From: Bacteroidota bacterium
Lineage (GTDB): Bacteria > Bacteroidota > Bacteroidia > UBA8524
Length of the DNA stretch: 64,000 nt
Direction of reading: 5' to 3'
Assembly (NCBI GenBank): GCA_006226545.1
Contig: SBGR01000079.1
Location: 1 to 64,000, forward strand
The notes beneath the pieces are model-generated. The model was not told the DNA's origin. It saw only the letters and a program-made list of their open reading frames with translations, and did not search any database. Positions 1-64,000 of this stretch are shown piece after piece (position 1 is the stretch's first letter; the number at the start of each line of letters is the position of its first letter). The translations under genes and the position numbers were made by a program.

Positions 1-20
1 CCTCCAATTGGAGGGTTTTT
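1..20 (+). terminator. Rho-independent terminator of a plus-strand gene upstream of the window
   Basis: CCTCC-AATT-GGAGG stem-loop followed by GTTTTT. Confidence 0.6.
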
Positions 21-42
21 CATTTATAAGAAAATCTAAGTC

Positions 43-1341
<1,299 letters not shown>

Positions 1342-2439
1342 TTAGTTATTCAATAAGGTTACAAAATCGTCAAAAAGGTAACGGGAATCGTGCGGGCCAG
1401 GATTGCTCTCCGGGTGGTATTGTACTGAGAATACCTTCTTCCCTTTTACGCGGATACCGGCAATGGTATCGTCGTTTAGATGAACGTGTGTTACTTCTAC
1501 ACCCGCTTCTTCCAAACCTTCGTTTTTCAAAGCAAAACCGTGGTTCTGAGAGGTGATTTCACTATGGCCGGTAATTAGGTTCTTAACAGGGTGATTAAGG
1601 CCTCTGTGACCATTAAACATCTTGAAGGTTTCCAATCCGCAAGCACGGCCAATAATTTGGTGACCCATGCAAATTCCGAACATCGGCTTATTGCTAGCTA
1701 AAATCTCTTGCACCGTAGCAACGGCATAAGGCATTGCACCCGGATCGCCAGGACCATTGGTAATCATATAGCCTTCCGGTCCCCATGCTTCCATTTCTGC
1801 AAATGAAGTTTCAGCCGGGAATACCTTCAGACGAAGGTCGCGCTCCAATAAGCAGCGCAAAATATTTTTCTTATGACCTAGGTCGAGAACTGCTACCTTT
1901 TTACCGGTATTCTCCGAACCTATTTCAAACGCTTCTTTGGTGGATACCGAGGTAGCCAATTCCAGACCGTTCATGCTAGGCACTTTGGCTAACATCGCTT
2001 TCAGTTCTTCAATGTCCAATACCTCAGAAGAGATAATGGCATTCATCGCACCTTTCTGACGTATGTGACGAACCAACTGGCGTGTATCAATGTCACCAAT
2101 ACCTACCAAACTATTTTCAGTGAAGTAGTCGTGGATGCTGTACTTCGCCATCTTACGTGAAAAGTGATGAGCGAAATTCTTACACACCAAACCGGCTATT
2201 TTAATACCTTCTGATTCGATGTCTTCTTCGCTAATACCATAGTTACCGATGTGATCAACGGTTGCTACTAGTATCTGACCAACATAAGAAGGATCTGTGA
2301 AAATTTCTTGGTAACCGGTGAGACCTGTGTTAAAACAAATTTCTCCGGTGGTAGTACCAATCTTACCGATGGAGGTGCCATGGAATACGGTCCCATCTTC
2401 TAAGAGGAGAACCGAAGGAAGTTTTGAAATCTGTGCCAA
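1342..2439 (-). CDS. carA: Carbamoyl-phosphate synthase small subunit; start codon appears to be TTG
   Basis: Class I glutaminase motif MFGICMGHQIIGRA and YHPESNPGPHDSRYLFDDF; the codon at 2439-2437 reads TTG. Confidence 0.96.
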   Translation of the reverse strand: MAQISKLPSVLLLEDGTVFHGTSIGKIGTTTGEICFNTGLTGYQEIFTDPSYVGQILVATVDHIGNYGISEEDIESEGIKIAGLVCKNFAHHFSRKMAKYSIHDYFTENSLVGIGDIDTRQLVRHIRQKGAMNAIISSEVLDIEELKAMLAKVPSMNGLELATSVSTKEAFEIGSENTGKKVAVLDLGHKKNILRCLLERDLRLKVFPAETSFAEMEAWGPEGYMITNGPGDPGAMPYAVATVQEILASNKPMFGICMGHQIIGRACGLETFKMFNGHRGLNHPVKNLITGHSEITSQNHGFALKNEGLEEAGVEVTHVHLNDDTIAGIRVKGKKVFSVQYHPESNPGPHDSRYLFDDFVTLLNN

Positions 2440-2455
2440 GGGGAAATTTTGGCTG

Positions 2456-2463
2456 CAAATTTA
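2456..2463 (-). promoter_or_regulatory. Bacteroidota -7 box TAAATTTG upstream of carA
   Basis: Exact TAnnTTTG on the minus strand, 16 nt from the start codon. Confidence 0.5.
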
Positions 2464-2513
2464 TCAATCTTTAAGCATATCAGGAAAGAAAACCCACACG
2501 GAGTTGCCCACAA

Positions 2514-5500
2514 TTACTTCAATAACGTAACTGTACCTCTGAATACCTTGTAATCGCCAGCAAAATCAATAACCCGCACCTCGTAGACAAAGACGCCGGA
2601 CTGTGTATCTAGTGGATACCACGGTTTAAATTCTTCGGTCTCGTAAACCAGAGCGCCCCAGCGGTTCCAGATTTTGAATCGAATCTCTTCCACGCCTTCA
2701 CAAACCGGGAAGAAGCCATCGTTTTTCAAATCTTCATTTGGAGTGAAGGCATTTGGGACATAACAGGAAAGCGGTGGCTTTATCCAAACAGGTTTTCTAA
2801 CAGCCGCAATACAACCATACTTGTTCATCACAGTTAAGTTCACCCAATATTCTCCGGTATCAGAGTAACGGTAGTTTTGCTCCGGACCAATAGCGGTATC
2901 GCCATTGCCAAAGTCCCAAACTTGATACGAGCTACCGAGACTTCTATCGCTAAAGCGAATAACCGGTTTTTCTAAGGTCACAATCAGCGGGTCTGCAATG
3001 AAGTTGGCATAAGGGCCGGGATAAACTTCCACGCTATCTTGGTAGATATCAGTGAAAACACAGCCACTATCGGTGGTAAGACTTAGACTGAACTTATACC
3101 AACCAGAGTCAATGAAACTCTCTGAAATACGTTGACCCGAATAGGATGCGCCATCCCATACCCAATCCCACTGTACCGCTCGATGGTATTGCATGGTGGA
3201 TTGATCCTCCAGCCAAACCGGAAACTCAATACAGGCCTCTTCCTTCAACACAGAAGGCACAGGTACATCTAAGATGCGAAATGTTCCATTGGTGGAATCC
3301 AAACATCCTTGGTCGCTTTCAACAATCAACTTAACAGGATACAAACCGCCGTTGCTATACTTGTCTGTTTGAACCGCACCTGTATACGCAATCTGACTAA
3401 TCAGCCAATTATGCTCCGAGAGGCTGCTTCCAACCCCGGGGCTCGACGTACTGGTAAAGGTGATATCCTGATCCGGACAATTTCCATCAATGGTATACGC
3501 TGCCGTTGGCAAGCGGAAATAATCGGGGAAATACCGCGTGGTATCAAAACATCCGCTATCGGTCTGGATAATCAAATTAATCCAATCCAAATTTCCTTGA
3601 TCAAAACGCAGACTTAAAAGCGAATCTGTGCTGGTTCCCGCATTGTGAGTCCACGTTCTGACAAAAGAGCTGGAATTTCTCCAGTTAGAGGCATCAATTA
3701 CCGTTGACAATTGATATTCACAGGCAGGCTCCTGAACGATGGCGGCTGTAGGCTTAGGGCTTACGTATGTACTTCCTGAAGTGGAACTTTGGCAGTTGAA
3801 ACCCGAAGTACTGGTTAATTGCGCTGCCTTGATTCCTGGAAGGCTAAAACTCAAATTCTGGTATGCCCCGGAATAGCTTTGCCCTTGGATAGTCCAGAGG
3901 TATTGAACACCCGGATAAAGTGATGTGTCAAAATTCGCTTCAAACACAAAATCATCGTAGTCGCAGGTACCTGAAGTTTGCCAAGTAGAAGGCGGAATTG
4001 GGTAAATCTCCAAGGTTTGCTCCATGCTATCTTTACAGCCTTGCAAGGTGCTCACTATTAACTTCACTCGGTAAGCACCCGTGTCTTTGTAGGTATAATT
4101 TACCGGCGCTCCTTGGTAGGAAGTATCCTGCAAATCCCACGACAAAAAATCAGCTAAAAGACTCTTGTCGTCAGGTAAAATTGGAACATTCAAACAAACG
4201 TTCGGAACGGTAAAATCGGCCGTGGGTTTTTGGTATACCGTAAAAGAATCACGCGTAAGCGATTTACATCCTGAATCTGATTCAACGAGGTAGTCAATGT
4301 AATGAATGCCTTCTGTTAAGGTGGTAAAACTGGTAAATGAATTGGTATCGCTAAAAGACGAGTCAATTAACCAAGACCAAGCGCCTACCCTGCCTCTCAC
4401 TATGGTGCTCGCATCGGCCAGACTTACCGGAAAGCCCGGACAAGTATCGTGTTTACTGAATTGAATTTCGGGATGCGGACTCACAAAATGAACTCCGTCA
4501 ATGGAGTCAGCGCAAAGGTTATTATTCCAAACTTTGAGCTTCACTTTAAAGGTATCCAAGCGATAAAAGTACTTGCCCGGATTCTGTAAAATTGAAGTCG
4601 TTGAATCGCCAAAGGTCCAGTTCCATTTACTGAGATAGCTGAAGTTGCTATTGTCTTGCGACAAATCGCTAAAGCGGAAAGTATCTTGCAAGCAATGTCC
4701 GCTCACTGCAAAGGAAGCTGTGGGGTAATCGTGAACACGAAGACGGTAAACAGTAGAATCTGTGGAACCACAATCGACCAAACCATCTTTTTTAGTCACC
4801 AAAGATACCACATAAGCCCCGCTACTGGCGTAAACGTGTTTAGGGAAATAGTTCACCGTATCTGTGGTGCCATCGCCAAAATACCATTTAAGCGAACTCG
4901 GTATATAATTTACTTCTGCTCGAAGGGCAACCGTATCGCCAAAGCACATGGAATCTTTTGAAGTAGTGATGCTCTGAACCAAGTTTTTGATGTTCGTACC
5001 ACCTGCATAACCGTAGGCTTCAACAGTCCCAAAACCGTACGCCACAACTTGAAAAAAGGAATCGGATTGGATACGGTGATTACCCGCGGCTACTGTTTCT
5101 CTGGCATAGGCATAGGCGCTGTTTTGCGTCATGGTTTGAAACGCAATTTTATTACCATCCAGCCTTAGCTTCGAGGTATCCGTACTTTTGGTAATGATGT
5201 TCAGGTATTGTCCGGTGATGTTTTGATACGGACTGGAATACATGGTTACGTTTTTCACACTTTGTTCTACCGGTGGAATCACAATCATGGTTGGATCGCC
5301 CGTATTACCATCGCAGTTTTGAGTTCGCGGATATTGTATCAGGGTAACCGGCTTGTTTGATGAAATGTAATTATCAGAGAAACTAACAAAATCATAGTAT
5401 TGGCTTCGGTGAATCAACTGTGTACTCCCGTTGATATTTACCTGGGTTGAATCGTGCATAGCCAGCACCCTAAACTGATCTCCGTTTCTACTTTTGAGCG

Positions 5501-6284
5501 GCGCAGTGACAAACTCCATCCCCCAGCTGGTTGTTGGAAACAGCTGCTGATACAAGTTATCGCCCGTGCTGGCATTGGAGCAACCTACACGCGTGAAACT
5601 AGAACCACTAAATGCCGCAACGCTTTTGCATGAAATCCCATTTGCCGAACGCGCCACGATACGTGTGCCGGTCATGTCTGCTGCAGACTGCGCATGGTAA
5701 ACCTCACCGGTATTCAACATTACCGTATACATGGTTCCAGCTGGCTTGCTTGGTAGAATGGTAGTAGAAGGATAGATGTCTACGAATGTGCTGTCTTCCA
5801 CTCCTATCACCATAAATTCTGAACGCTGTGTAGCTCCTGAGGGTGCTTGCGTGAAGGCTGCGGTATAGTATTCTTTACCGAGTGTTTCAACCGGAATCAA
5901 TAAGGTAGCATCTGATCTGGCATTGGAGTAAATGTGCGCATAAACCACAATATCGTGGTTGAGCGATTCAATTTTTACTCCCTTATCTTGAATGCAATCT
6001 GTGCAGTTTAAATAGGTCTGCGCCGAGGGCAAGGTATGCACGGCAACCTGATTGGAAGGAACCAGCACAAGTTGACTGTAACCTGTTCCCGGAATACTAA
6101 CTCTAACAGCTGCTGCTGAGGGCGCATCAGTAGTGATGTACAAGGCGAAATTCGACCCGGTACCATCGATGTGACCCATATGACCGACCCAAAACATTTT
6201 CCCTTTATTGGAAACATTTTGCGCCTTTACTACCGTTACTCCAAGCAGGAACAACAGCAGCAATAATGACAATCCCCGCTTCAT
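2514..6284 (-). CDS. Large secreted PKD-repeat protein with IgGFc-binding-like N-terminal region and gliding-motility-associated (CHU_C-type) C-terminus, probable T9SS cargo
   Basis: Signal peptide; N-terminal MFWVGHMGHID...ALYITTDAP region; PKD motifs (WNWTFGDSTTS, WDFGNGDTA); C-terminal CYVPNAFTPNEDLKNDGFFPVCEGVEEIRFKIWNRWGALVYET. Confidence 0.88.
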   Translation of the reverse strand: MKRGLSLLLLLFLLGVTVVKAQNVSNKGKMFWVGHMGHIDGTGSNFALYITTDAPSAAAVRVSIPGTGYSQLVLVPSNQVAVHTLPSAQTYLNCTDCIQDKGVKIESLNHDIVVYAHIYSNARSDATLLIPVETLGKEYYTAAFTQAPSGATQRSEFMVIGVEDSTFVDIYPSTTILPSKPAGTMYTVMLNTGEVYHAQSAADMTGTRIVARSANGISCKSVAAFSGSSFTRVGCSNASTGDNLYQQLFPTTSWGMEFVTAPLKSRNGDQFRVLAMHDSTQVNINGSTQLIHRSQYYDFVSFSDNYISSNKPVTLIQYPRTQNCDGNTGDPTMIVIPPVEQSVKNVTMYSSPYQNITGQYLNIITKSTDTSKLRLDGNKIAFQTMTQNSAYAYARETVAAGNHRIQSDSFFQVVAYGFGTVEAYGYAGGTNIKNLVQSITTSKDSMCFGDTVALRAEVNYIPSSLKWYFGDGTTDTVNYFPKHVYASSGAYVVSLVTKKDGLVDCGSTDSTVYRLRVHDYPTASFAVSGHCLQDTFRFSDLSQDNSNFSYLSKWNWTFGDSTTSILQNPGKYFYRLDTFKVKLKVWNNNLCADSIDGVHFVSPHPEIQFSKHDTCPGFPVSLADASTIVRGRVGAWSWLIDSSFSDTNSFTSFTTLTEGIHYIDYLVESDSGCKSLTRDSFTVYQKPTADFTVPNVCLNVPILPDDKSLLADFLSWDLQDTSYQGAPVNYTYKDTGAYRVKLIVSTLQGCKDSMEQTLEIYPIPPSTWQTSGTCDYDDFVFEANFDTSLYPGVQYLWTIQGQSYSGAYQNLSFSLPGIKAAQLTSTSGFNCQSSTSGSTYVSPKPTAAIVQEPACEYQLSTVIDASNWRNSSSFVRTWTHNAGTSTDSLLSLRFDQGNLDWINLIIQTDSGCFDTTRYFPDYFRLPTAAYTIDGNCPDQDITFTSTSSPGVGSSLSEHNWLISQIAYTGAVQTDKYSNGGLYPVKLIVESDQGCLDSTNGTFRILDVPVPSVLKEEACIEFPVWLEDQSTMQYHRAVQWDWVWDGASYSGQRISESFIDSGWYKFSLSLTTDSGCVFTDIYQDSVEVYPGPYANFIADPLIVTLEKPVIRFSDRSLGSSYQVWDFGNGDTAIGPEQNYRYSDTGEYWVNLTVMNKYGCIAAVRKPVWIKPPLSCYVPNAFTPNEDLKNDGFFPVCEGVEEIRFKIWNRWGALVYETEEFKPWYPLDTQSGVFVYEVRVIDFAGDYKVFRGTVTLLK

Positions 6285-6425
6285 TTATAGTTTTGGCACT
6301 CCAAATTTCTGAAAAAATCAGATTAAAAATCGCACTTACACAATCTCTCAAACTAATTCTATAAGAGGTGATTGAGCGAGGTTTTGATAGGCAAAATGTG
6401 ACCGTTTTTTGACAGAGCCTCTTCT

Positions 6426-6433
6426 TACTTTTG
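6426..6433 (+). promoter_or_regulatory. -7 box TACTTTTG, 4 nt before the ATG of the zinc-ribbon gene
   Basis: Exact TAnnTTTG match; implies a leaderless or near-leaderless mRNA. Confidence 0.5.
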
Positions 6434-6437
6434 AATC

Positions 6438-6794
6438 ATGAACCAAAAGCAAGTTTGTCAAGAATGCGGCAGCCGAATGTTTGGCCGGAGTGATAAAAAA
6501 TTCTGCTCAGACCTCTGTCGTAACAGCTACCACAATCGCCTGAACAGCGAACAAAACAGCTTCATGCGGCAGATTAACGGAACGCTGAAGCGAAACCGAA
6601 AAATCTTAGAAGACCTTTTCGCTCGCCATACCGAACCCCTAAACCGAAATGAACTTCAAGAGCTCGGATTTAACTTCCGCCATTATACCGGAAGTGAAAG
6701 AACTGATAAAGGCGTACGCTATTTCTGCTATGAGTTTGTTTATAGTTACCTGAGTAAAAACGAAATTAAACTCAGCAAAATGGACGTAGATTAG
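6438..6794 (+). CDS. Small zinc-ribbon protein (DUF2116-like)
   Basis: CxxC...CxxxC cysteine pattern (CQECGSRMFGRSDKKFCSDLC). Confidence 0.75.
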   Translation: MNQKQVCQECGSRMFGRSDKKFCSDLCRNSYHNRLNSEQNSFMRQINGTLKRNRKILEDLFARHTEPLNRNELQELGFNFRHYTGSERTDKGVRYFCYEFVYSYLSKNEIKLSKMDVD

Positions 6795-6807
6795 CGAAAT
6801 TGCCCCC

Positions 6808-7137
6808 ATGTTAAACTGGGAAGATTTTCAGAAAGTAGATATCCGCACAGGCACCGTCATTAGCGCCGAGCCTTTTCCGCAGGCTCGCAAGCCGGCCTAT
6901 ATTCTTCACATCGATTTTGGCCCATTGGGCATCAAGAAAACCTCAGCACAAATAACAGATCATTACAATCCCGAAGATCTACCCGGCAAACAAGTGATGG
7001 CCGTGGTTAATTTCCCGCCCAAACAAATCGGCCCCATTCAAAGCGAATGCCTCCTACTTGGAAGCCTAGATGAAAACCATAAAGTGGTGCTACTCTCCTC
7101 AGACAAACCGGTAGAAAATGGCTTACGCATTGGCTAG
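6808..7137 (+). CDS. tRNA-binding domain protein, CsaA-like
   Basis: 109 aa EMAP-II/CsaA fold: DFQKVDIRTGTVISAEPFPQARKPAYILHIDFG...QVMAVVNFPPKQIG. Confidence 0.9.
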   Translation: MLNWEDFQKVDIRTGTVISAEPFPQARKPAYILHIDFGPLGIKKTSAQITDHYNPEDLPGKQVMAVVNFPPKQIGPIQSECLLLGSLDENHKVVLLSSDKPVENGLRIG

Positions 7138-7175
7138 GCTCGTTATTTCTGATTGCTTTTACTAAACTTGCCTTC

Positions 7176-9566
7176 ATGTTAAAATGGCTAATTGCAGCGG
7201 GCGTAGTGCTGCTTTCTACTCAGTTCACTTCCGCTCAATCCGTTGAAATACGCGATTTACATTCACGAGAGCCCCTGCCCTTTGTGCACATCAGTTGCCT
7301 AAATGCCAGCGAAGGACTCAATACCGATGTGAATGGCAAAACATCGCTCGAGAATTTAAGCTGCGATAGCCTACTCATCACCTACCTAGGTTACCAAGAT
7401 TTGTTGATTACGCGAACAGCAGCCCTCGCTCAAAAAACACTCTACCTCAAAACTGACCCGCTTCCCATCTTTGAAGTGGTGATAGCTGCCAATCATTGGG
7501 AAGAAGAACGCGATAAAGTACCCAACCAGATAGCCGATTTCAGCAGAGTAGATGTGCAGCTCACACAACCTCAAACGGCGGCCGACTTGCTCGATCAACA
7601 TGCGGGTGTTTACGCTCAAAAAAGTCAGTACGGAGGCGGAAGCCCTATGATTCGCGGCTTTGCTGCCAACCGGGTTTTAATCAGCGTAAACGGAACCAGG
7701 ATGAACAATGCCATATTCCGCTCCGGCAACTTGCAAAACCTATTATCGCTCGACCCCTTTTTAGTTGAACGCGGTGAAGTACTTTTCGGACCGGGAACAG
7801 TTATCTACGGTAGCGACGCCATCGGTGGCGTGATGGATTTCCATTTACTCACCACTCCTTTTTCCGATAAACCTTATTTGAAAGGTGAAGCAAGCGTGCG
7901 GTACGCTTCGGCCAGCAACGAAAACACAGCACACCTGCATTTCAAATACGGCGGAAAAAATTGGAGCGGTATCAGCAGCTTCAGCTACAATAGATTTGGC
8001 GACCTGCGCATGGGAAAAAATGGTCCAGACGAATACCTGCAACTGCTGAGACCGGAACGCATCAACGACATAGATAGCTTTGTGGTTCAATCTGACCCCC
8101 GTTTACAGAGCCCTAGTGGATTTAACATCATTCACTTGTACCAAAAGTTTAGCTATCGCTATAAGAAATCGGAGTTCAGCTACGATATCTACCACAGCAG
8201 CTCATCCGATTATAGCCGGTATGATCGTATCATCCAAACACGAAATGGAGCACCTCGTTATAGCGAATGGTATTATGGACCGCAAGTCTGGACACGCCAA
8301 GAGCTCAGCTGGAAAAACCAAGGCAAAACACGCCTAACCGATCAGTTTGAAGTCAAAATCAATCACCAATATTTTGCAGAAAGCAGGCATTCTAGACGCT
8401 ACCAAGCATCAGTCCTTAGCACGCAACGTGAAAACGTCAACATGTTCAGTGCCGTGCTCAAGGCCGAGAAAAAGCTGAGCCGAAAATCCAGGCTGTTCTA
8501 TGGAACTGAAATGAACTTCAATGTGGTGCGTTCTACAGCAGTAGACGAAGACTTATCCAATCACAGTTCTACCGAAGCATTGAGCCGTTATCCGGATTCT
8601 TCCACCATGAATATCCAAGCTGTATATGTGGCATTGCGTCATGAACTCAGCACCAAACACAGCCTAAGCGCCGGTATTCGAGCGAACTTCATTCAACTGA
8701 AAGCAGATAACCTAAACCGCGTTGGTTTGAACCTTCCCAATACCAACCTGATTACGAATGCTGTTAACGGGTCCTTGGGATTAAACTCAAAATGGTCCAG
8801 AAAGTTCCAAAGTTTCCTCAACCTTTCAACCGCTTTTCGCAGTCCGAATGTGGACGATATCTCCAAAGTATTTGAATCGACTGCGGGCGATGTGGTTATT
8901 CCCAATCCCGACTTAAGTCCTGAATACGCCTTGAACGGAGAAATTGGTTTTATGTACCAAAGCAATCGCCGCCTCAAGCTGGAAACCGGGTTTTATTTCA
9001 CCCACCTGATGAATGCTTTGGTGATTCGCCCAACCTTGTTTAACGGCATTGACAGCATAGAATACCAAGGAGAATGGAGCAAAGTGAGCAGCTTGCAAAA
9101 TGCCGCTTATACTCAGATTGCGGGTGCTTGGTTAAAGGCCAGCTACCAATGGGATGAAGTGTTCAGCAGCGGACTCCAATTCAACTTTCAATACGGCAAT
9201 GAGTACGATAATGGAATTGCCTCTGCAGCGCGCCATGCAAATCCGCCCTTCGGACAAGTCTATACTGCGGCTAACTTGAATAAAATGCGCATTCGATTTG
9301 TGTACCGGTTTGCTTTGGAACAATCGTATGACCGATTGGCTTTGACCGAAAGAGACAAAGCGTACTTGTATGCACTGGACAATTTTGACCGTCCCTATAC
9401 TCCGGCTTGGAGCACCTTGAACTTGTACTTTGAATACGCCATCAACAACTATAACAGCTTGAGTTTAGCTTGGGAAAACATAGCAAATCAGCGCTATAGA
9501 CCGTATTCATCCGGTATAACCGCGCCAGGCTCCAACCTCATTGTTTCTTGGCGACTTCATTTTTAA
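7176..9566 (+). CDS. TonB-dependent outer membrane receptor with carboxypeptidase-regulatory-like N-terminus
   Basis: Signal peptide; plug domain (ADLLDQHAGVYAQKSQYGGGSPMIRGFAANRVLISVNGTRMN...GPGTVIYGSDAIGGVMDF); terminal aromatic residue (WRLHF). Confidence 0.93.
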   Translation: MLKWLIAAGVVLLSTQFTSAQSVEIRDLHSREPLPFVHISCLNASEGLNTDVNGKTSLENLSCDSLLITYLGYQDLLITRTAALAQKTLYLKTDPLPIFEVVIAANHWEEERDKVPNQIADFSRVDVQLTQPQTAADLLDQHAGVYAQKSQYGGGSPMIRGFAANRVLISVNGTRMNNAIFRSGNLQNLLSLDPFLVERGEVLFGPGTVIYGSDAIGGVMDFHLLTTPFSDKPYLKGEASVRYASASNENTAHLHFKYGGKNWSGISSFSYNRFGDLRMGKNGPDEYLQLLRPERINDIDSFVVQSDPRLQSPSGFNIIHLYQKFSYRYKKSEFSYDIYHSSSSDYSRYDRIIQTRNGAPRYSEWYYGPQVWTRQELSWKNQGKTRLTDQFEVKINHQYFAESRHSRRYQASVLSTQRENVNMFSAVLKAEKKLSRKSRLFYGTEMNFNVVRSTAVDEDLSNHSSTEALSRYPDSSTMNIQAVYVALRHELSTKHSLSAGIRANFIQLKADNLNRVGLNLPNTNLITNAVNGSLGLNSKWSRKFQSFLNLSTAFRSPNVDDISKVFESTAGDVVIPNPDLSPEYALNGEIGFMYQSNRRLKLETGFYFTHLMNALVIRPTLFNGIDSIEYQGEWSKVSSLQNAAYTQIAGAWLKASYQWDEVFSSGLQFNFQYGNEYDNGIASAARHANPPFGQVYTAANLNKMRIRFVYRFALEQSYDRLALTERDKAYLYALDNFDRPYTPAWSTLNLYFEYAINNYNSLSLAWENIANQRYRPYSSGITAPGSNLIVSWRLHF

Positions 9567-9609
9567 GTGGTCGCTTGCATTTCGCTAAAAAGAAGTTGAA
9601 CTTACAGGC

Positions 9610-9912
9610 ATGGAATCGTATCAAACACTGAGTGAAGCAATGAACGCCTTAAGAACACAAGGCTATACCGAAGACTTTAACCTGTTGGAAGACTGCATTG
9701 AATGCAGTAGACGAAAATCAAAATACGTACACCTGGATTTTCAAGTAGACAAATTCTTTCGTTTTGAAGGGATGACCGATCCGGACGACAGTTCAATTCT
9801 CTACGCCATCACCGCTTCTGATGGATCACAAGGACTCCTTGTTGATGCTTATGGGACCTATGCGTCGCGCGTAAATGCAGACATGATTGCCAAGTTGCAC
9901 ATGCCAAACTAA
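9610..9912 (+). CDS. Conserved Bacteroidota small protein of unknown function (homologues often labelled phosphoribosylpyrophosphate synthetase)
   Basis: 100 aa YxTLSEAMNALRTQGYTEDFNL...FRFEGMTDPDDSSILYAI...LLVDAYGTY. Confidence 0.75.
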   Translation: MESYQTLSEAMNALRTQGYTEDFNLLEDCIECSRRKSKYVHLDFQVDKFFRFEGMTDPDDSSILYAITASDGSQGLLVDAYGTYASRVNADMIAKLHMPN

Positions 9913-9973
9913 TCTGAAAGACAACTGTTTAGACTAAAAAACAAGCGCGACTGGCTTAAAAACTAATAAGTGT

Positions 9974-9981
9974 TATTTTTG
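9974..9981 (+). promoter_or_regulatory. -7 box TATTTTTG
   Basis: Exact TAnnTTTG, 18 nt upstream of ATG 10000. Confidence 0.5.
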
Positions 9982-9999
9982 CCCCGCAAATCAGAACAG

Positions 10000-11088
10000 A
10001 TGTCATCTTTATTCCACCCCATTCGCATTAAAGAAATTATTCGTGAAACCGCTGATGCCTCAACGGTTGTATTTGAAATTCCGGAGCATTTAAAATCGCA
10101 GTTTCAATACCAAGCAGGCCAGTACCTTACCGTGAGCCTACAGGTGGCCGGACAGGAAGAACGCAGAGCGTATTCGTTCAGCAGCTCTCCTTTTACCGAT
10201 GCCAACCCTGCCATCACTGTGAAAAAAGTAGACGGCGGCGCTGTATCGCCTATCATGAATGATCAATTGCGTGCCGGTGATGTGATTCAGTTGATGCCGC
10301 CAATGGGTAAATTCACGGCAAGCATCGACCCCAGTAACCGCAAGCAGTATGTACTTTTCGGTGGAGGTAGCGGCATTACGCCGGTGATGAGCATCTTAAA
10401 ATCTGTACTTAGCCAAGAGCCAAATTCCAAGGTAATCTTGATTTACAGCAACCGCGACGAAGCCAGCATTATTTTCAAAAGCAAAATTGAAGGTTTGCAA
10501 ACTCAATACGCAGATCGTTTAACTGTATTTCACGCTTTAGACAATGCCCCAGCTGGATTCAATGGTCACAATGGACGTATGATGGCTGCGGATTACGCTC
10601 GTGTGAGTGCTGAATTGGAAACAGCCGGGTTCCCAACTGAATACTATATCTGCGGACCGGGTGGTATGATGGAGCAAGTGAAAGAAGGGATGAAGCAAAG
10701 AGGCATTGCAGATCACCTTGTTCACAACGAATACTTCAGCACACCGATAAGCAGCAAACCTGCAACTCAGACCATTGTTGCTCCGGTGATGGATGAAGAA
10801 GAAGACGAATTCGGACCAAACAAAGCAACCATCTTCTTTAACGGTGATGAATTCAATATCGAAATTCCGGATGGCGTAAGCATCTTGGAAGCTGCCAAAG
10901 ACCAAGATGTTGATCCACCCTACGCATGCCAAATGGGCGTTTGCACAACTTGTAGAGCCAAAGTATTGGAAGGTTCTGCCATCATGGATGAAAGAGAAGG
11001 CTTGAGCGATGCAGAAATTGCAGAAGGCTATATCCTTACTTGCCAAGCGCATCCTACTTCTAAAAAGATCAAATTGATTTACGAATAA
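10000..11088 (+). CDS. PaaE-like FAD/NAD(P)-binding oxidoreductase with C-terminal 2Fe-2S ferredoxin domain
   Basis: FAD motif RRAYSFSSSP; NAD motif FGGGSGITPVMSILKSVL; ferredoxin CQMGVCTTCRAKVL...LTCQAHP. Start moved from 9970 to the ATG at 10000 because 9970 lies before the promoter box. Confidence 0.92.
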   Translation: MSSLFHPIRIKEIIRETADASTVVFEIPEHLKSQFQYQAGQYLTVSLQVAGQEERRAYSFSSSPFTDANPAITVKKVDGGAVSPIMNDQLRAGDVIQLMPPMGKFTASIDPSNRKQYVLFGGGSGITPVMSILKSVLSQEPNSKVILIYSNRDEASIIFKSKIEGLQTQYADRLTVFHALDNAPAGFNGHNGRMMAADYARVSAELETAGFPTEYYICGPGGMMEQVKEGMKQRGIADHLVHNEYFSTPISSKPATQTIVAPVMDEEEDEFGPNKATIFFNGDEFNIEIPDGVSILEAAKDQDVDPPYACQMGVCTTCRAKVLEGSAIMDEREGLSDAEIAEGYILTCQAHPTSKKIKLIYE

Positions 11089-11176
11089 TCCAGTTCAATC
11101 CACAATTCATCCCCGTGAAAAGGCGGGCTGGTCGATTGTGTGTAGGGATTCCCGATTAGTTTAGCAACTTTGCTGT

Positions 11177-12076
11177 ATGCTCAGCATACAGCACGTTAGT
11201 AAGCACTATGCCGGTAAAACTGCCCTTAACAAGGTAAGCCTTGAAGTGAGAGAAGGCAGTGTATTTGGACTACTCGGTCCGAATGGCGCCGGCAAAACTT
11301 CTTTAATCCGCATCATCACATTAATTACCGCACCTGACGAAGGAGAAATTCTATTTCAGGGCCAACCCATCACCCGAGACTTGATTACACGTATTGGCTA
11401 TTTGCCGGAAGAGCGTGGCTTGTACCGGAAGATGGAAGTAATTGAACAGGCCCTTTACTTCGCTAAGCTAAAAGGACTCAGCACCCAAGAGGCGAAAACC
11501 AGGGTAAAAGACTGGTTTCAACGCTTAGACATGTGGAGCTGGCGCGGCAAGAAGGTGGAAGAGCTTTCGAAAGGGATGCAGCAAAAACTGCAATTTGTGC
11601 TCACCGTGATTCACAATCCCAAATTGATCATCTTAGACGAACCCTTCACCGGTTTCGACCCGGTTAATGCGGAAGTTATCAAACAAGAAATTCTTCACTT
11701 AAAAGAGCAAGGTTCTACCGTGATTCTTTCTACCCACCGAATGGAATCGGTAGAGGAATTATGTGATGACATTGCCTTGATTAACAAATCTGAGGTTGTG
11801 CTGAGCGGCGAAGTGGAAGAAGTTCGCCATCGCTATAAAAAGAATGAGTTTGAAGTGATCTACGAAGGCGAAGCACTGGAAGCCATTGAAGGAGGTACGG
11901 TACTCCATACCACCACCCTGAAAAACGGCCAGCATCGAAGCATGCTAAGCAGCCAAACAGAGAGCCCGAAGCAAATGCTACATGGCCTGATTGACCAGCG
12001 TGAAGTACATGCATTCAAAGAACTCATTCCATCCATCAAAGACATCTTTATCGAAATAGTAGGAGGCAGCATATGA
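11177..12076 (+). CDS. ABC transporter ATP-binding protein
   Basis: Walker A GPNGAGKTS, signature-like ELSKGMQQKLQ, Walker B LIILDEPFTGFDP. Confidence 0.96.
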   Translation: MLSIQHVSKHYAGKTALNKVSLEVREGSVFGLLGPNGAGKTSLIRIITLITAPDEGEILFQGQPITRDLITRIGYLPEERGLYRKMEVIEQALYFAKLKGLSTQEAKTRVKDWFQRLDMWSWRGKKVEELSKGMQQKLQFVLTVIHNPKLIILDEPFTGFDPVNAEVIKQEILHLKEQGSTVILSTHRMESVEELCDDIALINKSEVVLSGEVEEVRHRYKKNEFEVIYEGEALEAIEGGTVLHTTTLKNGQHRSMLSSQTESPKQMLHGLIDQREVHAFKELIPSIKDIFIEIVGGSI

Positions 12077-13359
12077 TAGGCTTGATTACCCGCAGAGAAT
12101 ACCTCTCCAGAGTAAAGAAGAAATCCTTCATTATCATGACACTCTTGGGCCCGTTTCTGATTGCCGCTTTCTACGGCGCCATAATCTGGATGGCGATAGG
12201 CGGGGCCAACGAAGAAACGTTACACCTCATTGCGGTGAACGATGAAAGCGGCCTATTCCAAGAAGACCTCAAGAACACCGGACGTTTTCAGTTTGTAAAA
12301 ACGAATAACGAAGTGCCCGTTGAGGATGTTTTCGGGCAACTCAACATTCCGAAGACGGCTACATTGGATCAACCCAAAGGCATTGTATTCGTGTCTGAGA
12401 ATTCACTCACCTTAACCGAACGAAGTGCTTTGGTGAACCAACTTGAAGCCGTTATTGAGAAGCAAAAATTACTGCGTGCCGGATTGACTGAATCTACCTT
12501 AGACAGCGTCAAAGCGGATATTCAAATCACAGAAAAGATCAGCAGCGAAGAAGGCATCAAAGAGAGCAATTCAGCCGTGAATGCAGGCGTTGGATTTGTT
12601 GCGGCATTTTTGATTTACATCTTCATTTTCATGTACGGCGTACAGGTAATGAAAGGGGTAGTTGAAGAAAAGACCAACCGCATTGTGGAGGTGATGATCT
12701 CGAGCGTGAAGCCTTTTCAGCTCATGATGGGAAAAATCTTAGGCATCGCATTGGTGGGTTTAACGCAACTCTTGGCCTGGCTGATTCTAAGTGGGGTAAT
12801 GATCTCAGTAATTTCGGCTTTTGTTGGTCTAGACCAAGCTCCCCAAACCATGGAACAAGCCGGCATGAATGCACCGGTAGCCATGCAACAAGGTGGCGAG
12901 GCCGGTCAAGTATTGAATGCCTTTTTGCAGTTGCCTTTTCTCAAGCTGATTGGCGCTTTCACCTTTTACTTCATCTTTGGATACCTACTCTATTCTGCCC
13001 TCTTCGCCGTTATTGGTTCGGCAGTGGATGCGGAAACCGATACGCAGCAATTCATGTTTCCGGTAACCCTTCCCTTGATTTTCGGATTTGTGGCAGCACA
13101 GTCGGCCGTTATCAATAACCCACACGGAGAATTGGCCTATTGGCTTTCCATGATTCCGCTTACTTCACCAATTGTGATGGTAGTTCGGATGCCATTTGAT
13201 GTTCCGTGGTCGGAATTGCTTTTGTCAATGATTTTGATGATATTCGGGTTTATTGCAACTACTTGGTTAGCAGCCAGAATTTACCGTATAGGAATCCTGA
13301 TGTACGGTAAAAAAGCAAGCTGGAAAGAGCTCTGGAAGTGGTTGTGGTACAAGGGGTAA
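12073..13359 (+). CDS. ABC transporter permease, NatB/ABC-2 type
   Basis: Overlaps the ATPase gene by 4 nt; multiple TM helices; MKGVVEEKTNRIVEVMISSVKPFQLMMGKI. Confidence 0.92.
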   Translation: MIGLITRREYLSRVKKKSFIIMTLLGPFLIAAFYGAIIWMAIGGANEETLHLIAVNDESGLFQEDLKNTGRFQFVKTNNEVPVEDVFGQLNIPKTATLDQPKGIVFVSENSLTLTERSALVNQLEAVIEKQKLLRAGLTESTLDSVKADIQITEKISSEEGIKESNSAVNAGVGFVAAFLIYIFIFMYGVQVMKGVVEEKTNRIVEVMISSVKPFQLMMGKILGIALVGLTQLLAWLILSGVMISVISAFVGLDQAPQTMEQAGMNAPVAMQQGGEAGQVLNAFLQLPFLKLIGAFTFYFIFGYLLYSALFAVIGSAVDAETDTQQFMFPVTLPLIFGFVAAQSAVINNPHGELAYWLSMIPLTSPIVMVVRMPFDVPWSELLLSMILMIFGFIATTWLAARIYRIGILMYGKKASWKELWKWLWYKG

Positions 13360-13374
13360 AAACGAAAAAAATCT

Positions 13375-14454
13375 ATGAAGAAATTGCTAGTCTTATTCAG
13401 CCTTGTTCTCTGTTGTCTACCGCTGTTTGCTCAAAGAACCTTAACAGATACGGCAACAGGAATACACGATTTTAAAAACGATATAAACGTAGCGGTTTAT
13501 TCGCTTGATGGTCGCAGGTTGATTGCAGCCAGTAACGACCGTTATGTTCGGTTTTATGACGGCTTCTCTTTCTTCGAGCGTTACTCCTATTCCCACTTCG
13601 ATCAAGTTACCCATGTTGCCATTTCGCGCGATAACAGCATCATTGCCAGCTGCAGCAAAGACCGGGTATTGAAAATCTATTTTGAAGACAGCTCTAAGAT
13701 GTTGGAGTTTACCCATGAGGCTGACATTAGCGATATCGTTTTCGACTATGCCATGCGCACCCTGTATACCGCAAGCCCGGACGGAAACATTCGATCTTAC
13801 GACCTTAAAAAGGGAGTACTCACCAAACGGAAATTCGCCTTAGGCATGCCGATAAGTTCGCTTACCATTTCACATACCGGACTAATCATCGCCGGACTAG
13901 ACAACGGCGAAATTCGATTTTTAAATTACATGGGCAAACAAGCGAAAAGCATCCAAGCCCACAACGGTGAAGTAACAGATCTCTGTTATATCTTCTACAA
14001 GAACAAACAATACTTGGCAAGTGGCAGCGTAGACAAACTTGTTAAGGTTTGGGATGTGCGCACCTACAAGGAAGTTAAGACCTTTAGCGGCCATACTTGG
14101 GACGTTAACAAAGTAGAATTATCGCGCGATAACAAATTTGTGATGAGTGCCGGAAAAGACGGCTCATCGAAAGTCTGGAATATTGAAACAGGGGTTCAAG
14201 AGCTTGAAATACCAAGCAAAGGAGAAACCACTCGCTGCATTTCCATGAGCGGGGATAATTCACAAATCGCTACTGTTTCCTTGGTTCGAAATCCGAAAGA
14301 ATACATCATTTACATTTGGAATACCGGACTGGAAGACAAACCGGAACCTAAAAAAGGTGTAACAGTCAACCCCTCCAAAAAGAAAAAGAAAACCTTAGAC
14401 AATAAGTCGAAAACAAAAGAAAAGACGCCTAAGGTGACAGAGAAAAAAGAATAG
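13375..14454 (+). CDS. Secreted WD40-repeat protein
   Basis: Signal peptide; WD repeats (LASGSVDKLVKVWDVRTYKEVKTFSGHTWDVNKVELSRDNKFVMSAGKDGSSKVWNIE); lysine-rich tail. Confidence 0.9.
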   Translation: MKKLLVLFSLVLCCLPLFAQRTLTDTATGIHDFKNDINVAVYSLDGRRLIAASNDRYVRFYDGFSFFERYSYSHFDQVTHVAISRDNSIIASCSKDRVLKIYFEDSSKMLEFTHEADISDIVFDYAMRTLYTASPDGNIRSYDLKKGVLTKRKFALGMPISSLTISHTGLIIAGLDNGEIRFLNYMGKQAKSIQAHNGEVTDLCYIFYKNKQYLASGSVDKLVKVWDVRTYKEVKTFSGHTWDVNKVELSRDNKFVMSAGKDGSSKVWNIETGVQELEIPSKGETTRCISMSGDNSQIATVSLVRNPKEYIIYIWNTGLEDKPEPKKGVTVNPSKKKKKTLDNKSKTKEKTPKVTEKKE

Positions 14455-14457
14455 ATA

Positions 14458-14482
14458 GAGGGGCAATTGCCCCTTTCTTTTT
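14458..14482 (+). terminator. Rho-independent terminator after the WD40 gene
   Basis: GAGGGGCAATTGCCCCTTTCTTTTT: perfect GGGGCAATTGCCCC palindrome plus T-rich tail. Confidence 0.7.
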
Positions 14483-14493
14483 ATCATTGCAGC

Positions 14494-14916
14494 ATGAGCG
14501 AAAACAAGGAATTCAACTCCAGCAAAGCCCCAGAACCGGTAGGATTATACCCACACGCTAGAAAAGTGGGCAATCTCTTATTTCTAAGCGGCGTAGGCCC
14601 AAGAGAAAGAGGAACGAAAAAAATTCCTGGTGTGGAGCTGAACGAGCAAGGCCAAATTGTGAGCTACGACATCGCTAAACAATGCCACTCCGTTTTCCAA
14701 AACATCAAAAATATACTGGAAGACTCCGGATCTTCATGGGATCGTATCGTTGACGTAACTGTTTTCCTCACCAACATGAAAGACGATTTCCCGGTTTACA
14801 ATAAAATCTGGGCAGAGTACTTCGCAGAAAACCCTCCGTGCAGAACCACGCTTGAAATCAATTGCCTGCCTACGCCTATCGCTATTGAGCTGAAGGTGAT
14901 TGCTACGATTGATTAG
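14494..14916 (+). CDS. RidA-family deaminase, 2-aminomuconate deaminase-like
   Basis: YPHARKVGNLLFLSGVGPRERG...PPCRTTLEINCLPTPIAIELKVIATI. Start moved from 14467, which lies in the terminator, to ATG 14494. Confidence 0.88.
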   Translation: MSENKEFNSSKAPEPVGLYPHARKVGNLLFLSGVGPRERGTKKIPGVELNEQGQIVSYDIAKQCHSVFQNIKNILEDSGSSWDRIVDVTVFLTNMKDDFPVYNKIWAEYFAENPPCRTTLEINCLPTPIAIELKVIATID

Positions 14917-14957
14917 TACTCAGGGAGTTCAATAAAAGCCTTAAACCGTATTGAAAA

Positions 14958-15422
14958 GTGGGACTTTCTAGAGACATTACCATCCGTGTCGCAACGAACC
15001 ACGAACAGTTCTCAGACCTATTTTTGGAATTTGTATCTGGCTTTTGGGTCGACAATCCGGAATTCCACCTCGATTCTCTAGAATTAGATGATATCGATGA
15101 TTTCAATTTTAAAAAATTCGATCATATCAATTTAGTCAAACCCATTCTTGACCTCAGGGAATCTCGAGGAATAGACAACTATTTAGCTATTCTGATTGAG
15201 GAAGACAACTCATCCATGCTTATTCGTTCAACAAAAAAAACCACACAATACCTTGGCTATAATTCACATTATGAGTTGAACTTTTCTCCTGGCGCTGCCA
15301 AACGCATTGATGGCACAAAGCGATACACTGATTACGGCTTTTATTTGAATCAAATCATTCCAAGACTTTTAGCCATTGGCTGTTATGTCTGCGAAATAAC
15401 CTGTCACGATTTTGATTGTTAA
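14958..15422 (+). CDS. Hypothetical protein without recognisable family
   Basis: 154-aa ORF in a gap between convergent genes; no overlapping better candidate. Confidence 0.55.
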   Translation: MGLSRDITIRVATNHEQFSDLFLEFVSGFWVDNPEFHLDSLELDDIDDFNFKKFDHINLVKPILDLRESRGIDNYLAILIEEDNSSMLIRSTKKTTQYLGYNSHYELNFSPGAAKRIDGTKRYTDYGFYLNQIIPRLLAIGCYVCEITCHDFDC

Positions 15423-15457
15423 AATCAAGCCTACCAGGAAAAACAAATAGGTTTAGC

Positions 15458-16378
15458 TTATCCTCTACCCCAATTCTCCAGCTCTTCAGCCGTCCAGATG
15501 CTTGGGTAGAAAATTCGGCGTTGGATAGGTGGTGACAGGTATTTCTGCCAATTGGTGCCCCCGGTGGCTTTGATGTCTTCCGGGTTCTTTCTGAGGTAGC
15601 GCGCAGCTGATTTCATGTGCACCATTGGCCAGCGTACGTTAACATTCATATCGAATTCTTTCATCGCTAAAATCAAAGCCTCATCTTGGCTATTGAGCGA
15701 TTCAAAACGGCGCCAAAGGTTAGTTTCTTGGTATTGCTCACCCAACTCGATGAAGGTGGCAGAATACTTCTGTTCAAACTGAATCAAGGTATGGGTCTTT
15801 TTACCCGTAGCCAATTCTGTCGCTCCCGCTTTCCAATAAATCTTCTGGTACATATCGCGTACGCTCGCATTCACAGCGAACTCAGCACGGTGAGCATGAC
15901 CCACCAAATTGATAAAATCGGTAGAGAGGATCTCAATCATGCGGTATTGTGCACTCTGGAAGCCGGAAGCCGGCAATAAAGCCATTCTGAACTTGAGGAA
16001 CTGATCTACCTCCATTCCGTCGATCATTATCGCAAACGACTTCGTTAAAGTCTCAAAGTAGCGATTCATACGTGTTACTCGGGCAGTCATGAAAGCAGCA
16101 TCCAGGTCTTCCTTAGTTGCCACCTGTTTCATTTCATGCAAAACAAGTTTGAAGTACAATTCCGTAATCTGATGGTACATGATAAAAATCTCTTCATCAG
16201 GTATTGGAGTACGTGGCTTTTGGAGTGACAATAAAGTATCGGTTTGGATATAATCCCAATACGTCACATAGTCTGCATACAGAAGTCCTTCAAGGTAACT
16301 TTGAATATCCTGTCCGGTGGCTTTATACTTCTCCTCGAGTTGTTCGAGTAATTGAATGATTTCAGGTTTGAGTTCCAT
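15458..16378 (-). CDS. kynA: Tryptophan 2,3-dioxygenase
   Basis: YWDYIQTDTLLSLQKPRTPIPDEEIFIMYHQITELYFKLVLHEM; FRMALLPASGFQSAQYRMIE; ATGGTNWQKYL. Confidence 0.96.
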   Translation of the reverse strand: MELKPEIIQLLEQLEEKYKATGQDIQSYLEGLLYADYVTYWDYIQTDTLLSLQKPRTPIPDEEIFIMYHQITELYFKLVLHEMKQVATKEDLDAAFMTARVTRMNRYFETLTKSFAIMIDGMEVDQFLKFRMALLPASGFQSAQYRMIEILSTDFINLVGHAHRAEFAVNASVRDMYQKIYWKAGATELATGKKTHTLIQFEQKYSATFIELGEQYQETNLWRRFESLNSQDEALILAMKEFDMNVNVRWPMVHMKSAARYLRKNPEDIKATGGTNWQKYLSPPIQRRIFYPSIWTAEELENWGRG

Positions 16379-16425
16379 GGGTATACAATCTTAGCTATTG
16401 AAGCGCAATAGCAAAATGACAAATA

Positions 16426-16971
16426 TCAGTTAAATGGGCTTTGAAAATCCTTGAATCGGGTATTGAGTTGATCTTTTTCAGAGAGAATCGGATTCGCTAC
16501 TTTCCAATCTATGTTCAGGTCGGGGTCGTTCCAAAGAATACCGCCCTCACTTTCTTTATGGTACAAATCGGTGCATTTGTATTGAAAGATGGTATTGTCT
16601 TCCAGCGTAGAAAAGCCGTGGGCAAATCCGGCCGGAATCCAGAACGTGGTGAAGTTGCTTGCGCTCAACTCAATTCCGAAATGCTGTCCATAAGTTGGAG
16701 AGTTTTTACGAATGTCTACAATCACATCGTATACAGCGCCTTGAATTACACGAACCAGTTTTCCTTGCGCATGCGGCGGTGCTTGAAAATGCAATCCGCG
16801 TACGGCCCCCTTTTGCGACATGCTTTGGTTGTCTTGCACAAAGACTTCTTGCACGCCGGCTTCGGTAAACTTCGCTTGATTAAAGCTCTCAAAGAAATAG
16901 CCTCGCTCATCAAAAAAAACCTTGGGTTGAATTACGAGTGGGCCATCAATAGGTATATGCTTTATTTCCAC
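16426..16971 (-). CDS. rfbC: dTDP-4-dehydrorhamnose 3,5-epimerase
   Basis: FFDERGYFFESFNQAKF...QDNQSMSQKGAVRGLHFQAPPHAQGKLVRV...IPAGFAHGFSTLED. Confidence 0.96.
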   Translation of the reverse strand: MEIKHIPIDGPLVIQPKVFFDERGYFFESFNQAKFTEAGVQEVFVQDNQSMSQKGAVRGLHFQAPPHAQGKLVRVIQGAVYDVIVDIRKNSPTYGQHFGIELSASNFTTFWIPAGFAHGFSTLEDNTIFQYKCTDLYHKESEGGILWNDPDLNIDWKVANPILSEKDQLNTRFKDFQSPFN

Positions 16972-16990
16972 TTCTGTTCTTGCTTGGGGG

Positions 16991-16998
16991 CAAAGTTA
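16991..16998 (-). promoter_or_regulatory. -7 box TAACTTTG upstream of rfbC
   Basis: Exact TAnnTTTG on the minus strand, 19 nt from ATG. Confidence 0.5.
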
Positions 16999-17043
16999 AT
17001 CGCTCCGCGAAGTGCTGCAACTTTCCTAAAGCATATATTTCCC

Positions 17044-17051
17044 TATTTTTG
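17044..17051 (+). promoter_or_regulatory. -7 box TATTTTTG
   Basis: Exact TAnnTTTG, 16 nt upstream of ATG 17068. Confidence 0.5.
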
Positions 17052-17067
17052 CCAAAAAGGTCTCAGC

Positions 17068-17991
17068 ATGGCTAACCAAGAATCAACTGACAACACCAAG
17101 AAGTTACTCATCGGAATCATCGTGGTTCTCTTGTTCGGTAACATCTTCTTCATTTACAATTATGTCAATACCGACCGCGAGTTGAATATCACAACCGAAG
17201 AGTTGGTAGACACTAAGGCAGCGAAGGAAGAACTCGACAAACTCCTTACAGAATCCAATAACCTATTGGAGAACTACAAAGGAAAAAACGCCGAATTGGA
17301 TAAACTGATTGAAACCAAAAACGCTGAAATTCAAGAAAAGGCAGCTGAAATTGAGCAACTACTTAAAAGCGGTAAGATCACTGCTGCTCAGTTGAGAAAA
17401 GCGAAAGACGAATTGGATGTGCTTCGCTACTACGTGAAAAAATACACCGCTCAAATCGATTCTTTAGGCAAAGCGAACAAAATTCTCTTAGCGAAGAACA
17501 AAGAGATGGAGCAAAACCTCACCGAGGAAAAAGACAGAAACGAAAACCTGACCATGAAGAATATCACCTTGGAGAACAAGGTGAATTTGGGTAAAAAACT
17601 CAGCGTTACCGAGTTTGACTTGTTCGGCATCAACCGAAAATCAAGTGGCAGAGAAACAGAAACAACCCGCACACGCAGAATTGACTTTTTGAAAATTAGC
17701 TTCACATTGGATGAGAACTTCCTGGCCGATTTAGGTCCGAAAGACTTCTACTTGCGCATTGTTGGACCGGAAGGAACCACCATCTCCAGCGAGTCTACCG
17801 GAGGAGGAAGTTTCAGAGCCCAAGGCGAGGATGTGCTTTATTCCATGAAACATACCGCAGAATTTGATAATACCAAACAAACCATCACCTTCTATTACGA
17901 CAAAGGGGCTGAATGGGACAAAGGCGATTACAAAGCGGAAATCTACGCTGACGGTTTCCTTATCGGTACCCAAAGCATCAAATTAAGGTAA
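17068..17991 (+). CDS. Coiled-coil membrane-anchored protein
   Basis: N-terminal TM (LLIGIIVVLLFGNIFFIYNYV) then long heptad-rich coiled coil. Start is ATG 17068; the ORF-track extension to 16441 is antisense to rfbC. Confidence 0.8.
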   Translation: MANQESTDNTKKLLIGIIVVLLFGNIFFIYNYVNTDRELNITTEELVDTKAAKEELDKLLTESNNLLENYKGKNAELDKLIETKNAEIQEKAAEIEQLLKSGKITAAQLRKAKDELDVLRYYVKKYTAQIDSLGKANKILLAKNKEMEQNLTEEKDRNENLTMKNITLENKVNLGKKLSVTEFDLFGINRKSSGRETETTRTRRIDFLKISFTLDENFLADLGPKDFYLRIVGPEGTTISSESTGGGSFRAQGEDVLYSMKHTAEFDNTKQTITFYYDKGAEWDKGDYKAEIYADGFLIGTQSIKLR

Positions 17992-18004
17992 GCTCAATAT
18001 TCAG

Positions 18005-18976
18005 ATGAAAAAACTTCTTATCACCCTCCTATTCGTTGCGCCACTTTTCAGTTATGCGCAAGGAACCGAAGCCATCAAAGCCGAAGCAGAAAAGCTAAAA
18101 AAAGAAAAGTTAGGGAAAGACACCGTTGTTGGATGGAAATACAATGGCTTCATGAATTTCAACTTTTCCCAAACATCGCTCAATAATTGGGCTGCCGGCG
18201 GAAAAAGTGCTATCGCTACTTTGGGAACTGTTAATTTCAACGCGAATTACCGCAACAAGAAATTCAGAAGTTTCAATACCCTGAACATGAACTACGGTAC
18301 CATCAAACAAAACGGTGATCCGGTAGAGAAAAACGATGATCGCATTGAAGTAATCAGCAACAACGGTTACAAAGCCGTAAACAACTTATACTATTCGGCT
18401 TTGGCATCTTTTAGAACGCAGTTTCACGCTACGTTTAAAGAGAATGTCTTGGTATCCAATTTCATGGCCCCTGCTTGGCTTCAAGCTTCTTTGGGACTGA
18501 ACTATACCAAAAACGATAACTTCTCTGTGGTAGTAGCTCCAATAGCCGGAAAATTCACTTTTGTCAACGACCAGCAACTGGCCGATTCAGGTGCCTACGG
18601 TGTGGAAGGCGCCATTATTGATCCGCTTACTTTTCAAGTACTCACTCCCGGAAAGCGAATTAGAACAGAGGTAGGAGCTTATTTCTACATGACAGCCAAA
18701 GTGGACATCATGAAGAACATAACCTTAAGTACCCGTCTCGACCTCTTCAATAACTACACGGACAAAAACGTTGATAACCGCAAGAATATCGACGTGAACT
18801 GGGAAACGAATATCAATATGAAGGTGAACAAATACATCAGCGCATCTTTGTTTACTCACCTCATTTACGACCAGGATATTCCAATCGATATCAACCTGTC
18901 TGACGGATCTGTGATTCAAGGTCCGCGTACCCAATTCAAACAAGTATTGGGCGTTGGACTTTCCTATAAGTTTTAA
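18005..18976 (+). CDS. DUF3078-type outer-membrane protein
   Basis: Signal peptide; GWKYNGFMNFNFSQTSLNNWAAGGKSAIATLG...NYRNKKFRSFNTLNMNYG; C-terminal GLSYKF. Confidence 0.85.
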   Translation: MKKLLITLLFVAPLFSYAQGTEAIKAEAEKLKKEKLGKDTVVGWKYNGFMNFNFSQTSLNNWAAGGKSAIATLGTVNFNANYRNKKFRSFNTLNMNYGTIKQNGDPVEKNDDRIEVISNNGYKAVNNLYYSALASFRTQFHATFKENVLVSNFMAPAWLQASLGLNYTKNDNFSVVVAPIAGKFTFVNDQQLADSGAYGVEGAIIDPLTFQVLTPGKRIRTEVGAYFYMTAKVDIMKNITLSTRLDLFNNYTDKNVDNRKNIDVNWETNINMKVNKYISASLFTHLIYDQDIPIDINLSDGSVIQGPRTQFKQVLGVGLSYKF

Positions 18977-18984
18977 TAGCGAGG

Positions 18985-19416
18985 TTAAACCTTTAAGGTA
19001 AGGCTTGATTTTCCGTAATTGATTACGGCATCGTATTCTTGGAGTATATCACCACCCAGTATGAGCGAAAATGGCTCTATACCCAGACTGTGGTACATTC
19101 CGGTAATGTGACTTAAATCGAGGATACCGAGGTAAAGGTCTTCAATCGCTAATTCACCTATTTTCAATTTAGGCAAACGAGCCACTTTGGTTTCCATCCC
19201 TTCCGTTCCCAAACCTTTAGCTTGTGTAGCTAAGTTGTCTACCCATTCTAATTTCTTGATAGACTCGGCAGTTTGCAAATCAATAACCGATTTAGAAGCA
19301 CCGGTATCGATAAGTGCGCGGTAGCGCTTGCGGCCAATTTTGACCTCCGTAAAAATATGAAACCCATCACCATCGATATGCTCGACGATGATGGGTGTCT
19401 TATAATTTTTCGCCAT
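18985..19416 (-). CDS. Retropepsin-like aspartyl protease
   Basis: Catalytic ALIDTGASKSVID motif and LILGGDILQEYDAVINY. Confidence 0.85.
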   Translation of the reverse strand: MAKNYKTPIIVEHIDGDGFHIFTEVKIGRKRYRALIDTGASKSVIDLQTAESIKKLEWVDNLATQAKGLGTEGMETKVARLPKLKIGELAIEDLYLGILDLSHITGMYHSLGIEPFSLILGGDILQEYDAVINYGKSSLTLKV

Positions 19417-19424
19417 ACTGCGAA

Positions 19425-20357
19425 TTAGAAATCGATGCCGTCAAGAACGTTCATCACTTCTTTCACTGCCTTTGCAGACTCGTTCAAAAGTGCTTTCTCG
19501 TCGTCGTTCAATTGAAGTTCGATGATTTGCTCGATACCGTTTTTACCCAATTTTACAGGAACACCCAAGTAGATGTCTTTCAAACCGTATTCACCTTGCA
19601 ACCAAGCGCAGCATGGGAAAATACGTTTTTGGTCGCGAACGATAGCTTCTACCATCTGAGCAGCAGCAGCACCTGGAGCATACCAAGCAGAAGTACCCAA
19701 TAGGTTAACGATTTCACCGCCACCTACTTTAGCACGTTGGATGATCGCATCCAATTTATCTTTTTCAATCAGTTCAGTAACCGGAATACCACCAACTGTG
19801 GTGTAACGTGGAAGTGGAACCATGGTATCACCGTGACCACCCATCAACACCGCTTGAATGTCTTTTGGAGAGCAATTCAACTCAGTAGCCAAAAACGCAC
19901 GGTAGCGAGCAGTATCAAGGATACCGGCCATACCAAATACGCGTGAAGGATCTACTTTAGCAGTTAAGTAAGCGCAGTAAGTCATTACGTCGAGTGGATT
20001 AGATACCACGATGATTTTCGCATCCGGAGAGTATTTAATCACTTGCTCAGTAACAGACTTCACGATCTTAGCGTTGGTAGCGATAAGGTCATCGCGGCTC
20101 ATGCCCGGTTTACGTGGCAAGCCTGAAGTGATAACTACTACTTCTGAACCAGCTGTTTTGCTGTAATCGTTGGTTGAACCGGTAATGCGGCTATCGTACA
20201 TGTTAACCGGAGCGGTTTGCCACATGTCTAGGGCTTTACCTTCAGCAAAGTTTTCTTTGATGTCGAGCAATACTACTTCATTCGCAAGCTCTTTGTGTGC
20301 GATCACGTCTGCACAAGTAGCACCTACGTTACCGGCGCCTATTACTGATACTTTCAT
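19425..20357 (-). CDS. mdh: Malate dehydrogenase
   Basis: VIGAGNVGATCADVIA; ITSGLPRKPGMSRDDLI; VVSNPLDVMTY; MGGHGDTMVPLPRYTTV. Confidence 0.97.
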   Translation of the reverse strand: MKVSVIGAGNVGATCADVIAHKELANEVVLLDIKENFAEGKALDMWQTAPVNMYDSRITGSTNDYSKTAGSEVVVITSGLPRKPGMSRDDLIATNAKIVKSVTEQVIKYSPDAKIIVVSNPLDVMTYCAYLTAKVDPSRVFGMAGILDTARYRAFLATELNCSPKDIQAVLMGGHGDTMVPLPRYTTVGGIPVTELIEKDKLDAIIQRAKVGGGEIVNLLGTSAWYAPGAAAAQMVEAIVRDQKRIFPCCAWLQGEYGLKDIYLGVPVKLGKNGIEQIIELQLNDDEKALLNESAKAVKEVMNVLDGIDF

Positions 20358-20457
20358 TGATTGAGAGGACGTTAAAGGTTGATTAAAAATTGAGGCGAAA
20401 TTGCACTTTTTTCAGGGGATTGACAAGCCTGATACCCAGCATATTTTGAGAATATCG

Positions 20458-20826
20458 TTATGGTTTTGCTGGAGAATTTTCCCTTTCTTTTTCTTTCAGC
20501 ACCTTTTCGAGGTTTCGCAGCTTTCTCGCATTCAATTTAGCCCTCACTTTTTCCTCCAAGTACATAAACACCGCCCCCGCAACCAAGGCCGTACCAAAAG
20601 CCAATACGGTTTTCCAGGAAAGGACCTCAATGGAATATCCGCCGTACCTACTGGTTTGCATGCCACCCGAAACAATATTCTGTTCCTTCATTCCCCAAGC
20701 CAAAGCACACAAGACCAATCCGACAACAAACAGCAAACCTATCAATACCTGCAATTCACCGGCATCTTTTGTTTTGAGTTCCTTTATCTTTCTTCGAATC
20801 TGCCTTCTACGGTGTTTAGGTTTCAC
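20458..20826 (-). CDS. Small membrane protein, two predicted TM helices
   Basis: 122 aa with hydrophobic stretches flanked by basic segments. Confidence 0.6.
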   Translation of the reverse strand: MKPKHRRRQIRRKIKELKTKDAGELQVLIGLLFVVGLVLCALAWGMKEQNIVSGGMQTSRYGGYSIEVLSWKTVLAFGTALVAGAVFMYLEEKVRAKLNARKLRNLEKVLKEKERENSPAKP

Positions 20827-20877
20827 TTTTTAAATCTACGAAATAGCCGATTCAAAGTTCACCTTTATCTTGCAGCC

Positions 20878-21447
20878 ATGGAAGCAAGTTACCTGGATGA
20901 AGAATTTGACGGTCGCGTTTTTGTGGGCGATGAACTCCAAGGAATTGAGTTTGAGAACTGTCATTTCACCCGCTGCAACTTTGAAAGTCTTTCGTTCCAA
21001 GGCAGCAGCTTTATCAACTGTCGCTTTCAAGATTGCAACCTGAGCAATGTAAAACTGACGAAAACGAGCTTTCAAGATGTTCAGTTTAGCGGGTGTAAGA
21101 TGCTAGGCTTGCAGTTCGACCAATGCAACGGCTTCGGCTTCGCTATTCAAGTGAATAACTGCTTGCTCACCCATTCCAATTTCTTTCAGATGGACTTGCG
21201 AAACTCTTCCTTCCTAAACAGCCAATTGCACGGCGTAGATTTTAGCGAAGCGAAGTTAAGCGGAAGCAAACTCAACGGATCCGACCTTCTGGATGCCGTA
21301 TTTGAATTTAGCGATTTGGAGAAAGCCAATTTTAGCGATTGCATCAACCTCCGCATCGACCCAACCAAAAACAAGCTGAAAGGAGCCCTAATCCCTGCCA
21401 ATGAACTTGCCGGCTTGCTTTATCCATTTCAGATTAGGGTGGTTTAG
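20878..21447 (+). CDS. Pentapeptide-repeat protein
   Basis: A(D/N)LXX-like repeats (CHFTRCNFESLSFQGSSFINCRFQDCNLSNVKLTKTSFQDVQFSGCKM). Start is ATG 20878, not 20401. Confidence 0.92.
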   Translation: MEASYLDEEFDGRVFVGDELQGIEFENCHFTRCNFESLSFQGSSFINCRFQDCNLSNVKLTKTSFQDVQFSGCKMLGLQFDQCNGFGFAIQVNNCLLTHSNFFQMDLRNSSFLNSQLHGVDFSEAKLSGSKLNGSDLLDAVFEFSDLEKANFSDCINLRIDPTKNKLKGALIPANELAGLLYPFQIRVV

Positions 21448-21457
21448 TTTTGGTTAA

Positions 21458-23458
21458 TCAGTTGCCGGTAATCACACCAACCGGAATGCTGCGCTTTGTT
21501 TCGGTTCCATCAACAAACCAAATCTTCACGGCATAAAAATAGATTTTGTTTCGCTCTACTTTTCGGTCGATGAATACCCGCTGATCGCCGGCTATTTTGC
21601 CAGGCATTGGACTGAGCGACACTCTGGATGGACCCCTATAAACTTCAATAGCGCGAATAGCCGTATCTGTATAATCCCAATGCAGCTCCACCGTATTGCT
21701 TAGGCTATCGTAAACCGCCGAAACGACTTTAACCTCTGTTTTGAAATGTTTATTAGCAGACTGAACATACAATCCCGAAGAGCCTGGCGATCTGTTTTGT
21801 GCATCATCTTCTGCATACAAACGGTAAAAATACCAAGAAGCAGGCTTCACCTGTTTATCGGTAAAACTAGTATCCAATACGCCTAGCTCTACCCATACTG
21901 TATCCTTTGCTCCTATTCGCTGCAACCATTGTTTTTCTACATCACCACTTGAGCTTAACTTCCATTCCAGCGTAATTCCAGAATCTTGAACAGAAAAATC
22001 AAAAAACACCGGAGGCACCGGGGCATTGTAATCCGGACGTTTTACCTTAATAATCTCCGAAGTCAATGACCGGTTGAAACGCTTATCAACGCACTGAATG
22101 CGGTAATACACCTCTTCGTTTAACATGTTTAAACTAAGGGTATCATAGAAATAATTTCCAGGCAAAGGCTGATTGTAAATTCCACTGAATTCCACATTGC
22201 TATCGTTGGAGAAGAAAACCAAATAACCATCCAAGTCTTCCTCGGTTCCCATCTCCCATTCCAATTTCACCACACCAAAACTATCCACTTGCGCTTTCAG
22301 TCCTTGAGGCTTTGCCGGTGGCACAAGGTCTTTGTACTGATAATACAATCCGCTCATGGCCGGATTACCCGCGGTATCTACCACCTGAGCAAGAAGGTAA
22401 ATATCTTGAATCTGATTTGGATTTTCCCAATAAAAGCTATCGGTTCCAGGATCTAATAATTGCTTGGTAATTGGAGTGTACGCCACACCATCCTCTGCTC
22501 GTATTCCAAGAGCAATTCCGCGTTCGCCGTGTGCCTTCTCGCAAGCCTGCCATTGAATAATCAAAGCACCGTTGGCTAATTCCCGAGCCCTCAATCCCTC
22601 GATGGCCGGAGGTGGCGTTTTATCTCTTCCCATGGCAATTACCGAAGTGGATGGCGCAGATAAATCGCCAAACGCGTCAATAAACAATACACGGTAGGCA
22701 TAGGGAATATAATTTTCGACCGTATCGGAATAATGCAAAAAGGACGCGTTGGCATTTGCAGAAATCAACCTGCCATTTATTGGTTTAAAGTCCTTGCTTG
22801 ATTGTTCCTTCTTTTCCAGGTAATAAGCTGTAGCTCCGGCAGATTGGGCCCACTTTAAAGCTACTTCACCCTCCTTCTCTAGGGCTTCGGGATTTGCAGC
22901 GGAGTCGGCTATAGCCACTTCACCGGGGAAAAAGTAAAGGGTATCGCTAATAAAACCTTCTCCAACTGCATAAGCCCTGTATTGGTAAAGCAATCCTTGC
23001 TTCAGCTGTTTATCGCAAAAACGAAGATTGGCTTGATTCGCTGCTTCAATGTTTACATCTGCACCAAACGACAAAGTGGCCCACAAAAACTGCAGCTCAT
23101 TCTGTATATTTAAATGTTCTGCCGGGTTCAGTGAACTTATTTCTTCCAAGGCTAAAATCTTTTGTAAAGACGCTGCAGCAACAGCTCCTTGATCAAAACG
23201 GAAAGAAGACAAGTTCCAGCGCTCCGGCCTTTGCATCGCCTGCTTGGCATAAAATTGAAAGCCGTCATTGAATGGCGCCTTTCTTTCAATTACAAAACTG
23301 GATTTCGCCAGATGAAACAAGCCTTCCGCCTGATCTACATTCCACCTCAGCACAACGGAATCTCCATAGTTTTTGCATTGGCCTTTAAGGAATAAAGTAT
23401 CCTGAGCCAAAGCCGACAACTGAAAGCAAAGCAGAAACAAAATCAGGACTTTCTTCAT
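21458..23458 (-). CDS. Secreted fibronectin type III-like multidomain protein, paired with the giant TANFOR-like gene
   Basis: Signal peptide; repeated FN3 patterns (PPAKPQGLKAQVDSFGVVKLEWEMGTEEDLDGYLVFFS...YRIQCVDKRFNRSL); ATGA overlap with the upstream gene. Confidence 0.82.
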   Translation of the reverse strand: MKKVLILFLLCFQLSALAQDTLFLKGQCKNYGDSVVLRWNVDQAEGLFHLAKSSFVIERKAPFNDGFQFYAKQAMQRPERWNLSSFRFDQGAVAAASLQKILALEEISSLNPAEHLNIQNELQFLWATLSFGADVNIEAANQANLRFCDKQLKQGLLYQYRAYAVGEGFISDTLYFFPGEVAIADSAANPEALEKEGEVALKWAQSAGATAYYLEKKEQSSKDFKPINGRLISANANASFLHYSDTVENYIPYAYRVLFIDAFGDLSAPSTSVIAMGRDKTPPPAIEGLRARELANGALIIQWQACEKAHGERGIALGIRAEDGVAYTPITKQLLDPGTDSFYWENPNQIQDIYLLAQVVDTAGNPAMSGLYYQYKDLVPPAKPQGLKAQVDSFGVVKLEWEMGTEEDLDGYLVFFSNDSNVEFSGIYNQPLPGNYFYDTLSLNMLNEEVYYRIQCVDKRFNRSLTSEIIKVKRPDYNAPVPPVFFDFSVQDSGITLEWKLSSSGDVEKQWLQRIGAKDTVWVELGVLDTSFTDKQVKPASWYFYRLYAEDDAQNRSPGSSGLYVQSANKHFKTEVKVVSAVYDSLSNTVELHWDYTDTAIRAIEVYRGPSRVSLSPMPGKIAGDQRVFIDRKVERNKIYFYAVKIWFVDGTETKRSIPVGVITGN

Positions 23459-26400
23459 CGTGTAAAGGTTGAAAAACTGGTGGAACCAAAGGTTCGGGTG
23501 ATGGTAGCCGATTCAAGGGTTAGCCTACTGATATAAACTTTTTTTGCCGTTGCCGTGCCTTGTGTTAGCGGACGTAAATGCGCCACAAACGAATCGCTAG
23601 ATGCAGGCAAAACGAAAGGCTGTCCACCGCTGTACAATCGGCTAACAAGTTGAATTTCACTTACTGAAAGGCCATAATACCAAGTAGACGGAGCTCTAGT
23701 AATGATGAGGTTGGCTAGCAGAACAGCTCGTGCATGTTCTTTCGAAGCCATTGGAATAAAATCATAGAACAAATTCAGTCGTGTTCCGAGTTCAATTGTT
23801 GCGGTACTTGTGCCACTGATTGTTTTGGCTTCATATCCTGATCCAAATAAGCCCCCGCTGCTAACTTGGCCTGTTTGCGGATCAATGGTCAGGTTTGTAT
23901 TTACCGATTCACCGGTTATGGATTGCGATACCGAGGAATTTAAAAACACCTGGCTGATTTCCGGTTTGAAGGAGTTCAATCTTGTGTCGGCCATTCTTAA
24001 ATCAAATCCGAAGTATGAATTTGTCGGAAGTGGGGCTTTAATGTGATCATCCAGCTGCACATTAACCCCTTTCAATTGCTTACTGATATCAAAAAATTGG
24101 GCTACGTACGGACGCTTTTTCCAAAGGCTGTCGCCGGCCTTAAATACTTTTGGCCTGTAGAATCCGGTAAGCCAGTTGTTATCGTCCAAAGCGCTATTGG
24201 AAACCACCGGATGAACCTTCTGGGCAAGAATAAGATTTGTGCCCTTGTAGAAACCTTTCACTTCATAATTTTCAAAAGGCTCTTCGGTTATCAATTCAAT
24301 AGTGGTACCCGTAGAGCTGCTCAAGGCATATTTACTTATGCTTTGTTGTAAGGCTTGAAGCTTCATTTGGGTATTCGCGTATTTACTCACTCCGAACACA
24401 AAAGAATGCATCATAACACGAGGATCGCCTTGCACCTTGGCTTCTCTTAGTTTCCTGAAGATTTCCGGATTGGATTGCGGACTAACAACCGGATCATTCC
24501 CTCCCGGACCCTCTTGCGGCATGATTTGTCCGCCACTTAAACTGCCCGATGTAAAGGTATTGGCTGTTCCGGTATAGAGACTGGTATTCTGGAGAGGTGT
24601 TCCCGGAATTTTTTCGCGGATTAACCGAAACTGATAAAGTTTGTCAGGACCAAGATTTGGTGGCAGGTTAAAGAGTATTTGCTCTCGCGCAAAACGCAAT
24701 GGGGTGCGGAAAGTATCCGATGGGTCTCCGGCCCTAACAAATTGTCCGTACCAGATATAGTAACCTGTAAGCTCCCTCATTTCAGGTGTAGATGGAGGGT
24801 TGGAAAAAAAGGCCGATTGCACATCTGATCGGGTACAGACAATTTTTCCCTCTGTAAACTCACCTTTTTTGAAATAATTCTCTCCGGCTAAAGGTGTGCT
24901 GTAAACGATGTATTCAGGAGAAAACGCTGCAATGGCTTCTGTTGTGAAGGTATAGAATAAGGTGGTATCCCAAGTACGACCGTTGGCCATGGTTCTAGTC
25001 CAAGTTCCCGTAGTTCCCGTGGTGGCGCTGTATACAAAGCGTTCTACATAGTATTTTGCTTCAATTCGGTAAACTGTATTTCCGGCTTTCAAAAAGGCCT
25101 GAGGAATCAATTTGGAAACCAACCGACCTTCTGCCGGTTTAGTGGTAGCTATTACCAGCGGACTAGTTGAAAGTTGACCTTGACGGATTCGGTAGTACTC
25201 TTGTCTAACGCGAATTTGTTCCGGTCTTGTTCTACCGCTTAAGGTATAGGAAATAATGCTATCCAGCGGGAAGTTCAATTCAATATAGGGTTCTACGCCA
25301 ATCATGACATTTTCAGCGGCAGGCGCCGGTGAAACCTGAGCTACAATCGCGTTGATATTCACCGTTTGCTTAGGAATGCTTGGAACACATTTCGGGTCTT
25401 CATTGAGTTCAAAGTCAAACCTTCTGCTCCCTTGAATCAATCCGCCTAAAGCGGTGAAATTCGCAGAGAATTGTCCATTGAACGTATAAGGATTCATCAT
25501 ACCGGCATTCAATAGCATACCGGCATTCATTTCTGCCACCACCAAATCGCCTTTGAACACGGGCAAATCCACGTGCATACCCAAGGCAATATTGGAGTAG
25601 GCATAAGCTCGTCCGGTCATGTACCAACCTTGAATGCCATCTCTTCCATTGCAATTAGGAGCATTTGGCTCCAACAAGCCATCAAGGGCAAACTGCAATT
25701 CCATTCCGGCATAAAAGCTACCCAGCTCTATTTTCTTTTCTGGAATATTGGCATCCACACCCATCAATACCATAAAATCATTGCTGCTTGGTCTAGGGCG
25801 GATTGAAGGAATACGAAGACCCGCTTGTTCCAGTTTTTTGGCTAATTCCGTTTGTATCGGTGGTAGGTTCGAAGGCAAATCGTTGCCCATCAAGAGATAG
25901 CCCCCGGCTTCAAAAAGCGATTTATTGCCTTGGTAGAATCCGAATCCCATGCGCCCATTTTCTAAAAACGGATTACCCATACGTATATGCCAAATAGGGT
26001 TAAGAGACGACATATCTACCAGCAGGTCTATCATCCCGGCGTAATACACGGTTCGGTTGTCGATGGTTTGCGGCGTTCTGCCTCGAACGGCACCATTACC
26101 AACATTGACCAAGGCACTTAGGTTGCCAATGAATTTCTTTCTGCTCACGTCAATGGTGGTAATACCTCGAATGAACACCGGCGCGGTAGTTTTATCAGGA
26201 GTGGTCATCCACATATTACCTTCCATCGTCAATTTGCTTAATGACCCGAAGTTGCTGATTTCGGCAAAGAGTCCGAGTTCACCAAAGAGCGGCGATCCCG
26301 GCGGGCCTGTTATGCCTAACATGGCGCCAAATCCAAATAATTGGTTATTGTCCGGAACAAAGCTCGCTCCACTAAACGATTGACCTAATCTTGGTGTACC

Positions 26401-29400
26401 GCTCACGGCAGCAGCATCTCCCGGAATACGGCTCATCTTATACCAAGCCTCTCCTTTGATTGCATTGGCGTAAATCACATTGGCGGAAAAATCAATCGGT
26501 ATTGGAGGAAACTCGGCCCCGGCGCCAACCATCCAATAACGCATGTTGTTCTTTTCACCGAAAATGGCGGAAACACCTACCGCAATGGTTGGTTCAAACT
26601 TCGCTTGAATGATACCAGAAATAGCATTTCCATAAACCGGATCATTCGCTACGATGGCTATGCCACCCACCACCGAAACCACACCACTTAATTTAGCATC
26701 TACCCGGATGGTATCGAGATTCAGTCCGGCAAAATCCATCTCCCAGAGTTGTCCTTCTTTTTTCGGAACCCCAAACAAGCCAAAATTAAACTGTCCTCCA
26801 ATTCCATTACCATCTGCACCACCTTCTGTGATATTAATAGCCAAGCCCATGGATATTCCTTTTCTGATTCCGGGTGTCAAGGCTGCATCTTCAAACAAAC
26901 ATTTTCCATTGAACTCGGTAAAATCAAAACGGGTAATCTGAACCGGGAATCCGCCCACCTTTTTAGGTTCAGTCGAAACGGGAGCGGGCGTTGGACTTTC
27001 GCTAGACCCTCCTCCAACCAAGCGATTCATTTGCATACCGCCTAGTTTATCCAAACTGATGCGAAACGAATCCAAGCTTCCAAAACCCGTTCTTAACTTC
27101 AAGCCTTCAAACGGCAATGTTCCAAAGCGAATGTCTTTTAATCCAAGAAGCTCCTCTGCCTCCATAGCAACTTCTCCATTGAAATTGGCATTGAGCATCC
27201 AGGAGTTCGGGTTACGCACATCACCCTTCAGGCCAATGGTGCTGCTTTCATCGAGGTTTACACTGGCAAACCAGGCTGGCATACTCAATGTCTCCGGGTT
27301 GGTGATGCTGAAATCCATGTTCAGGCTATCTCTGGTTCTTCCTGTAGAAAGAAGCAGCTGATAAGCGAAAGGTTCTGTGAATAGTGGCGCACCCAACTCA
27401 CCCACCAGTCTGGAGCCACTCAAGGCATTGCTTACCACTTCAAAAGAGAATCGCTCAATGGAGAATTTCCATCCGGCTAAGGCGCCTGAATCCAGGTTCA
27501 AAAGGTTATCCGCTCCCACGCTCACCGTTAATCCGGAAGGGTCCATCAACATATTTTGCGCTGTGAATTGCAAGCCATTCGCGGTATCCCCTCCACTAAG
27601 CGCATCAGGTAAACGCATGGAGAATTCGCCGATATAGATTCCTTGCCAATCTGCTCCCCGCGTGCCTGCATAGCCTGCCGGAAACTGAATCGTTGAAGGA
27701 TTCATCACGTGAGAAAAATCCAACGTGAGGTGGCGTGCACTGAACTGGAAACCAGGAAGAAGAGTAGCTTCAAAACTTCGGTTCAAATCCAGCTCCAGCA
27801 TCCAATTTTGCATAGAAGCCACTGAGGCAAATCCGACGGCCGTAACTTTTCCGGGAGAAGGCAAACCTCTGTTCATGGGCGCCACCAAATCGCGACCCAA
27901 TTCAAGCGAAACTTTCAGGTCTATTTGCTTAAATCCATTGCAATCCCAAATCATGCGCGTACCGCTCACAGAAGACGTATCCGATTCTCGTCCAAGAATC
28001 TGAAACTCGGTAGAATCTGTCACTTGTATGCGTACCGCACCAATTAAATCTAAAGCGCCACCTTCAGTGATATCTGCTAAACCTTTGGCATTTAAGCACA
28101 CATCGGTAGCCCCAAATCCCAAGATTTGCCTATGCCCTAAGGCTGTGAATTCCACAAGTGAAACCGCATTGAGATTGGCCCTTTCCGGGGTAAAACGTAA
28201 ATCTGTTAAAGCGATGGTATACGGAAAGTTATCTACCGTCTTGCTCAAGCCTATTGGCAATTTTACCGGCTCATTGCTCAGTTCATCCAACAGTAAACAA
28301 GCCGGACTATTGATAAAATCATAGTATTCCGCCACTTTGCTGTGTGCCCCGGCTATCAGTTTATTTTTGAACTCATCAATTAGCCCGATTCCGGTATTCG
28401 TGCCATTCGTAACGGTACCCAACAGATCTGAGGTTTGGTATTGCGCCCTTACTTCACCACTAATCAACCTGCCTGAATCATTAAACTGAACACGATTGAA
28501 CCCAACGGCTAAAGGTCTTGGAAACAGTGAACATTTGATTTTTCCTTCACCGGAAAATTGTCCGGACGCTTCCCTGCGAATGGCCGTAAGTGTCATTTCA
28601 AACTGCCCCACCTTCATCACTTGTCCAAGTTTAGGTAAGGAATCGCTTGCTTGTCTATTGATACCCGACATTGGAAACACACAGCCCAAACCACAAACGG
28701 GTGTATCGCTAGAAGCAATTAGTGAATCAACCACCTCAAAGCTGTCGACAGCACTGAAGCGGTAATTGATTCTTTTCAGGAAGTCAAATCGATCCAATTC
28801 ATTGGCAGTTGTGCTATCAATCAGCAATTGTCCCAAGGCCATTAGGTTGAGCTGATTAGCGAAATAGTCTTTGTGCAGTTGCTGTGTTGTATCCACATCG
28901 GTTGGATTACTCCAGGTTATGCGGTAATAAAATTTTCCCTGTGGTAATGAATCCAGCTTTTCATTTCGCGGGAGATAAAAATCGTTCATAACCCGACCTT
29001 GTGAACCGGGAACTGAGTAGGATTCAATAATGGCTTTCGACTTTACCATAATGATACTATCGAAGCGTGGATCAGCCGCCACCTCGATATTCCATTGCTG
29101 TGCTGCAAAAAGCCTTGACCATTGCGAATTCCAAACCTCTCCATTTCCATTCTCAGGAAATACTTTAGCCGGCATGGCGGAAGGCTTAAAGCTGATTTCT
29201 ATGTTTCCTTTGTTAACCTGCCTTCCATTGAAGGTAGACACAAGTTCAGGCGTTTTCATCCCAACTTGAAACCCACCTTGAAGCGTGGCTTGCCCATTTT
29301 GCAAACTAGGGCTCAGGTTATTTAGCGATTGATTATGGCGAAAAGCCAACTCAAAGCTATCCAGAGAAATGGACGGGGTTCCAGCCGAAGTATAATAAGC

Positions 29401-32400
29401 CAGTCGCAATTGCCAGGCTATCGATTTAGTGGGTTGGAAATAGATGAGCTGGCCAATATTCTGCCTTTCATTATCCTCTGAACCTAGCCCCAGAATTTGC
29501 AAATTCGCGTTCCGATTCACGAGGAGTTGAATGAGGTTGATTTTACCTTGACCACTGTTTCCAAAAGGAAGAAGCTCAGACGAAGGCATGGTGCGAACCT
29601 GTAAGTACTTGTTTTTATTTCCTTCAACAGCAACTTGGTTAATAAGCGATTCAAAGTCCCCAGACTCTTCGCCTAACAGCTCCTGTTGAGCCAAGAGATC
29701 AAATTGAGCTCTATTTCGGACTAAGCTGCTATCGTAGGAAGCATTTAGAATAACTTGACCAGCATTGCTTAAACTATCAAACACATAATAATTGATGTTG
29801 CGAAAAGGCTCCAAATTGGAATTGAACTCACTTAAGGCAAAGTCCCAAAGCGTATCTGCAGGTAGCTTTTTCACTACTACCGGCGGATAGTAAAATGGGA
29901 TAGTATCACCTTCTGCAGGATAGACAAGTTCAAAATTGGGCTTTGGAATGGTGGCTGTATCCTTTTGAAAAACCACATAAAAACTGTCTGTAGCTGAAAC
30001 CCGGTAGTTTACTCTTTTAAAGAAAAAGGAATCGGCATTGCCTTCAAACTCCGGGTATTCTCCGGCCAATTGTGAATTGGCCAATTGCCTACCCAACTCC
30101 TGCCAGTAGGTTCTTTCTTGCAGATTGGGATTATCGCTTTGTGTGATATTGCTCCAGCTTACTCGCCAATAAACCGTACCGGTATCCCGTGGCTGAATGG
30201 CAATATTTTCTTGAGAGTAGAGGTCGCGAATAATTTCAGATTCCCCTTCGCTCACCCTATACTGTTTGATGATTTTTTTACTGATAACTGTATCCAGAAC
30301 AGAAAAATCAGGAGTCCTCGAAACCTCCACGTTCCATTGTTGCGCCACACCCAGGCTGAGAAAAGGCTGCCAAGACTCATTGTTATCCGGACTTGGCGGA
30401 AGCAGCTTCTGAGGCTTTAGCGATGGCTTAAACTGCAGCACCAAACTCTTTCCTGCTATCACTTCTTGTCCATTTTTAGTGAGCAATTGTGGCGTCCCCA
30501 TACCGGTGCTAAAGCGACCACCAGCCGTTTTATATCCTTGTTGCAAAAGAGACAGCTGCATATCGGATTGTTCAAATTGGTTTAACCTGAACTTTCGCTC
30601 ATAATCAACCATACCCATTTGATCAACCAACCCAATATCGTATACGCCAACTCTGGCAGTCCAGCTGATTCCATTTTTATACGGCATCAGGTACATGAAA
30701 GACGACAAGTTGGGGTAGTTAAAAAGAGGATTTTGCCCTAAAACTTGGCTTGCACCTTGGTAGCGAAACAGCTGCCTTGCCAATGCTTCTTTGCCGTCCA
30801 CCCCATTACCCAAGGGGAAATGCTTCGGCTCAAGTGCGCTGGCAATCTGCACAGTTGCTGATCCCGCTCTTTGATTTAGTATAGCTCCGGCTTCTTGGAT
30901 CAGTGCTGCGGCTGCATCAAAATCGCCTTCCAACTGCAAGCGTCCGGCTTCTTCCAACTTCGCCTCTACCCGATTCAAGGTAGAATCAAATCGAAAGCCA
31001 TTCAGTTGAGTATTGAACTCAGGATCTGTACTCAACTTGAGGTATTTATTACTTTCAACCGGCTCCAACGGTGAATTGAATTGGGTGAAAACAATTTTTT
31101 GTCGGGAATTCAGGTTCTGAGCAGAGATTAGGACCGGCGGATAATTGAACGGCAGCGTGTCTCCATTCACCGGGTAAACAGCCGTCAGAATGGTTTGACC
31201 TTCAGGTGTGAATCCATTAGGCCTACTGATATTGATTTCACATTGTTGTCGGCATTTGCCTTCATTTAATAAAATCAGGCTTGAGGCCAAGGGAGAACCC
31301 GGACGAATTCTATTGCGTATGGCAAACACTAAACGTGTATCGGCATTTTCTTCTTCACTCCCAAAACGGCCACTGGTTGAGAGTTGTGTAAGGATTGTTC
31401 CGAAGACTGGATTCTGCAGGCTGGTATCCAAAATCAGTTGACCGGTTCGTTCTTCAAACAAATCGGGTACGATGCCAAAAGCACTCAAGCTAACAATACG
31501 GATATCGGTAATCAGTTCTCCTTTTTCAGCAGAAAGCTTAAAAGCAGGATCAGCATAATCCCATTGCACGTTAAGCGGCACTTGAATTGGCAAAACGGTC
31601 TGCCCACAATTCTCTAAGGTAAAGAACGGTGGCTCAACCAATACCGGTTTTGTATCGATCAACCGAAATGCTTTTAAAGTGCTGAAGCCTTTGTTCTTAA
31701 AAACCGTTTTTCCATTGAGGTCTCGGGCTTCAATTAGTAAAAAATAATTCTTCCCAAATTCAAGCGGAGGATCTCCCGGAGAGATGATAAAAAAGGGTGT
31801 AGACGATGTTTTACTGAGGTAAGGAATCAAACTTGTGACGGTTTCCTTCATTCTCGCTTCCGGCATTTGATTCGGGTTGAAAGCGGTTTCATCGTATACG
31901 TGAAGCGTATATTCATAAAGCGCTCCGGGAATCATGGTGGGAGGCGTAAACTGTATGCTGTGATTTTGTCCGGCCAAACTATTAAACCCGAACTGTGGCA
32001 CTTCACCTCCGTAGGTATAATTTAGAAAATCGCTATTCAAGCGAATATCGGTTGGAGGGTCAGAATAGCTTACGTCAAAAGTAAAACAGCCTGTAGGTGA
32101 TCCTTGCGACATAGGCACGGTAAGCCCGGGAGCATCAAAATCAAAGGCTTGCATACATATTTCATAGGTGCCATCCGGGATGGTTCCATCTAGAATTAGG
32201 TTTTCAATATTGGCGCCGCGTATGGTGAAACTATGCTGATCTAGGCGTCCGTACAAACCCGATAAATCACTGAGCGTTAAAAAGCGAAATTCATTCGCCT
32301 TTAACTCAAAAACCTGAGCCGGCTGTAAATCACCGCGCAGCGCAATCTCAATGCCTTGTGCTCTATTGGAGAGGGAAAAGGAAAACTTCAATCGCAGATC

Positions 32401-32583
32401 CTTGCCACTGGAATTGAACAAAGAAATGGATACGTCTTCTAATCTTTCCGGCTTGGTATAATCGCTGATAAATGGTGTAAACGGAGGTTTTACCAAGAGG
32501 TTAACACTCACCTGAGCTCCTGCTTCCGCTATAGACAGCAGTAAGCCCACAAGAAAAAAGAAGTGCTTAAAACTGAAGGCCAT
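23455..32583 (-). CDS. Giant secreted TANFOR-domain-like protein (3042 aa from the ATG at 32583)
   Basis: Signal peptide MAFSFKHFFFLVGLLLSIAEAGAQ then VSVNLLVKPPFTPFISDYTKPERLEDVSISLFNSSGKDLRLKF...DGTIPDGTYEICMQAFDFD. ORF-track start 32619 trimmed. Confidence 0.78.
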   Translation of the reverse strand: MAFSFKHFFFLVGLLLSIAEAGAQVSVNLLVKPPFTPFISDYTKPERLEDVSISLFNSSGKDLRLKFSFSLSNRAQGIEIALRGDLQPAQVFELKANEFRFLTLSDLSGLYGRLDQHSFTIRGANIENLILDGTIPDGTYEICMQAFDFDAPGLTVPMSQGSPTGCFTFDVSYSDPPTDIRLNSDFLNYTYGGEVPQFGFNSLAGQNHSIQFTPPTMIPGALYEYTLHVYDETAFNPNQMPEARMKETVTSLIPYLSKTSSTPFFIISPGDPPLEFGKNYFLLIEARDLNGKTVFKNKGFSTLKAFRLIDTKPVLVEPPFFTLENCGQTVLPIQVPLNVQWDYADPAFKLSAEKGELITDIRIVSLSAFGIVPDLFEERTGQLILDTSLQNPVFGTILTQLSTSGRFGSEEENADTRLVFAIRNRIRPGSPLASSLILLNEGKCRQQCEINISRPNGFTPEGQTILTAVYPVNGDTLPFNYPPVLISAQNLNSRQKIVFTQFNSPLEPVESNKYLKLSTDPEFNTQLNGFRFDSTLNRVEAKLEEAGRLQLEGDFDAAAALIQEAGAILNQRAGSATVQIASALEPKHFPLGNGVDGKEALARQLFRYQGASQVLGQNPLFNYPNLSSFMYLMPYKNGISWTARVGVYDIGLVDQMGMVDYERKFRLNQFEQSDMQLSLLQQGYKTAGGRFSTGMGTPQLLTKNGQEVIAGKSLVLQFKPSLKPQKLLPPSPDNNESWQPFLSLGVAQQWNVEVSRTPDFSVLDTVISKKIIKQYRVSEGESEIIRDLYSQENIAIQPRDTGTVYWRVSWSNITQSDNPNLQERTYWQELGRQLANSQLAGEYPEFEGNADSFFFKRVNYRVSATDSFYVVFQKDTATIPKPNFELVYPAEGDTIPFYYPPVVVKKLPADTLWDFALSEFNSNLEPFRNINYYVFDSLSNAGQVILNASYDSSLVRNRAQFDLLAQQELLGEESGDFESLINQVAVEGNKNKYLQVRTMPSSELLPFGNSGQGKINLIQLLVNRNANLQILGLGSEDNERQNIGQLIYFQPTKSIAWQLRLAYYTSAGTPSISLDSFELAFRHNQSLNNLSPSLQNGQATLQGGFQVGMKTPELVSTFNGRQVNKGNIEISFKPSAMPAKVFPENGNGEVWNSQWSRLFAAQQWNIEVAADPRFDSIIMVKSKAIIESYSVPGSQGRVMNDFYLPRNEKLDSLPQGKFYYRITWSNPTDVDTTQQLHKDYFANQLNLMALGQLLIDSTTANELDRFDFLKRINYRFSAVDSFEVVDSLIASSDTPVCGLGCVFPMSGINRQASDSLPKLGQVMKVGQFEMTLTAIRREASGQFSGEGKIKCSLFPRPLAVGFNRVQFNDSGRLISGEVRAQYQTSDLLGTVTNGTNTGIGLIDEFKNKLIAGAHSKVAEYYDFINSPACLLLDELSNEPVKLPIGLSKTVDNFPYTIALTDLRFTPERANLNAVSLVEFTALGHRQILGFGATDVCLNAKGLADITEGGALDLIGAVRIQVTDSTEFQILGRESDTSSVSGTRMIWDCNGFKQIDLKVSLELGRDLVAPMNRGLPSPGKVTAVGFASVASMQNWMLELDLNRSFEATLLPGFQFSARHLTLDFSHVMNPSTIQFPAGYAGTRGADWQGIYIGEFSMRLPDALSGGDTANGLQFTAQNMLMDPSGLTVSVGADNLLNLDSGALAGWKFSIERFSFEVVSNALSGSRLVGELGAPLFTEPFAYQLLLSTGRTRDSLNMDFSITNPETLSMPAWFASVNLDESSTIGLKGDVRNPNSWMLNANFNGEVAMEAEELLGLKDIRFGTLPFEGLKLRTGFGSLDSFRISLDKLGGMQMNRLVGGGSSESPTPAPVSTEPKKVGGFPVQITRFDFTEFNGKCLFEDAALTPGIRKGISMGLAINITEGGADGNGIGGQFNFGLFGVPKKEGQLWEMDFAGLNLDTIRVDAKLSGVVSVVGGIAIVANDPVYGNAISGIIQAKFEPTIAVGVSAIFGEKNNMRYWMVGAGAEFPPIPIDFSANVIYANAIKGEAWYKMSRIPGDAAAVSGTPRLGQSFSGASFVPDNNQLFGFGAMLGITGPPGSPLFGELGLFAEISNFGSLSKLTMEGNMWMTTPDKTTAPVFIRGITTIDVSRKKFIGNLSALVNVGNGAVRGRTPQTIDNRTVYYAGMIDLLVDMSSLNPIWHIRMGNPFLENGRMGFGFYQGNKSLFEAGGYLLMGNDLPSNLPPIQTELAKKLEQAGLRIPSIRPRPSSNDFMVLMGVDANIPEKKIELGSFYAGMELQFALDGLLEPNAPNCNGRDGIQGWYMTGRAYAYSNIALGMHVDLPVFKGDLVVAEMNAGMLLNAGMMNPYTFNGQFSANFTALGGLIQGSRRFDFELNEDPKCVPSIPKQTVNINAIVAQVSPAPAAENVMIGVEPYIELNFPLDSIISYTLSGRTRPEQIRVRQEYYRIRQGQLSTSPLVIATTKPAEGRLVSKLIPQAFLKAGNTVYRIEAKYYVERFVYSATTGTTGTWTRTMANGRTWDTTLFYTFTTEAIAAFSPEYIVYSTPLAGENYFKKGEFTEGKIVCTRSDVQSAFFSNPPSTPEMRELTGYYIWYGQFVRAGDPSDTFRTPLRFAREQILFNLPPNLGPDKLYQFRLIREKIPGTPLQNTSLYTGTANTFTSGSLSGGQIMPQEGPGGNDPVVSPQSNPEIFRKLREAKVQGDPRVMMHSFVFGVSKYANTQMKLQALQQSISKYALSSSTGTTIELITEEPFENYEVKGFYKGTNLILAQKVHPVVSNSALDDNNWLTGFYRPKVFKAGDSLWKKRPYVAQFFDISKQLKGVNVQLDDHIKAPLPTNSYFGFDLRMADTRLNSFKPEISQVFLNSSVSQSITGESVNTNLTIDPQTGQVSSGGLFGSGYEAKTISGTSTATIELGTRLNLFYDFIPMASKEHARAVLLANLIITRAPSTWYYGLSVSEIQLVSRLYSGGQPFVLPASSDSFVAHLRPLTQGTATAKKVYISRLTLESATITRTFGSTSFSTFTR

Positions 32584-34270
32584 AAAGCAGATTAATTCGT
32601 TGTTCATTAAAGGCAGCATTGCTTACAATGCCGGTTGTATTGCGCATAAGGCGGCATGAAAGGCTGAGGCGGTGCTTTTTAGCCAAGAGGGCTTGTACAT
32701 TTAACTGAGATGAAAATACCAAGCCCTGTTTGAGTTGCTCTTCAAAGCGTTGCGTAAGACTTGAATTCAGCCCGGTAGTGAGTTTTTTCTTCCAGAAACT
32801 CCGCCTCAGATTCAATTGATAATTGTAAGTCGTATTGGTTCGATTGGCCACTTCAAAACGCGCTGCAGATAATCCTGCTCCACAATTCAAAGCCCAAGAT
32901 GGAATCTCGTATTGGCCATTTATTCCGGCCATGGCAATCTGGCTATTGTTGAATGCTCTGGTAAAAATATTCTGGTCGTCGGCTTGCTGGTACATGCCGA
33001 ATAGCGACAGAAAAAACAGCTTCTTTTCCGGACCAAGTCCAATATTCACATTGCTTTGCCAGGATTGATTAATGATACTGAATACGATTGAATCGTTCAT
33101 CTGTATCAAGCCGTTATTACGGGTGGTTCCAAAGTTATTGTAAGCGATACTGGCTGTGAGCCTTTGTGAATACGCCAAGTTTACCGAGGTATTGTAGATT
33201 TTCCTTACCGTTGTACTCACGCGTTTACCACTCAAGTTATCGGTATAAAATCCATAGGTTCCGTTCACAGATACTTTCCCTTTCCACATCCGGAAATTTG
33301 GACTCATGGAGTATTCCCTTAAATCATCTTGAATCGGGTTGATGCCTAAGCTGATAAAATCACTGCTAACCTGCTTCACTCGAAATCCCAGTCCCCAGCG
33401 TTGGTATTGCATGGAAAACCCAATATGCCCCGCATAGGCGCCATAAGTACTGGTGTTCACTCGGATAAAACGGTAAACGGTTGCCAACTCCTCTGTTTCA
33501 GGCAACGTATCGTTCAATACATTCCGAGTGAGCAAACTGAGCGTCAGGTTGCCTTCTAGACTAAAATGTTTGAGAAAACTGAATTTGAATTCCGGTCCGA
33601 AACTGACATTGTCCATAGGCCGAATGGTTTCAAACGAAGGAACTTCCTTCAAGGAACCCGGCATGTCTTTTCCTCTAAAGTAGCTGAAGTCAACATAATT
33701 CCGGCTACTGCCTATACCTAGTTTACCTCCATAAGCAATGCGCTGGTAACTCGGCAAAATCACTCCAGCATCACCTTGTAAGGTATCCGGATTGATAGCT
33801 GGATTCAGTTCACCATAAAAGGCTGCAAAGCGAAATTTACCGGGTTTTAGCTCAACCCCGGCACCTTTGAATACCACACCATTCAAGGTATAATCACCAA
33901 GTTTGAGTGTGCGGTAACCCAAATGCAAAGTAGCCCATTTGTAATAGGGGCTAACACCCACAAACTGGTAGCGAAAGGGATGTGTTAGGCTCCTTCCTGT
34001 TTCACTGTAGGTAAAGCTGAATGGAACTTGAATGCCATAAAACTTCATCCATGGCGAACCTGTGATAAACCAGTTATAAGGATTTCCTCGGGGAGTCGCG
34101 GCGTTTGTAGTATACGATCCGGCACCGATGCTTAAACTTCCTCCGTAGGTAAAGGGTTTCTTTTTAGGGATTTCTTTTAACTCCTTCAGTCGCGCTACAT
34201 CTTGTCCTAGCACAGAAACCGGACTAAGCATTAGAGCCGTAAAAAATGACAGAAGGAGATACCTTTTCAC
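32567..34270 (-). CDS. Outer-membrane beta-barrel protein, GTG start
   Basis: Signal peptide MKRYLLLSFFTALMLSPVSVLGQ; alternating beta-strand pattern; ends INLLYGLQF with terminal Phe. Confidence 0.75.
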   Translation of the reverse strand: MKRYLLLSFFTALMLSPVSVLGQDVARLKELKEIPKKKPFTYGGSLSIGAGSYTTNAATPRGNPYNWFITGSPWMKFYGIQVPFSFTYSETGRSLTHPFRYQFVGVSPYYKWATLHLGYRTLKLGDYTLNGVVFKGAGVELKPGKFRFAAFYGELNPAINPDTLQGDAGVILPSYQRIAYGGKLGIGSSRNYVDFSYFRGKDMPGSLKEVPSFETIRPMDNVSFGPEFKFSFLKHFSLEGNLTLSLLTRNVLNDTLPETEELATVYRFIRVNTSTYGAYAGHIGFSMQYQRWGLGFRVKQVSSDFISLGINPIQDDLREYSMSPNFRMWKGKVSVNGTYGFYTDNLSGKRVSTTVRKIYNTSVNLAYSQRLTASIAYNNFGTTRNNGLIQMNDSIVFSIINQSWQSNVNIGLGPEKKLFFLSLFGMYQQADDQNIFTRAFNNSQIAMAGINGQYEIPSWALNCGAGLSAARFEVANRTNTTYNYQLNLRRSFWKKKLTTGLNSSLTQRFEEQLKQGLVFSSQLNVQALLAKKHRLSLSCRLMRNTTGIVSNAAFNEQRINLLYGLQF

Positions 34271-34275
34271 GGTAT

Positions 34276-34283
34276 CAAAACTA
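34276..34283 (-). promoter_or_regulatory. -7 box TAGTTTTG of the OMP/giant/FN3 unit
   Basis: Exact TAnnTTTG on the minus strand, 5 nt before the GTG start. Confidence 0.5.
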
Positions 34284-34305
34284 GCTGAGAGCCCCTTCGA
34301 ACTTC

Positions 34306-34325
34306 CTACAACTAAAGGTGTAAAA
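34306..34325 (-). promoter_or_regulatory. Candidate response-regulator operator, copy 1
   Basis: Minus strand TTTTACACCTTTAGTTGTAG; same element at 42479-42498; 22 nt from -7 box. Confidence 0.6.
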
Positions 34326-34979
34326 TCAGATCCAACCGAGCTCCGTGGCGAGTTTCACCAAGGCAGCGCTGTTCCTCAATCCCAGTTTTTTAAGAATATT
34401 ATGGCGGTGTGTTTTTACCGTCAAACTGCTCAGAAATAATTGCTCGCCAATCTCGGCATTGGTATATCCATGCGCTACGAGTTTAACAATCTCCAATTCC
34501 CTTTTGCTGAGTTGATTTACTTTCTCATCCAAGTTGCGCGATTCCCAATCGGCATTGTGGTGTTCACTTAGCTGTTGAATTTCTTGTTGCAGCGAAGTGC
34601 TCAAATAGACCTTACCCGAAAGCACGGCAGCCATGGCTTGTTCCAGCTCTTCAAAGTCTGTGTTTTTGGGAATGAATCCCATGGCTCCGGCATCCATCGC
34701 CTTAGAAATCACAAGACTGTCTTTTAACATGCTCACCACAATCACCGGAACTTGAAATTCAGCCTCACGAAGCTGCACTAGGAGGTCAAGGCCATTGCCA
34801 TCCGGCATCACCAAATCAAGAAAAACAAGGTCTGGCGGATGGGCTAAAAGTTCACGTTTAGCCGTTTCGCTATCCGAGTAGATATCATGCAATACATAAT
34901 CACCCACCTGAACAATGAGTCCGGCAAGTGCCTGTGCAAATAATCTATGATCTTCTACAATACTGAATTTCTGGCTCAA
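34326..34979 (-). CDS. NarL/FixJ-family response regulator (receiver plus LuxR HTH), TTG start
   Basis: Receiver PPDLVFLDLVMPDGNGLDLL; HTH LSKRELEIVKLVAHGYTNAEIGEQLFLSSLTVKTHRHNILKKL. Confidence 0.95.
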   Translation of the reverse strand: MSQKFSIVEDHRLFAQALAGLIVQVGDYVLHDIYSDSETAKRELLAHPPDLVFLDLVMPDGNGLDLLVQLREAEFQVPVIVVSMLKDSLVISKAMDAGAMGFIPKNTDFEELEQAMAAVLSGKVYLSTSLQQEIQQLSEHHNADWESRNLDEKVNQLSKRELEIVKLVAHGYTNAEIGEQLFLSSLTVKTHRHNILKKLGLRNSAALVKLATELGWI

Positions 34980-37888
34980 GTAGCCAAATTTACGAAAACA
35001 TCGACAGTGGTTCCTGCATTTACCTCACTTTGGATATTAATTTTTCCGCGCATCACCTCAGCCCGGCTTCGCATGTTTTGAAGCCCAAAGCCCTGGAGCT
35101 TATCGGAAGCGAACCCAAGACCATTATCGCTAATGTGCATCTTTAACTCCTTTCCATCCAACTCCAACTTCAGCGTAATCTTATTAGCCGATGCGTATTT
35201 AAGCGCATTGTTCAAAGCCTCTTGTGCTATGCGGTAGAAGTTGTTTTCGATAAACTCAGGAAAACGCCGTCCTGCAGGCAAACACTTCACCTCCCATACC
35301 AATTCGGGATGGTTTTTCCGGTGCATTTCAATCAGTTTATCCAAGGCAGCGCAAAGGCCTTGATTTCGAATTATCTCCGGACTAAGTTCCTGAAGTATTA
35401 ACCTAAACTCGGCAATGGTTTCATCGATAACCTGCCCGATAGGCGGCAGTTTTTCATTTTCAGGATAGCGTTTCAGCGACTCCCCCATCAGTTTGATTGT
35501 GCTCAAGTTCGGACCAATTGCATCGTGAAAGTCTTGGCTTACTCGTTCTCTTTCTTGTTCAACAGATTCAAGTATAACGCGTAGCTCGTTTCGTTTTGCT
35601 TCAAGCTGCTGATGTAATCTCCACCGTATAATCAGCGCAATCACAGCGACCAATACCAGTGCACATAACAGAACAAACCACCACTTAGCATACCAAGGAA
35701 AAGCAACCATGAGCAGCTGTTCTTGCTCAGCGGTTTTTCTTCCATTTAACATGGCATAATAGCGCAGCTGATGTTTTCCCGGCGATAAGTTCTCAAATAG
35801 CAGTCGTTGATCGGGTGCCAGCTGAAACTGCTGCCCGTCTAGACTGTAAAACACCTTACAACTCGCGTCATCCGGATAAGGCGCTCGAATACCGAAATAC
35901 AATTCTAGTCCGCCGTTAGAATACGCCAACTGAATCTGACTTCGAGCACCGGCATCTTGCCATTCTTCCTTCCAACGGATAAAACTTAAGCGGATGCTAT
36001 TGCTGTAATCAGCTTGATTTTCGGGATAGGCATATTGTGCACCGGATGTAAGTAGGTGAAGTTCCTTATTCCATAAAAATGGAATTCCGGGCGAATGTAC
36101 TCCTTGAAAAGCATGCACAACCACAGCCTTCCCCGATTCCAAACGGTAAAGCTTATTGTAAGTAGCGAAATAAAATTTACCGCCCACAACGGCAGCATTG
36201 AGCACATTGTCGTTGATAACAAAATCGTCTCCATTCACTTTTATAAGCGAATCGCTCAGGGGATCTAATAGCAGCACGCCCGCTTGGGTGTTAACCATGT
36301 ACTTTCCTTCAAAAGGAAGGATGGATTGAACCACAGCCCGACTGCAACCTGCCCTATAGAATTGTTCGGATGAAATACCATGCCCGCTATTGTTTGAAAA
36401 GTCTACCTTCATCAAACCATCGCTACCATTGGCTCCAAGCCAGTAGGTAAAAGGGCCGGTTTGCGTTATGCAGCGAACCGTACGAAACCATCCTTTATCG
36501 TTTCCATTAAAGAAATTTTCGGCGCCCTTAGTCAAGTCTTTGGTAAGTAGTGGATGATGGAAAAGACCCATCACTAAGAATCCGTTTTTCCGATCAACAT
36601 GGATAGCATTGATGCGAACAGTTTTTACCAAGTTTTCTATTGAATCAGAGAAGATTCTTAAAGGAATATAACGCTCTTGGGAAATGCTAAATCCGGTATA
36701 TCCACCGGTTCCGTAGACCAAAAGGGTATCGGTATTCCAAATGCTGGCACCTAAAGCCGTTATCACACCATTCGCTTTTGAATCTAATAACACCCGCTTG
36801 CCGGTCGATTTTTCCAGTTTCAACATGCCCCATTTATGGGAAAAGAAAAAGGCCTCTTCCGTTTCATAAACAGACTGCCTTGACGGGTTAGTGAGCGATT
36901 TAGAATCTTTATAGCCTATTTCCTGAACAAGCGGATTGGATTTTTTCCAAATGGAAAGCCCGTGATTTCCACTGAGTATGAACTCTTCCTCACCGGTCTC
37001 ATTGATGTGATGTAGACTTGGCAGACTTCCGAAATAGAATGAATCTGTGGTTTTTTCAGCCAAGCGATAAACGTATTCTCCCTGCCATAAATACAAAGAC
37101 TTACCACTGAAATAGCCGTATCTAGTTGCGCCGGACGATACAGACCTAAGCGTATCCTTTATTCGATCATATTGGTAAATCGCACCACTCCGTCCATCGC
37201 GAAAAAGAGGCGACCCTTGCTTACGGCCAATGGGTTTCAGTCTTCTAGTATCCGCTAGCAAACGATTAGACGGATTGTCTTCTTCAAGCACTAACCTGTT
37301 TTCGTTTACTAAAAATTCACCTAAGCCATAGCGAAAGGCAATGTAGATTGAACTAGCTCCAGTATAAGGCTCAATACTGTTAGCATAGGCCACCAGCATT
37401 TCTGCCCCACGATCTAACCTATGACGATAGCAATCTTCAAGTTGAAAGTTGTTTAGGTAAATTCGGTAGACGCCGGGTTCACCAACGGCTAACACAGAAT
37501 GATCCGGTAAATAGGCTGCATCGTGTAAAACAAAATTCAGGGTATCTGAAAATACCATGGACCTGCCTTCGAATGTGATGGCGTGCAAAAGGTGAATTTG
37601 CCTGTTTTGAATCACCAAGATGCTATCGCCAACTTCAAAAATTCGGACTACAGGTTGGTGAGGAATATGTTTCAGGTGAATGAGGTGGAAGCCATCAAAT
37701 ACCTCAATACCCACTTTTGAACCAATGAAATAATTTCCGGCTGCATGGTGAACCACCTCCGAGATTTGGTTGCTCTGGAGTTCGGTGTTTTGGCTTAGCC
37801 GGACCTCAAAATACGACTGCGCCGAAATGGAGTTCGAGAGCAGCCAGACCGCTAAAAAAAGAATCAGATTTCGGTAAAATGACTTCAT
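34976..37888 (-). CDS. NarX-type (HisKA_3) sensor histidine kinase with large extracytoplasmic beta-propeller-like sensor
   Basis: Signal peptide; about 700-aa beta-rich N-terminal region; TM WWFVLLCALVLVAVIALII; ERVSQDFHDAIGPNLSTIK; HATPase FYRIAQEALNNALKYASA...DNGLGF. ATG at 37888. Confidence 0.93.
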   Translation of the reverse strand: MKSFYRNLILFLAVWLLSNSISAQSYFEVRLSQNTELQSNQISEVVHHAAGNYFIGSKVGIEVFDGFHLIHLKHIPHQPVVRIFEVGDSILVIQNRQIHLLHAITFEGRSMVFSDTLNFVLHDAAYLPDHSVLAVGEPGVYRIYLNNFQLEDCYRHRLDRGAEMLVAYANSIEPYTGASSIYIAFRYGLGEFLVNENRLVLEEDNPSNRLLADTRRLKPIGRKQGSPLFRDGRSGAIYQYDRIKDTLRSVSSGATRYGYFSGKSLYLWQGEYVYRLAEKTTDSFYFGSLPSLHHINETGEEEFILSGNHGLSIWKKSNPLVQEIGYKDSKSLTNPSRQSVYETEEAFFFSHKWGMLKLEKSTGKRVLLDSKANGVITALGASIWNTDTLLVYGTGGYTGFSISQERYIPLRIFSDSIENLVKTVRINAIHVDRKNGFLVMGLFHHPLLTKDLTKGAENFFNGNDKGWFRTVRCITQTGPFTYWLGANGSDGLMKVDFSNNSGHGISSEQFYRAGCSRAVVQSILPFEGKYMVNTQAGVLLLDPLSDSLIKVNGDDFVINDNVLNAAVVGGKFYFATYNKLYRLESGKAVVVHAFQGVHSPGIPFLWNKELHLLTSGAQYAYPENQADYSNSIRLSFIRWKEEWQDAGARSQIQLAYSNGGLELYFGIRAPYPDDASCKVFYSLDGQQFQLAPDQRLLFENLSPGKHQLRYYAMLNGRKTAEQEQLLMVAFPWYAKWWFVLLCALVLVAVIALIIRWRLHQQLEAKRNELRVILESVEQERERVSQDFHDAIGPNLSTIKLMGESLKRYPENEKLPPIGQVIDETIAEFRLILQELSPEIIRNQGLCAALDKLIEMHRKNHPELVWEVKCLPAGRRFPEFIENNFYRIAQEALNNALKYASANKITLKLELDGKELKMHISDNGLGFASDKLQGFGLQNMRSRAEVMRGKINIQSEVNAGTTVDVFVNLAT

Positions 37889-37893
37889 CAAGC

Positions 37894-40800
37894 TTAATGC
37901 ACTATTACCATTTTACTAAAATAATGATATCCATCCTGGTAAAGGTGAATATAATAAACTCCCGGCAACCAGGAGGAGCAATCTACACGGATTTCTCCAT
38001 CGCTAACTTGCTCTTCCAAGACAACTCTTCCCCATCCGGAGTAAACCTTCAGCTGGAAATCTCCTTGACCTTTAATGAAATACTGTCGCCCTGCCGGATT
38101 AGGGTAGATAAGCCAATCCGGACGAACAGGTGCTGCTTGACCCAGAAGCTCATCCCAGCTATTGGCCGGACAACCATTGGCATTGATTACACTCACATCA
38201 TAGACTCCTTCTAATTGAATGGTGATCAATCGATTTGTATCTCCTACCAAACTGTCTCGGTCTACATACCATTGGTAGCTTACAAAAGGTGTATCTGTAG
38301 AAAGTAAGGCATAACCGGCAGCCACAACAAAAGGTTTGAATTGGGGACGGCGGAACAAATTTAAGTGGACATTGGAATCACAGCCATTGTTTGCGGTAAG
38401 CACTTCGGTATAAAAACCGGATTCAGTGAGCGAATTACCAAAGAAGCTATAGACTGATCCATAACAAATGGTATCATTCAAGTAAGTTCCAACACTATCT
38501 AAGGCATGTACCTCGCTAATTAAAATGCTATCGCAGCCCAAGCGATTACTTAAGGTATCGAAGTAAATTCCGGGTGCTATTTTTAAGCTATTTCCGGTGA
38601 ATAATGAGGCCCCTGCACATAAATCAAAATGCACCCGAACTGAATCCACGGAGCGCTCCACCTGTTCATACATCAGAATGGAATCGCAGCCAAAACGATT
38701 GCTCAAGGTATCGATAAAAAGACCACTTCCTTTCTTGAAGGATAGGCCAACGAAGAGGCTATCGCCAAAGCAAACCGTATCGCTTAATTGCGTTATTTCC
38801 AGAGGTCGCTCTACCAGCTGAATCTCCAAAATACTGTCGCAACCATAGCGATTTACCAGCGTATCAAAATAGGTTGCAGTGCCCAATTTATAGCTCAATC
38901 CGTAAAATATGCTATCGCCGAAACACACGGTATCCTGAATCAGACTGGTTTCCAATGTTCTTTCAAAAAGACGCAGCACAACTACACTATCACAGCTTCG
39001 GTAACCTTGTAGTGTATGATAATAAACACCACTTTGAGTCAGTGGTTGTCCGAAAAAGGAGAAACTTGCCCCTTGACAGATGCTATCAAAGAGAAATACC
39101 GAATCAGGCTGAATGATACTTAAAGAATAAAACACCAAGCTATCGCATCCTTTGGCCGCTTGATAGGTTTCAGAATAAGCTCCTGCCACGGTACGGAAAG
39201 CTCCATCCAGAAGAATGCTATCACCCAAACAAATGGACAAGGCCACCTGGGTACGGATAACCGTATCAACAGTTAGCGCCAAGGTTACCAAGCTATCGCA
39301 ACCTTTGGTTGTTTGGAACAGGAAGGGATAGAATCCGGATTGCGTATAATACTGATTACCAAAAAAGAGGCTATCTCCACCACAAAGCCCAGTGGTAAAC
39401 GTATCGTTGTATACCGAGTTAATAAATACAGAAGTGATAAAAATACTATCGCAAGAATGGATTGTCTGGAAGCTGTCTGTATAAACCCCGGCCTGCGAAA
39501 CAAACCGGCTGTGCAGGAATAAGCTATCGCCTGAACAAAGCTCAACACTGTCCGTTTGAGCAAAGATTGGATTCACTTGCAACTGCACACGAACAAAACT
39601 ATCACAGCCCAAGGTGGTTTTAAAAAGGGAGTCGAAGGTTCCGGAAACATGCTGGTATGTTCCATGTATCAGCAAACTATCTCCTGAACACAGTTGCCTA
39701 AACAAGGTATCTGAATAGCTCGGATTTACTTTCAGCTCAAATACCACCACACTATCGCAACCAAAGCGATTCAGGGTATCGTGGACATAAAATCCAGCCA
39801 ACTTCTCGTAGTTTCCGAAGATAAAAAGGCTGTCGATTGAACAAATGGTAGCGCTCAACGTATCACGAAAGGAAGGAATAAAGAAGACCGAATCAGTCCA
39901 TTCTGCCTGGCAACGTACTTCGTGTATCCTTTGAAACTTAAAGCGCAGAACCAAGGTATCTGATGCTCCACTGAAGTATTGAAAACTATCGGCACTGCTA
40001 CTTAAAGTGCTGCTCCCATTAACAAACCAGGAGAATTGAAAACTATCTACCGGCCAGTTTCCTAGTCTTACGATATCCTCTTTAAACAACAAGGTATCTC
40101 CCAAGCAGAGATTTCCCTGCCGCGTAAAACGGGCAGAATCCAACATCGGACAGTCAATCACGTACAGCGTATCCTTATGCCAAGTGCTTGAAAAACCGTT
40201 TTCTTGCTGAGCCCAGATTCGGTATTCGTGTAAACCAAACTGGAGGGAAGTATCTGTTGGACTTAATAAAGTATCGCTAAGGGTATCGCGTGGTGGAGCA
40301 TACGAAACTTGGAAGGTATAGCTTGAGTCTAACAAAGAAGAATCAACCGCATAGCGAACGCTTTGAATTCCGGATGGACCGAGGGTATCTTGAATAAAAA
40401 AGAGGTGAGACTGCCAAGGGCTCCAATACCCCTGTTCCAATTTCGTTCGCACCATGATTTGATGGGGACCAGCCGCTAAAGTGTTAATCCCGATGAGTTC
40501 CTTCTTTTCTAATGTATCTGCCGGAGTAAACACAATTTGATTGGCCTTTCCCACACCGGGGTCTTTATCGATAAAGTACTCTGATTCAGAAATGAATCCG
40601 GCATTTACCGTGTCTTCGATGTAGATGAGGTGCAATTGCCACGGACTCCAATAACCGCTCCTCACATGAGAACGAACATGCACAAAATGTTCACCTGCTG
40701 AATAGGCTCCGAGGCTGTGGGTAAATGAGGAATCAATACTGTCTGATGCTGCAATAGGCGCTTGTTCGCTGATGCCAAATCCTCCATCTTCATCAATAAA

Positions 40801-41343
40801 ATACTCCACTTGATCAATGTTTCCGGATGAAACAGTATCCTCAATATAGAAGAGGTGCAATTGCCAAGGACTCCAATAGCCACTGCTTACGTGGGTGCGA
40901 ACATGGGCAAAATGAACCCCTTCTGAATAACCTGCAACAGACTGCTGAAAAGTGATGGCTATGCTATCGGAAGGTATCAAATGGAGCGATGATACAATCC
41001 CAAAACCAGCATCTTCATCAATAAAATATTCAGCCTCATCCAGATTTCCTGCAGATACAGTGTCTTCCACGTAAAAAAGGTGCAATTGCCAGGGGCTCCA
41101 ATAACCTCCGCTGTCTAGCATACGCACGTGCATGAAATGGGTTCCCGGCACTAGATTTTGAATTGCATGGGAAAAATCAAGTTCCACGGTATCGGCATTG
41201 GTGGAAACCGTAATAGGGATAGCCTGTCCAATACCGGGGTCGGTATCGATAAAATACTCCAGCCGGCTGAACGATTGAGAACTCACCCGATCACACAGCA
41301 TTAGGAGTAAAGCAAAAAGAAAATAGCGATACCGAGACAGCAT
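37894..41343 (-). CDS. T9SS-secreted surface protein with two different tandem-repeat arrays
   Basis: Signal peptide; four EYFID...GYWSPWQLHLFYIEDT repeats; ten C.GDS...GCDS repeats; type A sorting C-terminus WLIYPNPAGRQYFIKGQGDFQLKVYSGWGRVV. Confidence 0.9.
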   Translation of the reverse strand: MLSRYRYFLFALLLMLCDRVSSQSFSRLEYFIDTDPGIGQAIPITVSTNADTVELDFSHAIQNLVPGTHFMHVRMLDSGGYWSPWQLHLFYVEDTVSAGNLDEAEYFIDEDAGFGIVSSLHLIPSDSIAITFQQSVAGYSEGVHFAHVRTHVSSGYWSPWQLHLFYIEDTVSSGNIDQVEYFIDEDGGFGISEQAPIAASDSIDSSFTHSLGAYSAGEHFVHVRSHVRSGYWSPWQLHLIYIEDTVNAGFISESEYFIDKDPGVGKANQIVFTPADTLEKKELIGINTLAAGPHQIMVRTKLEQGYWSPWQSHLFFIQDTLGPSGIQSVRYAVDSSLLDSSYTFQVSYAPPRDTLSDTLLSPTDTSLQFGLHEYRIWAQQENGFSSTWHKDTLYVIDCPMLDSARFTRQGNLCLGDTLLFKEDIVRLGNWPVDSFQFSWFVNGSSTLSSSADSFQYFSGASDTLVLRFKFQRIHEVRCQAEWTDSVFFIPSFRDTLSATICSIDSLFIFGNYEKLAGFYVHDTLNRFGCDSVVVFELKVNPSYSDTLFRQLCSGDSLLIHGTYQHVSGTFDSLFKTTLGCDSFVRVQLQVNPIFAQTDSVELCSGDSLFLHSRFVSQAGVYTDSFQTIHSCDSIFITSVFINSVYNDTFTTGLCGGDSLFFGNQYYTQSGFYPFLFQTTKGCDSLVTLALTVDTVIRTQVALSICLGDSILLDGAFRTVAGAYSETYQAAKGCDSLVFYSLSIIQPDSVFLFDSICQGASFSFFGQPLTQSGVYYHTLQGYRSCDSVVVLRLFERTLETSLIQDTVCFGDSIFYGLSYKLGTATYFDTLVNRYGCDSILEIQLVERPLEITQLSDTVCFGDSLFVGLSFKKGSGLFIDTLSNRFGCDSILMYEQVERSVDSVRVHFDLCAGASLFTGNSLKIAPGIYFDTLSNRLGCDSILISEVHALDSVGTYLNDTICYGSVYSFFGNSLTESGFYTEVLTANNGCDSNVHLNLFRRPQFKPFVVAAGYALLSTDTPFVSYQWYVDRDSLVGDTNRLITIQLEGVYDVSVINANGCPANSWDELLGQAAPVRPDWLIYPNPAGRQYFIKGQGDFQLKVYSGWGRVVLEEQVSDGEIRVDCSSWLPGVYYIHLYQDGYHYFSKMVIVH
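38350..39850 (-). repeat. Ten tandem about 51-aa (about 150-bp) paired-cysteine repeats
   Basis: Consensus (L/I/V)C.GDS(L/I)(F/L)...G.(Y/F)...L....GCDS(I/L/V). Confidence 0.85.
40380..41290 (-). repeat. Four tandem about 83-aa repeats
   Basis: EYFID.D.G.G ... GYWSPWQLHLFYIEDTV; the DNA segment rc(ggtgcaattgcca-ggactccaat) recurs at about 40630, 40855 and 41077, degenerate at about 40406. Confidence 0.85.
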
Positions 41344-41346
41344 GGC

Positions 41347-42444
41347 CTATTCTGGTTTTCTGGCCTTAATTTTCACTTTCAATACCCCACCCTTCTTTAT
41401 TACAGGATTGAGAATTTCGAAGTCGTCGAAGACCGCCACACCGGGCACATTCCCTACAATACTAAATTTATAACCTCCGTTGTACAAGCCAACATCGGTA
41501 CTGTCCGTACCACCTAAAACGCCAATGGATGAAGAGCTTAAGTGCATGTCGTTGTTTTCATTGTAACTAGGTGGGTTCGTGGCATCGTAGCCTCCAACAA
41601 ACACAGGCATGGTATCGTTGTAATTAATCCCCGGCAAGGTATCCGGAGTATTCAATGCACTGTAGGTGATATTGTTTCTAAAAACAGAACCAAGATTGAG
41701 GGTATCAAAGCGGGACCGTGAAGGCACATTGCTCCACATGATATTATTATACACTTTGACATAAGAGTTCCGGATAAAGCCGATACCTCCGCCATTCACA
41801 TTGCCCGACCCATTTTTTATCTCAGCAAAAATGTTTCCTGAGACAAGATTGGATGAGTTCCCATCTCGAATAAACATAAAGCTATTCCCGTTATAATTAC
41901 CTGAACCAATGGTAAAAGAAAAGTAGTTATTCAATATCAGGTTATTCTGTGCCGCATTGATAACGTAGATATAGGTACCATAGAAATTGGTAAAGCCTGT
42001 CAACACATTACCCTGAATCAAATTTTCGTCTCCATCCAAGTAGATTCCCGCAGTTATTTGATTATTGATAATGCGGATAGCGCGAGCTCTGTTTCCGGAA
42101 ACGGATGAAATGGAAACCTGACCGGAAATAAAGAGTCCGGCGATAACTGAACTATCTGCATTCGCATTAAAAGTGAATCCCGATACTTGCGCTCTTTTGT
42201 CTTTGTCGATAGTATTGCTGCTATGCCCGCGGCTATAGATAAAGAGTTTCTTAGTAACCGTTAACGACGCATAGACGGAATAAGAAGGCATTACCAGAAT
42301 GGTATCTCCATTTGAAGCCGAATCTTGTGCTGCAAAAAGGGTGGTGCATTGCGCACCTGAACCCGGCGTATTGTCCACCGTCCAAATGGTAGCGCTTGCG
42401 AGAAAGGGCAGGAAAAGAGCGAGGAAAAGGAAACACTTTTTCAT
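41347..42444 (-). CDS. Secreted right-handed parallel beta-helix protein
   Basis: Signal peptide; regularly spaced N-rich turns (NNQITAGIYLDGDENLIQGNVLTGFTNFYGTYIYVINAAQNNLILNNYF). Confidence 0.75.
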   Translation of the reverse strand: MKKCFLFLALFLPFLASATIWTVDNTPGSGAQCTTLFAAQDSASNGDTILVMPSYSVYASLTVTKKLFIYSRGHSSNTIDKDKRAQVSGFTFNANADSSVIAGLFISGQVSISSVSGNRARAIRIINNQITAGIYLDGDENLIQGNVLTGFTNFYGTYIYVINAAQNNLILNNYFSFTIGSGNYNGNSFMFIRDGNSSNLVSGNIFAEIKNGSGNVNGGGIGFIRNSYVKVYNNIMWSNVPSRSRFDTLNLGSVFRNNITYSALNTPDTLPGINYNDTMPVFVGGYDATNPPSYNENNDMHLSSSSIGVLGGTDSTDVGLYNGGYKFSIVGNVPGVAVFDDFEILNPVIKKGGVLKVKIKARKPE

Positions 42445-42478
42445 GTTTCAAATTTCCCGAACCTGTTGGCGTATTAGG

Positions 42479-42498
42479 CTACAACCAAAGGTGTAAAA
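42479..42498 (-). promoter_or_regulatory. Candidate response-regulator operator, copy 2
   Basis: Minus strand TTTTACACCTTTGGTTGTAG; 19/20 identical to the element at 34306-34325; 22 nt from the -7-like box GAAATTTG at 42449-42456. Confidence 0.6.
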
Positions 42499-42520
42499 AA
42501 AGGGACTCAAGGTCCCTTTT
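42496..42520 (-). terminator. Rho-independent terminator of the CoA-transferase operon
   Basis: AAAAGGGAC-CTTGA-GTCCCTTTTTTT on the minus strand immediately after the stop codon. Confidence 0.8.
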
Positions 42521-42521
42521 C

Positions 42522-43175
42522 TTAAATATCCATCTGCTTCACATTGGGCGATATGGTTAACCTCCCCGCCGTAGCAGCTTTAATTTCATCAATTGTAACA
42601 CCGGGCGCGTATTCCGTACAAACGAAACCTTCAGATGTGATATCAAATACACCTAGGTTCGTAACTACTTTACGCACGCATTTCAAACCGGTGATGGGCA
42701 AGGTGCACGCATCAAGCAATTTGGAGTTACCGGCTTTGTCGGTATGCTGCATCGCTACGATGATGTTCTTTGCGCTGGCCACAAGGTCCATCGCTCCACC
42801 CATGCCTTTGACCATTTTACCCGGAATTTTCCAGTTGGCGATATCGCCGTTATCGGCCACTTCCATCGCTCCCAACACCGTCAAGTCCACTTTTCCGGCA
42901 CGGATCATCCCGAAGCTCATGGCGCTATCAAAAAAGCTAGAGCCCGCCGTTGTGGTAACTGTTTGTTTACCGGCATTGATCAGGTCGGCATCCACCTGGT
43001 CTTCGGTAGGAAAAGGACCAATACCCAATAAGCCATTTTCTGATTGAAGGATAACCTCCACCCCGGCCGGCACATAGTTGGCCACAAGGGTTGGGATTCC
43101 AATTCCCAGGTTAACGTAGTATCCGTCTTCCAATTCCTGGGCTATACGTTTTGCAATTCCGAATTTATCTAACAT
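42522..43175 (-). CDS. scoB: 3-oxoacid CoA-transferase subunit B
   Basis: GYYVNLGIGIPTLVANYVPAGVEVILQSENGLLGIGPFP; CoA-transferase family I beta signature. Confidence 0.95.
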   Translation of the reverse strand: MLDKFGIAKRIAQELEDGYYVNLGIGIPTLVANYVPAGVEVILQSENGLLGIGPFPTEDQVDADLINAGKQTVTTTAGSSFFDSAMSFGMIRAGKVDLTVLGAMEVADNGDIANWKIPGKMVKGMGGAMDLVASAKNIIVAMQHTDKAGNSKLLDACTLPITGLKCVRKVVTNLGVFDITSEGFVCTEYAPGVTIDEIKAATAGRLTISPNVKQMDI

Positions 43176-43178
43176 GGC

Positions 43179-43871
43179 TTAGCTCCTTACCGTTCTTTGT
43201 TCAATACGTTTTTCATAATCTACGCCTTGGAATATACGGTGCACGTAAATTCCCGGTGTATGAATGTGGTTCGGGTCGAGTTGTCCGGCCGGCACCAGTT
43301 CTTCTACCTCAGCAATGGTGATTTTACCCGCCATGGCCATCAATGGATTGAAATTTCGAGCCGTGTCTTTGAAAATCAGGTTACCGTGGGTATCGCCTTT
43401 CCAAGCTTTCACAATAGCGAAGTCGGCATCAAAGGCATATTCCATCAGGTAATCTTTACCGTTAAAATTGCGCACTTCCTTGCCTATCGCTACCTCAGTG
43501 CCTACACCAGCAGGCGTATAAATGGCCGGCATGCCGTAACCTGCAGCCATGCAACGGGTAGCTAAAGTACCTTGCGGAATCAATTCCACCTCCAATTCGC
43601 CACTTAAAAGCTGACGCTCAAACTCTGCGTTTTCACCAACGTAGGAAGAGATCATCTTCTTCACCTGCTTTTGCTGTAGCAGCAAGCCGATACCGAAATC
43701 ATCTACTCCGGCATTATTGGAAATGCAGGTCAAGTTTTTCACTTTTTTGTCGACTAGCGCTGTGATGCAATTCTCCGGAATGCCACAAAGGCCAAATCCG
43801 CCGAGCATCAGCACCATGCCGTCTTGTATATCACGGACCGCTTCCTGCGCTCCACTCACTACTTTATTCAT
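43179..43871 (-). CDS. scoA: 3-oxoacid CoA-transferase subunit A
   Basis: DGMVLMLGGFGLCGIPENCITALV; ELEVELIPQGTLATRCMAAGYGMPAIYTPAGVGTEV. Confidence 0.95.
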   Translation of the reverse strand: MNKVVSGAQEAVRDIQDGMVLMLGGFGLCGIPENCITALVDKKVKNLTCISNNAGVDDFGIGLLLQQKQVKKMISSYVGENAEFERQLLSGELEVELIPQGTLATRCMAAGYGMPAIYTPAGVGTEVAIGKEVRNFNGKDYLMEYAFDADFAIVKAWKGDTHGNLIFKDTARNFNPLMAMAGKITIAEVEELVPAGQLDPNHIHTPGIYVHRIFQGVDYEKRIEQRTVRS

Positions 43872-43888
43872 AGCTAATCGCTTTTGGG

Positions 43889-43896
43889 CAAATGTA
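43889..43896 (-). promoter_or_regulatory. -7 box TACATTTG upstream of scoA
   Basis: Exact TAnnTTTG on the minus strand, 17 nt from ATG. Confidence 0.5.
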
Positions 43897-43970
43897 ATGC
43901 ATAGCGTAGGTCTAAGTCAATTATTCAGACAGAAAGAAAGCACACAGCTCCTTTTCCTTATCTTGGCCTT

Positions 43971-44573
43971 ATGGATGAGTGGAAGGCCAAGGAACTGCTG
44001 CGTGAAACGCTACTAAATCTGGAATCAATTCCAGACCATGAGCTGGAAATTATCCTACAGGCTTTTGAATTGGAGCTTCATCCGAAGAAGTCGCTTTTAT
44101 GCGATATGAATCAGATAGCCGATAAGGTATACTTCGTCTGTCAAGGCATGCTGCGACTTTACACGATAAAGGAGGATGGCGATGAGTTAACCATTTTCTT
44201 GGCGCCTGAGGCTTTGTTTGCCAGTTCATTTGAATCCTTGGTGATGCAGCAAAAGTCGAAACAGATACTGGAAACTTTAGAAGACAGCATCTTGCTTTCA
44301 CTTCGCTACGATAAACTGCAAGAGCTCTATCGCTTGGCCCCAAGCTTCAATACCGTTACCCGAAAGATTGCCGAACTCCGCTTTATCAACGCACAACGTC
44401 TTTTCAGCTCCCATATCATGGACAGCCCGGAACAGCGTTATATCCGACTTATGAAAGAGCAACCTGTTTTGATACAAAGAGTTCCGCTTCATATCCTAGC
44501 CTCTTTCTTGGGCATCACACCGGTATCCATCAGCCGAATCCGAAAAAGACTTCAAGAAGGCAAAGCGGGCTGA
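43971..44573 (+). CDS. Crp/Fnr-family transcriptional regulator
   Basis: Cyclic-nucleotide-binding-like fold plus C-terminal HTH IQRVPLHILASFLGITPVSISRIRKRL. Confidence 0.92.
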   Translation: MDEWKAKELLRETLLNLESIPDHELEIILQAFELELHPKKSLLCDMNQIADKVYFVCQGMLRLYTIKEDGDELTIFLAPEALFASSFESLVMQQKSKQILETLEDSILLSLRYDKLQELYRLAPSFNTVTRKIAELRFINAQRLFSSHIMDSPEQRYIRLMKEQPVLIQRVPLHILASFLGITPVSISRIRKRLQEGKAG

Positions 44574-44620
44574 ACCACATTTCTTTACAATTGTTAAGTA
44601 GCCTCGGCAGGGCGCCAGTT

Positions 44621-44628
44621 TACCTTTG
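44621..44628 (+). promoter_or_regulatory. -7 box TACCTTTG, 4 nt before the SRPBCC ATG
   Basis: Exact TAnnTTTG; leaderless configuration. Confidence 0.5.
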
Positions 44629-44632
44629 AAGC

Positions 44633-45073
44633 ATGCAAAAGAATCTGATCACTTCTATCGATTTGGCCTTCACTCCCGAACAAGTTTGGGAAGTGCTTAC
44701 GCAACTTGAAAAGTATGGCGAATGGAACCCTTTTATCATTCGCTCAAGTGGAAAAATCAGAGTGGGCGAAATGCTCCAAAACACCATGATGAACGGTGCA
44801 AAGGAAATAACCTTTAAGCCCCGTGTATTGCAGGTAGAAGAAAATCGCCACTTCGAATGGCTGGGACACTTATGGTTTAAAGGAGTATTTGACGGCCGGC
44901 ATTATTTCAAGCTGGAAGCGAGCGAAAAAGGCACACGCTTAACGCACGGTGAAAACTTCAGCGGTCTACTTAGCGGACTCATTTTGAAGCAAATTGGAGA
45001 GCAAACCAAACAGAATTTCATTCAGATGAATGAAGCTTTAGAAAAAGAGCTCGAACGCCGATTTGCAGGCTAA
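44633..45073 (+). CDS. SRPBCC-domain protein
   Basis: TSIDLAFTPEQVWEVLTQLEKYGEWNPFI...HYFKLEASEKGTRLTHGENFSGLL. Confidence 0.88.
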   Translation: MQKNLITSIDLAFTPEQVWEVLTQLEKYGEWNPFIIRSSGKIRVGEMLQNTMMNGAKEITFKPRVLQVEENRHFEWLGHLWFKGVFDGRHYFKLEASEKGTRLTHGENFSGLLSGLILKQIGEQTKQNFIQMNEALEKELERRFAG

Positions 45074-46548
45074 CTCATCCAATCGCTTACAATTTTAGCC
45101 GAACTCATCACCATGGGTATTCCTCCACCGGGATGAACAGAGCCTCCACAGAAATACAAACCGTCTAACTCTTTCGATTTATTGGCATGACGAAGGAAAG
45201 CGGCAAATCGGTTATTGGAACTGGTGCCGTAAAGCGATCCTTGGAAGGAGGATGTTCGCAAATCAATCATTTCCGGCGTAAGCAGGTCTTCCTCTTCAAT
45301 GCAGGCTCCGATATCAACCTGAAGCGCCTCACTCAGCTTCTTTGTAATTCGTTCTTTTATGCCTTGCGCTACTGTTGGCCAATTCTGCCCTTGATGCCTC
45401 GGCGCATTAATCATCACAAACCAATTTTCCTTGCCTTCCGGCGCATGTTCAGCACAGACTTTAGCCGAAATATGTACGTAAACAGTTGGATCTGCAAAAG
45501 GCTCTTCCGATTCAAAAAGGCAACGAAACTCCGCTTTATAATCACCACTGAAAAAGATATTGTGCACGTCGAGTTCAGGAAATTCGCGGTTCATGCCCCA
45601 GTAAAAAATCAGGGCACTGGATGAGCGTTCTTGTGCCAAGACCTTTTCGGGTGCTTTGAGTGAAGGCAATAGCTTACGGTAGGTAGGCACCACATCTGCA
45701 TTGCTCACCACCGCCTGAGCTGCATAACTGTTAAGCTCCGTTTTAACACCATCTACCTTCCCATCGCTAAATAAAATCTCACTTACCTTTTCATTCCACC
45801 TGAATTGAACTCCTAAGTCCATGGCCAATTGATGCAAAGCCTGCGGAATGGCATAAATCCCTCCCAGCGGCATATAGGCGCCAATACCAAATTCCAAATG
45901 CGGAATGACGTTCAAGGTAGCCGGTGCTTTATAGGGACTAGAACCGTTGTAGGTGGCATAGCGAAGGAACAACTGCTGAACCTGTGGATATTTAAAATAA
46001 AAACGAATCCGTTCTTCCATGGTTTCAAAGGCACGGATATGCTTGAATCCAAGAATACCTCGCCAAATGGCTCGGGTGAAATAGGTTTTTAAGCGATGCA
46101 GAGATCGCCGGATAAAGACCTCCTCCGTTAAAGCGTGAATGCGCTCAGACTCAGCTAAAAAATCCAGGACACGCTTGGCCGATTCTCCGGTTTGCAGCTC
46201 CACTTCCGCAGCAAAAGCCTTGCGGTCTGCGCTTGCTTTCAGCTTCAATCCATCGCTAAAAAAATAATGACAAAGTGTGTCCAGCTTAGAATAAGTGTAA
46301 TAGTCACGCGGGTTTTTTCCTGCCGCATGAAAGACCTCGTCCACATAATCGGGCATGGTGAACAAACTCGGCCCGCGATCAAAATAGAAATCGCCCAAAT
46401 TCAACTGACCTGCTTTTCCGCCCGGCCCGGCAGCTTGGTCAAATACCAAAACCTCTTTGCCTCGCGCTGCAAGACGGCAGGCCAAGGCTAGGCCTCCCAA
46501 TCCCGCCCCAACAACTACAACTTTATTTTCTGTTTTTGAAATACTCAT
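45070..46548 (-). CDS. Carotenoid desaturase, CrtD-like (CrtI superfamily)
   Basis: VVVVGAGLGGLALACRLAARGKEVLVFDQAAGPGGKAGQ; GLYFCGGSVHPGGGIPMVMSSAK. Confidence 0.88.
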   Translation of the reverse strand: MSISKTENKVVVVGAGLGGLALACRLAARGKEVLVFDQAAGPGGKAGQLNLGDFYFDRGPSLFTMPDYVDEVFHAAGKNPRDYYTYSKLDTLCHYFFSDGLKLKASADRKAFAAEVELQTGESAKRVLDFLAESERIHALTEEVFIRRSLHRLKTYFTRAIWRGILGFKHIRAFETMEERIRFYFKYPQVQQLFLRYATYNGSSPYKAPATLNVIPHLEFGIGAYMPLGGIYAIPQALHQLAMDLGVQFRWNEKVSEILFSDGKVDGVKTELNSYAAQAVVSNADVVPTYRKLLPSLKAPEKVLAQERSSSALIFYWGMNREFPELDVHNIFFSGDYKAEFRCLFESEEPFADPTVYVHISAKVCAEHAPEGKENWFVMINAPRHQGQNWPTVAQGIKERITKKLSEALQVDIGACIEEEDLLTPEMIDLRTSSFQGSLYGTSSNNRFAAFLRHANKSKELDGLYFCGGSVHPGGGIPMVMSSAKIVSDWMS

Positions 46549-47191
46549 AGAGTGAAACCGTCATGAGTAACATGATGAGGTTATAGAAAAAATCATCTAA
46601 AGGAATACTTCCCACTCTGATGCCCAAATTAGCCGCATCATTGTAGACCAATACCGGCATGGAGGTTAGAATACCATTAACGATGGCAAAAGGAATTAAG
46701 GCAACCAGGTAGGCGAAGTAGAACATCCCTAAAAAGCCTGTACTCTTCTTCCAATACAAGAGGAGCAACAAGGTTCCGAGTACCACCGCATTGATGGCCG
46801 TATAGAGGTGAGATGGGTAAAAGTAAAAGCTGATTGCACAAAATAGAAACAGTCCTAGACTCAAGGGGTGCCTGAGTTTAAACAGGTAATCTTTCGGACT
46901 GTACGCTTTCAGGCATTCGTAAATGAAAACACAGGCATAGGGCACCACCAGGAAAAAGAGGTACTCTTCAACGGGCATTCCTCCCCATCGTATGTTCATT
47001 ACATATTCCGGATTGAATTCCCATATTCCGATGAGGGTAAAGAAATAATCCCAAACCAAGAAGAATACTGCCGTTATCAAGATAGCTGGAAAGAGGTATT
47101 TCCAGTTTTTATAGAAGGCCACTTTTTTATCGAAGGATAAAGCAAGAGGTCCGGCTAAAGTGAGCAGATCAAGCAGCAGGTAAGTCGACAT
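46523..47191 (-). CDS. Lycopene cyclase (CrtYcd-type membrane protein)
   Basis: Lycopene cyclase domain repeats: W..I..F.P.Y......G.P.EE.LFF..VP; IPLDDFFYNLIMLL. Start trimmed to MSTYLLLD. Confidence 0.88.
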   Translation of the reverse strand: MSTYLLLDLLTLAGPLALSFDKKVAFYKNWKYLFPAILITAVFFLVWDYFFTLIGIWEFNPEYVMNIRWGGMPVEEYLFFLVVPYACVFIYECLKAYSPKDYLFKLRHPLSLGLFLFCAISFYFYPSHLYTAINAVVLGTLLLLLYWKKSTGFLGMFYFAYLVALIPFAIVNGILTSMPVLVYNDAANLGIRVGSIPLDDFFYNLIMLLMTVSLYEYFKNRK

Positions 47192-47192
47192 T

Positions 47193-47699
47193 TTAGGAAA
47201 GGGCCTTTGTAAGTTTTGCCTTAGTGGCGGGGTCAAGTTCTGCATTTTTCAGCATATAGGCCACCACGTCTTTCAATACTTCTTTACTTAGGCCATGGGT
47301 ATCTGATAGGATGGCATCTACGATGACTTTTTTATCGCTAGCCAAATGCTGACGGTAATCTAAAAAATCAGGCACATTATTCTCTACCGAAAAGCGCAGG
47401 TAACGTACTTCAATCTGTTTTGGATTCTTTTGCGCCGCTTGGTTCAGCATAGCCGAGCCTTCTTTGAGGTATTTCAGCTTTGAATACGGATTGAGTGCAT
47501 GTTTAGCCATTAAAGCCCGCGTGGCTCCGCAATAGGCCAACAACAAAACATCTTCTTTCGCCTCGCTTGTATTCAACTTGGCATAAAGGGTTTCAGCCTT
47601 ATCTTCATCGCTAATGGCCAGTGTATACTGCTTTCTTACTTCCGTTAAACTCGGAAGAGCAAGTAACATGCAGGCCGTAATGAATTGAAGTACTACCAT
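47193..47699 (-). CDS. Conserved hypothetical protein embedded in the carotenoid operon
   Basis: 168 aa, N-terminal signal-like segment, helical remainder; overlaps crtB by 7 nt. Confidence 0.7.
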   Translation of the reverse strand: MVVLQFITACMLLALPSLTEVRKQYTLAISDEDKAETLYAKLNTSEAKEDVLLLAYCGATRALMAKHALNPYSKLKYLKEGSAMLNQAAQKNPKQIEVRYLRFSVENNVPDFLDYRQHLASDKKVIVDAILSDTHGLSKEVLKDVVAYMLKNAELDPATKAKLTKALS

Positions 47700-48562
47700 A
47701 TATTCAAACGGAAGCGGATATACGATGTAGCCAAGAGGTAGATTTTCTCCGGATTGCTCACGCGCACCCTGGATTCCATCACCTTCTTCGGCTCGAGTTT
47801 ATTGATCTTACGCAGCAGGCGGTAGAAATAGATATACGCGATGTATACTCCAAATCGGCTACCGGCAGGCAATTGACGGATGCCTTTCAGCGCCTCTTTG
47901 AAATCCGATTCTATGTCCTCTTCAATTTGTTTTTTCAAGCTCAAATCGAAGCTATCCATGAAGTTCACTTGAGGGAAATAAATCCGACCTCTATCGCGGA
48001 AATCACTTTTTAGATCTCTGAGGAAATTGATTTTTTGGAAAGCAGCACCTAATTTTCTAGCCGGTTCAAGGAGCTGCTGGTAGCGCTCCTGATTTCCTTC
48101 ACAAAAAACGCAGAGGCACATTAAACCAACTACTTCTGCCGATCCGTAAATGTATTGCTGGAAGCTGTCGTTTTGGTACGAACGGTAGTCGAGGTCCATT
48201 TCCATGGAATCCAAAAACGCATCGATTAAATCGAGCGGAATGCTGAAGCGGTGTACGGTATTCTGAAAAGCCTGCAAAACCGGGTTGAAACTGATTTTTT
48301 CTTCAATAGCACGGTAGGTCTCTTCTCTGAAGCGACTGAGTAAATCGCGTTTATTAAATTGATGGAAGGTATCTACAATTTCATCAGCCAACCTGACAAA
48401 GCCGTAGATATTGCGAATCGGTGCGCGCATCTCCTTGCTCAGGGCCAGAATACCCAAGCTAAACGAGGTGCTATAAGCCGAAGTGATGATACCGCTTCCT
48501 CGCTCACAAACCTCATTGTAGAGTTGCATATTCGTTTCGTTACTTGTTCTAGTCAGATCCAT
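47693..48562 (-). CDS. crtB: Phytoene synthase
   Basis: YGFVRLADEIVDTF; DAFLDSMEMDLDYRSY; GSAEVVGLMCL; LGAAFQKINFLRDLKSDFRDRGRIYFP. Confidence 0.95.
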   Translation of the reverse strand: MDLTRTSNETNMQLYNEVCERGSGIITSAYSTSFSLGILALSKEMRAPIRNIYGFVRLADEIVDTFHQFNKRDLLSRFREETYRAIEEKISFNPVLQAFQNTVHRFSIPLDLIDAFLDSMEMDLDYRSYQNDSFQQYIYGSAEVVGLMCLCVFCEGNQERYQQLLEPARKLGAAFQKINFLRDLKSDFRDRGRIYFPQVNFMDSFDLSLKKQIEEDIESDFKEALKGIRQLPAGSRFGVYIAYIYFYRLLRKINKLEPKKVMESRVRVSNPEKIYLLATSYIRFRLNIW

Positions 48563-48566
48563 AGTT

Positions 48567-50039
48567 TTAAACCGTTAAGGGGTGTTCATTGGCAATCTCT
48601 GCGGCAACCACTTCCCCGGAAATAATGGCCGGAGGCACGCCCGGACCGGGAACGGTAAGTTGCCCTGTATAGTAAAAATTGTTCAGGTTCTTATTCTTTA
48701 GCGATGGCTTCAAATGTGCCGTTTGCATCAGGGTATTCGCCAAGCCGTAAGCATTCCCTTTGAAGGAATGGTAATCGCTAATAAAATCGCTTTGAGCGTA
48801 GTCTCTTCTCACCTCCACTTTCGACCTCAACTCTCTTCCCAACAAAGCCTCCATTCTATCCATCACCAGCTGGAAATAGCGTTCTTTAATTTCAGGGGTG
48901 TCTTTCATTCCCGGCGCAACCGGAATCAGGATAAAGACATTCTCTTTTCCCTCCGGCGCTACTGTATCGTCTGTTTTGCTGGTGCACGACACGTAGAAAA
49001 GTGGATTCTCAGGCCAAGCAGGAGAATCGTAAATCTCTTTAGCGTGTCGCACAAAGTCTTGATCAAAGAAGAGGTTATGGTGCAGCAAGCCCGGGATGGG
49101 CTCAGAGAATCCGACATAATAAATGAGCGATGAAGGCGCCATTACGCGTTTATCCCAATAAGCTTCCGAATAATTGCGGTGTTCAGGTAACAAGGTTTCC
49201 AAGTGATGGTAATCTGCCCCTCCCACGATGAGGTCTGCTTTGTATTCGCCTTGGTTGGTTAGCACCCGTCGAGCCGACTTCCCTTCAACAATAATTTGTT
49301 TCACTTCATGGTTGAAATGAAACTTCACGCCTAATTCTTGAGCCAACTTGTACATCGCTTGCACAATCTCGTGCATACCACCTTTTGGATACCAGGTTCC
49401 CAAAGCGATATCAGCATAGTTCATTAGGCTATAGAGCGCCGGCGTATCTTGGGGTTTTGCACCCAGAAACAAGACCGGGAACTCAAGCAATTGTTTAATT
49501 CGAGCATCCTTGAATAAGCTATCGATGTGTTTGCTCATCGACTTAAACACGTCCAATTTGAACAAGCCGGAGATGAGTTTTTTATCCATCAATTCTGAGA
49601 GTTTTCTCCCCGGTTTATAGACGAGATTCTGAATGCCTACCTCGTATTTATAAGAGGCTTCATCTAAAAATTTCTTTAGCGATTGGCTTGCGCCCGGCTC
49701 AATGGTGTTTAGCATTTCACCCAAAGCCTCGGCGCTGGCAGGTATGTCCCAAATGTCTTGCGCCGAAAAAAAGACACGGTACGAAGGATCCAGTCTTTGA
49801 AGCTCGTAGTAATCTGAAACTTGCTTACCGAAGTCGGCAAAGAACTTCTCAAACACATCGGGCATCCAATACCAACTTGGACCCATGTCAAATCGAAAGC
49901 CATCGGTTTCCCAAACTCGGCAACGACCACCCGGGCCATTGTGCTTTTCTACCACAGCCACATCATATCCTTTCGCTGCTAGATGGCACGCTGCACTCAA
50001 ACCGGCAAATCCGGAACCAATGACCAAGACCTTTTTCAT
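48567..50039 (-). CDS. crtI: Phytoene desaturase
   Basis: VLVIGSGFAGLSAACHLAAKGYDVAVVEKHNGPGGRCRVWETDGFRFDMGPSWYWMPDVFE; YYTGQLTVPGPGVPPAIISG. Confidence 0.95.
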   Translation of the reverse strand: MKKVLVIGSGFAGLSAACHLAAKGYDVAVVEKHNGPGGRCRVWETDGFRFDMGPSWYWMPDVFEKFFADFGKQVSDYYELQRLDPSYRVFFSAQDIWDIPASAEALGEMLNTIEPGASQSLKKFLDEASYKYEVGIQNLVYKPGRKLSELMDKKLISGLFKLDVFKSMSKHIDSLFKDARIKQLLEFPVLFLGAKPQDTPALYSLMNYADIALGTWYPKGGMHEIVQAMYKLAQELGVKFHFNHEVKQIIVEGKSARRVLTNQGEYKADLIVGGADYHHLETLLPEHRNYSEAYWDKRVMAPSSLIYYVGFSEPIPGLLHHNLFFDQDFVRHAKEIYDSPAWPENPLFYVSCTSKTDDTVAPEGKENVFILIPVAPGMKDTPEIKERYFQLVMDRMEALLGRELRSKVEVRRDYAQSDFISDYHSFKGNAYGLANTLMQTAHLKPSLKNKNLNNFYYTGQLTVPGPGVPPAIISGEVVAAEIANEHPLTV

Positions 50040-50057
50040 GTTCTTAATTTACACCTA

Positions 50058-50585
50058 TTAATCTTCGCTTAGTCCAAAGGATTCACCGTAGGCTTTAAGT
50101 CTTTTTCTTAAAATCCGACGTGCCACAAAGATTCGGGTCTTCACGGTACCAATAGGAATCTGAAGTATTTCCGCGATTTCATGGTATTTGAAGCCCTTGT
50201 TGTTCATACTAAACGTCTTCTTCAAATCGGGAGGCAAGGCATCAATGGCCAATTCCAAATCACGCTTTAAAAACTTACGCTCTCCGTCGTTACCGGAAAC
50301 ATGCGAAGGCGCATCCAAGAAGTACAGGTTATCTGTAGAATCCAGAAAGGTTTTACGTTTAAGAATTCGACGGTAGTTATTGATAAAGCTATTCTTCATG
50401 ATGGTATAGAGCCATCCTTTGAGGTTTGTACCTTCCATGAATTTGGTGTGGTAGGTAAATGCTTTGAGCATGGTTTCTTGAACCAAGTCGTTAGCGTCTT
50501 CCGCATTGCGGGTGAGCTGCAATGCATAGTTTTTTAACGGATTCGCTTCTCTTTCTACCAATGAACTAAATTCGATCTGAGTCAT
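50058..50585 (-). CDS. RNA polymerase sigma factor (ECF-type), cotranscribed with crt genes
   Basis: Region 2 DANDLVQETMLKAFTYHTKFMEGTNLKGWLYTIMKNSFINNYRR; region 4 KGFKYHEIAEILQIPIGTVKTRIFVARRILRKRL. ATG at 50585 with AAAAGG upstream; ORF-track start 50618 is a TTG. Confidence 0.93.
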   Translation of the reverse strand: MTQIEFSSLVEREANPLKNYALQLTRNAEDANDLVQETMLKAFTYHTKFMEGTNLKGWLYTIMKNSFINNYRRILKRKTFLDSTDNLYFLDAPSHVSGNDGERKFLKRDLELAIDALPPDLKKTFSMNNKGFKYHEIAEILQIPIGTVKTRIFVARRILRKRLKAYGESFGLSED

Positions 50586-50586
50586 A

Positions 50587-50618
50587 TTGTTTAACCTTTT
50601 AGATGAATTATTAAACAA
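50587..50618. repeat. Inverted repeat TTGTTTAA-N16-TTAAACAA, copy 1
   Basis: Read directly; core GTTTAA 50589-50594 and TTAAAC 50611-50616. Confidence 0.75.
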
Positions 50619-50623
50619 ATCTA
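50616..50623 (-). promoter_or_regulatory. Predicted sigma-gene -7 box TAGATTTG, with TTG 20 nt upstream
   Basis: Minus strand TTG-CGCGAACAAGAAAAGCATTT-TAGATTTG; overlaps inverted repeat copy 1. Confidence 0.5.
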
Positions 50624-50649
50624 AAATGCTTTTCTTGTTCGCGCAAGCT

Positions 50650-50681
50650 TTGTTTAATCTTTTTTAATTTTCATTAAACAA
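50650..50681. repeat. Inverted repeat TTGTTTAA-N16-TTAAACAA, copy 2
   Basis: Read directly; core GTTTAA 50652-50657 and TTAAAC 50674-50679. Confidence 0.75.
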
Positions 50682-50822
50682 AATAAAGCTACTATCTGCG
50701 ACGTTTAAACACGCCAGCCTGTCGTGCTTTTATATACGAAATGTTCAGCTTGGCGGATTTATTAACTTTGCACGGAATTTGTTCAAAAGCCAGCGAATTG
50801 AATTAGCGACTTTCATTAAGCC

Positions 50823-50854
50823 GCGTTTAATTTTTTCGCTAGAGCATTAAACAA
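50823..50854. repeat. Inverted repeat GCGTTTAA-N16-TTAAACAA, copy 3
   Basis: Read directly; core GTTTAA 50825-50830 and TTAAAC 50847-50852; shares CATTAAACAAAAT with copy 2. Confidence 0.7.
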
Positions 50855-50884
50855 AATGCAGCAGCAGCTGTTAAGACGAAAAGC

Positions 50885-51301
50885 ATGAGAGTAACCATTG
50901 GCAGGAAAGCCCATTTCAACGCAGCACATAGATTGTACAATCCAAATTGGACCGACGAGCAGAACGCAGCGTTTTATGGCAAGTGTAACTTACCCAACTA
51001 CCACGGCCACAATTATAAATTGGAGGTGAAGGTTAAAGGAGAAGTTGACCAAGAAACAGGATACCTCTTAGACTTGAAATGGCTCAGTCAAATAATTAAA
51101 GAAGAAGTAGAAGAGCCATTTGACCACAGAAATTTAAATCTGGATACACCAGAATTCCGTAACTTGATTCCGAGTGCAGAGAATATTGCAGGTGTGATCT
51201 GGAGAAAAATTCAGGCTAGGTTACCGAAAGAAAAGAACCTCGACTTGATGATTGTACTTTATGAAACTGAAAGAAACTTCGTTGAATATTCCGGTGAATA
51301 A
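50885..51301 (+). CDS. 6-pyruvoyl-tetrahydropterin synthase family protein
   Basis: FNAAHRLYN...YGKCNLPNYHGHNYKLEVKVKGEVD...FDHRNLN; CX5HGH zinc/catalytic motif. Confidence 0.93.
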   Translation: MRVTIGRKAHFNAAHRLYNPNWTDEQNAAFYGKCNLPNYHGHNYKLEVKVKGEVDQETGYLLDLKWLSQIIKEEVEEPFDHRNLNLDTPEFRNLIPSAENIAGVIWRKIQARLPKEKNLDLMIVLYETERNFVEYSGE

Positions 51302-51941
51302 TATTGAATTAATTGGCGACGAGCACCTCTCGTTTTCGCCAGATACTCCACTAAGAGAAGACGCTTTTGAAATGGATGACCAATTGAAAATTGAGTTGAT
51401 CGCTAAGCATTTCAAAGAAATCATGCACGTACTAGGACTCGACCTTACTGACGACAGTTTGAAAGGCACTCCGGAACGTGTGGCCAAGATGTATGTGAAG
51501 GAAATCTTCTCCGGCTTAAATCCGGAAAACAAACCAAAAGCCACCCTCTTCGAAAACAAGTACCAGTACAATGAAATGCTGGTTGAAAAAGACATTCAAT
51601 TCTACAGCAACTGCGAACACCATTTTGTGCCTATCATCGGAAAAGCACACGTAGCCTATATTTCCAGCGGGCAAGTTGTTGGCTTATCAAAAATCAACCG
51701 CATTGTTCAGTACTACGCTAAACGCCCTCAAGTTCAAGAGCGCATGACCATTCAGATTGCCAATGAACTGAAAGAGGCTTTAAAGACGGATGATGTAGCC
51801 GTGGTAATCAATGCAGCCCACCTTTGTGTTTCTTCACGCGGTGTGCAGGATGTTTCTTCCACCACCATCACAAGTGAATTCAGCGGTAAGTTTAAAGAAG
51901 AAGCTACCAAGCAAGAATTCTTTAAGTATTTGAATCTGTAA
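51261..51941 (+). CDS. folE: GTP cyclohydrolase I
   Basis: DLTDDSLKGTPERVAKMYVKEIFSGL; FYSNCEHHFVPIIGKAHVAYI; GLSKINRIVQYYAKRPQVQERMT. ATG 51261; ORF-track start 51252 is TTG. Confidence 0.96.
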   Translation: MKLKETSLNIPVNNIELIGDEHLSFSPDTPLREDAFEMDDQLKIELIAKHFKEIMHVLGLDLTDDSLKGTPERVAKMYVKEIFSGLNPENKPKATLFENKYQYNEMLVEKDIQFYSNCEHHFVPIIGKAHVAYISSGQVVGLSKINRIVQYYAKRPQVQERMTIQIANELKEALKTDDVAVVINAAHLCVSSRGVQDVSSTTITSEFSGKFKEEATKQEFFKYLNL

Positions 51942-51980
51942 TTTTTAAATCACGCTGAGGGCAGTTTAAACTCCAGTCTG

Positions 51981-51988
51981 TATATTTG
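51981..51988 (+). promoter_or_regulatory. -7 box TATATTTG
   Basis: Exact TAnnTTTG, 22 nt upstream of ATG 52011. Confidence 0.5.
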
Positions 51989-52010
51989 GCCTGGGGATAT
52001 AACCTAACGC

Positions 52011-55000
52011 ATGCGCCTCAACCAAAACCAAATTCAGGCTGACGCAAATGCTCTTCTGCTCATGCCATTTCCGGCTTGCATTTGCAATGGCGCCGGAGAA
52101 CTCTTGGATCAGAACGAAGCGTTTGGAGCACTTAGTCCGGCATGGACATCCTTATTCAATGCAGTAAAATCTGCCATTGGAAAGAAATCACATATCCAAC
52201 TGTCCAACCCGTATTTTCAGGGCCAAGTTGGCATACAAGACCTAGCTTCTGAAAAACATTTACTCGTTTTCGTAGCGAGCGAAATACCTGAGCCTTCAAC
52301 GAAAAGCAGACTCAATCAAATCTCACAGGCAGTAGCCACCTTAGATGGAGAAGGGAGATTGATTGAATACAACAACGCCTTTGAAAAGCTTGCCCTAAGT
52401 TTTGGCTTCCAAGAATTGAAACCGGGCTTGGATTTATTGAAGTATTTCCCTTCAAACGATTCCGGCTCAGGCATGCGCAAATTCTACTTTCCTCGGGGAG
52501 AAAACATGCTGGAAGTTCAGATACATTTCATTCCACTTTCTCCCGAAAAGACCTTGATGCTCGCGATAGAGCAAATGGATACTGATTCAAGCTCAAATTC
52601 AAAATACCGGTTACTCTCCGAAAACGACCTTGTTGCATGTGTCGTGCTTGATGCCGACCTGCGAATAAAATGGTGTAATAACAGTTTTGAGAAACTAACG
52701 GGCTGGCGGTTTAGGGAACTGGAAAACCAAGCTCTTTTTGAACATGTTCTTTCTTCTAATCCACTCGACAAAGAAAGGGTTCGTGCAGAGAAGAGTATTC
52801 AATCGCATCAGCATTCAAATATGCAGCTGAAGCTGAATAAAAAAAACGGCAATAAAATTTGGGTAAAAGCCAATTTCTCCTCCATTACCGGAGCAGATGA
52901 AACACTTTATTCAGTAGTACTTCGGGACATTACTCAGGAAATTGAGATTCAAGAAAAACTAGGCTACCAACTTCAACAGAACGAAGGTATCCTCAAAGCC
53001 ATTCCGGATTTGATCTACCGTGTGACCGGAGATGGGTATTACTTGACTTGTCATGCTTCCAACGAAAAGGACCTTTTGGTTCCGCTTAAAGACATTCCGG
53101 GCATGCGCTTTTTCGACATGCCGGAGGCAGAAGAGCTAAAGAACCGGGTTTGGAATAAAATTCAGCGTGCCCTCAAAACAGGTAAAGTCCAAGAAATAGA
53201 ATACCAGAGACGAAATCAGCGAGGCGAAACCCACCATTACGAGGCACGCATCAGCAAGTCGGGACCCAATGAGGTAGTCTATTTTGTTCGAAATATCAGT
53301 GAACGGATCACCGGACAGCACCGTCTCGAACAGAGCGAAAAAAAGTGGAAGAGCATCATCCAAAACGGTTTTGATGGGATTATTTTACTAGATGCCAAGG
53401 GAATGGTTATTGACCATACGCCAAATGTTACCAAGCATTTCAACCTCGCCAAAGACACGCTCATCGGACGCAATATGCTTCGCTATATACCTTTATCGGA
53501 GCGATCTGCATTTCTTGACATCTTTAAGTCGCTTACCCTCAAATCGAAGAAGAAAATCCGACGTGACTTTAGCTTCCGGGTGAGAAAAGGCGGCATCCTG
53601 ACGGTTGAAGCATCTGCCGTGAACATGCTTGAAACGCCAGAGGTAAAAGCCATTGTAATCAATTACCGCGAAATCACGGAGCGCAAGAACTCAGAAGCTA
53701 AACTTCTAGAGTCGTTCACCAACCTGAACGCCATCATCAACAATACCCACGATCAAATCTGTTTATTCGATCTTGATTTCCATGTCATCATTCAAAACAA
53801 GCCGTACAAGCAAGCGATACAAACTGCATTTGACATGAAAGATACGGATGGCATTTCTCTGCATGACTTACCCGACAGTGAAGCCAAAACTTTTTGGGTT
53901 AATGCCCTCAACCAAATTGTTAGCAACAAGAAGCGCCTGTCTTTTGAACGCGTCAATAAATTTGGACGGATATTTAGGGTTTCGCTTACCCCCATCAAAG
54001 GAGCGAACAAAGAAATCACATCGATTAGTTATTTCGCCACAGACATTACAGATGTGGTCAACTATGAAAGGTCTTTATCGCGAAGCAGGGAAACCATCTC
54101 TACCATTTTAAGCACTACTTCGGCAGGCATCTTTATCTTGGATGGATTGCGTATCATTTACTCCAATGACCAGTGTGAGCATATTTTAGGAAGGTCTAAA
54201 CGCGAATTGTTTTCGCACGATATCACAGAGTTTGTTCATCCGGATGAAAAGGAAGGCATCATGCAAAGGGCGCACAAACGAAAAAAAGGATTCCAGAAAC
54301 CCTTGCACTATGAAATTCGCATTATTACACAGGCCGGAGTAGAGCGTTGGCTTGACGTGCAATCATCTGCTATACACTACAACGATAAAGAGCATACCAT
54401 AGCTACTGTTTTGGATATCACAGACCAAAAGATCCAGGAACAAAAACTCATCGAAGCCAAAGAATTAGCGGAAGAGCTCACCCGTCTGAAATCAAACTTC
54501 TTAGCCAATATGAGTCATGAAATCAGAACTCCCTTAAACGGCCTATTGGGATTGTCTGAACTCATCACCATGACAGACGACTTGAATGAGATTCGAGAAA
54601 TGGCTCAACTGCAGCGCATCTCAGGCAATCGCCTACTGGATACTTTGACCTCTATTCTGAATTTATCCCGATTGGAAGCCGAAAACAACAGTGTGCATTT
54701 GGTTAAAATTCACATGCACGAATTCCTCCATGAGATTGTGAAAGTACATTCGGCACCTTACCAATTGAAAAAAATTAAGTTGGAGCTGATACCACCGGAC
54801 CAAGGAATTTATTGCCTTGCGGATGAGACCATGTTGTATCAAGTCTTCAATAACCTGTTGGGCAATGCGCTAAAGTTTACCGATGCGGGCGGAGTTCATA
54901 TCCAGTGCAATGTCCAACTCAATAAAGCCAATTTGCCTCAACTTCAAATCCAGGTAAAAGACTCCGGTATTGGAATAGCCAGCGATTTCTTGCCTCATAT

Positions 55001-55178
55001 CTTTGAATCGTTCAGACAGGAAAGCCAAGGAATAGGACGGAAATACGAAGGCAGCGGACTTGGACTTGCCATCGCTAAAAAATACCTAAACTTACTTAAT
55101 GGCGACCTTTCCGTAAAAAGCACAAAAGGAGAAGGAAGTGTTTTTACAATCACTTTACCGATAAAAGAAAACAAATAA
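52011..55178 (+). CDS. Soluble multi-PAS sensor histidine kinase
   Basis: Multiple PAS/PAC modules; HisKA KSNFLANMSHEIRTPLNGLLGLSE; HATPase ...GSGLGLAIAKKYLNLLNGDLSVKSTKGEGSVFTITLP; no TM segment seen. Confidence 0.95.
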   Translation: MRLNQNQIQADANALLLMPFPACICNGAGELLDQNEAFGALSPAWTSLFNAVKSAIGKKSHIQLSNPYFQGQVGIQDLASEKHLLVFVASEIPEPSTKSRLNQISQAVATLDGEGRLIEYNNAFEKLALSFGFQELKPGLDLLKYFPSNDSGSGMRKFYFPRGENMLEVQIHFIPLSPEKTLMLAIEQMDTDSSSNSKYRLLSENDLVACVVLDADLRIKWCNNSFEKLTGWRFRELENQALFEHVLSSNPLDKERVRAEKSIQSHQHSNMQLKLNKKNGNKIWVKANFSSITGADETLYSVVLRDITQEIEIQEKLGYQLQQNEGILKAIPDLIYRVTGDGYYLTCHASNEKDLLVPLKDIPGMRFFDMPEAEELKNRVWNKIQRALKTGKVQEIEYQRRNQRGETHHYEARISKSGPNEVVYFVRNISERITGQHRLEQSEKKWKSIIQNGFDGIILLDAKGMVIDHTPNVTKHFNLAKDTLIGRNMLRYIPLSERSAFLDIFKSLTLKSKKKIRRDFSFRVRKGGILTVEASAVNMLETPEVKAIVINYREITERKNSEAKLLESFTNLNAIINNTHDQICLFDLDFHVIIQNKPYKQAIQTAFDMKDTDGISLHDLPDSEAKTFWVNALNQIVSNKKRLSFERVNKFGRIFRVSLTPIKGANKEITSISYFATDITDVVNYERSLSRSRETISTILSTTSAGIFILDGLRIIYSNDQCEHILGRSKRELFSHDITEFVHPDEKEGIMQRAHKRKKGFQKPLHYEIRIITQAGVERWLDVQSSAIHYNDKEHTIATVLDITDQKIQEQKLIEAKELAEELTRLKSNFLANMSHEIRTPLNGLLGLSELITMTDDLNEIREMAQLQRISGNRLLDTLTSILNLSRLEAENNSVHLVKIHMHEFLHEIVKVHSAPYQLKKIKLELIPPDQGIYCLADETMLYQVFNNLLGNALKFTDAGGVHIQCNVQLNKANLPQLQIQVKDSGIGIASDFLPHIFESFRQESQGIGRKYEGSGLGLAIAKKYLNLLNGDLSVKSTKGEGSVFTITLPIKENK

Positions 55179-55212
55179 TATTCAGTATACTTGCCTTAAG
55201 GGGAGGAGCAAT

Positions 55213-55590
55213 TTGACTATTTTATACATTGAAGATGATCCAATCAACGCGATGATCATTTCCAAGTTTTTGGAAAACGATTTCAGCGTTGAAGTGGCCA
55301 GTACAAGTGAAGAGAGCCTTCGCTTGTTATCTAAAAACACATACGACCTGATTCTACTTGACCTAAACCTTGGTCACGATAATGAAAATGGTCTCAGCCT
55401 GTTTTACAAGATTCAGAAGCTTTCCGGCTGCGATAAAATTCCTGTTATCGCCCTAACCGCCAGCTCAGACCCACATGAACGTGATTCGTATTTAAATGCC
55501 GGGTTCTATGGCTTTATTGTGAAGCCGGTGGAGCGCATATCACTCATCAATTACCTCAAAGGCATCAAAGAAAATGCTAGAGTGGAATAA
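55213..55590 (+). CDS. Single-domain response regulator receiver, TTG start
   Basis: TILYIEDDPINAMIISKFL; DLILLDLNLG; IPVIALTASSD; FIVKPV; GGGGAGG RBS-like sequence upstream of TTG. Confidence 0.93.
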   Translation: MTILYIEDDPINAMIISKFLENDFSVEVASTSEESLRLLSKNTYDLILLDLNLGHDNENGLSLFYKIQKLSGCDKIPVIALTASSDPHERDSYLNAGFYGFIVKPVERISLINYLKGIKENARVE

Positions 55591-55927
55591 GCTCCCGCTG
55601 TTTTTTGCTTAAACCCGACCAGACCAAATGATGCGAGTCTCGAATCCAGCTGAGCAATAAACTCTCTTCAACTGAACCCTGAACGCTAACCGTATTCCAG
55701 TGTTTCTTATTCATGTGAAATCCCGGTGTAACTTCCGGATACTGTGCTCTTAATTCCTCCGCCTTTTCAGGATCGCATTTCACATTGAAGCCACTAAAGT
55801 CTTCTACATCAGCCAAGGCAAACATCTTACCCCCTACTTTGTAGACCAAGGTCTTTGAATCGAAAGGGAAAGTTGCTTCTGTTCCGGGTAAGGATTCACA
55901 GAATTGATAAAACATTTCGATATCCAT
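55577..55927 (-). CDS. MmcQ/YjbR-family DNA-binding protein
   Basis: LPGTEATFPFDSKTLVYKVGGKMFALAD...FNVKCDPEKAEELRAQYPEVTPGFHMNKKHWNTV. Confidence 0.92.
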   Translation of the reverse strand: MDIEMFYQFCESLPGTEATFPFDSKTLVYKVGGKMFALADVEDFSGFNVKCDPEKAEELRAQYPEVTPGFHMNKKHWNTVSVQGSVEESLLLSWIRDSHHLVWSGLSKKQRELIPL

Positions 55928-55982
55928 CCAATCAAAATTAATTCAAAATGCGCTTCCCGTCTCAGAGCAGGACTTATTTTGC

Positions 55983-55990
55983 TACTTTTG
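55983..55990 (+). promoter_or_regulatory. -7 box TACTTTTG upstream of serS
   Basis: Exact TAnnTTTG, 10 nt upstream of ATG. Confidence 0.5.
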
Positions 55991-56000
55991 CGAGAGTTAT

Positions 56001-57272
56001 ATGATTCAGATTTCCTACCTCAGAGACAAGAAAGAAGAAGCCATCGCCCGATTGGCTAAACGTGGTTTGCAGGCCGAAGCCCTCGTAACACAGGTGCTTG
56101 AGCTAGACGAAAAAAGAAGATCGACACAGACCAAACTCGATCAGCTTTTAGCCGAAGCCAACCAATGGGCAAGAGAAATTGGCGAACTTTTCAAAAAAGG
56201 TGAAAAAGAGGCAGCTGAAGTAATTCGCGCCAAAAGCACCGCAGCAAAAGAGGAAATCAAACAATTGGAAGAAGCCTTAGGTCAGGCAGAGAAAGACATG
56301 CAAGATGCGCTTGTTCAACTTCCAAATACACCACACGAATCAGTGCCTTTTGGAAAAACACCCGAAGACAATGAAGTGGTTTTGCAACACGGTGAAATTC
56401 CTAATCTGGGTGATAATGCCAAAGCGCATTGGGACCTCGCAGCAGACCACGATTTAATCGACTTTGAATTGGGTGTAAAAATCACCGGCGCCGGATTCCC
56501 GGTATACAAAGGCAAAGGAGCTCGTTTGCAAAGAGCCTTAATCAACTTCTTCTTAGATGAAGCATTAAGCCACGGCTACCATGAAATCCAGCCTCCTATT
56601 GTAATCAATGAGGATTCAGGTTTTGGCACAGGACAGTTGCCTGATAAGGAAGGACAGATGTACTATATGCCATTGGACCAATTGTACATGATTCCAACTG
56701 CGGAAGTTCCAATCACCAACCTGTACCGCAATGTTTTGTTGAAAGAACAAGAATTACCCATCAAACACGTTGGTTATACCCCATGTTTCAGACGAGAGGC
56801 AGGCTCTTACGGTAAAGACGTTCGTGGATTGAACCGTTTGCATCAATTTGATAAAGTAGAGATTGTTCACTTCGCTAGACCGGATGAATCTTACGCTCAA
56901 TTGGAACAGATGAGCAGCTACGTTCAAAGCCTTTTGCAAAAGCTTGAATTGCCTTACCGCGTGCTTCGATTGTGTGGAGGAGATATGGGCTTTACTTCTG
57001 CCCTCACTTACGATATGGAAGTATATTCTGCAGCACAAGGCCGCTGGCTGGAAGTGAGTTCAGTATCCAACTTTGAAACCTTTCAAAGCAATCGATTGAA
57101 ATGCCGTTTTAAAAACAAAGAAGGTAAAAACGAACTGGTGCATACTCTGAACGGCAGTGCTTTAGCGTTACCTAGAATAGTTGCCGCATTATTGGAAAAC
57201 AACCAAGACTCAGAAGGACATATTCGTATTCCTGCTGCCTTGGTTCCCTATACCGGCTTCGATAAAATCTAG
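56001..57272 (+). CDS. serS: Serine--tRNA ligase
   Basis: Class II aaRS motifs: TAEVPITNLYRN; TPCFRREAGSYGKDVRGLNRLHQFDKVEIV; LNGSALALPRIVAALLENNQ. Confidence 0.98.
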   Translation: MIQISYLRDKKEEAIARLAKRGLQAEALVTQVLELDEKRRSTQTKLDQLLAEANQWAREIGELFKKGEKEAAEVIRAKSTAAKEEIKQLEEALGQAEKDMQDALVQLPNTPHESVPFGKTPEDNEVVLQHGEIPNLGDNAKAHWDLAADHDLIDFELGVKITGAGFPVYKGKGARLQRALINFFLDEALSHGYHEIQPPIVINEDSGFGTGQLPDKEGQMYYMPLDQLYMIPTAEVPITNLYRNVLLKEQELPIKHVGYTPCFRREAGSYGKDVRGLNRLHQFDKVEIVHFARPDESYAQLEQMSSYVQSLLQKLELPYRVLRLCGGDMGFTSALTYDMEVYSAAQGRWLEVSSVSNFETFQSNRLKCRFKNKEGKNELVHTLNGSALALPRIVAALLENNQDSEGHIRIPAALVPYTGFDKI

Positions 57273-57274
57273 AC

Positions 57275-57760
57275 ATGAACCGGATACTGCTTGTTTTCTC
57301 TTTGCTCTTTATTGCCTTTGAAGCTTCGGCACAAATCAACACAACAACCTGCAAAGATGAAGATCTAGCGAATCCGTATTTCGACTGCGGAACTTTCTTC
57401 GCTCCGGTTTGCGGATGCGATGGTATAACTTACCGTAACGAATGCGCTGCACGATACCACGGCGGATTGAACCAAGGGAATTGGCAAGGAGGTTCTTGTG
57501 AGCCCTTTTTCTTCTTCATGTTCCCCAGCATGGTATTGACTAATTTCAGACTCGATATTCAGTTTAAAGCATCCAGCACAGCAACACTGGTGATTCGCGA
57601 TATTTTCGGCAATGTTAAATTGCAAAGATCCATCAGCGGAAGCACGTTTGCCGTGCAATACTCCTTTGACTTAACTACGCTCAATCCAGGCTTTTATGTA
57701 CTCTCCGTGAGCAATGGAGAACATTACCAGACACAAAAATTTAGTCTCTCTCATCCCTAA
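57275..57760 (+). CDS. Secreted Kazal-type domain protein with T9SS-like C-terminal domain
   Basis: Signal peptide; Kazal core CGTFFAPVCGCDGITYRNECAARYHGGLNQGNWQGGSC; C-terminal LVIRDIFGNVKLQ...LNPGFYVLSVSNGEHYQTQKFSL. Confidence 0.85.
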   Translation: MNRILLVFSLLFIAFEASAQINTTTCKDEDLANPYFDCGTFFAPVCGCDGITYRNECAARYHGGLNQGNWQGGSCEPFFFFMFPSMVLTNFRLDIQFKASSTATLVIRDIFGNVKLQRSISGSTFAVQYSFDLTTLNPGFYVLSVSNGEHYQTQKFSLSHP

Positions 57761-57786
57761 TTCCTATATTGAGGAAAAATCAGAAT

Positions 57787-58206
57787 ATGGGACTTCTTAA
57801 AGAATTTAAAGACTTCGCGGTTAAAGGCAATGTTATTGACTTAGCCGTTGCCGTGATTATCGGTGCTGAGTTTGGCAAAATCGTTTCTTCCTTGGTGAAG
57901 GACGTGATTATGCCGCCTATCGGAAAGCTACTGAACAATGTAAATTTCACAGAGCTATTTGTAGCATTGGATGGCAATACTTACGAGACCTTAGCTGCTG
58001 CCCAAGAAGCCGGAGCCCCTCTGCTGACTTACGGAAACTTTGTTCAGGCATTGGTTAATTTTACCATCATTGCTTTTGTGGTTTTCATGTTGGTAAGAAC
58101 CATCAACAAACTGAAGAAAAAAGAAGAAGCAGCTCCTGCAACACCGCCTCCTACTCCAGAGGATATCGTCTTGCTAAGAGAGATTCGCGACGCTTTAAAG
58201 AAATAG
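57787..58206 (+). CDS. mscL: Large-conductance mechanosensitive channel
   Basis: MGLLKEFKDFAVKGNVIDLAVAVIIGAEFGKIVSSLVKDVIMPPIG. Start trimmed from 57769. Confidence 0.96.
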   Translation: MGLLKEFKDFAVKGNVIDLAVAVIIGAEFGKIVSSLVKDVIMPPIGKLLNNVNFTELFVALDGNTYETLAAAQEAGAPLLTYGNFVQALVNFTIIAFVVFMLVRTINKLKKKEEAAPATPPPTPEDIVLLREIRDALKK

Positions 58207-58215
58207 CCTTAAGAC

Positions 58216-58242
58216 AGCCCTCCATGTGAGGGCTTCTTTTTT
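58216..58242 (+). terminator. Rho-independent terminator of mscL
   Basis: AGCCCTC-CATGT-GAGGGCT followed by TCTTTTTT. Confidence 0.8.
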
Positions 58243-58249
58243 ATATTTG
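58242..58249 (+). promoter_or_regulatory. -7 box TATATTTG, 4 nt before the tyrS ATG
   Basis: Exact TAnnTTTG directly abutting the mscL terminator; leaderless configuration. Confidence 0.5.
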
Positions 58250-58253
58250 CGGC

Positions 58254-59540
58254 ATGAGTAACAATGCCCTTATCGAAGAACTGAAGTGGAGAAACCTCTT
58301 ACACGATTCAACTCCCGGCGTGGAGGACCAACTGGATAAAGAGATGACCATCGGTTATGTGGGATTTGACCCAACTGCCGATTCACTTCACATCGGTAAC
58401 ATGGTTCCCATCATGTTATTGGTTCACTTGCAAAGGGCAGGTCATAAGCCTATTGCACTCGTTGGTGGTGCAACCGGTATGGTAGGCGACCCATCCGGTA
58501 AAACCCAAGAAAGACAGTTGCTGTCGATTGCCGACATCAACCACAACTTGGATTGCCAGAAAAAGCAATTGGAGAAATTTCTTCGCTTTGATAATTCTGA
58601 AAACTCAGCTGAGATTGTAAACAACTACGATTGGTTCAAAGACTGGGGCTTCCTCGACTTCATTCGCGAAGTAGGAAAACACATCTCCGTAAACTACATG
58701 ATGGCCAAAGACTCTGTTAAAAACAGACTGGAAACCGGTATGTCGTTCACTGAATTCACCTACCAGCTTATCCAAGGCTACGACTACGTTCACCTGAATC
58801 AAACCAAAGGAGTTAAGCTGCAAATGGGGGGTTCCGACCAGTGGGGGAATATCACCACCGGTACCGAATTGATTCGCCGTATGCACGGAGGTGATGCTTT
58901 TGCTATTACCGCACCACTGGTTAAAAAAGCTGACGGTACCAAATTCGGAAAATCTGAAGGCGGCAACGTTTGGCTGGATTCGGCCAAAACGAGTCCTTAT
59001 AAATTCTACCAGTTCTGGCTCAATACCTCGGATGAAGACGTAGAGAACTTCATTAAAATCTACTCGCTTAAAACAAAAGAGGAATTAGACAGCTTGATTA
59101 CAGAACACAAGCAAGATCCTGGACGCCGTATTCTTCAACATGCCATTGCCGATGAGCTAACCGCTCGAGTGCATTCAGAAGAGGACTTGAACAAAGCCAA
59201 AGACGCCAGCTCGGTGCTTTTCGCTAACAATACTGCCGAGTTATTGAAAACCCTCGACTTGGAAACCCTGGAAAGCATTTTTGAAGGCGTTCCTAATTCC
59301 GATCTTCCTCTTAGCGAATTGGAAGCCGGCATTCCAATGCTCGAATTCCTAGCGGATAAAACCGGTGTATTCCCTTCTCGCGGTGAAGCCCGCAAGATGA
59401 TTCAAGGCGGCGGTGTATCCATCAACAAAGAAAAGGTGGAGAGCGATGCAGGTACGGTCGACGCGTCATTTTTGCTTCAGAACAAGTATATCCTTGTTCA
59501 AAAAGGCAAAAAGAACCGCCACGTGGTGCAGGTTGGATAG
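58254..59540 (+). CDS. tyrS: Tyrosine--tRNA ligase
   Basis: YVGFDPTADSLHIGNMVPI; LQMGGSDQWGNITTG; KKADGTKFGKSEGGNVWLD; S4 domain GGVSINKEKV. Confidence 0.98.
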   Translation: MSNNALIEELKWRNLLHDSTPGVEDQLDKEMTIGYVGFDPTADSLHIGNMVPIMLLVHLQRAGHKPIALVGGATGMVGDPSGKTQERQLLSIADINHNLDCQKKQLEKFLRFDNSENSAEIVNNYDWFKDWGFLDFIREVGKHISVNYMMAKDSVKNRLETGMSFTEFTYQLIQGYDYVHLNQTKGVKLQMGGSDQWGNITTGTELIRRMHGGDAFAITAPLVKKADGTKFGKSEGGNVWLDSAKTSPYKFYQFWLNTSDEDVENFIKIYSLKTKEELDSLITEHKQDPGRRILQHAIADELTARVHSEEDLNKAKDASSVLFANNTAELLKTLDLETLESIFEGVPNSDLPLSELEAGIPMLEFLADKTGVFPSRGEARKMIQGGGVSINKEKVESDAGTVDASFLLQNKYILVQKGKKNRHVVQVG

Positions 59541-59592
59541 GCAATATCCAGGTCAGCAGCTAGCGAAGCATAGAACTCTTCTTCTTCACTCT

Positions 59593-59751
59593 TCACTTCT
59601 CCGAACGGTATTTCCGATAGGCGATAATAAGCCCGCTCGTTAACAAGATGCCCAGTCCTGAATCCAAAGGCGCGGGGTTCGGCGGCAAAGGTTGGGCTAC
59701 TAAACTGCACGGCAGGAGTAATAAGAGCGTAATACTGTAGAGGATTTTCAT
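59593..59751 (-). CDS. 52-aa PID-CTERM-like small sorting-domain protein (absent from ORF track)
   Basis: Hand translation MKILYSITLLLLLPCSLVAQPLPPNPAPLDSGLGILLTSGLIIAYRKYRSEK: signal peptide, Pro-rich linker, PLDSGL, hydrophobic segment, basic tail. Confidence 0.72.
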   Translation of the reverse strand: MKILYSITLLLLLPCSLVAQPLPPNPAPLDSGLGILLTSGLIIAYRKYRSEK

Positions 59752-59768
59752 GGTTCATATTTTTAAGA

Positions 59769-62717
59769 TTAGGGTTGGTATACGATGCGGCTTTGCTTTG
59801 ACTGAGATTCACCACATTGAAGTATGAAATAACTTCCTTTTGGAATAGCACTAGCTCCGCTAAAATTTGGAATTACTTTAATCAAACGCCCTTCTAGCGA
59901 ATACAATCTCGCCTCCTTCCCGATGCAGTATTGGCAAATTCCTTTTGCTTCAGCATCTGCTCCTGTTGTGCTTAAATGATTATCAGGTTTAAATGGCGTA
60001 TGGTATCTGAGCAGCCGGAAGCTTTGCAAAGAACAAGGAACGATTAGGCGTTGCTCGGGGAAGACCAGCACACTGTCTTCCCCCAGAATCAGCATTAGGG
60101 TATCTGTTCCCCACGCATGATCCACGAGCAACCGCCCTCCCACAAGATTTTTTGCACGCACTTGGAAATCGACCGGCTCCACTAGGCTGCGTTTTGACAG
60201 CACCGACCATTCTATGCCCTGCGCTTTCCAGAATAACTGCTGTGAACCGGCCGGCAAAAGGGCATCGCTAATTTTATTTGGTTTGATCGAAGCCTCCTCC
60301 GATTGCCATACCAGTATATTCCCTAGGGTATCTTCTCCATTGAGTAGGTAAATCGTAACTTGATTAGGTTGGTTTTTAAAGAGTGTCTGACCTTGCTCTA
60401 AGCAAAGCATACTGCTGTCAAAATCAAATGCCGAACTTACCGTATCTGAAGCCGCGCCTAACTTCACAAAAAAGGCTTGAAAGGGACGAATCTTACCATT
60501 GAGTTGTGCGTTACCCAATTGACCATTATGGGCCAAGTAACTTTCAGAGGAATTGCGGTAGAGGTAATGAAATTGATTGAGCTGTCCGCCCATCCCATTT
60601 CGTACAATGCCCCAATCTAAACTTGCCGTAAAAGGATTTGCAAGCAGGTTCCAGCCATCCACTACGGTGCTATCGCTAAAACTAGATGAATCTATTGGGA
60701 ACCCATAGGCTAACCTGCCCGCAGAATACTGGACCGGGTTATTTAATAGTCCACTAAATTGAAGAACCTTTCCTGAATCAGTGGGTGAGAAACGAAATGC
60801 GTATGCATTGCCCTGCCCGAAATTACTGGCACTATCTACATCGCTGCTCCATGTACCTTGAGTCGCATCCCAGCGAAAAATGTTTTGTCCCGAACCGGAA
60901 TACTGCATAGTAACTTTACCATTCCATTGGCTCAAACTTGCCTGAATGGGTGCTCCCAAATAAGCCCAACCGGATGAAGGCACGATTAGCTCCATGCTTA
61001 AATTGCCTTGAAGATCTCCCCCATTTTTCAAAAGTTGAGCACATCCAGAACTCGTGCATTTCAAAATTAATTTCCCCTCGCATTGCAATGTTCCACCAAG
61101 GAGTTCAACCTTACCGGCTACTTTCAAACTATCTTTAAGGGATACCGTGGCAAGGGTATTTTTAGCGAAGGTGATACTAGACCAAAAGGCGGTATCATAG
61201 GTAAAAGCAAGTTGATCAACGGAGTGATTTCCGGAAAAATACAAAACCGGTTCTCCCAAGGGCATCAAACTCCCTGAATGGGTGTTTACCGAATCTAAGC
61301 TGATACGAACATTGGAAACCGCAAGAATGCCGGAATCGAGGTGAAGGATGCCATTGACCACCTTGCTGGAATCCAGCAAAAGCTTTTGTGTTGAAAAGAG
61401 TTGGAGGTGAATTGAGGCATTAGTCGTATCCGCCCATTCATCGCCAACCTGTACAACCGAATCTTGGAGCTGGGTATATAGCAAGTGATTTAGCGATTGA
61501 ATGTTCCCGGAAAATGATGTAGAACCAGATATCTGAAGTGTATCCACAACGTATACGTTCGTGCCCGATTTAATTCCTGACCCATTCAATTCTAAATTTC
61601 GGTAAGCCACATTGGAAATAGTTTGATTGCCGGCACGCTGGTAAACTACTTTAGCATTCGGACCGAATACAACGGAATCAGGATGGAGACGAATGGCGGT
61701 TTGGGTTCCTCCAAGTAAACCAGCTTCGTGATGCAGAATGAATTTACCATCCAACTGAAAGAAAGATGCTTGTCCGGAGCTGATGCCAACATTGGAATTA
61801 GACATGGTCCAAACAGCCCCTTCGCTTAATTCAAATAAAGCCGAATCGGCCAAGTTGATATTACCAGAGCTGGTGCCTACGCTGGTACCAGAGATTTTCA
61901 GGTGTTTAAAAGGAATTCCGTTTCGGATGGTTTGTTGGCTGAGTGCATTGCCTTGGTATTCGATGCAACCACCGCTGATATCAAAAGAGCCGGAGATATC
62001 AGGTTTGGTACCTGTGCCTCCCAGCTGAAGCACGCCGCCAGATTGGATTAGCGAAGTAGCGGAACCGCCTATGCTTCTATTTTCTAGATTCACGGTATCG
62101 GTGCCGGATAGTTTTAAAACACCCAATGAATTGGTTCCACTGATGGCAGAGCTAAAGGTTTTAATCCCAAATGGACCGGTAAATTCCAGGGTATCGTAGG
62201 TTCTGCTTCCCCGGATGATGGCATTGCCTGCAGACGAAATGCAAATCCGGCCTGAATCGATGGTATAGGCTCCACTTAATTCGGGGAGCATAGTCTCTGT
62301 TTTAGCTAAAATCAAAGAACCGCCTCGAAGTTGCAAGGCGCCGGCACCGGAGACCGAAAACGTATCGGCCTCCAGTGAAGCGCTGTCTGCAATGCACAAA
62401 GTAGTACCGCCACCCATGCTTAGCGACTCACCCAAAGTCAAGCGGCTACCTCGTTCCAGCAACAGCACAGTTCCGACCCCACTGAAGCTCCAGGGTTGCG
62501 TGGTTGAAATACTCAATCCGTGTTGCACCACAAAGGTGTCTCCGGCGCTGAAGCCGGACGGGTGTATTCCACTCAAGTTCGGGGAGCTCCACCAGGATGA
62601 AAAGGCATGTACCGAATTTTGTCCGTCGTGATAGTAGGAAGTCTGGGCATAGACTGCATCCGTGCAGAAGCACTTCAACAGAAAAAGCAGCAAAACAAAA
62701 TGCACTTTTGGGTTCAT
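59769..62717 (-). CDS. T9SS-secreted beta-solenoid/adhesin-like surface protein
   Basis: Signal peptide; Ser/Gly-rich repeated beta pattern; C-terminal ARLYSLEGRLIKVIPNFSGASAIPKGSYFILQCGESQSKQSRIVYQP sorting domain. Confidence 0.82.
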   Translation of the reverse strand: MNPKVHFVLLLFLLKCFCTDAVYAQTSYYHDGQNSVHAFSSWWSSPNLSGIHPSGFSAGDTFVVQHGLSISTTQPWSFSGVGTVLLLERGSRLTLGESLSMGGGTTLCIADSASLEADTFSVSGAGALQLRGGSLILAKTETMLPELSGAYTIDSGRICISSAGNAIIRGSRTYDTLEFTGPFGIKTFSSAISGTNSLGVLKLSGTDTVNLENRSIGGSATSLIQSGGVLQLGGTGTKPDISGSFDISGGCIEYQGNALSQQTIRNGIPFKHLKISGTSVGTSSGNINLADSALFELSEGAVWTMSNSNVGISSGQASFFQLDGKFILHHEAGLLGGTQTAIRLHPDSVVFGPNAKVVYQRAGNQTISNVAYRNLELNGSGIKSGTNVYVVDTLQISGSTSFSGNIQSLNHLLYTQLQDSVVQVGDEWADTTNASIHLQLFSTQKLLLDSSKVVNGILHLDSGILAVSNVRISLDSVNTHSGSLMPLGEPVLYFSGNHSVDQLAFTYDTAFWSSITFAKNTLATVSLKDSLKVAGKVELLGGTLQCEGKLILKCTSSGCAQLLKNGGDLQGNLSMELIVPSSGWAYLGAPIQASLSQWNGKVTMQYSGSGQNIFRWDATQGTWSSDVDSASNFGQGNAYAFRFSPTDSGKVLQFSGLLNNPVQYSAGRLAYGFPIDSSSFSDSTVVDGWNLLANPFTASLDWGIVRNGMGGQLNQFHYLYRNSSESYLAHNGQLGNAQLNGKIRPFQAFFVKLGAASDTVSSAFDFDSSMLCLEQGQTLFKNQPNQVTIYLLNGEDTLGNILVWQSEEASIKPNKISDALLPAGSQQLFWKAQGIEWSVLSKRSLVEPVDFQVRAKNLVGGRLLVDHAWGTDTLMLILGEDSVLVFPEQRLIVPCSLQSFRLLRYHTPFKPDNHLSTTGADAEAKGICQYCIGKEARLYSLEGRLIKVIPNFSGASAIPKGSYFILQCGESQSKQSRIVYQP

Positions 62718-63058
62718 AGTAATGCGAAGCTCCGAGTGCTTGTGTCAGGAAAAAAGTGCATTTCCCTTCGTGACGAAGACAAGGATTAGCCTTGACACTC
62801 GGATAAAATTCTGACAGAAAATTCAAGTGAGAAATAAACTCAAATGAGATTAGGAGACTAGAATAACTTCATGAGCCTCCGGTTGATGACCACTTCTGTT
62901 ATTACTCCACTAATCAAGATCCAAATTCCAAAGAAGGGTCTCGAATTAGACTAGACTTTGGAACTTATAGAGCAGATGACAGATTTGCGCATACATCTAC
63001 AAAACTTTTTATCCTTCCATCGCTTATTGAATGGAAAGAAACCATTTAACTTGCCCTT

Positions 63059-64000
63059 GTGAAAGCAGAGATCATCACCATAGGAGACGAAATACTCATA
63101 GGCCAGATTGTTGATACCAATTCGGCATGGATGGGACAGCAACTGAACCCCATTGGAGTTGACATTGTGCAAATCAGTTCCATCTCGGATCAGGTGGAGC
63201 ATATTATCAAAGCCATCAATGAAGCCCGCGGCAGAGCCGATATTATTTTAATTACCGGAGGCCTTGGACCTACCAAAGACGATGTCACTAAAAAGACCTT
63301 AGCGAAGTACTTTGATTCGGAGATGGCGATGGATCCGATAGCTTTGGAGCATGTGACGCAGATTTTCGCTAAACGCAACTTGAAGATGATTGACATCAAC
63401 GAAGCGCAAGCCTTGCTGCCTGTGAAATGTAAACCACTCTACAATCCGGTGGGTACCGCTCCGGGCATGTGGTTTGAAGAAAATGAACAAGTGGTGGTTT
63501 CTATGCCGGGTGTGCCGTATGAGATGAAAAAAATGATGACTGAAAAAGTCATTCCAATGCTTCTAGAGCGTTATACCTTTCCGGTAATCCATCATAAAAA
63601 CTTCTTAACCAGCGGCATTGGCGAATCCTTCTTAAGTAAGCGCATTGCGCATCTGGAAGACAGCCTCCCTCCTCACATCAAACTTGCTTACCTCCCTAAT
63701 TACAGCACGGTTCGACTCCGTTTTTCGGCCAGAGGACAGGATGCCAAAGCCATGGAATCAGAGCTGGAAGAGATTGGACATCGCCTAAAAGAAATCATAC
63801 CTGAATACCTCATTTCAGACGAGGATATTCGCATTCAAGAAGTTATAGGCCGTATCCTTCAAGCTAAAAAACTAAAGATAGGCACAGCCGAAAGTTGTAC
63901 CGGCGGTTATATGGCCCACCTTATCACAAGCGTTGCCGGCAGCAGTGCGTATTTCATGGGATCAGTTGTTTCCTATTCGAATGAAGTGAAAATGCAGGAA
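63059..64000 (+). CDS. cinA: CinA-family competence/damage-inducible protein, GTG start, truncated by window end (absent from ORF track)
   Basis: VKAEIITIGDEILIGQIVDTNSAWMGQQL...ITGGLGPTKDDVTKKTLA...MPGVPYEMKKMM...IGTAESCTGGYMAHLITSVAGSSAYFMGSVVSYSNEVK. Confidence 0.95.
   Translation, partial: MKAEIITIGDEILIGQIVDTNSAWMGQQLNPIGVDIVQISSISDQVEHIIKAINEARGRADIILITGGLGPTKDDVTKKTLAKYFDSEMAMDPIALEHVTQIFAKRNLKMIDINEAQALLPVKCKPLYNPVGTAPGMWFEENEQVVVSMPGVPYEMKKMMTEKVIPMLLERYTFPVIHHKNFLTSGIGESFLSKRIAHLEDSLPPHIKLAYLPNYSTVRLRFSARGQDAKAMESELEEIGHRLKEIIPEYLISDEDIRIQEVIGRILQAKKLKIGTAESCTGGYMAHLITSVAGSSAYFMGSVVSYSNEVKMQE

Follow-up and report, generated by a model that had tools for sequence, protein, structure and literature searches.

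Near-identical NarL-like candidate operators precede both units of a surface-protein and two-component locus in a Bacteroidota genome

Two 20-nt elements that differ at a single base lie upstream of the two units of a Bacteroidota locus that encodes surface proteins together with a sensor kinase and a response regulator. We consider it likely, at a probability of roughly 0.8, that these elements are NarL-type 7-2-7 operators through which the local kinase/regulator pair activates both units. This reading draws on the sequence and placement of the pair in the window (the whole 64-kb stretch of DNA that was analysed), on the equal spacing of both copies to their promoters, and on the recurrence of the same layout beside NarL-type regulators of other Bacteroidia.

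The element pair and the genes it precedes

All genes of the locus lie on the minus strand. The first unit begins with a gene for a beta-helix-like surface protein (predicted fold; 41347..42444), which is followed by genes for a TANFOR-type surface protein with a T9SS sorting tail (37894..41343), a HisKA_3/HATPase sensor kinase (34976..37891) and a NarL-type response regulator (34326..34979), the last two overlapping by 4 nt. The second unit comprises genes for an outer-membrane protein (OMP; 32567..34270), a giant secreted protein of 3054 aa that is an OMP partner in many Bacteroidia (23455..32619) and an FN3-like secreted protein (21458..23458). Within both units, the genes are separated by a few bases or overlap. 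The initial annotation had called the gene at 34326-34979 a NarL-type regulator, and its domains agree with that assignment: the product joins a receiver to a GerE/LuxR helix-turn-helix, as do members of the NarL/FixJ family, and its closest full-length solved structure is NarL (1a04), with those of VraR and DevR also matching. Regulators of the LiaR/VraR/DevR type belong to the same family and share this domain build. The kinase carries HisKA_3 and HATPase_c, the combination that defines NarX/UhpB-type kinases.

The TANFOR name is taken from the initial reading of the protein sequence and from published work (PMC7073777), and homologues of the protein were found. The TANFOR polymorphic toxin class is defined by an N-terminal TANFOR domain and a C-terminal toxin domain (PMC7073777); no C-terminal toxin domain was found in the 37894..41343 protein, which ends in the T9SS sorting tail. 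The product of the preceding gene, 41347..42444, matches a profile of the proteins that precede TANFOR at 16 other loci (E 2.5e-47). The two genes form a conserved unit: in nearly all of 29 other loci across the class (L373-L401), a beta-helix-like gene lies directly 5' of the one for TANFOR.

Copy 1 of the element, TTTTACACCTTTAGTTGTAG (minus strand, 34325-34306), starts at the base directly after the regulator stop codon and contains the 7-2-7 core TACACCT-TT-AGTTGTA (34322-34307). Copy 2, TTTTACACCTTTGGTTGTAG (minus strand, 42498-42479), contains the core TACACCT-TT-GGTTGTA (42495-42480). The pair had been described as identical; position and strand were given correctly, and the copies are near-identical, with one base of the 20 different. 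Each consists of inverted heptamers with a 2-bp spacer and outer TAC/GTA, and the 16-bp imperfect inverted repeat reported earlier is present in both cores, the inner pairing being imperfect (6 of 8 pairs complementary in copy 1). The flanks of the two copies are unlike each other.

A search of the window with TTTTACACCTTTRGTTGTAG, allowing up to three mismatches, returned two matches versus 0.02 expected from shuffles, in keeping with the earlier statement that the window holds no third copy. The genome scan that the initial annotation had suggested was likewise clear: across the 3.45-Mb genome, the window copies are the only matches with up to two mismatches, and the four matches with up to three are the window pair plus two at exactly three mismatches, which is about chance level. 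The inverted-repeat form TACAMCYNNRGKTGTA has two exact matches genome-wide, both of them the window copies, and shows no enrichment in the genome when up to two mismatches are allowed (116 versus 125 in a reversed control). Because only the window pair matches closely genome-wide, the elements constitute a specific pair and not a scattered family of copies. Own-genome sites of exactly the window spacing, among those inspected, lie inside or antisense to unrelated genes.

Chance similarity, or a functionless leftover of a duplication, would be a most improbable explanation of the pair. A one-mismatch repeat of 20 nt somewhere in the 64-kb window is not rare, with about 0.2 expected; within two given 60-nt promoter regions, the figure falls to about 1e-7, with the equal spacing still uncounted. 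The position before both units, the equal spacing, the unlike flanks and the recurrence of the layout elsewhere all speak against such an origin.

A hairpin with a U tract (42494..42524, minus strand; -15.6 kcal/mol, z -3.7) ends the preceding gene at 42522-43175, which is scoB-like by a name given from sequence alone, and copy 2 begins within this U tract. The hairpin was not listed by a consensus terminator scan, and the sigma-70 and terminator consensus scans were uninformative. Elsewhere in the same genome (L174:712, contig C50), the palindrome TACGCAGTTATGCGTA separates a kinase gene from the gene of another NarL-type regulator; no -7 box accompanies it at the usual spacing.

Promoter boxes and predicted starts of transcription

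The initial annotation placed a -7-like box 22 nt past each element and 5 or 4 nt before the start codon, and these coordinates are confirmed. The OMP operon carries TAGTTTTG (34283-34276, minus strand), an exact TAnnTTTG located 5 nt before the GTG, and the beta-helix operon carries GAAATTTG (42456-42449, minus strand), which departs from TAnnTTTG at the first base and is located 4 nt before the ATG. The two boxes are unlike each other, and relative to the gene start they lie at -13 and -12, respectively. Their reading as -7 boxes is backed by a promoter profile of 288 upstream regions, drawn from some 780 kb of genome sequence that includes the window; its numbers are approximate because gene calling was mechanical. 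In this profile, TAnnTTTG clusters strongly in the stretch from -45 to -11 and peaks sharply at exactly -12 (11 cases), and TTG is found preferentially 19-20 nt ahead of the box. This -33 TTG is absent from both window promoters.

Relative to the transcription start, the Bacteroidota box is reported to occupy -12 to -5 (PMC9723704, PMC6847099), and the genome spike at -12 therefore corresponds to a leaderless class. With boxes at -12 and -13, transcription is predicted to start at 42444, the A of the ATG, for the beta-helix unit and at 34271, one base before the GTG, for the OMP unit (both on the minus strand), and both mRNAs are probably leaderless or nearly so. Numbered from these predicted starts, the operator cores span -51 to -36 and the 20-mers -54 to -35, such that the earlier estimate of roughly 40-50 bp upstream is refined to a centre of -43.5. 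As a separate observation, about one sixth of TAnnTTTG boxes near gene starts lie at exactly -12, for example those at window 6437 and 42449-42456, and the leaderless class seems to exceed the 5.5% published for Flavobacterium psychrophilum.

The 20-mers lie just upstream of the -33 position and at equal distance from the -7 box, as might a promoter element such as the -33 region recognized by a special sigma factor. Nonetheless, they have the two-fold symmetry of a dimer site, their position is -54 to -35, the two -7 boxes are unlike, and sites of the same layout in two other loci (L325 and L236) have a distinct TTG after them, at the distance normal for -33. We thus regard a promoter element as extremely improbable and continue to treat the 20-mers as candidate operators.

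Recurrence of the layout beside NarL-type regulators

When GTDB contigs were scanned for TACAMCYWWRGKTGTA with AnnTTTG following within 22-26 nt, 61 stretches were returned, a number of the order of chance (about 40 expected by our own estimate). In two of them, both Bacteroidota loci, the site adjoins a kinase/regulator pair. One (L235) has a site on either side of the regulator gene, and its two sites and that of the other (L236) are all at the window spacing. The regulators of both loci belong to a NarL-type subfamily with the helix-turn-helix sequence ETVRTHV or ETIRTHI. The follow-up sample consisted of the loci of relatives of this regulator type in 388 genomes of the class. There, TACTACTAAAGTAGTA, TACCACTTAAGTAGTA and similar palindromes immediately precede or follow the regulator gene, and 22 or 23 nt separate them from a -7 box.

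To quantify the layout, TAC-Nk-GTA followed by xAnnTTTG at a distance of 5-54 nt was counted in 58 regulator loci (208 kb) and in 1.65 Mb of other DNA of the same class. For k=10, the distance is 22-23 nt, equal to that in the window or one base shorter, in 19 of 35 pairs from the regulator loci versus 3 of 70 from the control DNA (Fisher p 9e-9, a value that overstates independence because the regulator loci are mutually related; the loci span several families). This corresponds to an enrichment of about 50-fold for TAC-N10-GTA at 22-23 nt beside NarL-type regulators (19 in 0.21 Mb versus 3 in 1.65 Mb). Spacers N8, N9, N11 and N12 give no peak in the same regulator loci. The initial annotation had likened the elements to NarL sites of 7-2-7 form, and this likeness is strengthened by the finding of the same layout, with almost no freedom in spacing, beside other NarL-type regulators.

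Fifteen of the 19 sites lie beside ETVRTHV regulators and four beside regulators of the window regulator's own sequence group (33-37% identical), in which the site occurs in 3 of 29 loci. In the ETVRTHV group, 13 palindromes carry the outer TAC..GTA sequence versus 0.75 expected from shuffles. The strongest support comes from the ETVRTHV subfamily, and not from the window regulator's own group. Nearly all layout sites are on the strand of the regulator and in the gaps beside its gene, and several regulator loci have one site before and one after it. The downstream site is followed by a gene for a T9SS-tailed or T9SS-like secreted protein in four loci (L334, L341, L351 and L336) and by one for a beta-helix protein in two (L331 and L335). 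The ETVRTHV-type loci (L325, L330, L331, L333-L336, L341, L350, L351 and L236) resemble the window in having 7-2-7 sites with TAC..GTA at 22-23 nt from a -7 box, upstream and downstream of the regulator gene and often before surface-protein genes. They differ from it in their consensus heptamer, TAC(T/A/C)ACT, and in gene order, and their regulators are about 26-30% identical to that of the window.

Searches for the bare site were not enriched. With up to three mismatches, the 20-mer is no commoner in 59 relatives than a reversed control, and TACAACYNNRGTTGTA alone occurs in 31 places in the 388 genomes of the class, about as often as its reversed control. The site is thus informative only in combination with the -7 spacing and a regulator neighbourhood. 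Neither the family nor GTDB yielded an orthologue of the whole locus. Of the conservation in relatives that the initial annotation had looked for, the architecture recurs beside NarL-type regulators and orthologous loci were not found.

Several other sequences were encountered in these searches. In one locus, two copies of TACCTGTTTTCCTGTA lie 570 bp apart at equal spacing to CAAATTTG (L367:5743 and 6313), downstream of a NarL-type regulator. In three Bacteroidota MAGs, TACAACTAAAGTTGTA is present at the window spacing to a -7 box (L245:4183, L254:4781 and L255:4239), before a conserved gene for an exported protein (MKKQIFLF...), with no regulator gene within the stretches examined. A conserved block that starts with TACAACTTTAGTTGTA and ends with GTTGAAGGTAAGTTTG precedes a short inverted repeat in Thiobacillus records, and in a single MAG that bears the label Rhizobium (L252, L263, L265 and L291), and is probably unrelated to the operators.

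The association of the site with the neighbouring surface-protein genes was also examined. In three genomes of one genus (L355, L356 and L357), the kinase, the regulator and a beta-helix/TANFOR pair are encoded in a row. The site immediately precedes the beta-helix gene in L355 and L356, and in L357 it lies before another surface gene; a further locus of this genus (L365) is similar, with more genes in between. In at least two lineages, the NarL-type system has thus been combined with beta-helix/TANFOR pairs. Upstream regions of TANFOR loci in relatives had been suggested as a place to seek conservation of the element, and this expectation was not borne out: among 30 TANFOR loci, the window spacing occurs in one, the window's own, and the site is ruled out as a general TANFOR/beta-helix feature. 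Because most TANFOR pairs lack it, the site goes with the NarL-type system and not with TANFOR.

In about 49 of 68 homologous loci (L041-L129), the OMP occurs together with the 3054-aa giant protein as a conserved pair. A link of the site to this pair was rejected, since the pair recurs in other families and sites before the OMP gene do not. Four OMP loci with an adjoining LuxR-type regulator have no site before OMP, and an OMP protein search of GTDB contigs found no relative.

The placement of these sites also bears on which protein binds them. Half-sites are similar across the family, and besides the regulator the genome encodes about nine proteins with a GerE domain, each of them, for instance a second NarL-type protein, a conceivable binder; however, the sole close copies in the genome are in this locus, one of them abutting the regulator stop codon, and in other genomes such sites adjoin the regulator gene. 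A different regulator is therefore very unlikely. Its position, and the example of the other loci, make the local regulator the likely binder.

Proposed regulation and comparison with E. coli NarL

E. coli NarL binds as a dimer to 7-2-7 sites (PMC4549865), and a single such site at -44.5 suffices for activation at ogt1052 (PMC9314961). The window sites share with those of NarL the two heptamers, the outer TAC/GTA, the 2-bp spacer and a location near -44, and copy 1 agrees with an engineered E. coli NarL site, TACCCCTAAAGGGGTA (narG -89/-89), at 13 of 16 bases. In contrast to E. coli NarL promoters, those of the window have the Bacteroidota TAnnTTTG box and a predicted leaderless start, and the sites belong to a surface-protein locus rather than to respiration genes. 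The heptamer consensus for NarL is TACYNMT. The window halves, TACACCT and TACAACY, do not fit it, having A and not Y as the fourth base; 22 of 44 halves of the wider set do fit. By analogy, the window layout would work like that of NarL, with the strict heptamer consensus failing at the fourth base.

In the proposed mechanism, the HisKA_3 kinase would phosphorylate the adjacent response regulator, and a dimer of the phosphorylated regulator would bind each site, centred at -43.5, and recruit RNA polymerase to the two promoters, each with a -7 box and without the -33 TTG. Copy 2 would drive the beta-helix/TANFOR/kinase/regulator unit, resulting in positive feedback, and copy 1 would drive the OMP/giant/FN3 unit, with both mRNAs beginning at, or within one base of, the start codon.

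It is conceivable that the local regulator instead represses from these sites, or activates at one and represses at the other. Copy 2 would control the operon that encodes the regulator, a setting in which negative feedback is common, and some 7-2-7 sites serve E. coli NarL for repression (PMC4549865). However, the repressing NarL site at frdA is near the start site (PMC4549865), unlike the window sites, and a centre of -43.5 without a -33 TTG fits a promoter that needs help. Repression is thus unlikely, and activation of both units by the local regulator is preferred. The initial annotation had proposed that the regulator activates its own operon and the OMP/giant/FN3 operon. Its assignment of the sites to the adjacent regulator is reinforced by the recurrence of the layout beside other NarL-type regulators, and we infer binding, phosphorylation by the local kinase and activation rather than repression. 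As a whole, that interpretation is largely supported.

Bacteroidota have many NarL-type regulators. Our literature searches, in which most subscription journals were outside coverage, found no published description of NarL operators in Bacteroidota and none of six 16-mers. The loci described here suggest a Bacteroidota-wide rule, to which we give about even odds: a 7-2-7 site in a fixed position relative to the TAnnTTTG box, with its centre at -42.5 or -43.5, and often paired around the regulator gene, through which each kinase/regulator pair would switch on itself and neighbouring cell-surface genes, with specificity residing in the inner heptamer bases. A rule that joins site, spacing and gene neighbourhood would allow targets to be predicted from sequence, and would link NarL-type systems to the control of T9SS-exported surface proteins. 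With one regulator, two promoters and two sites, the window locus provides a compact test case.
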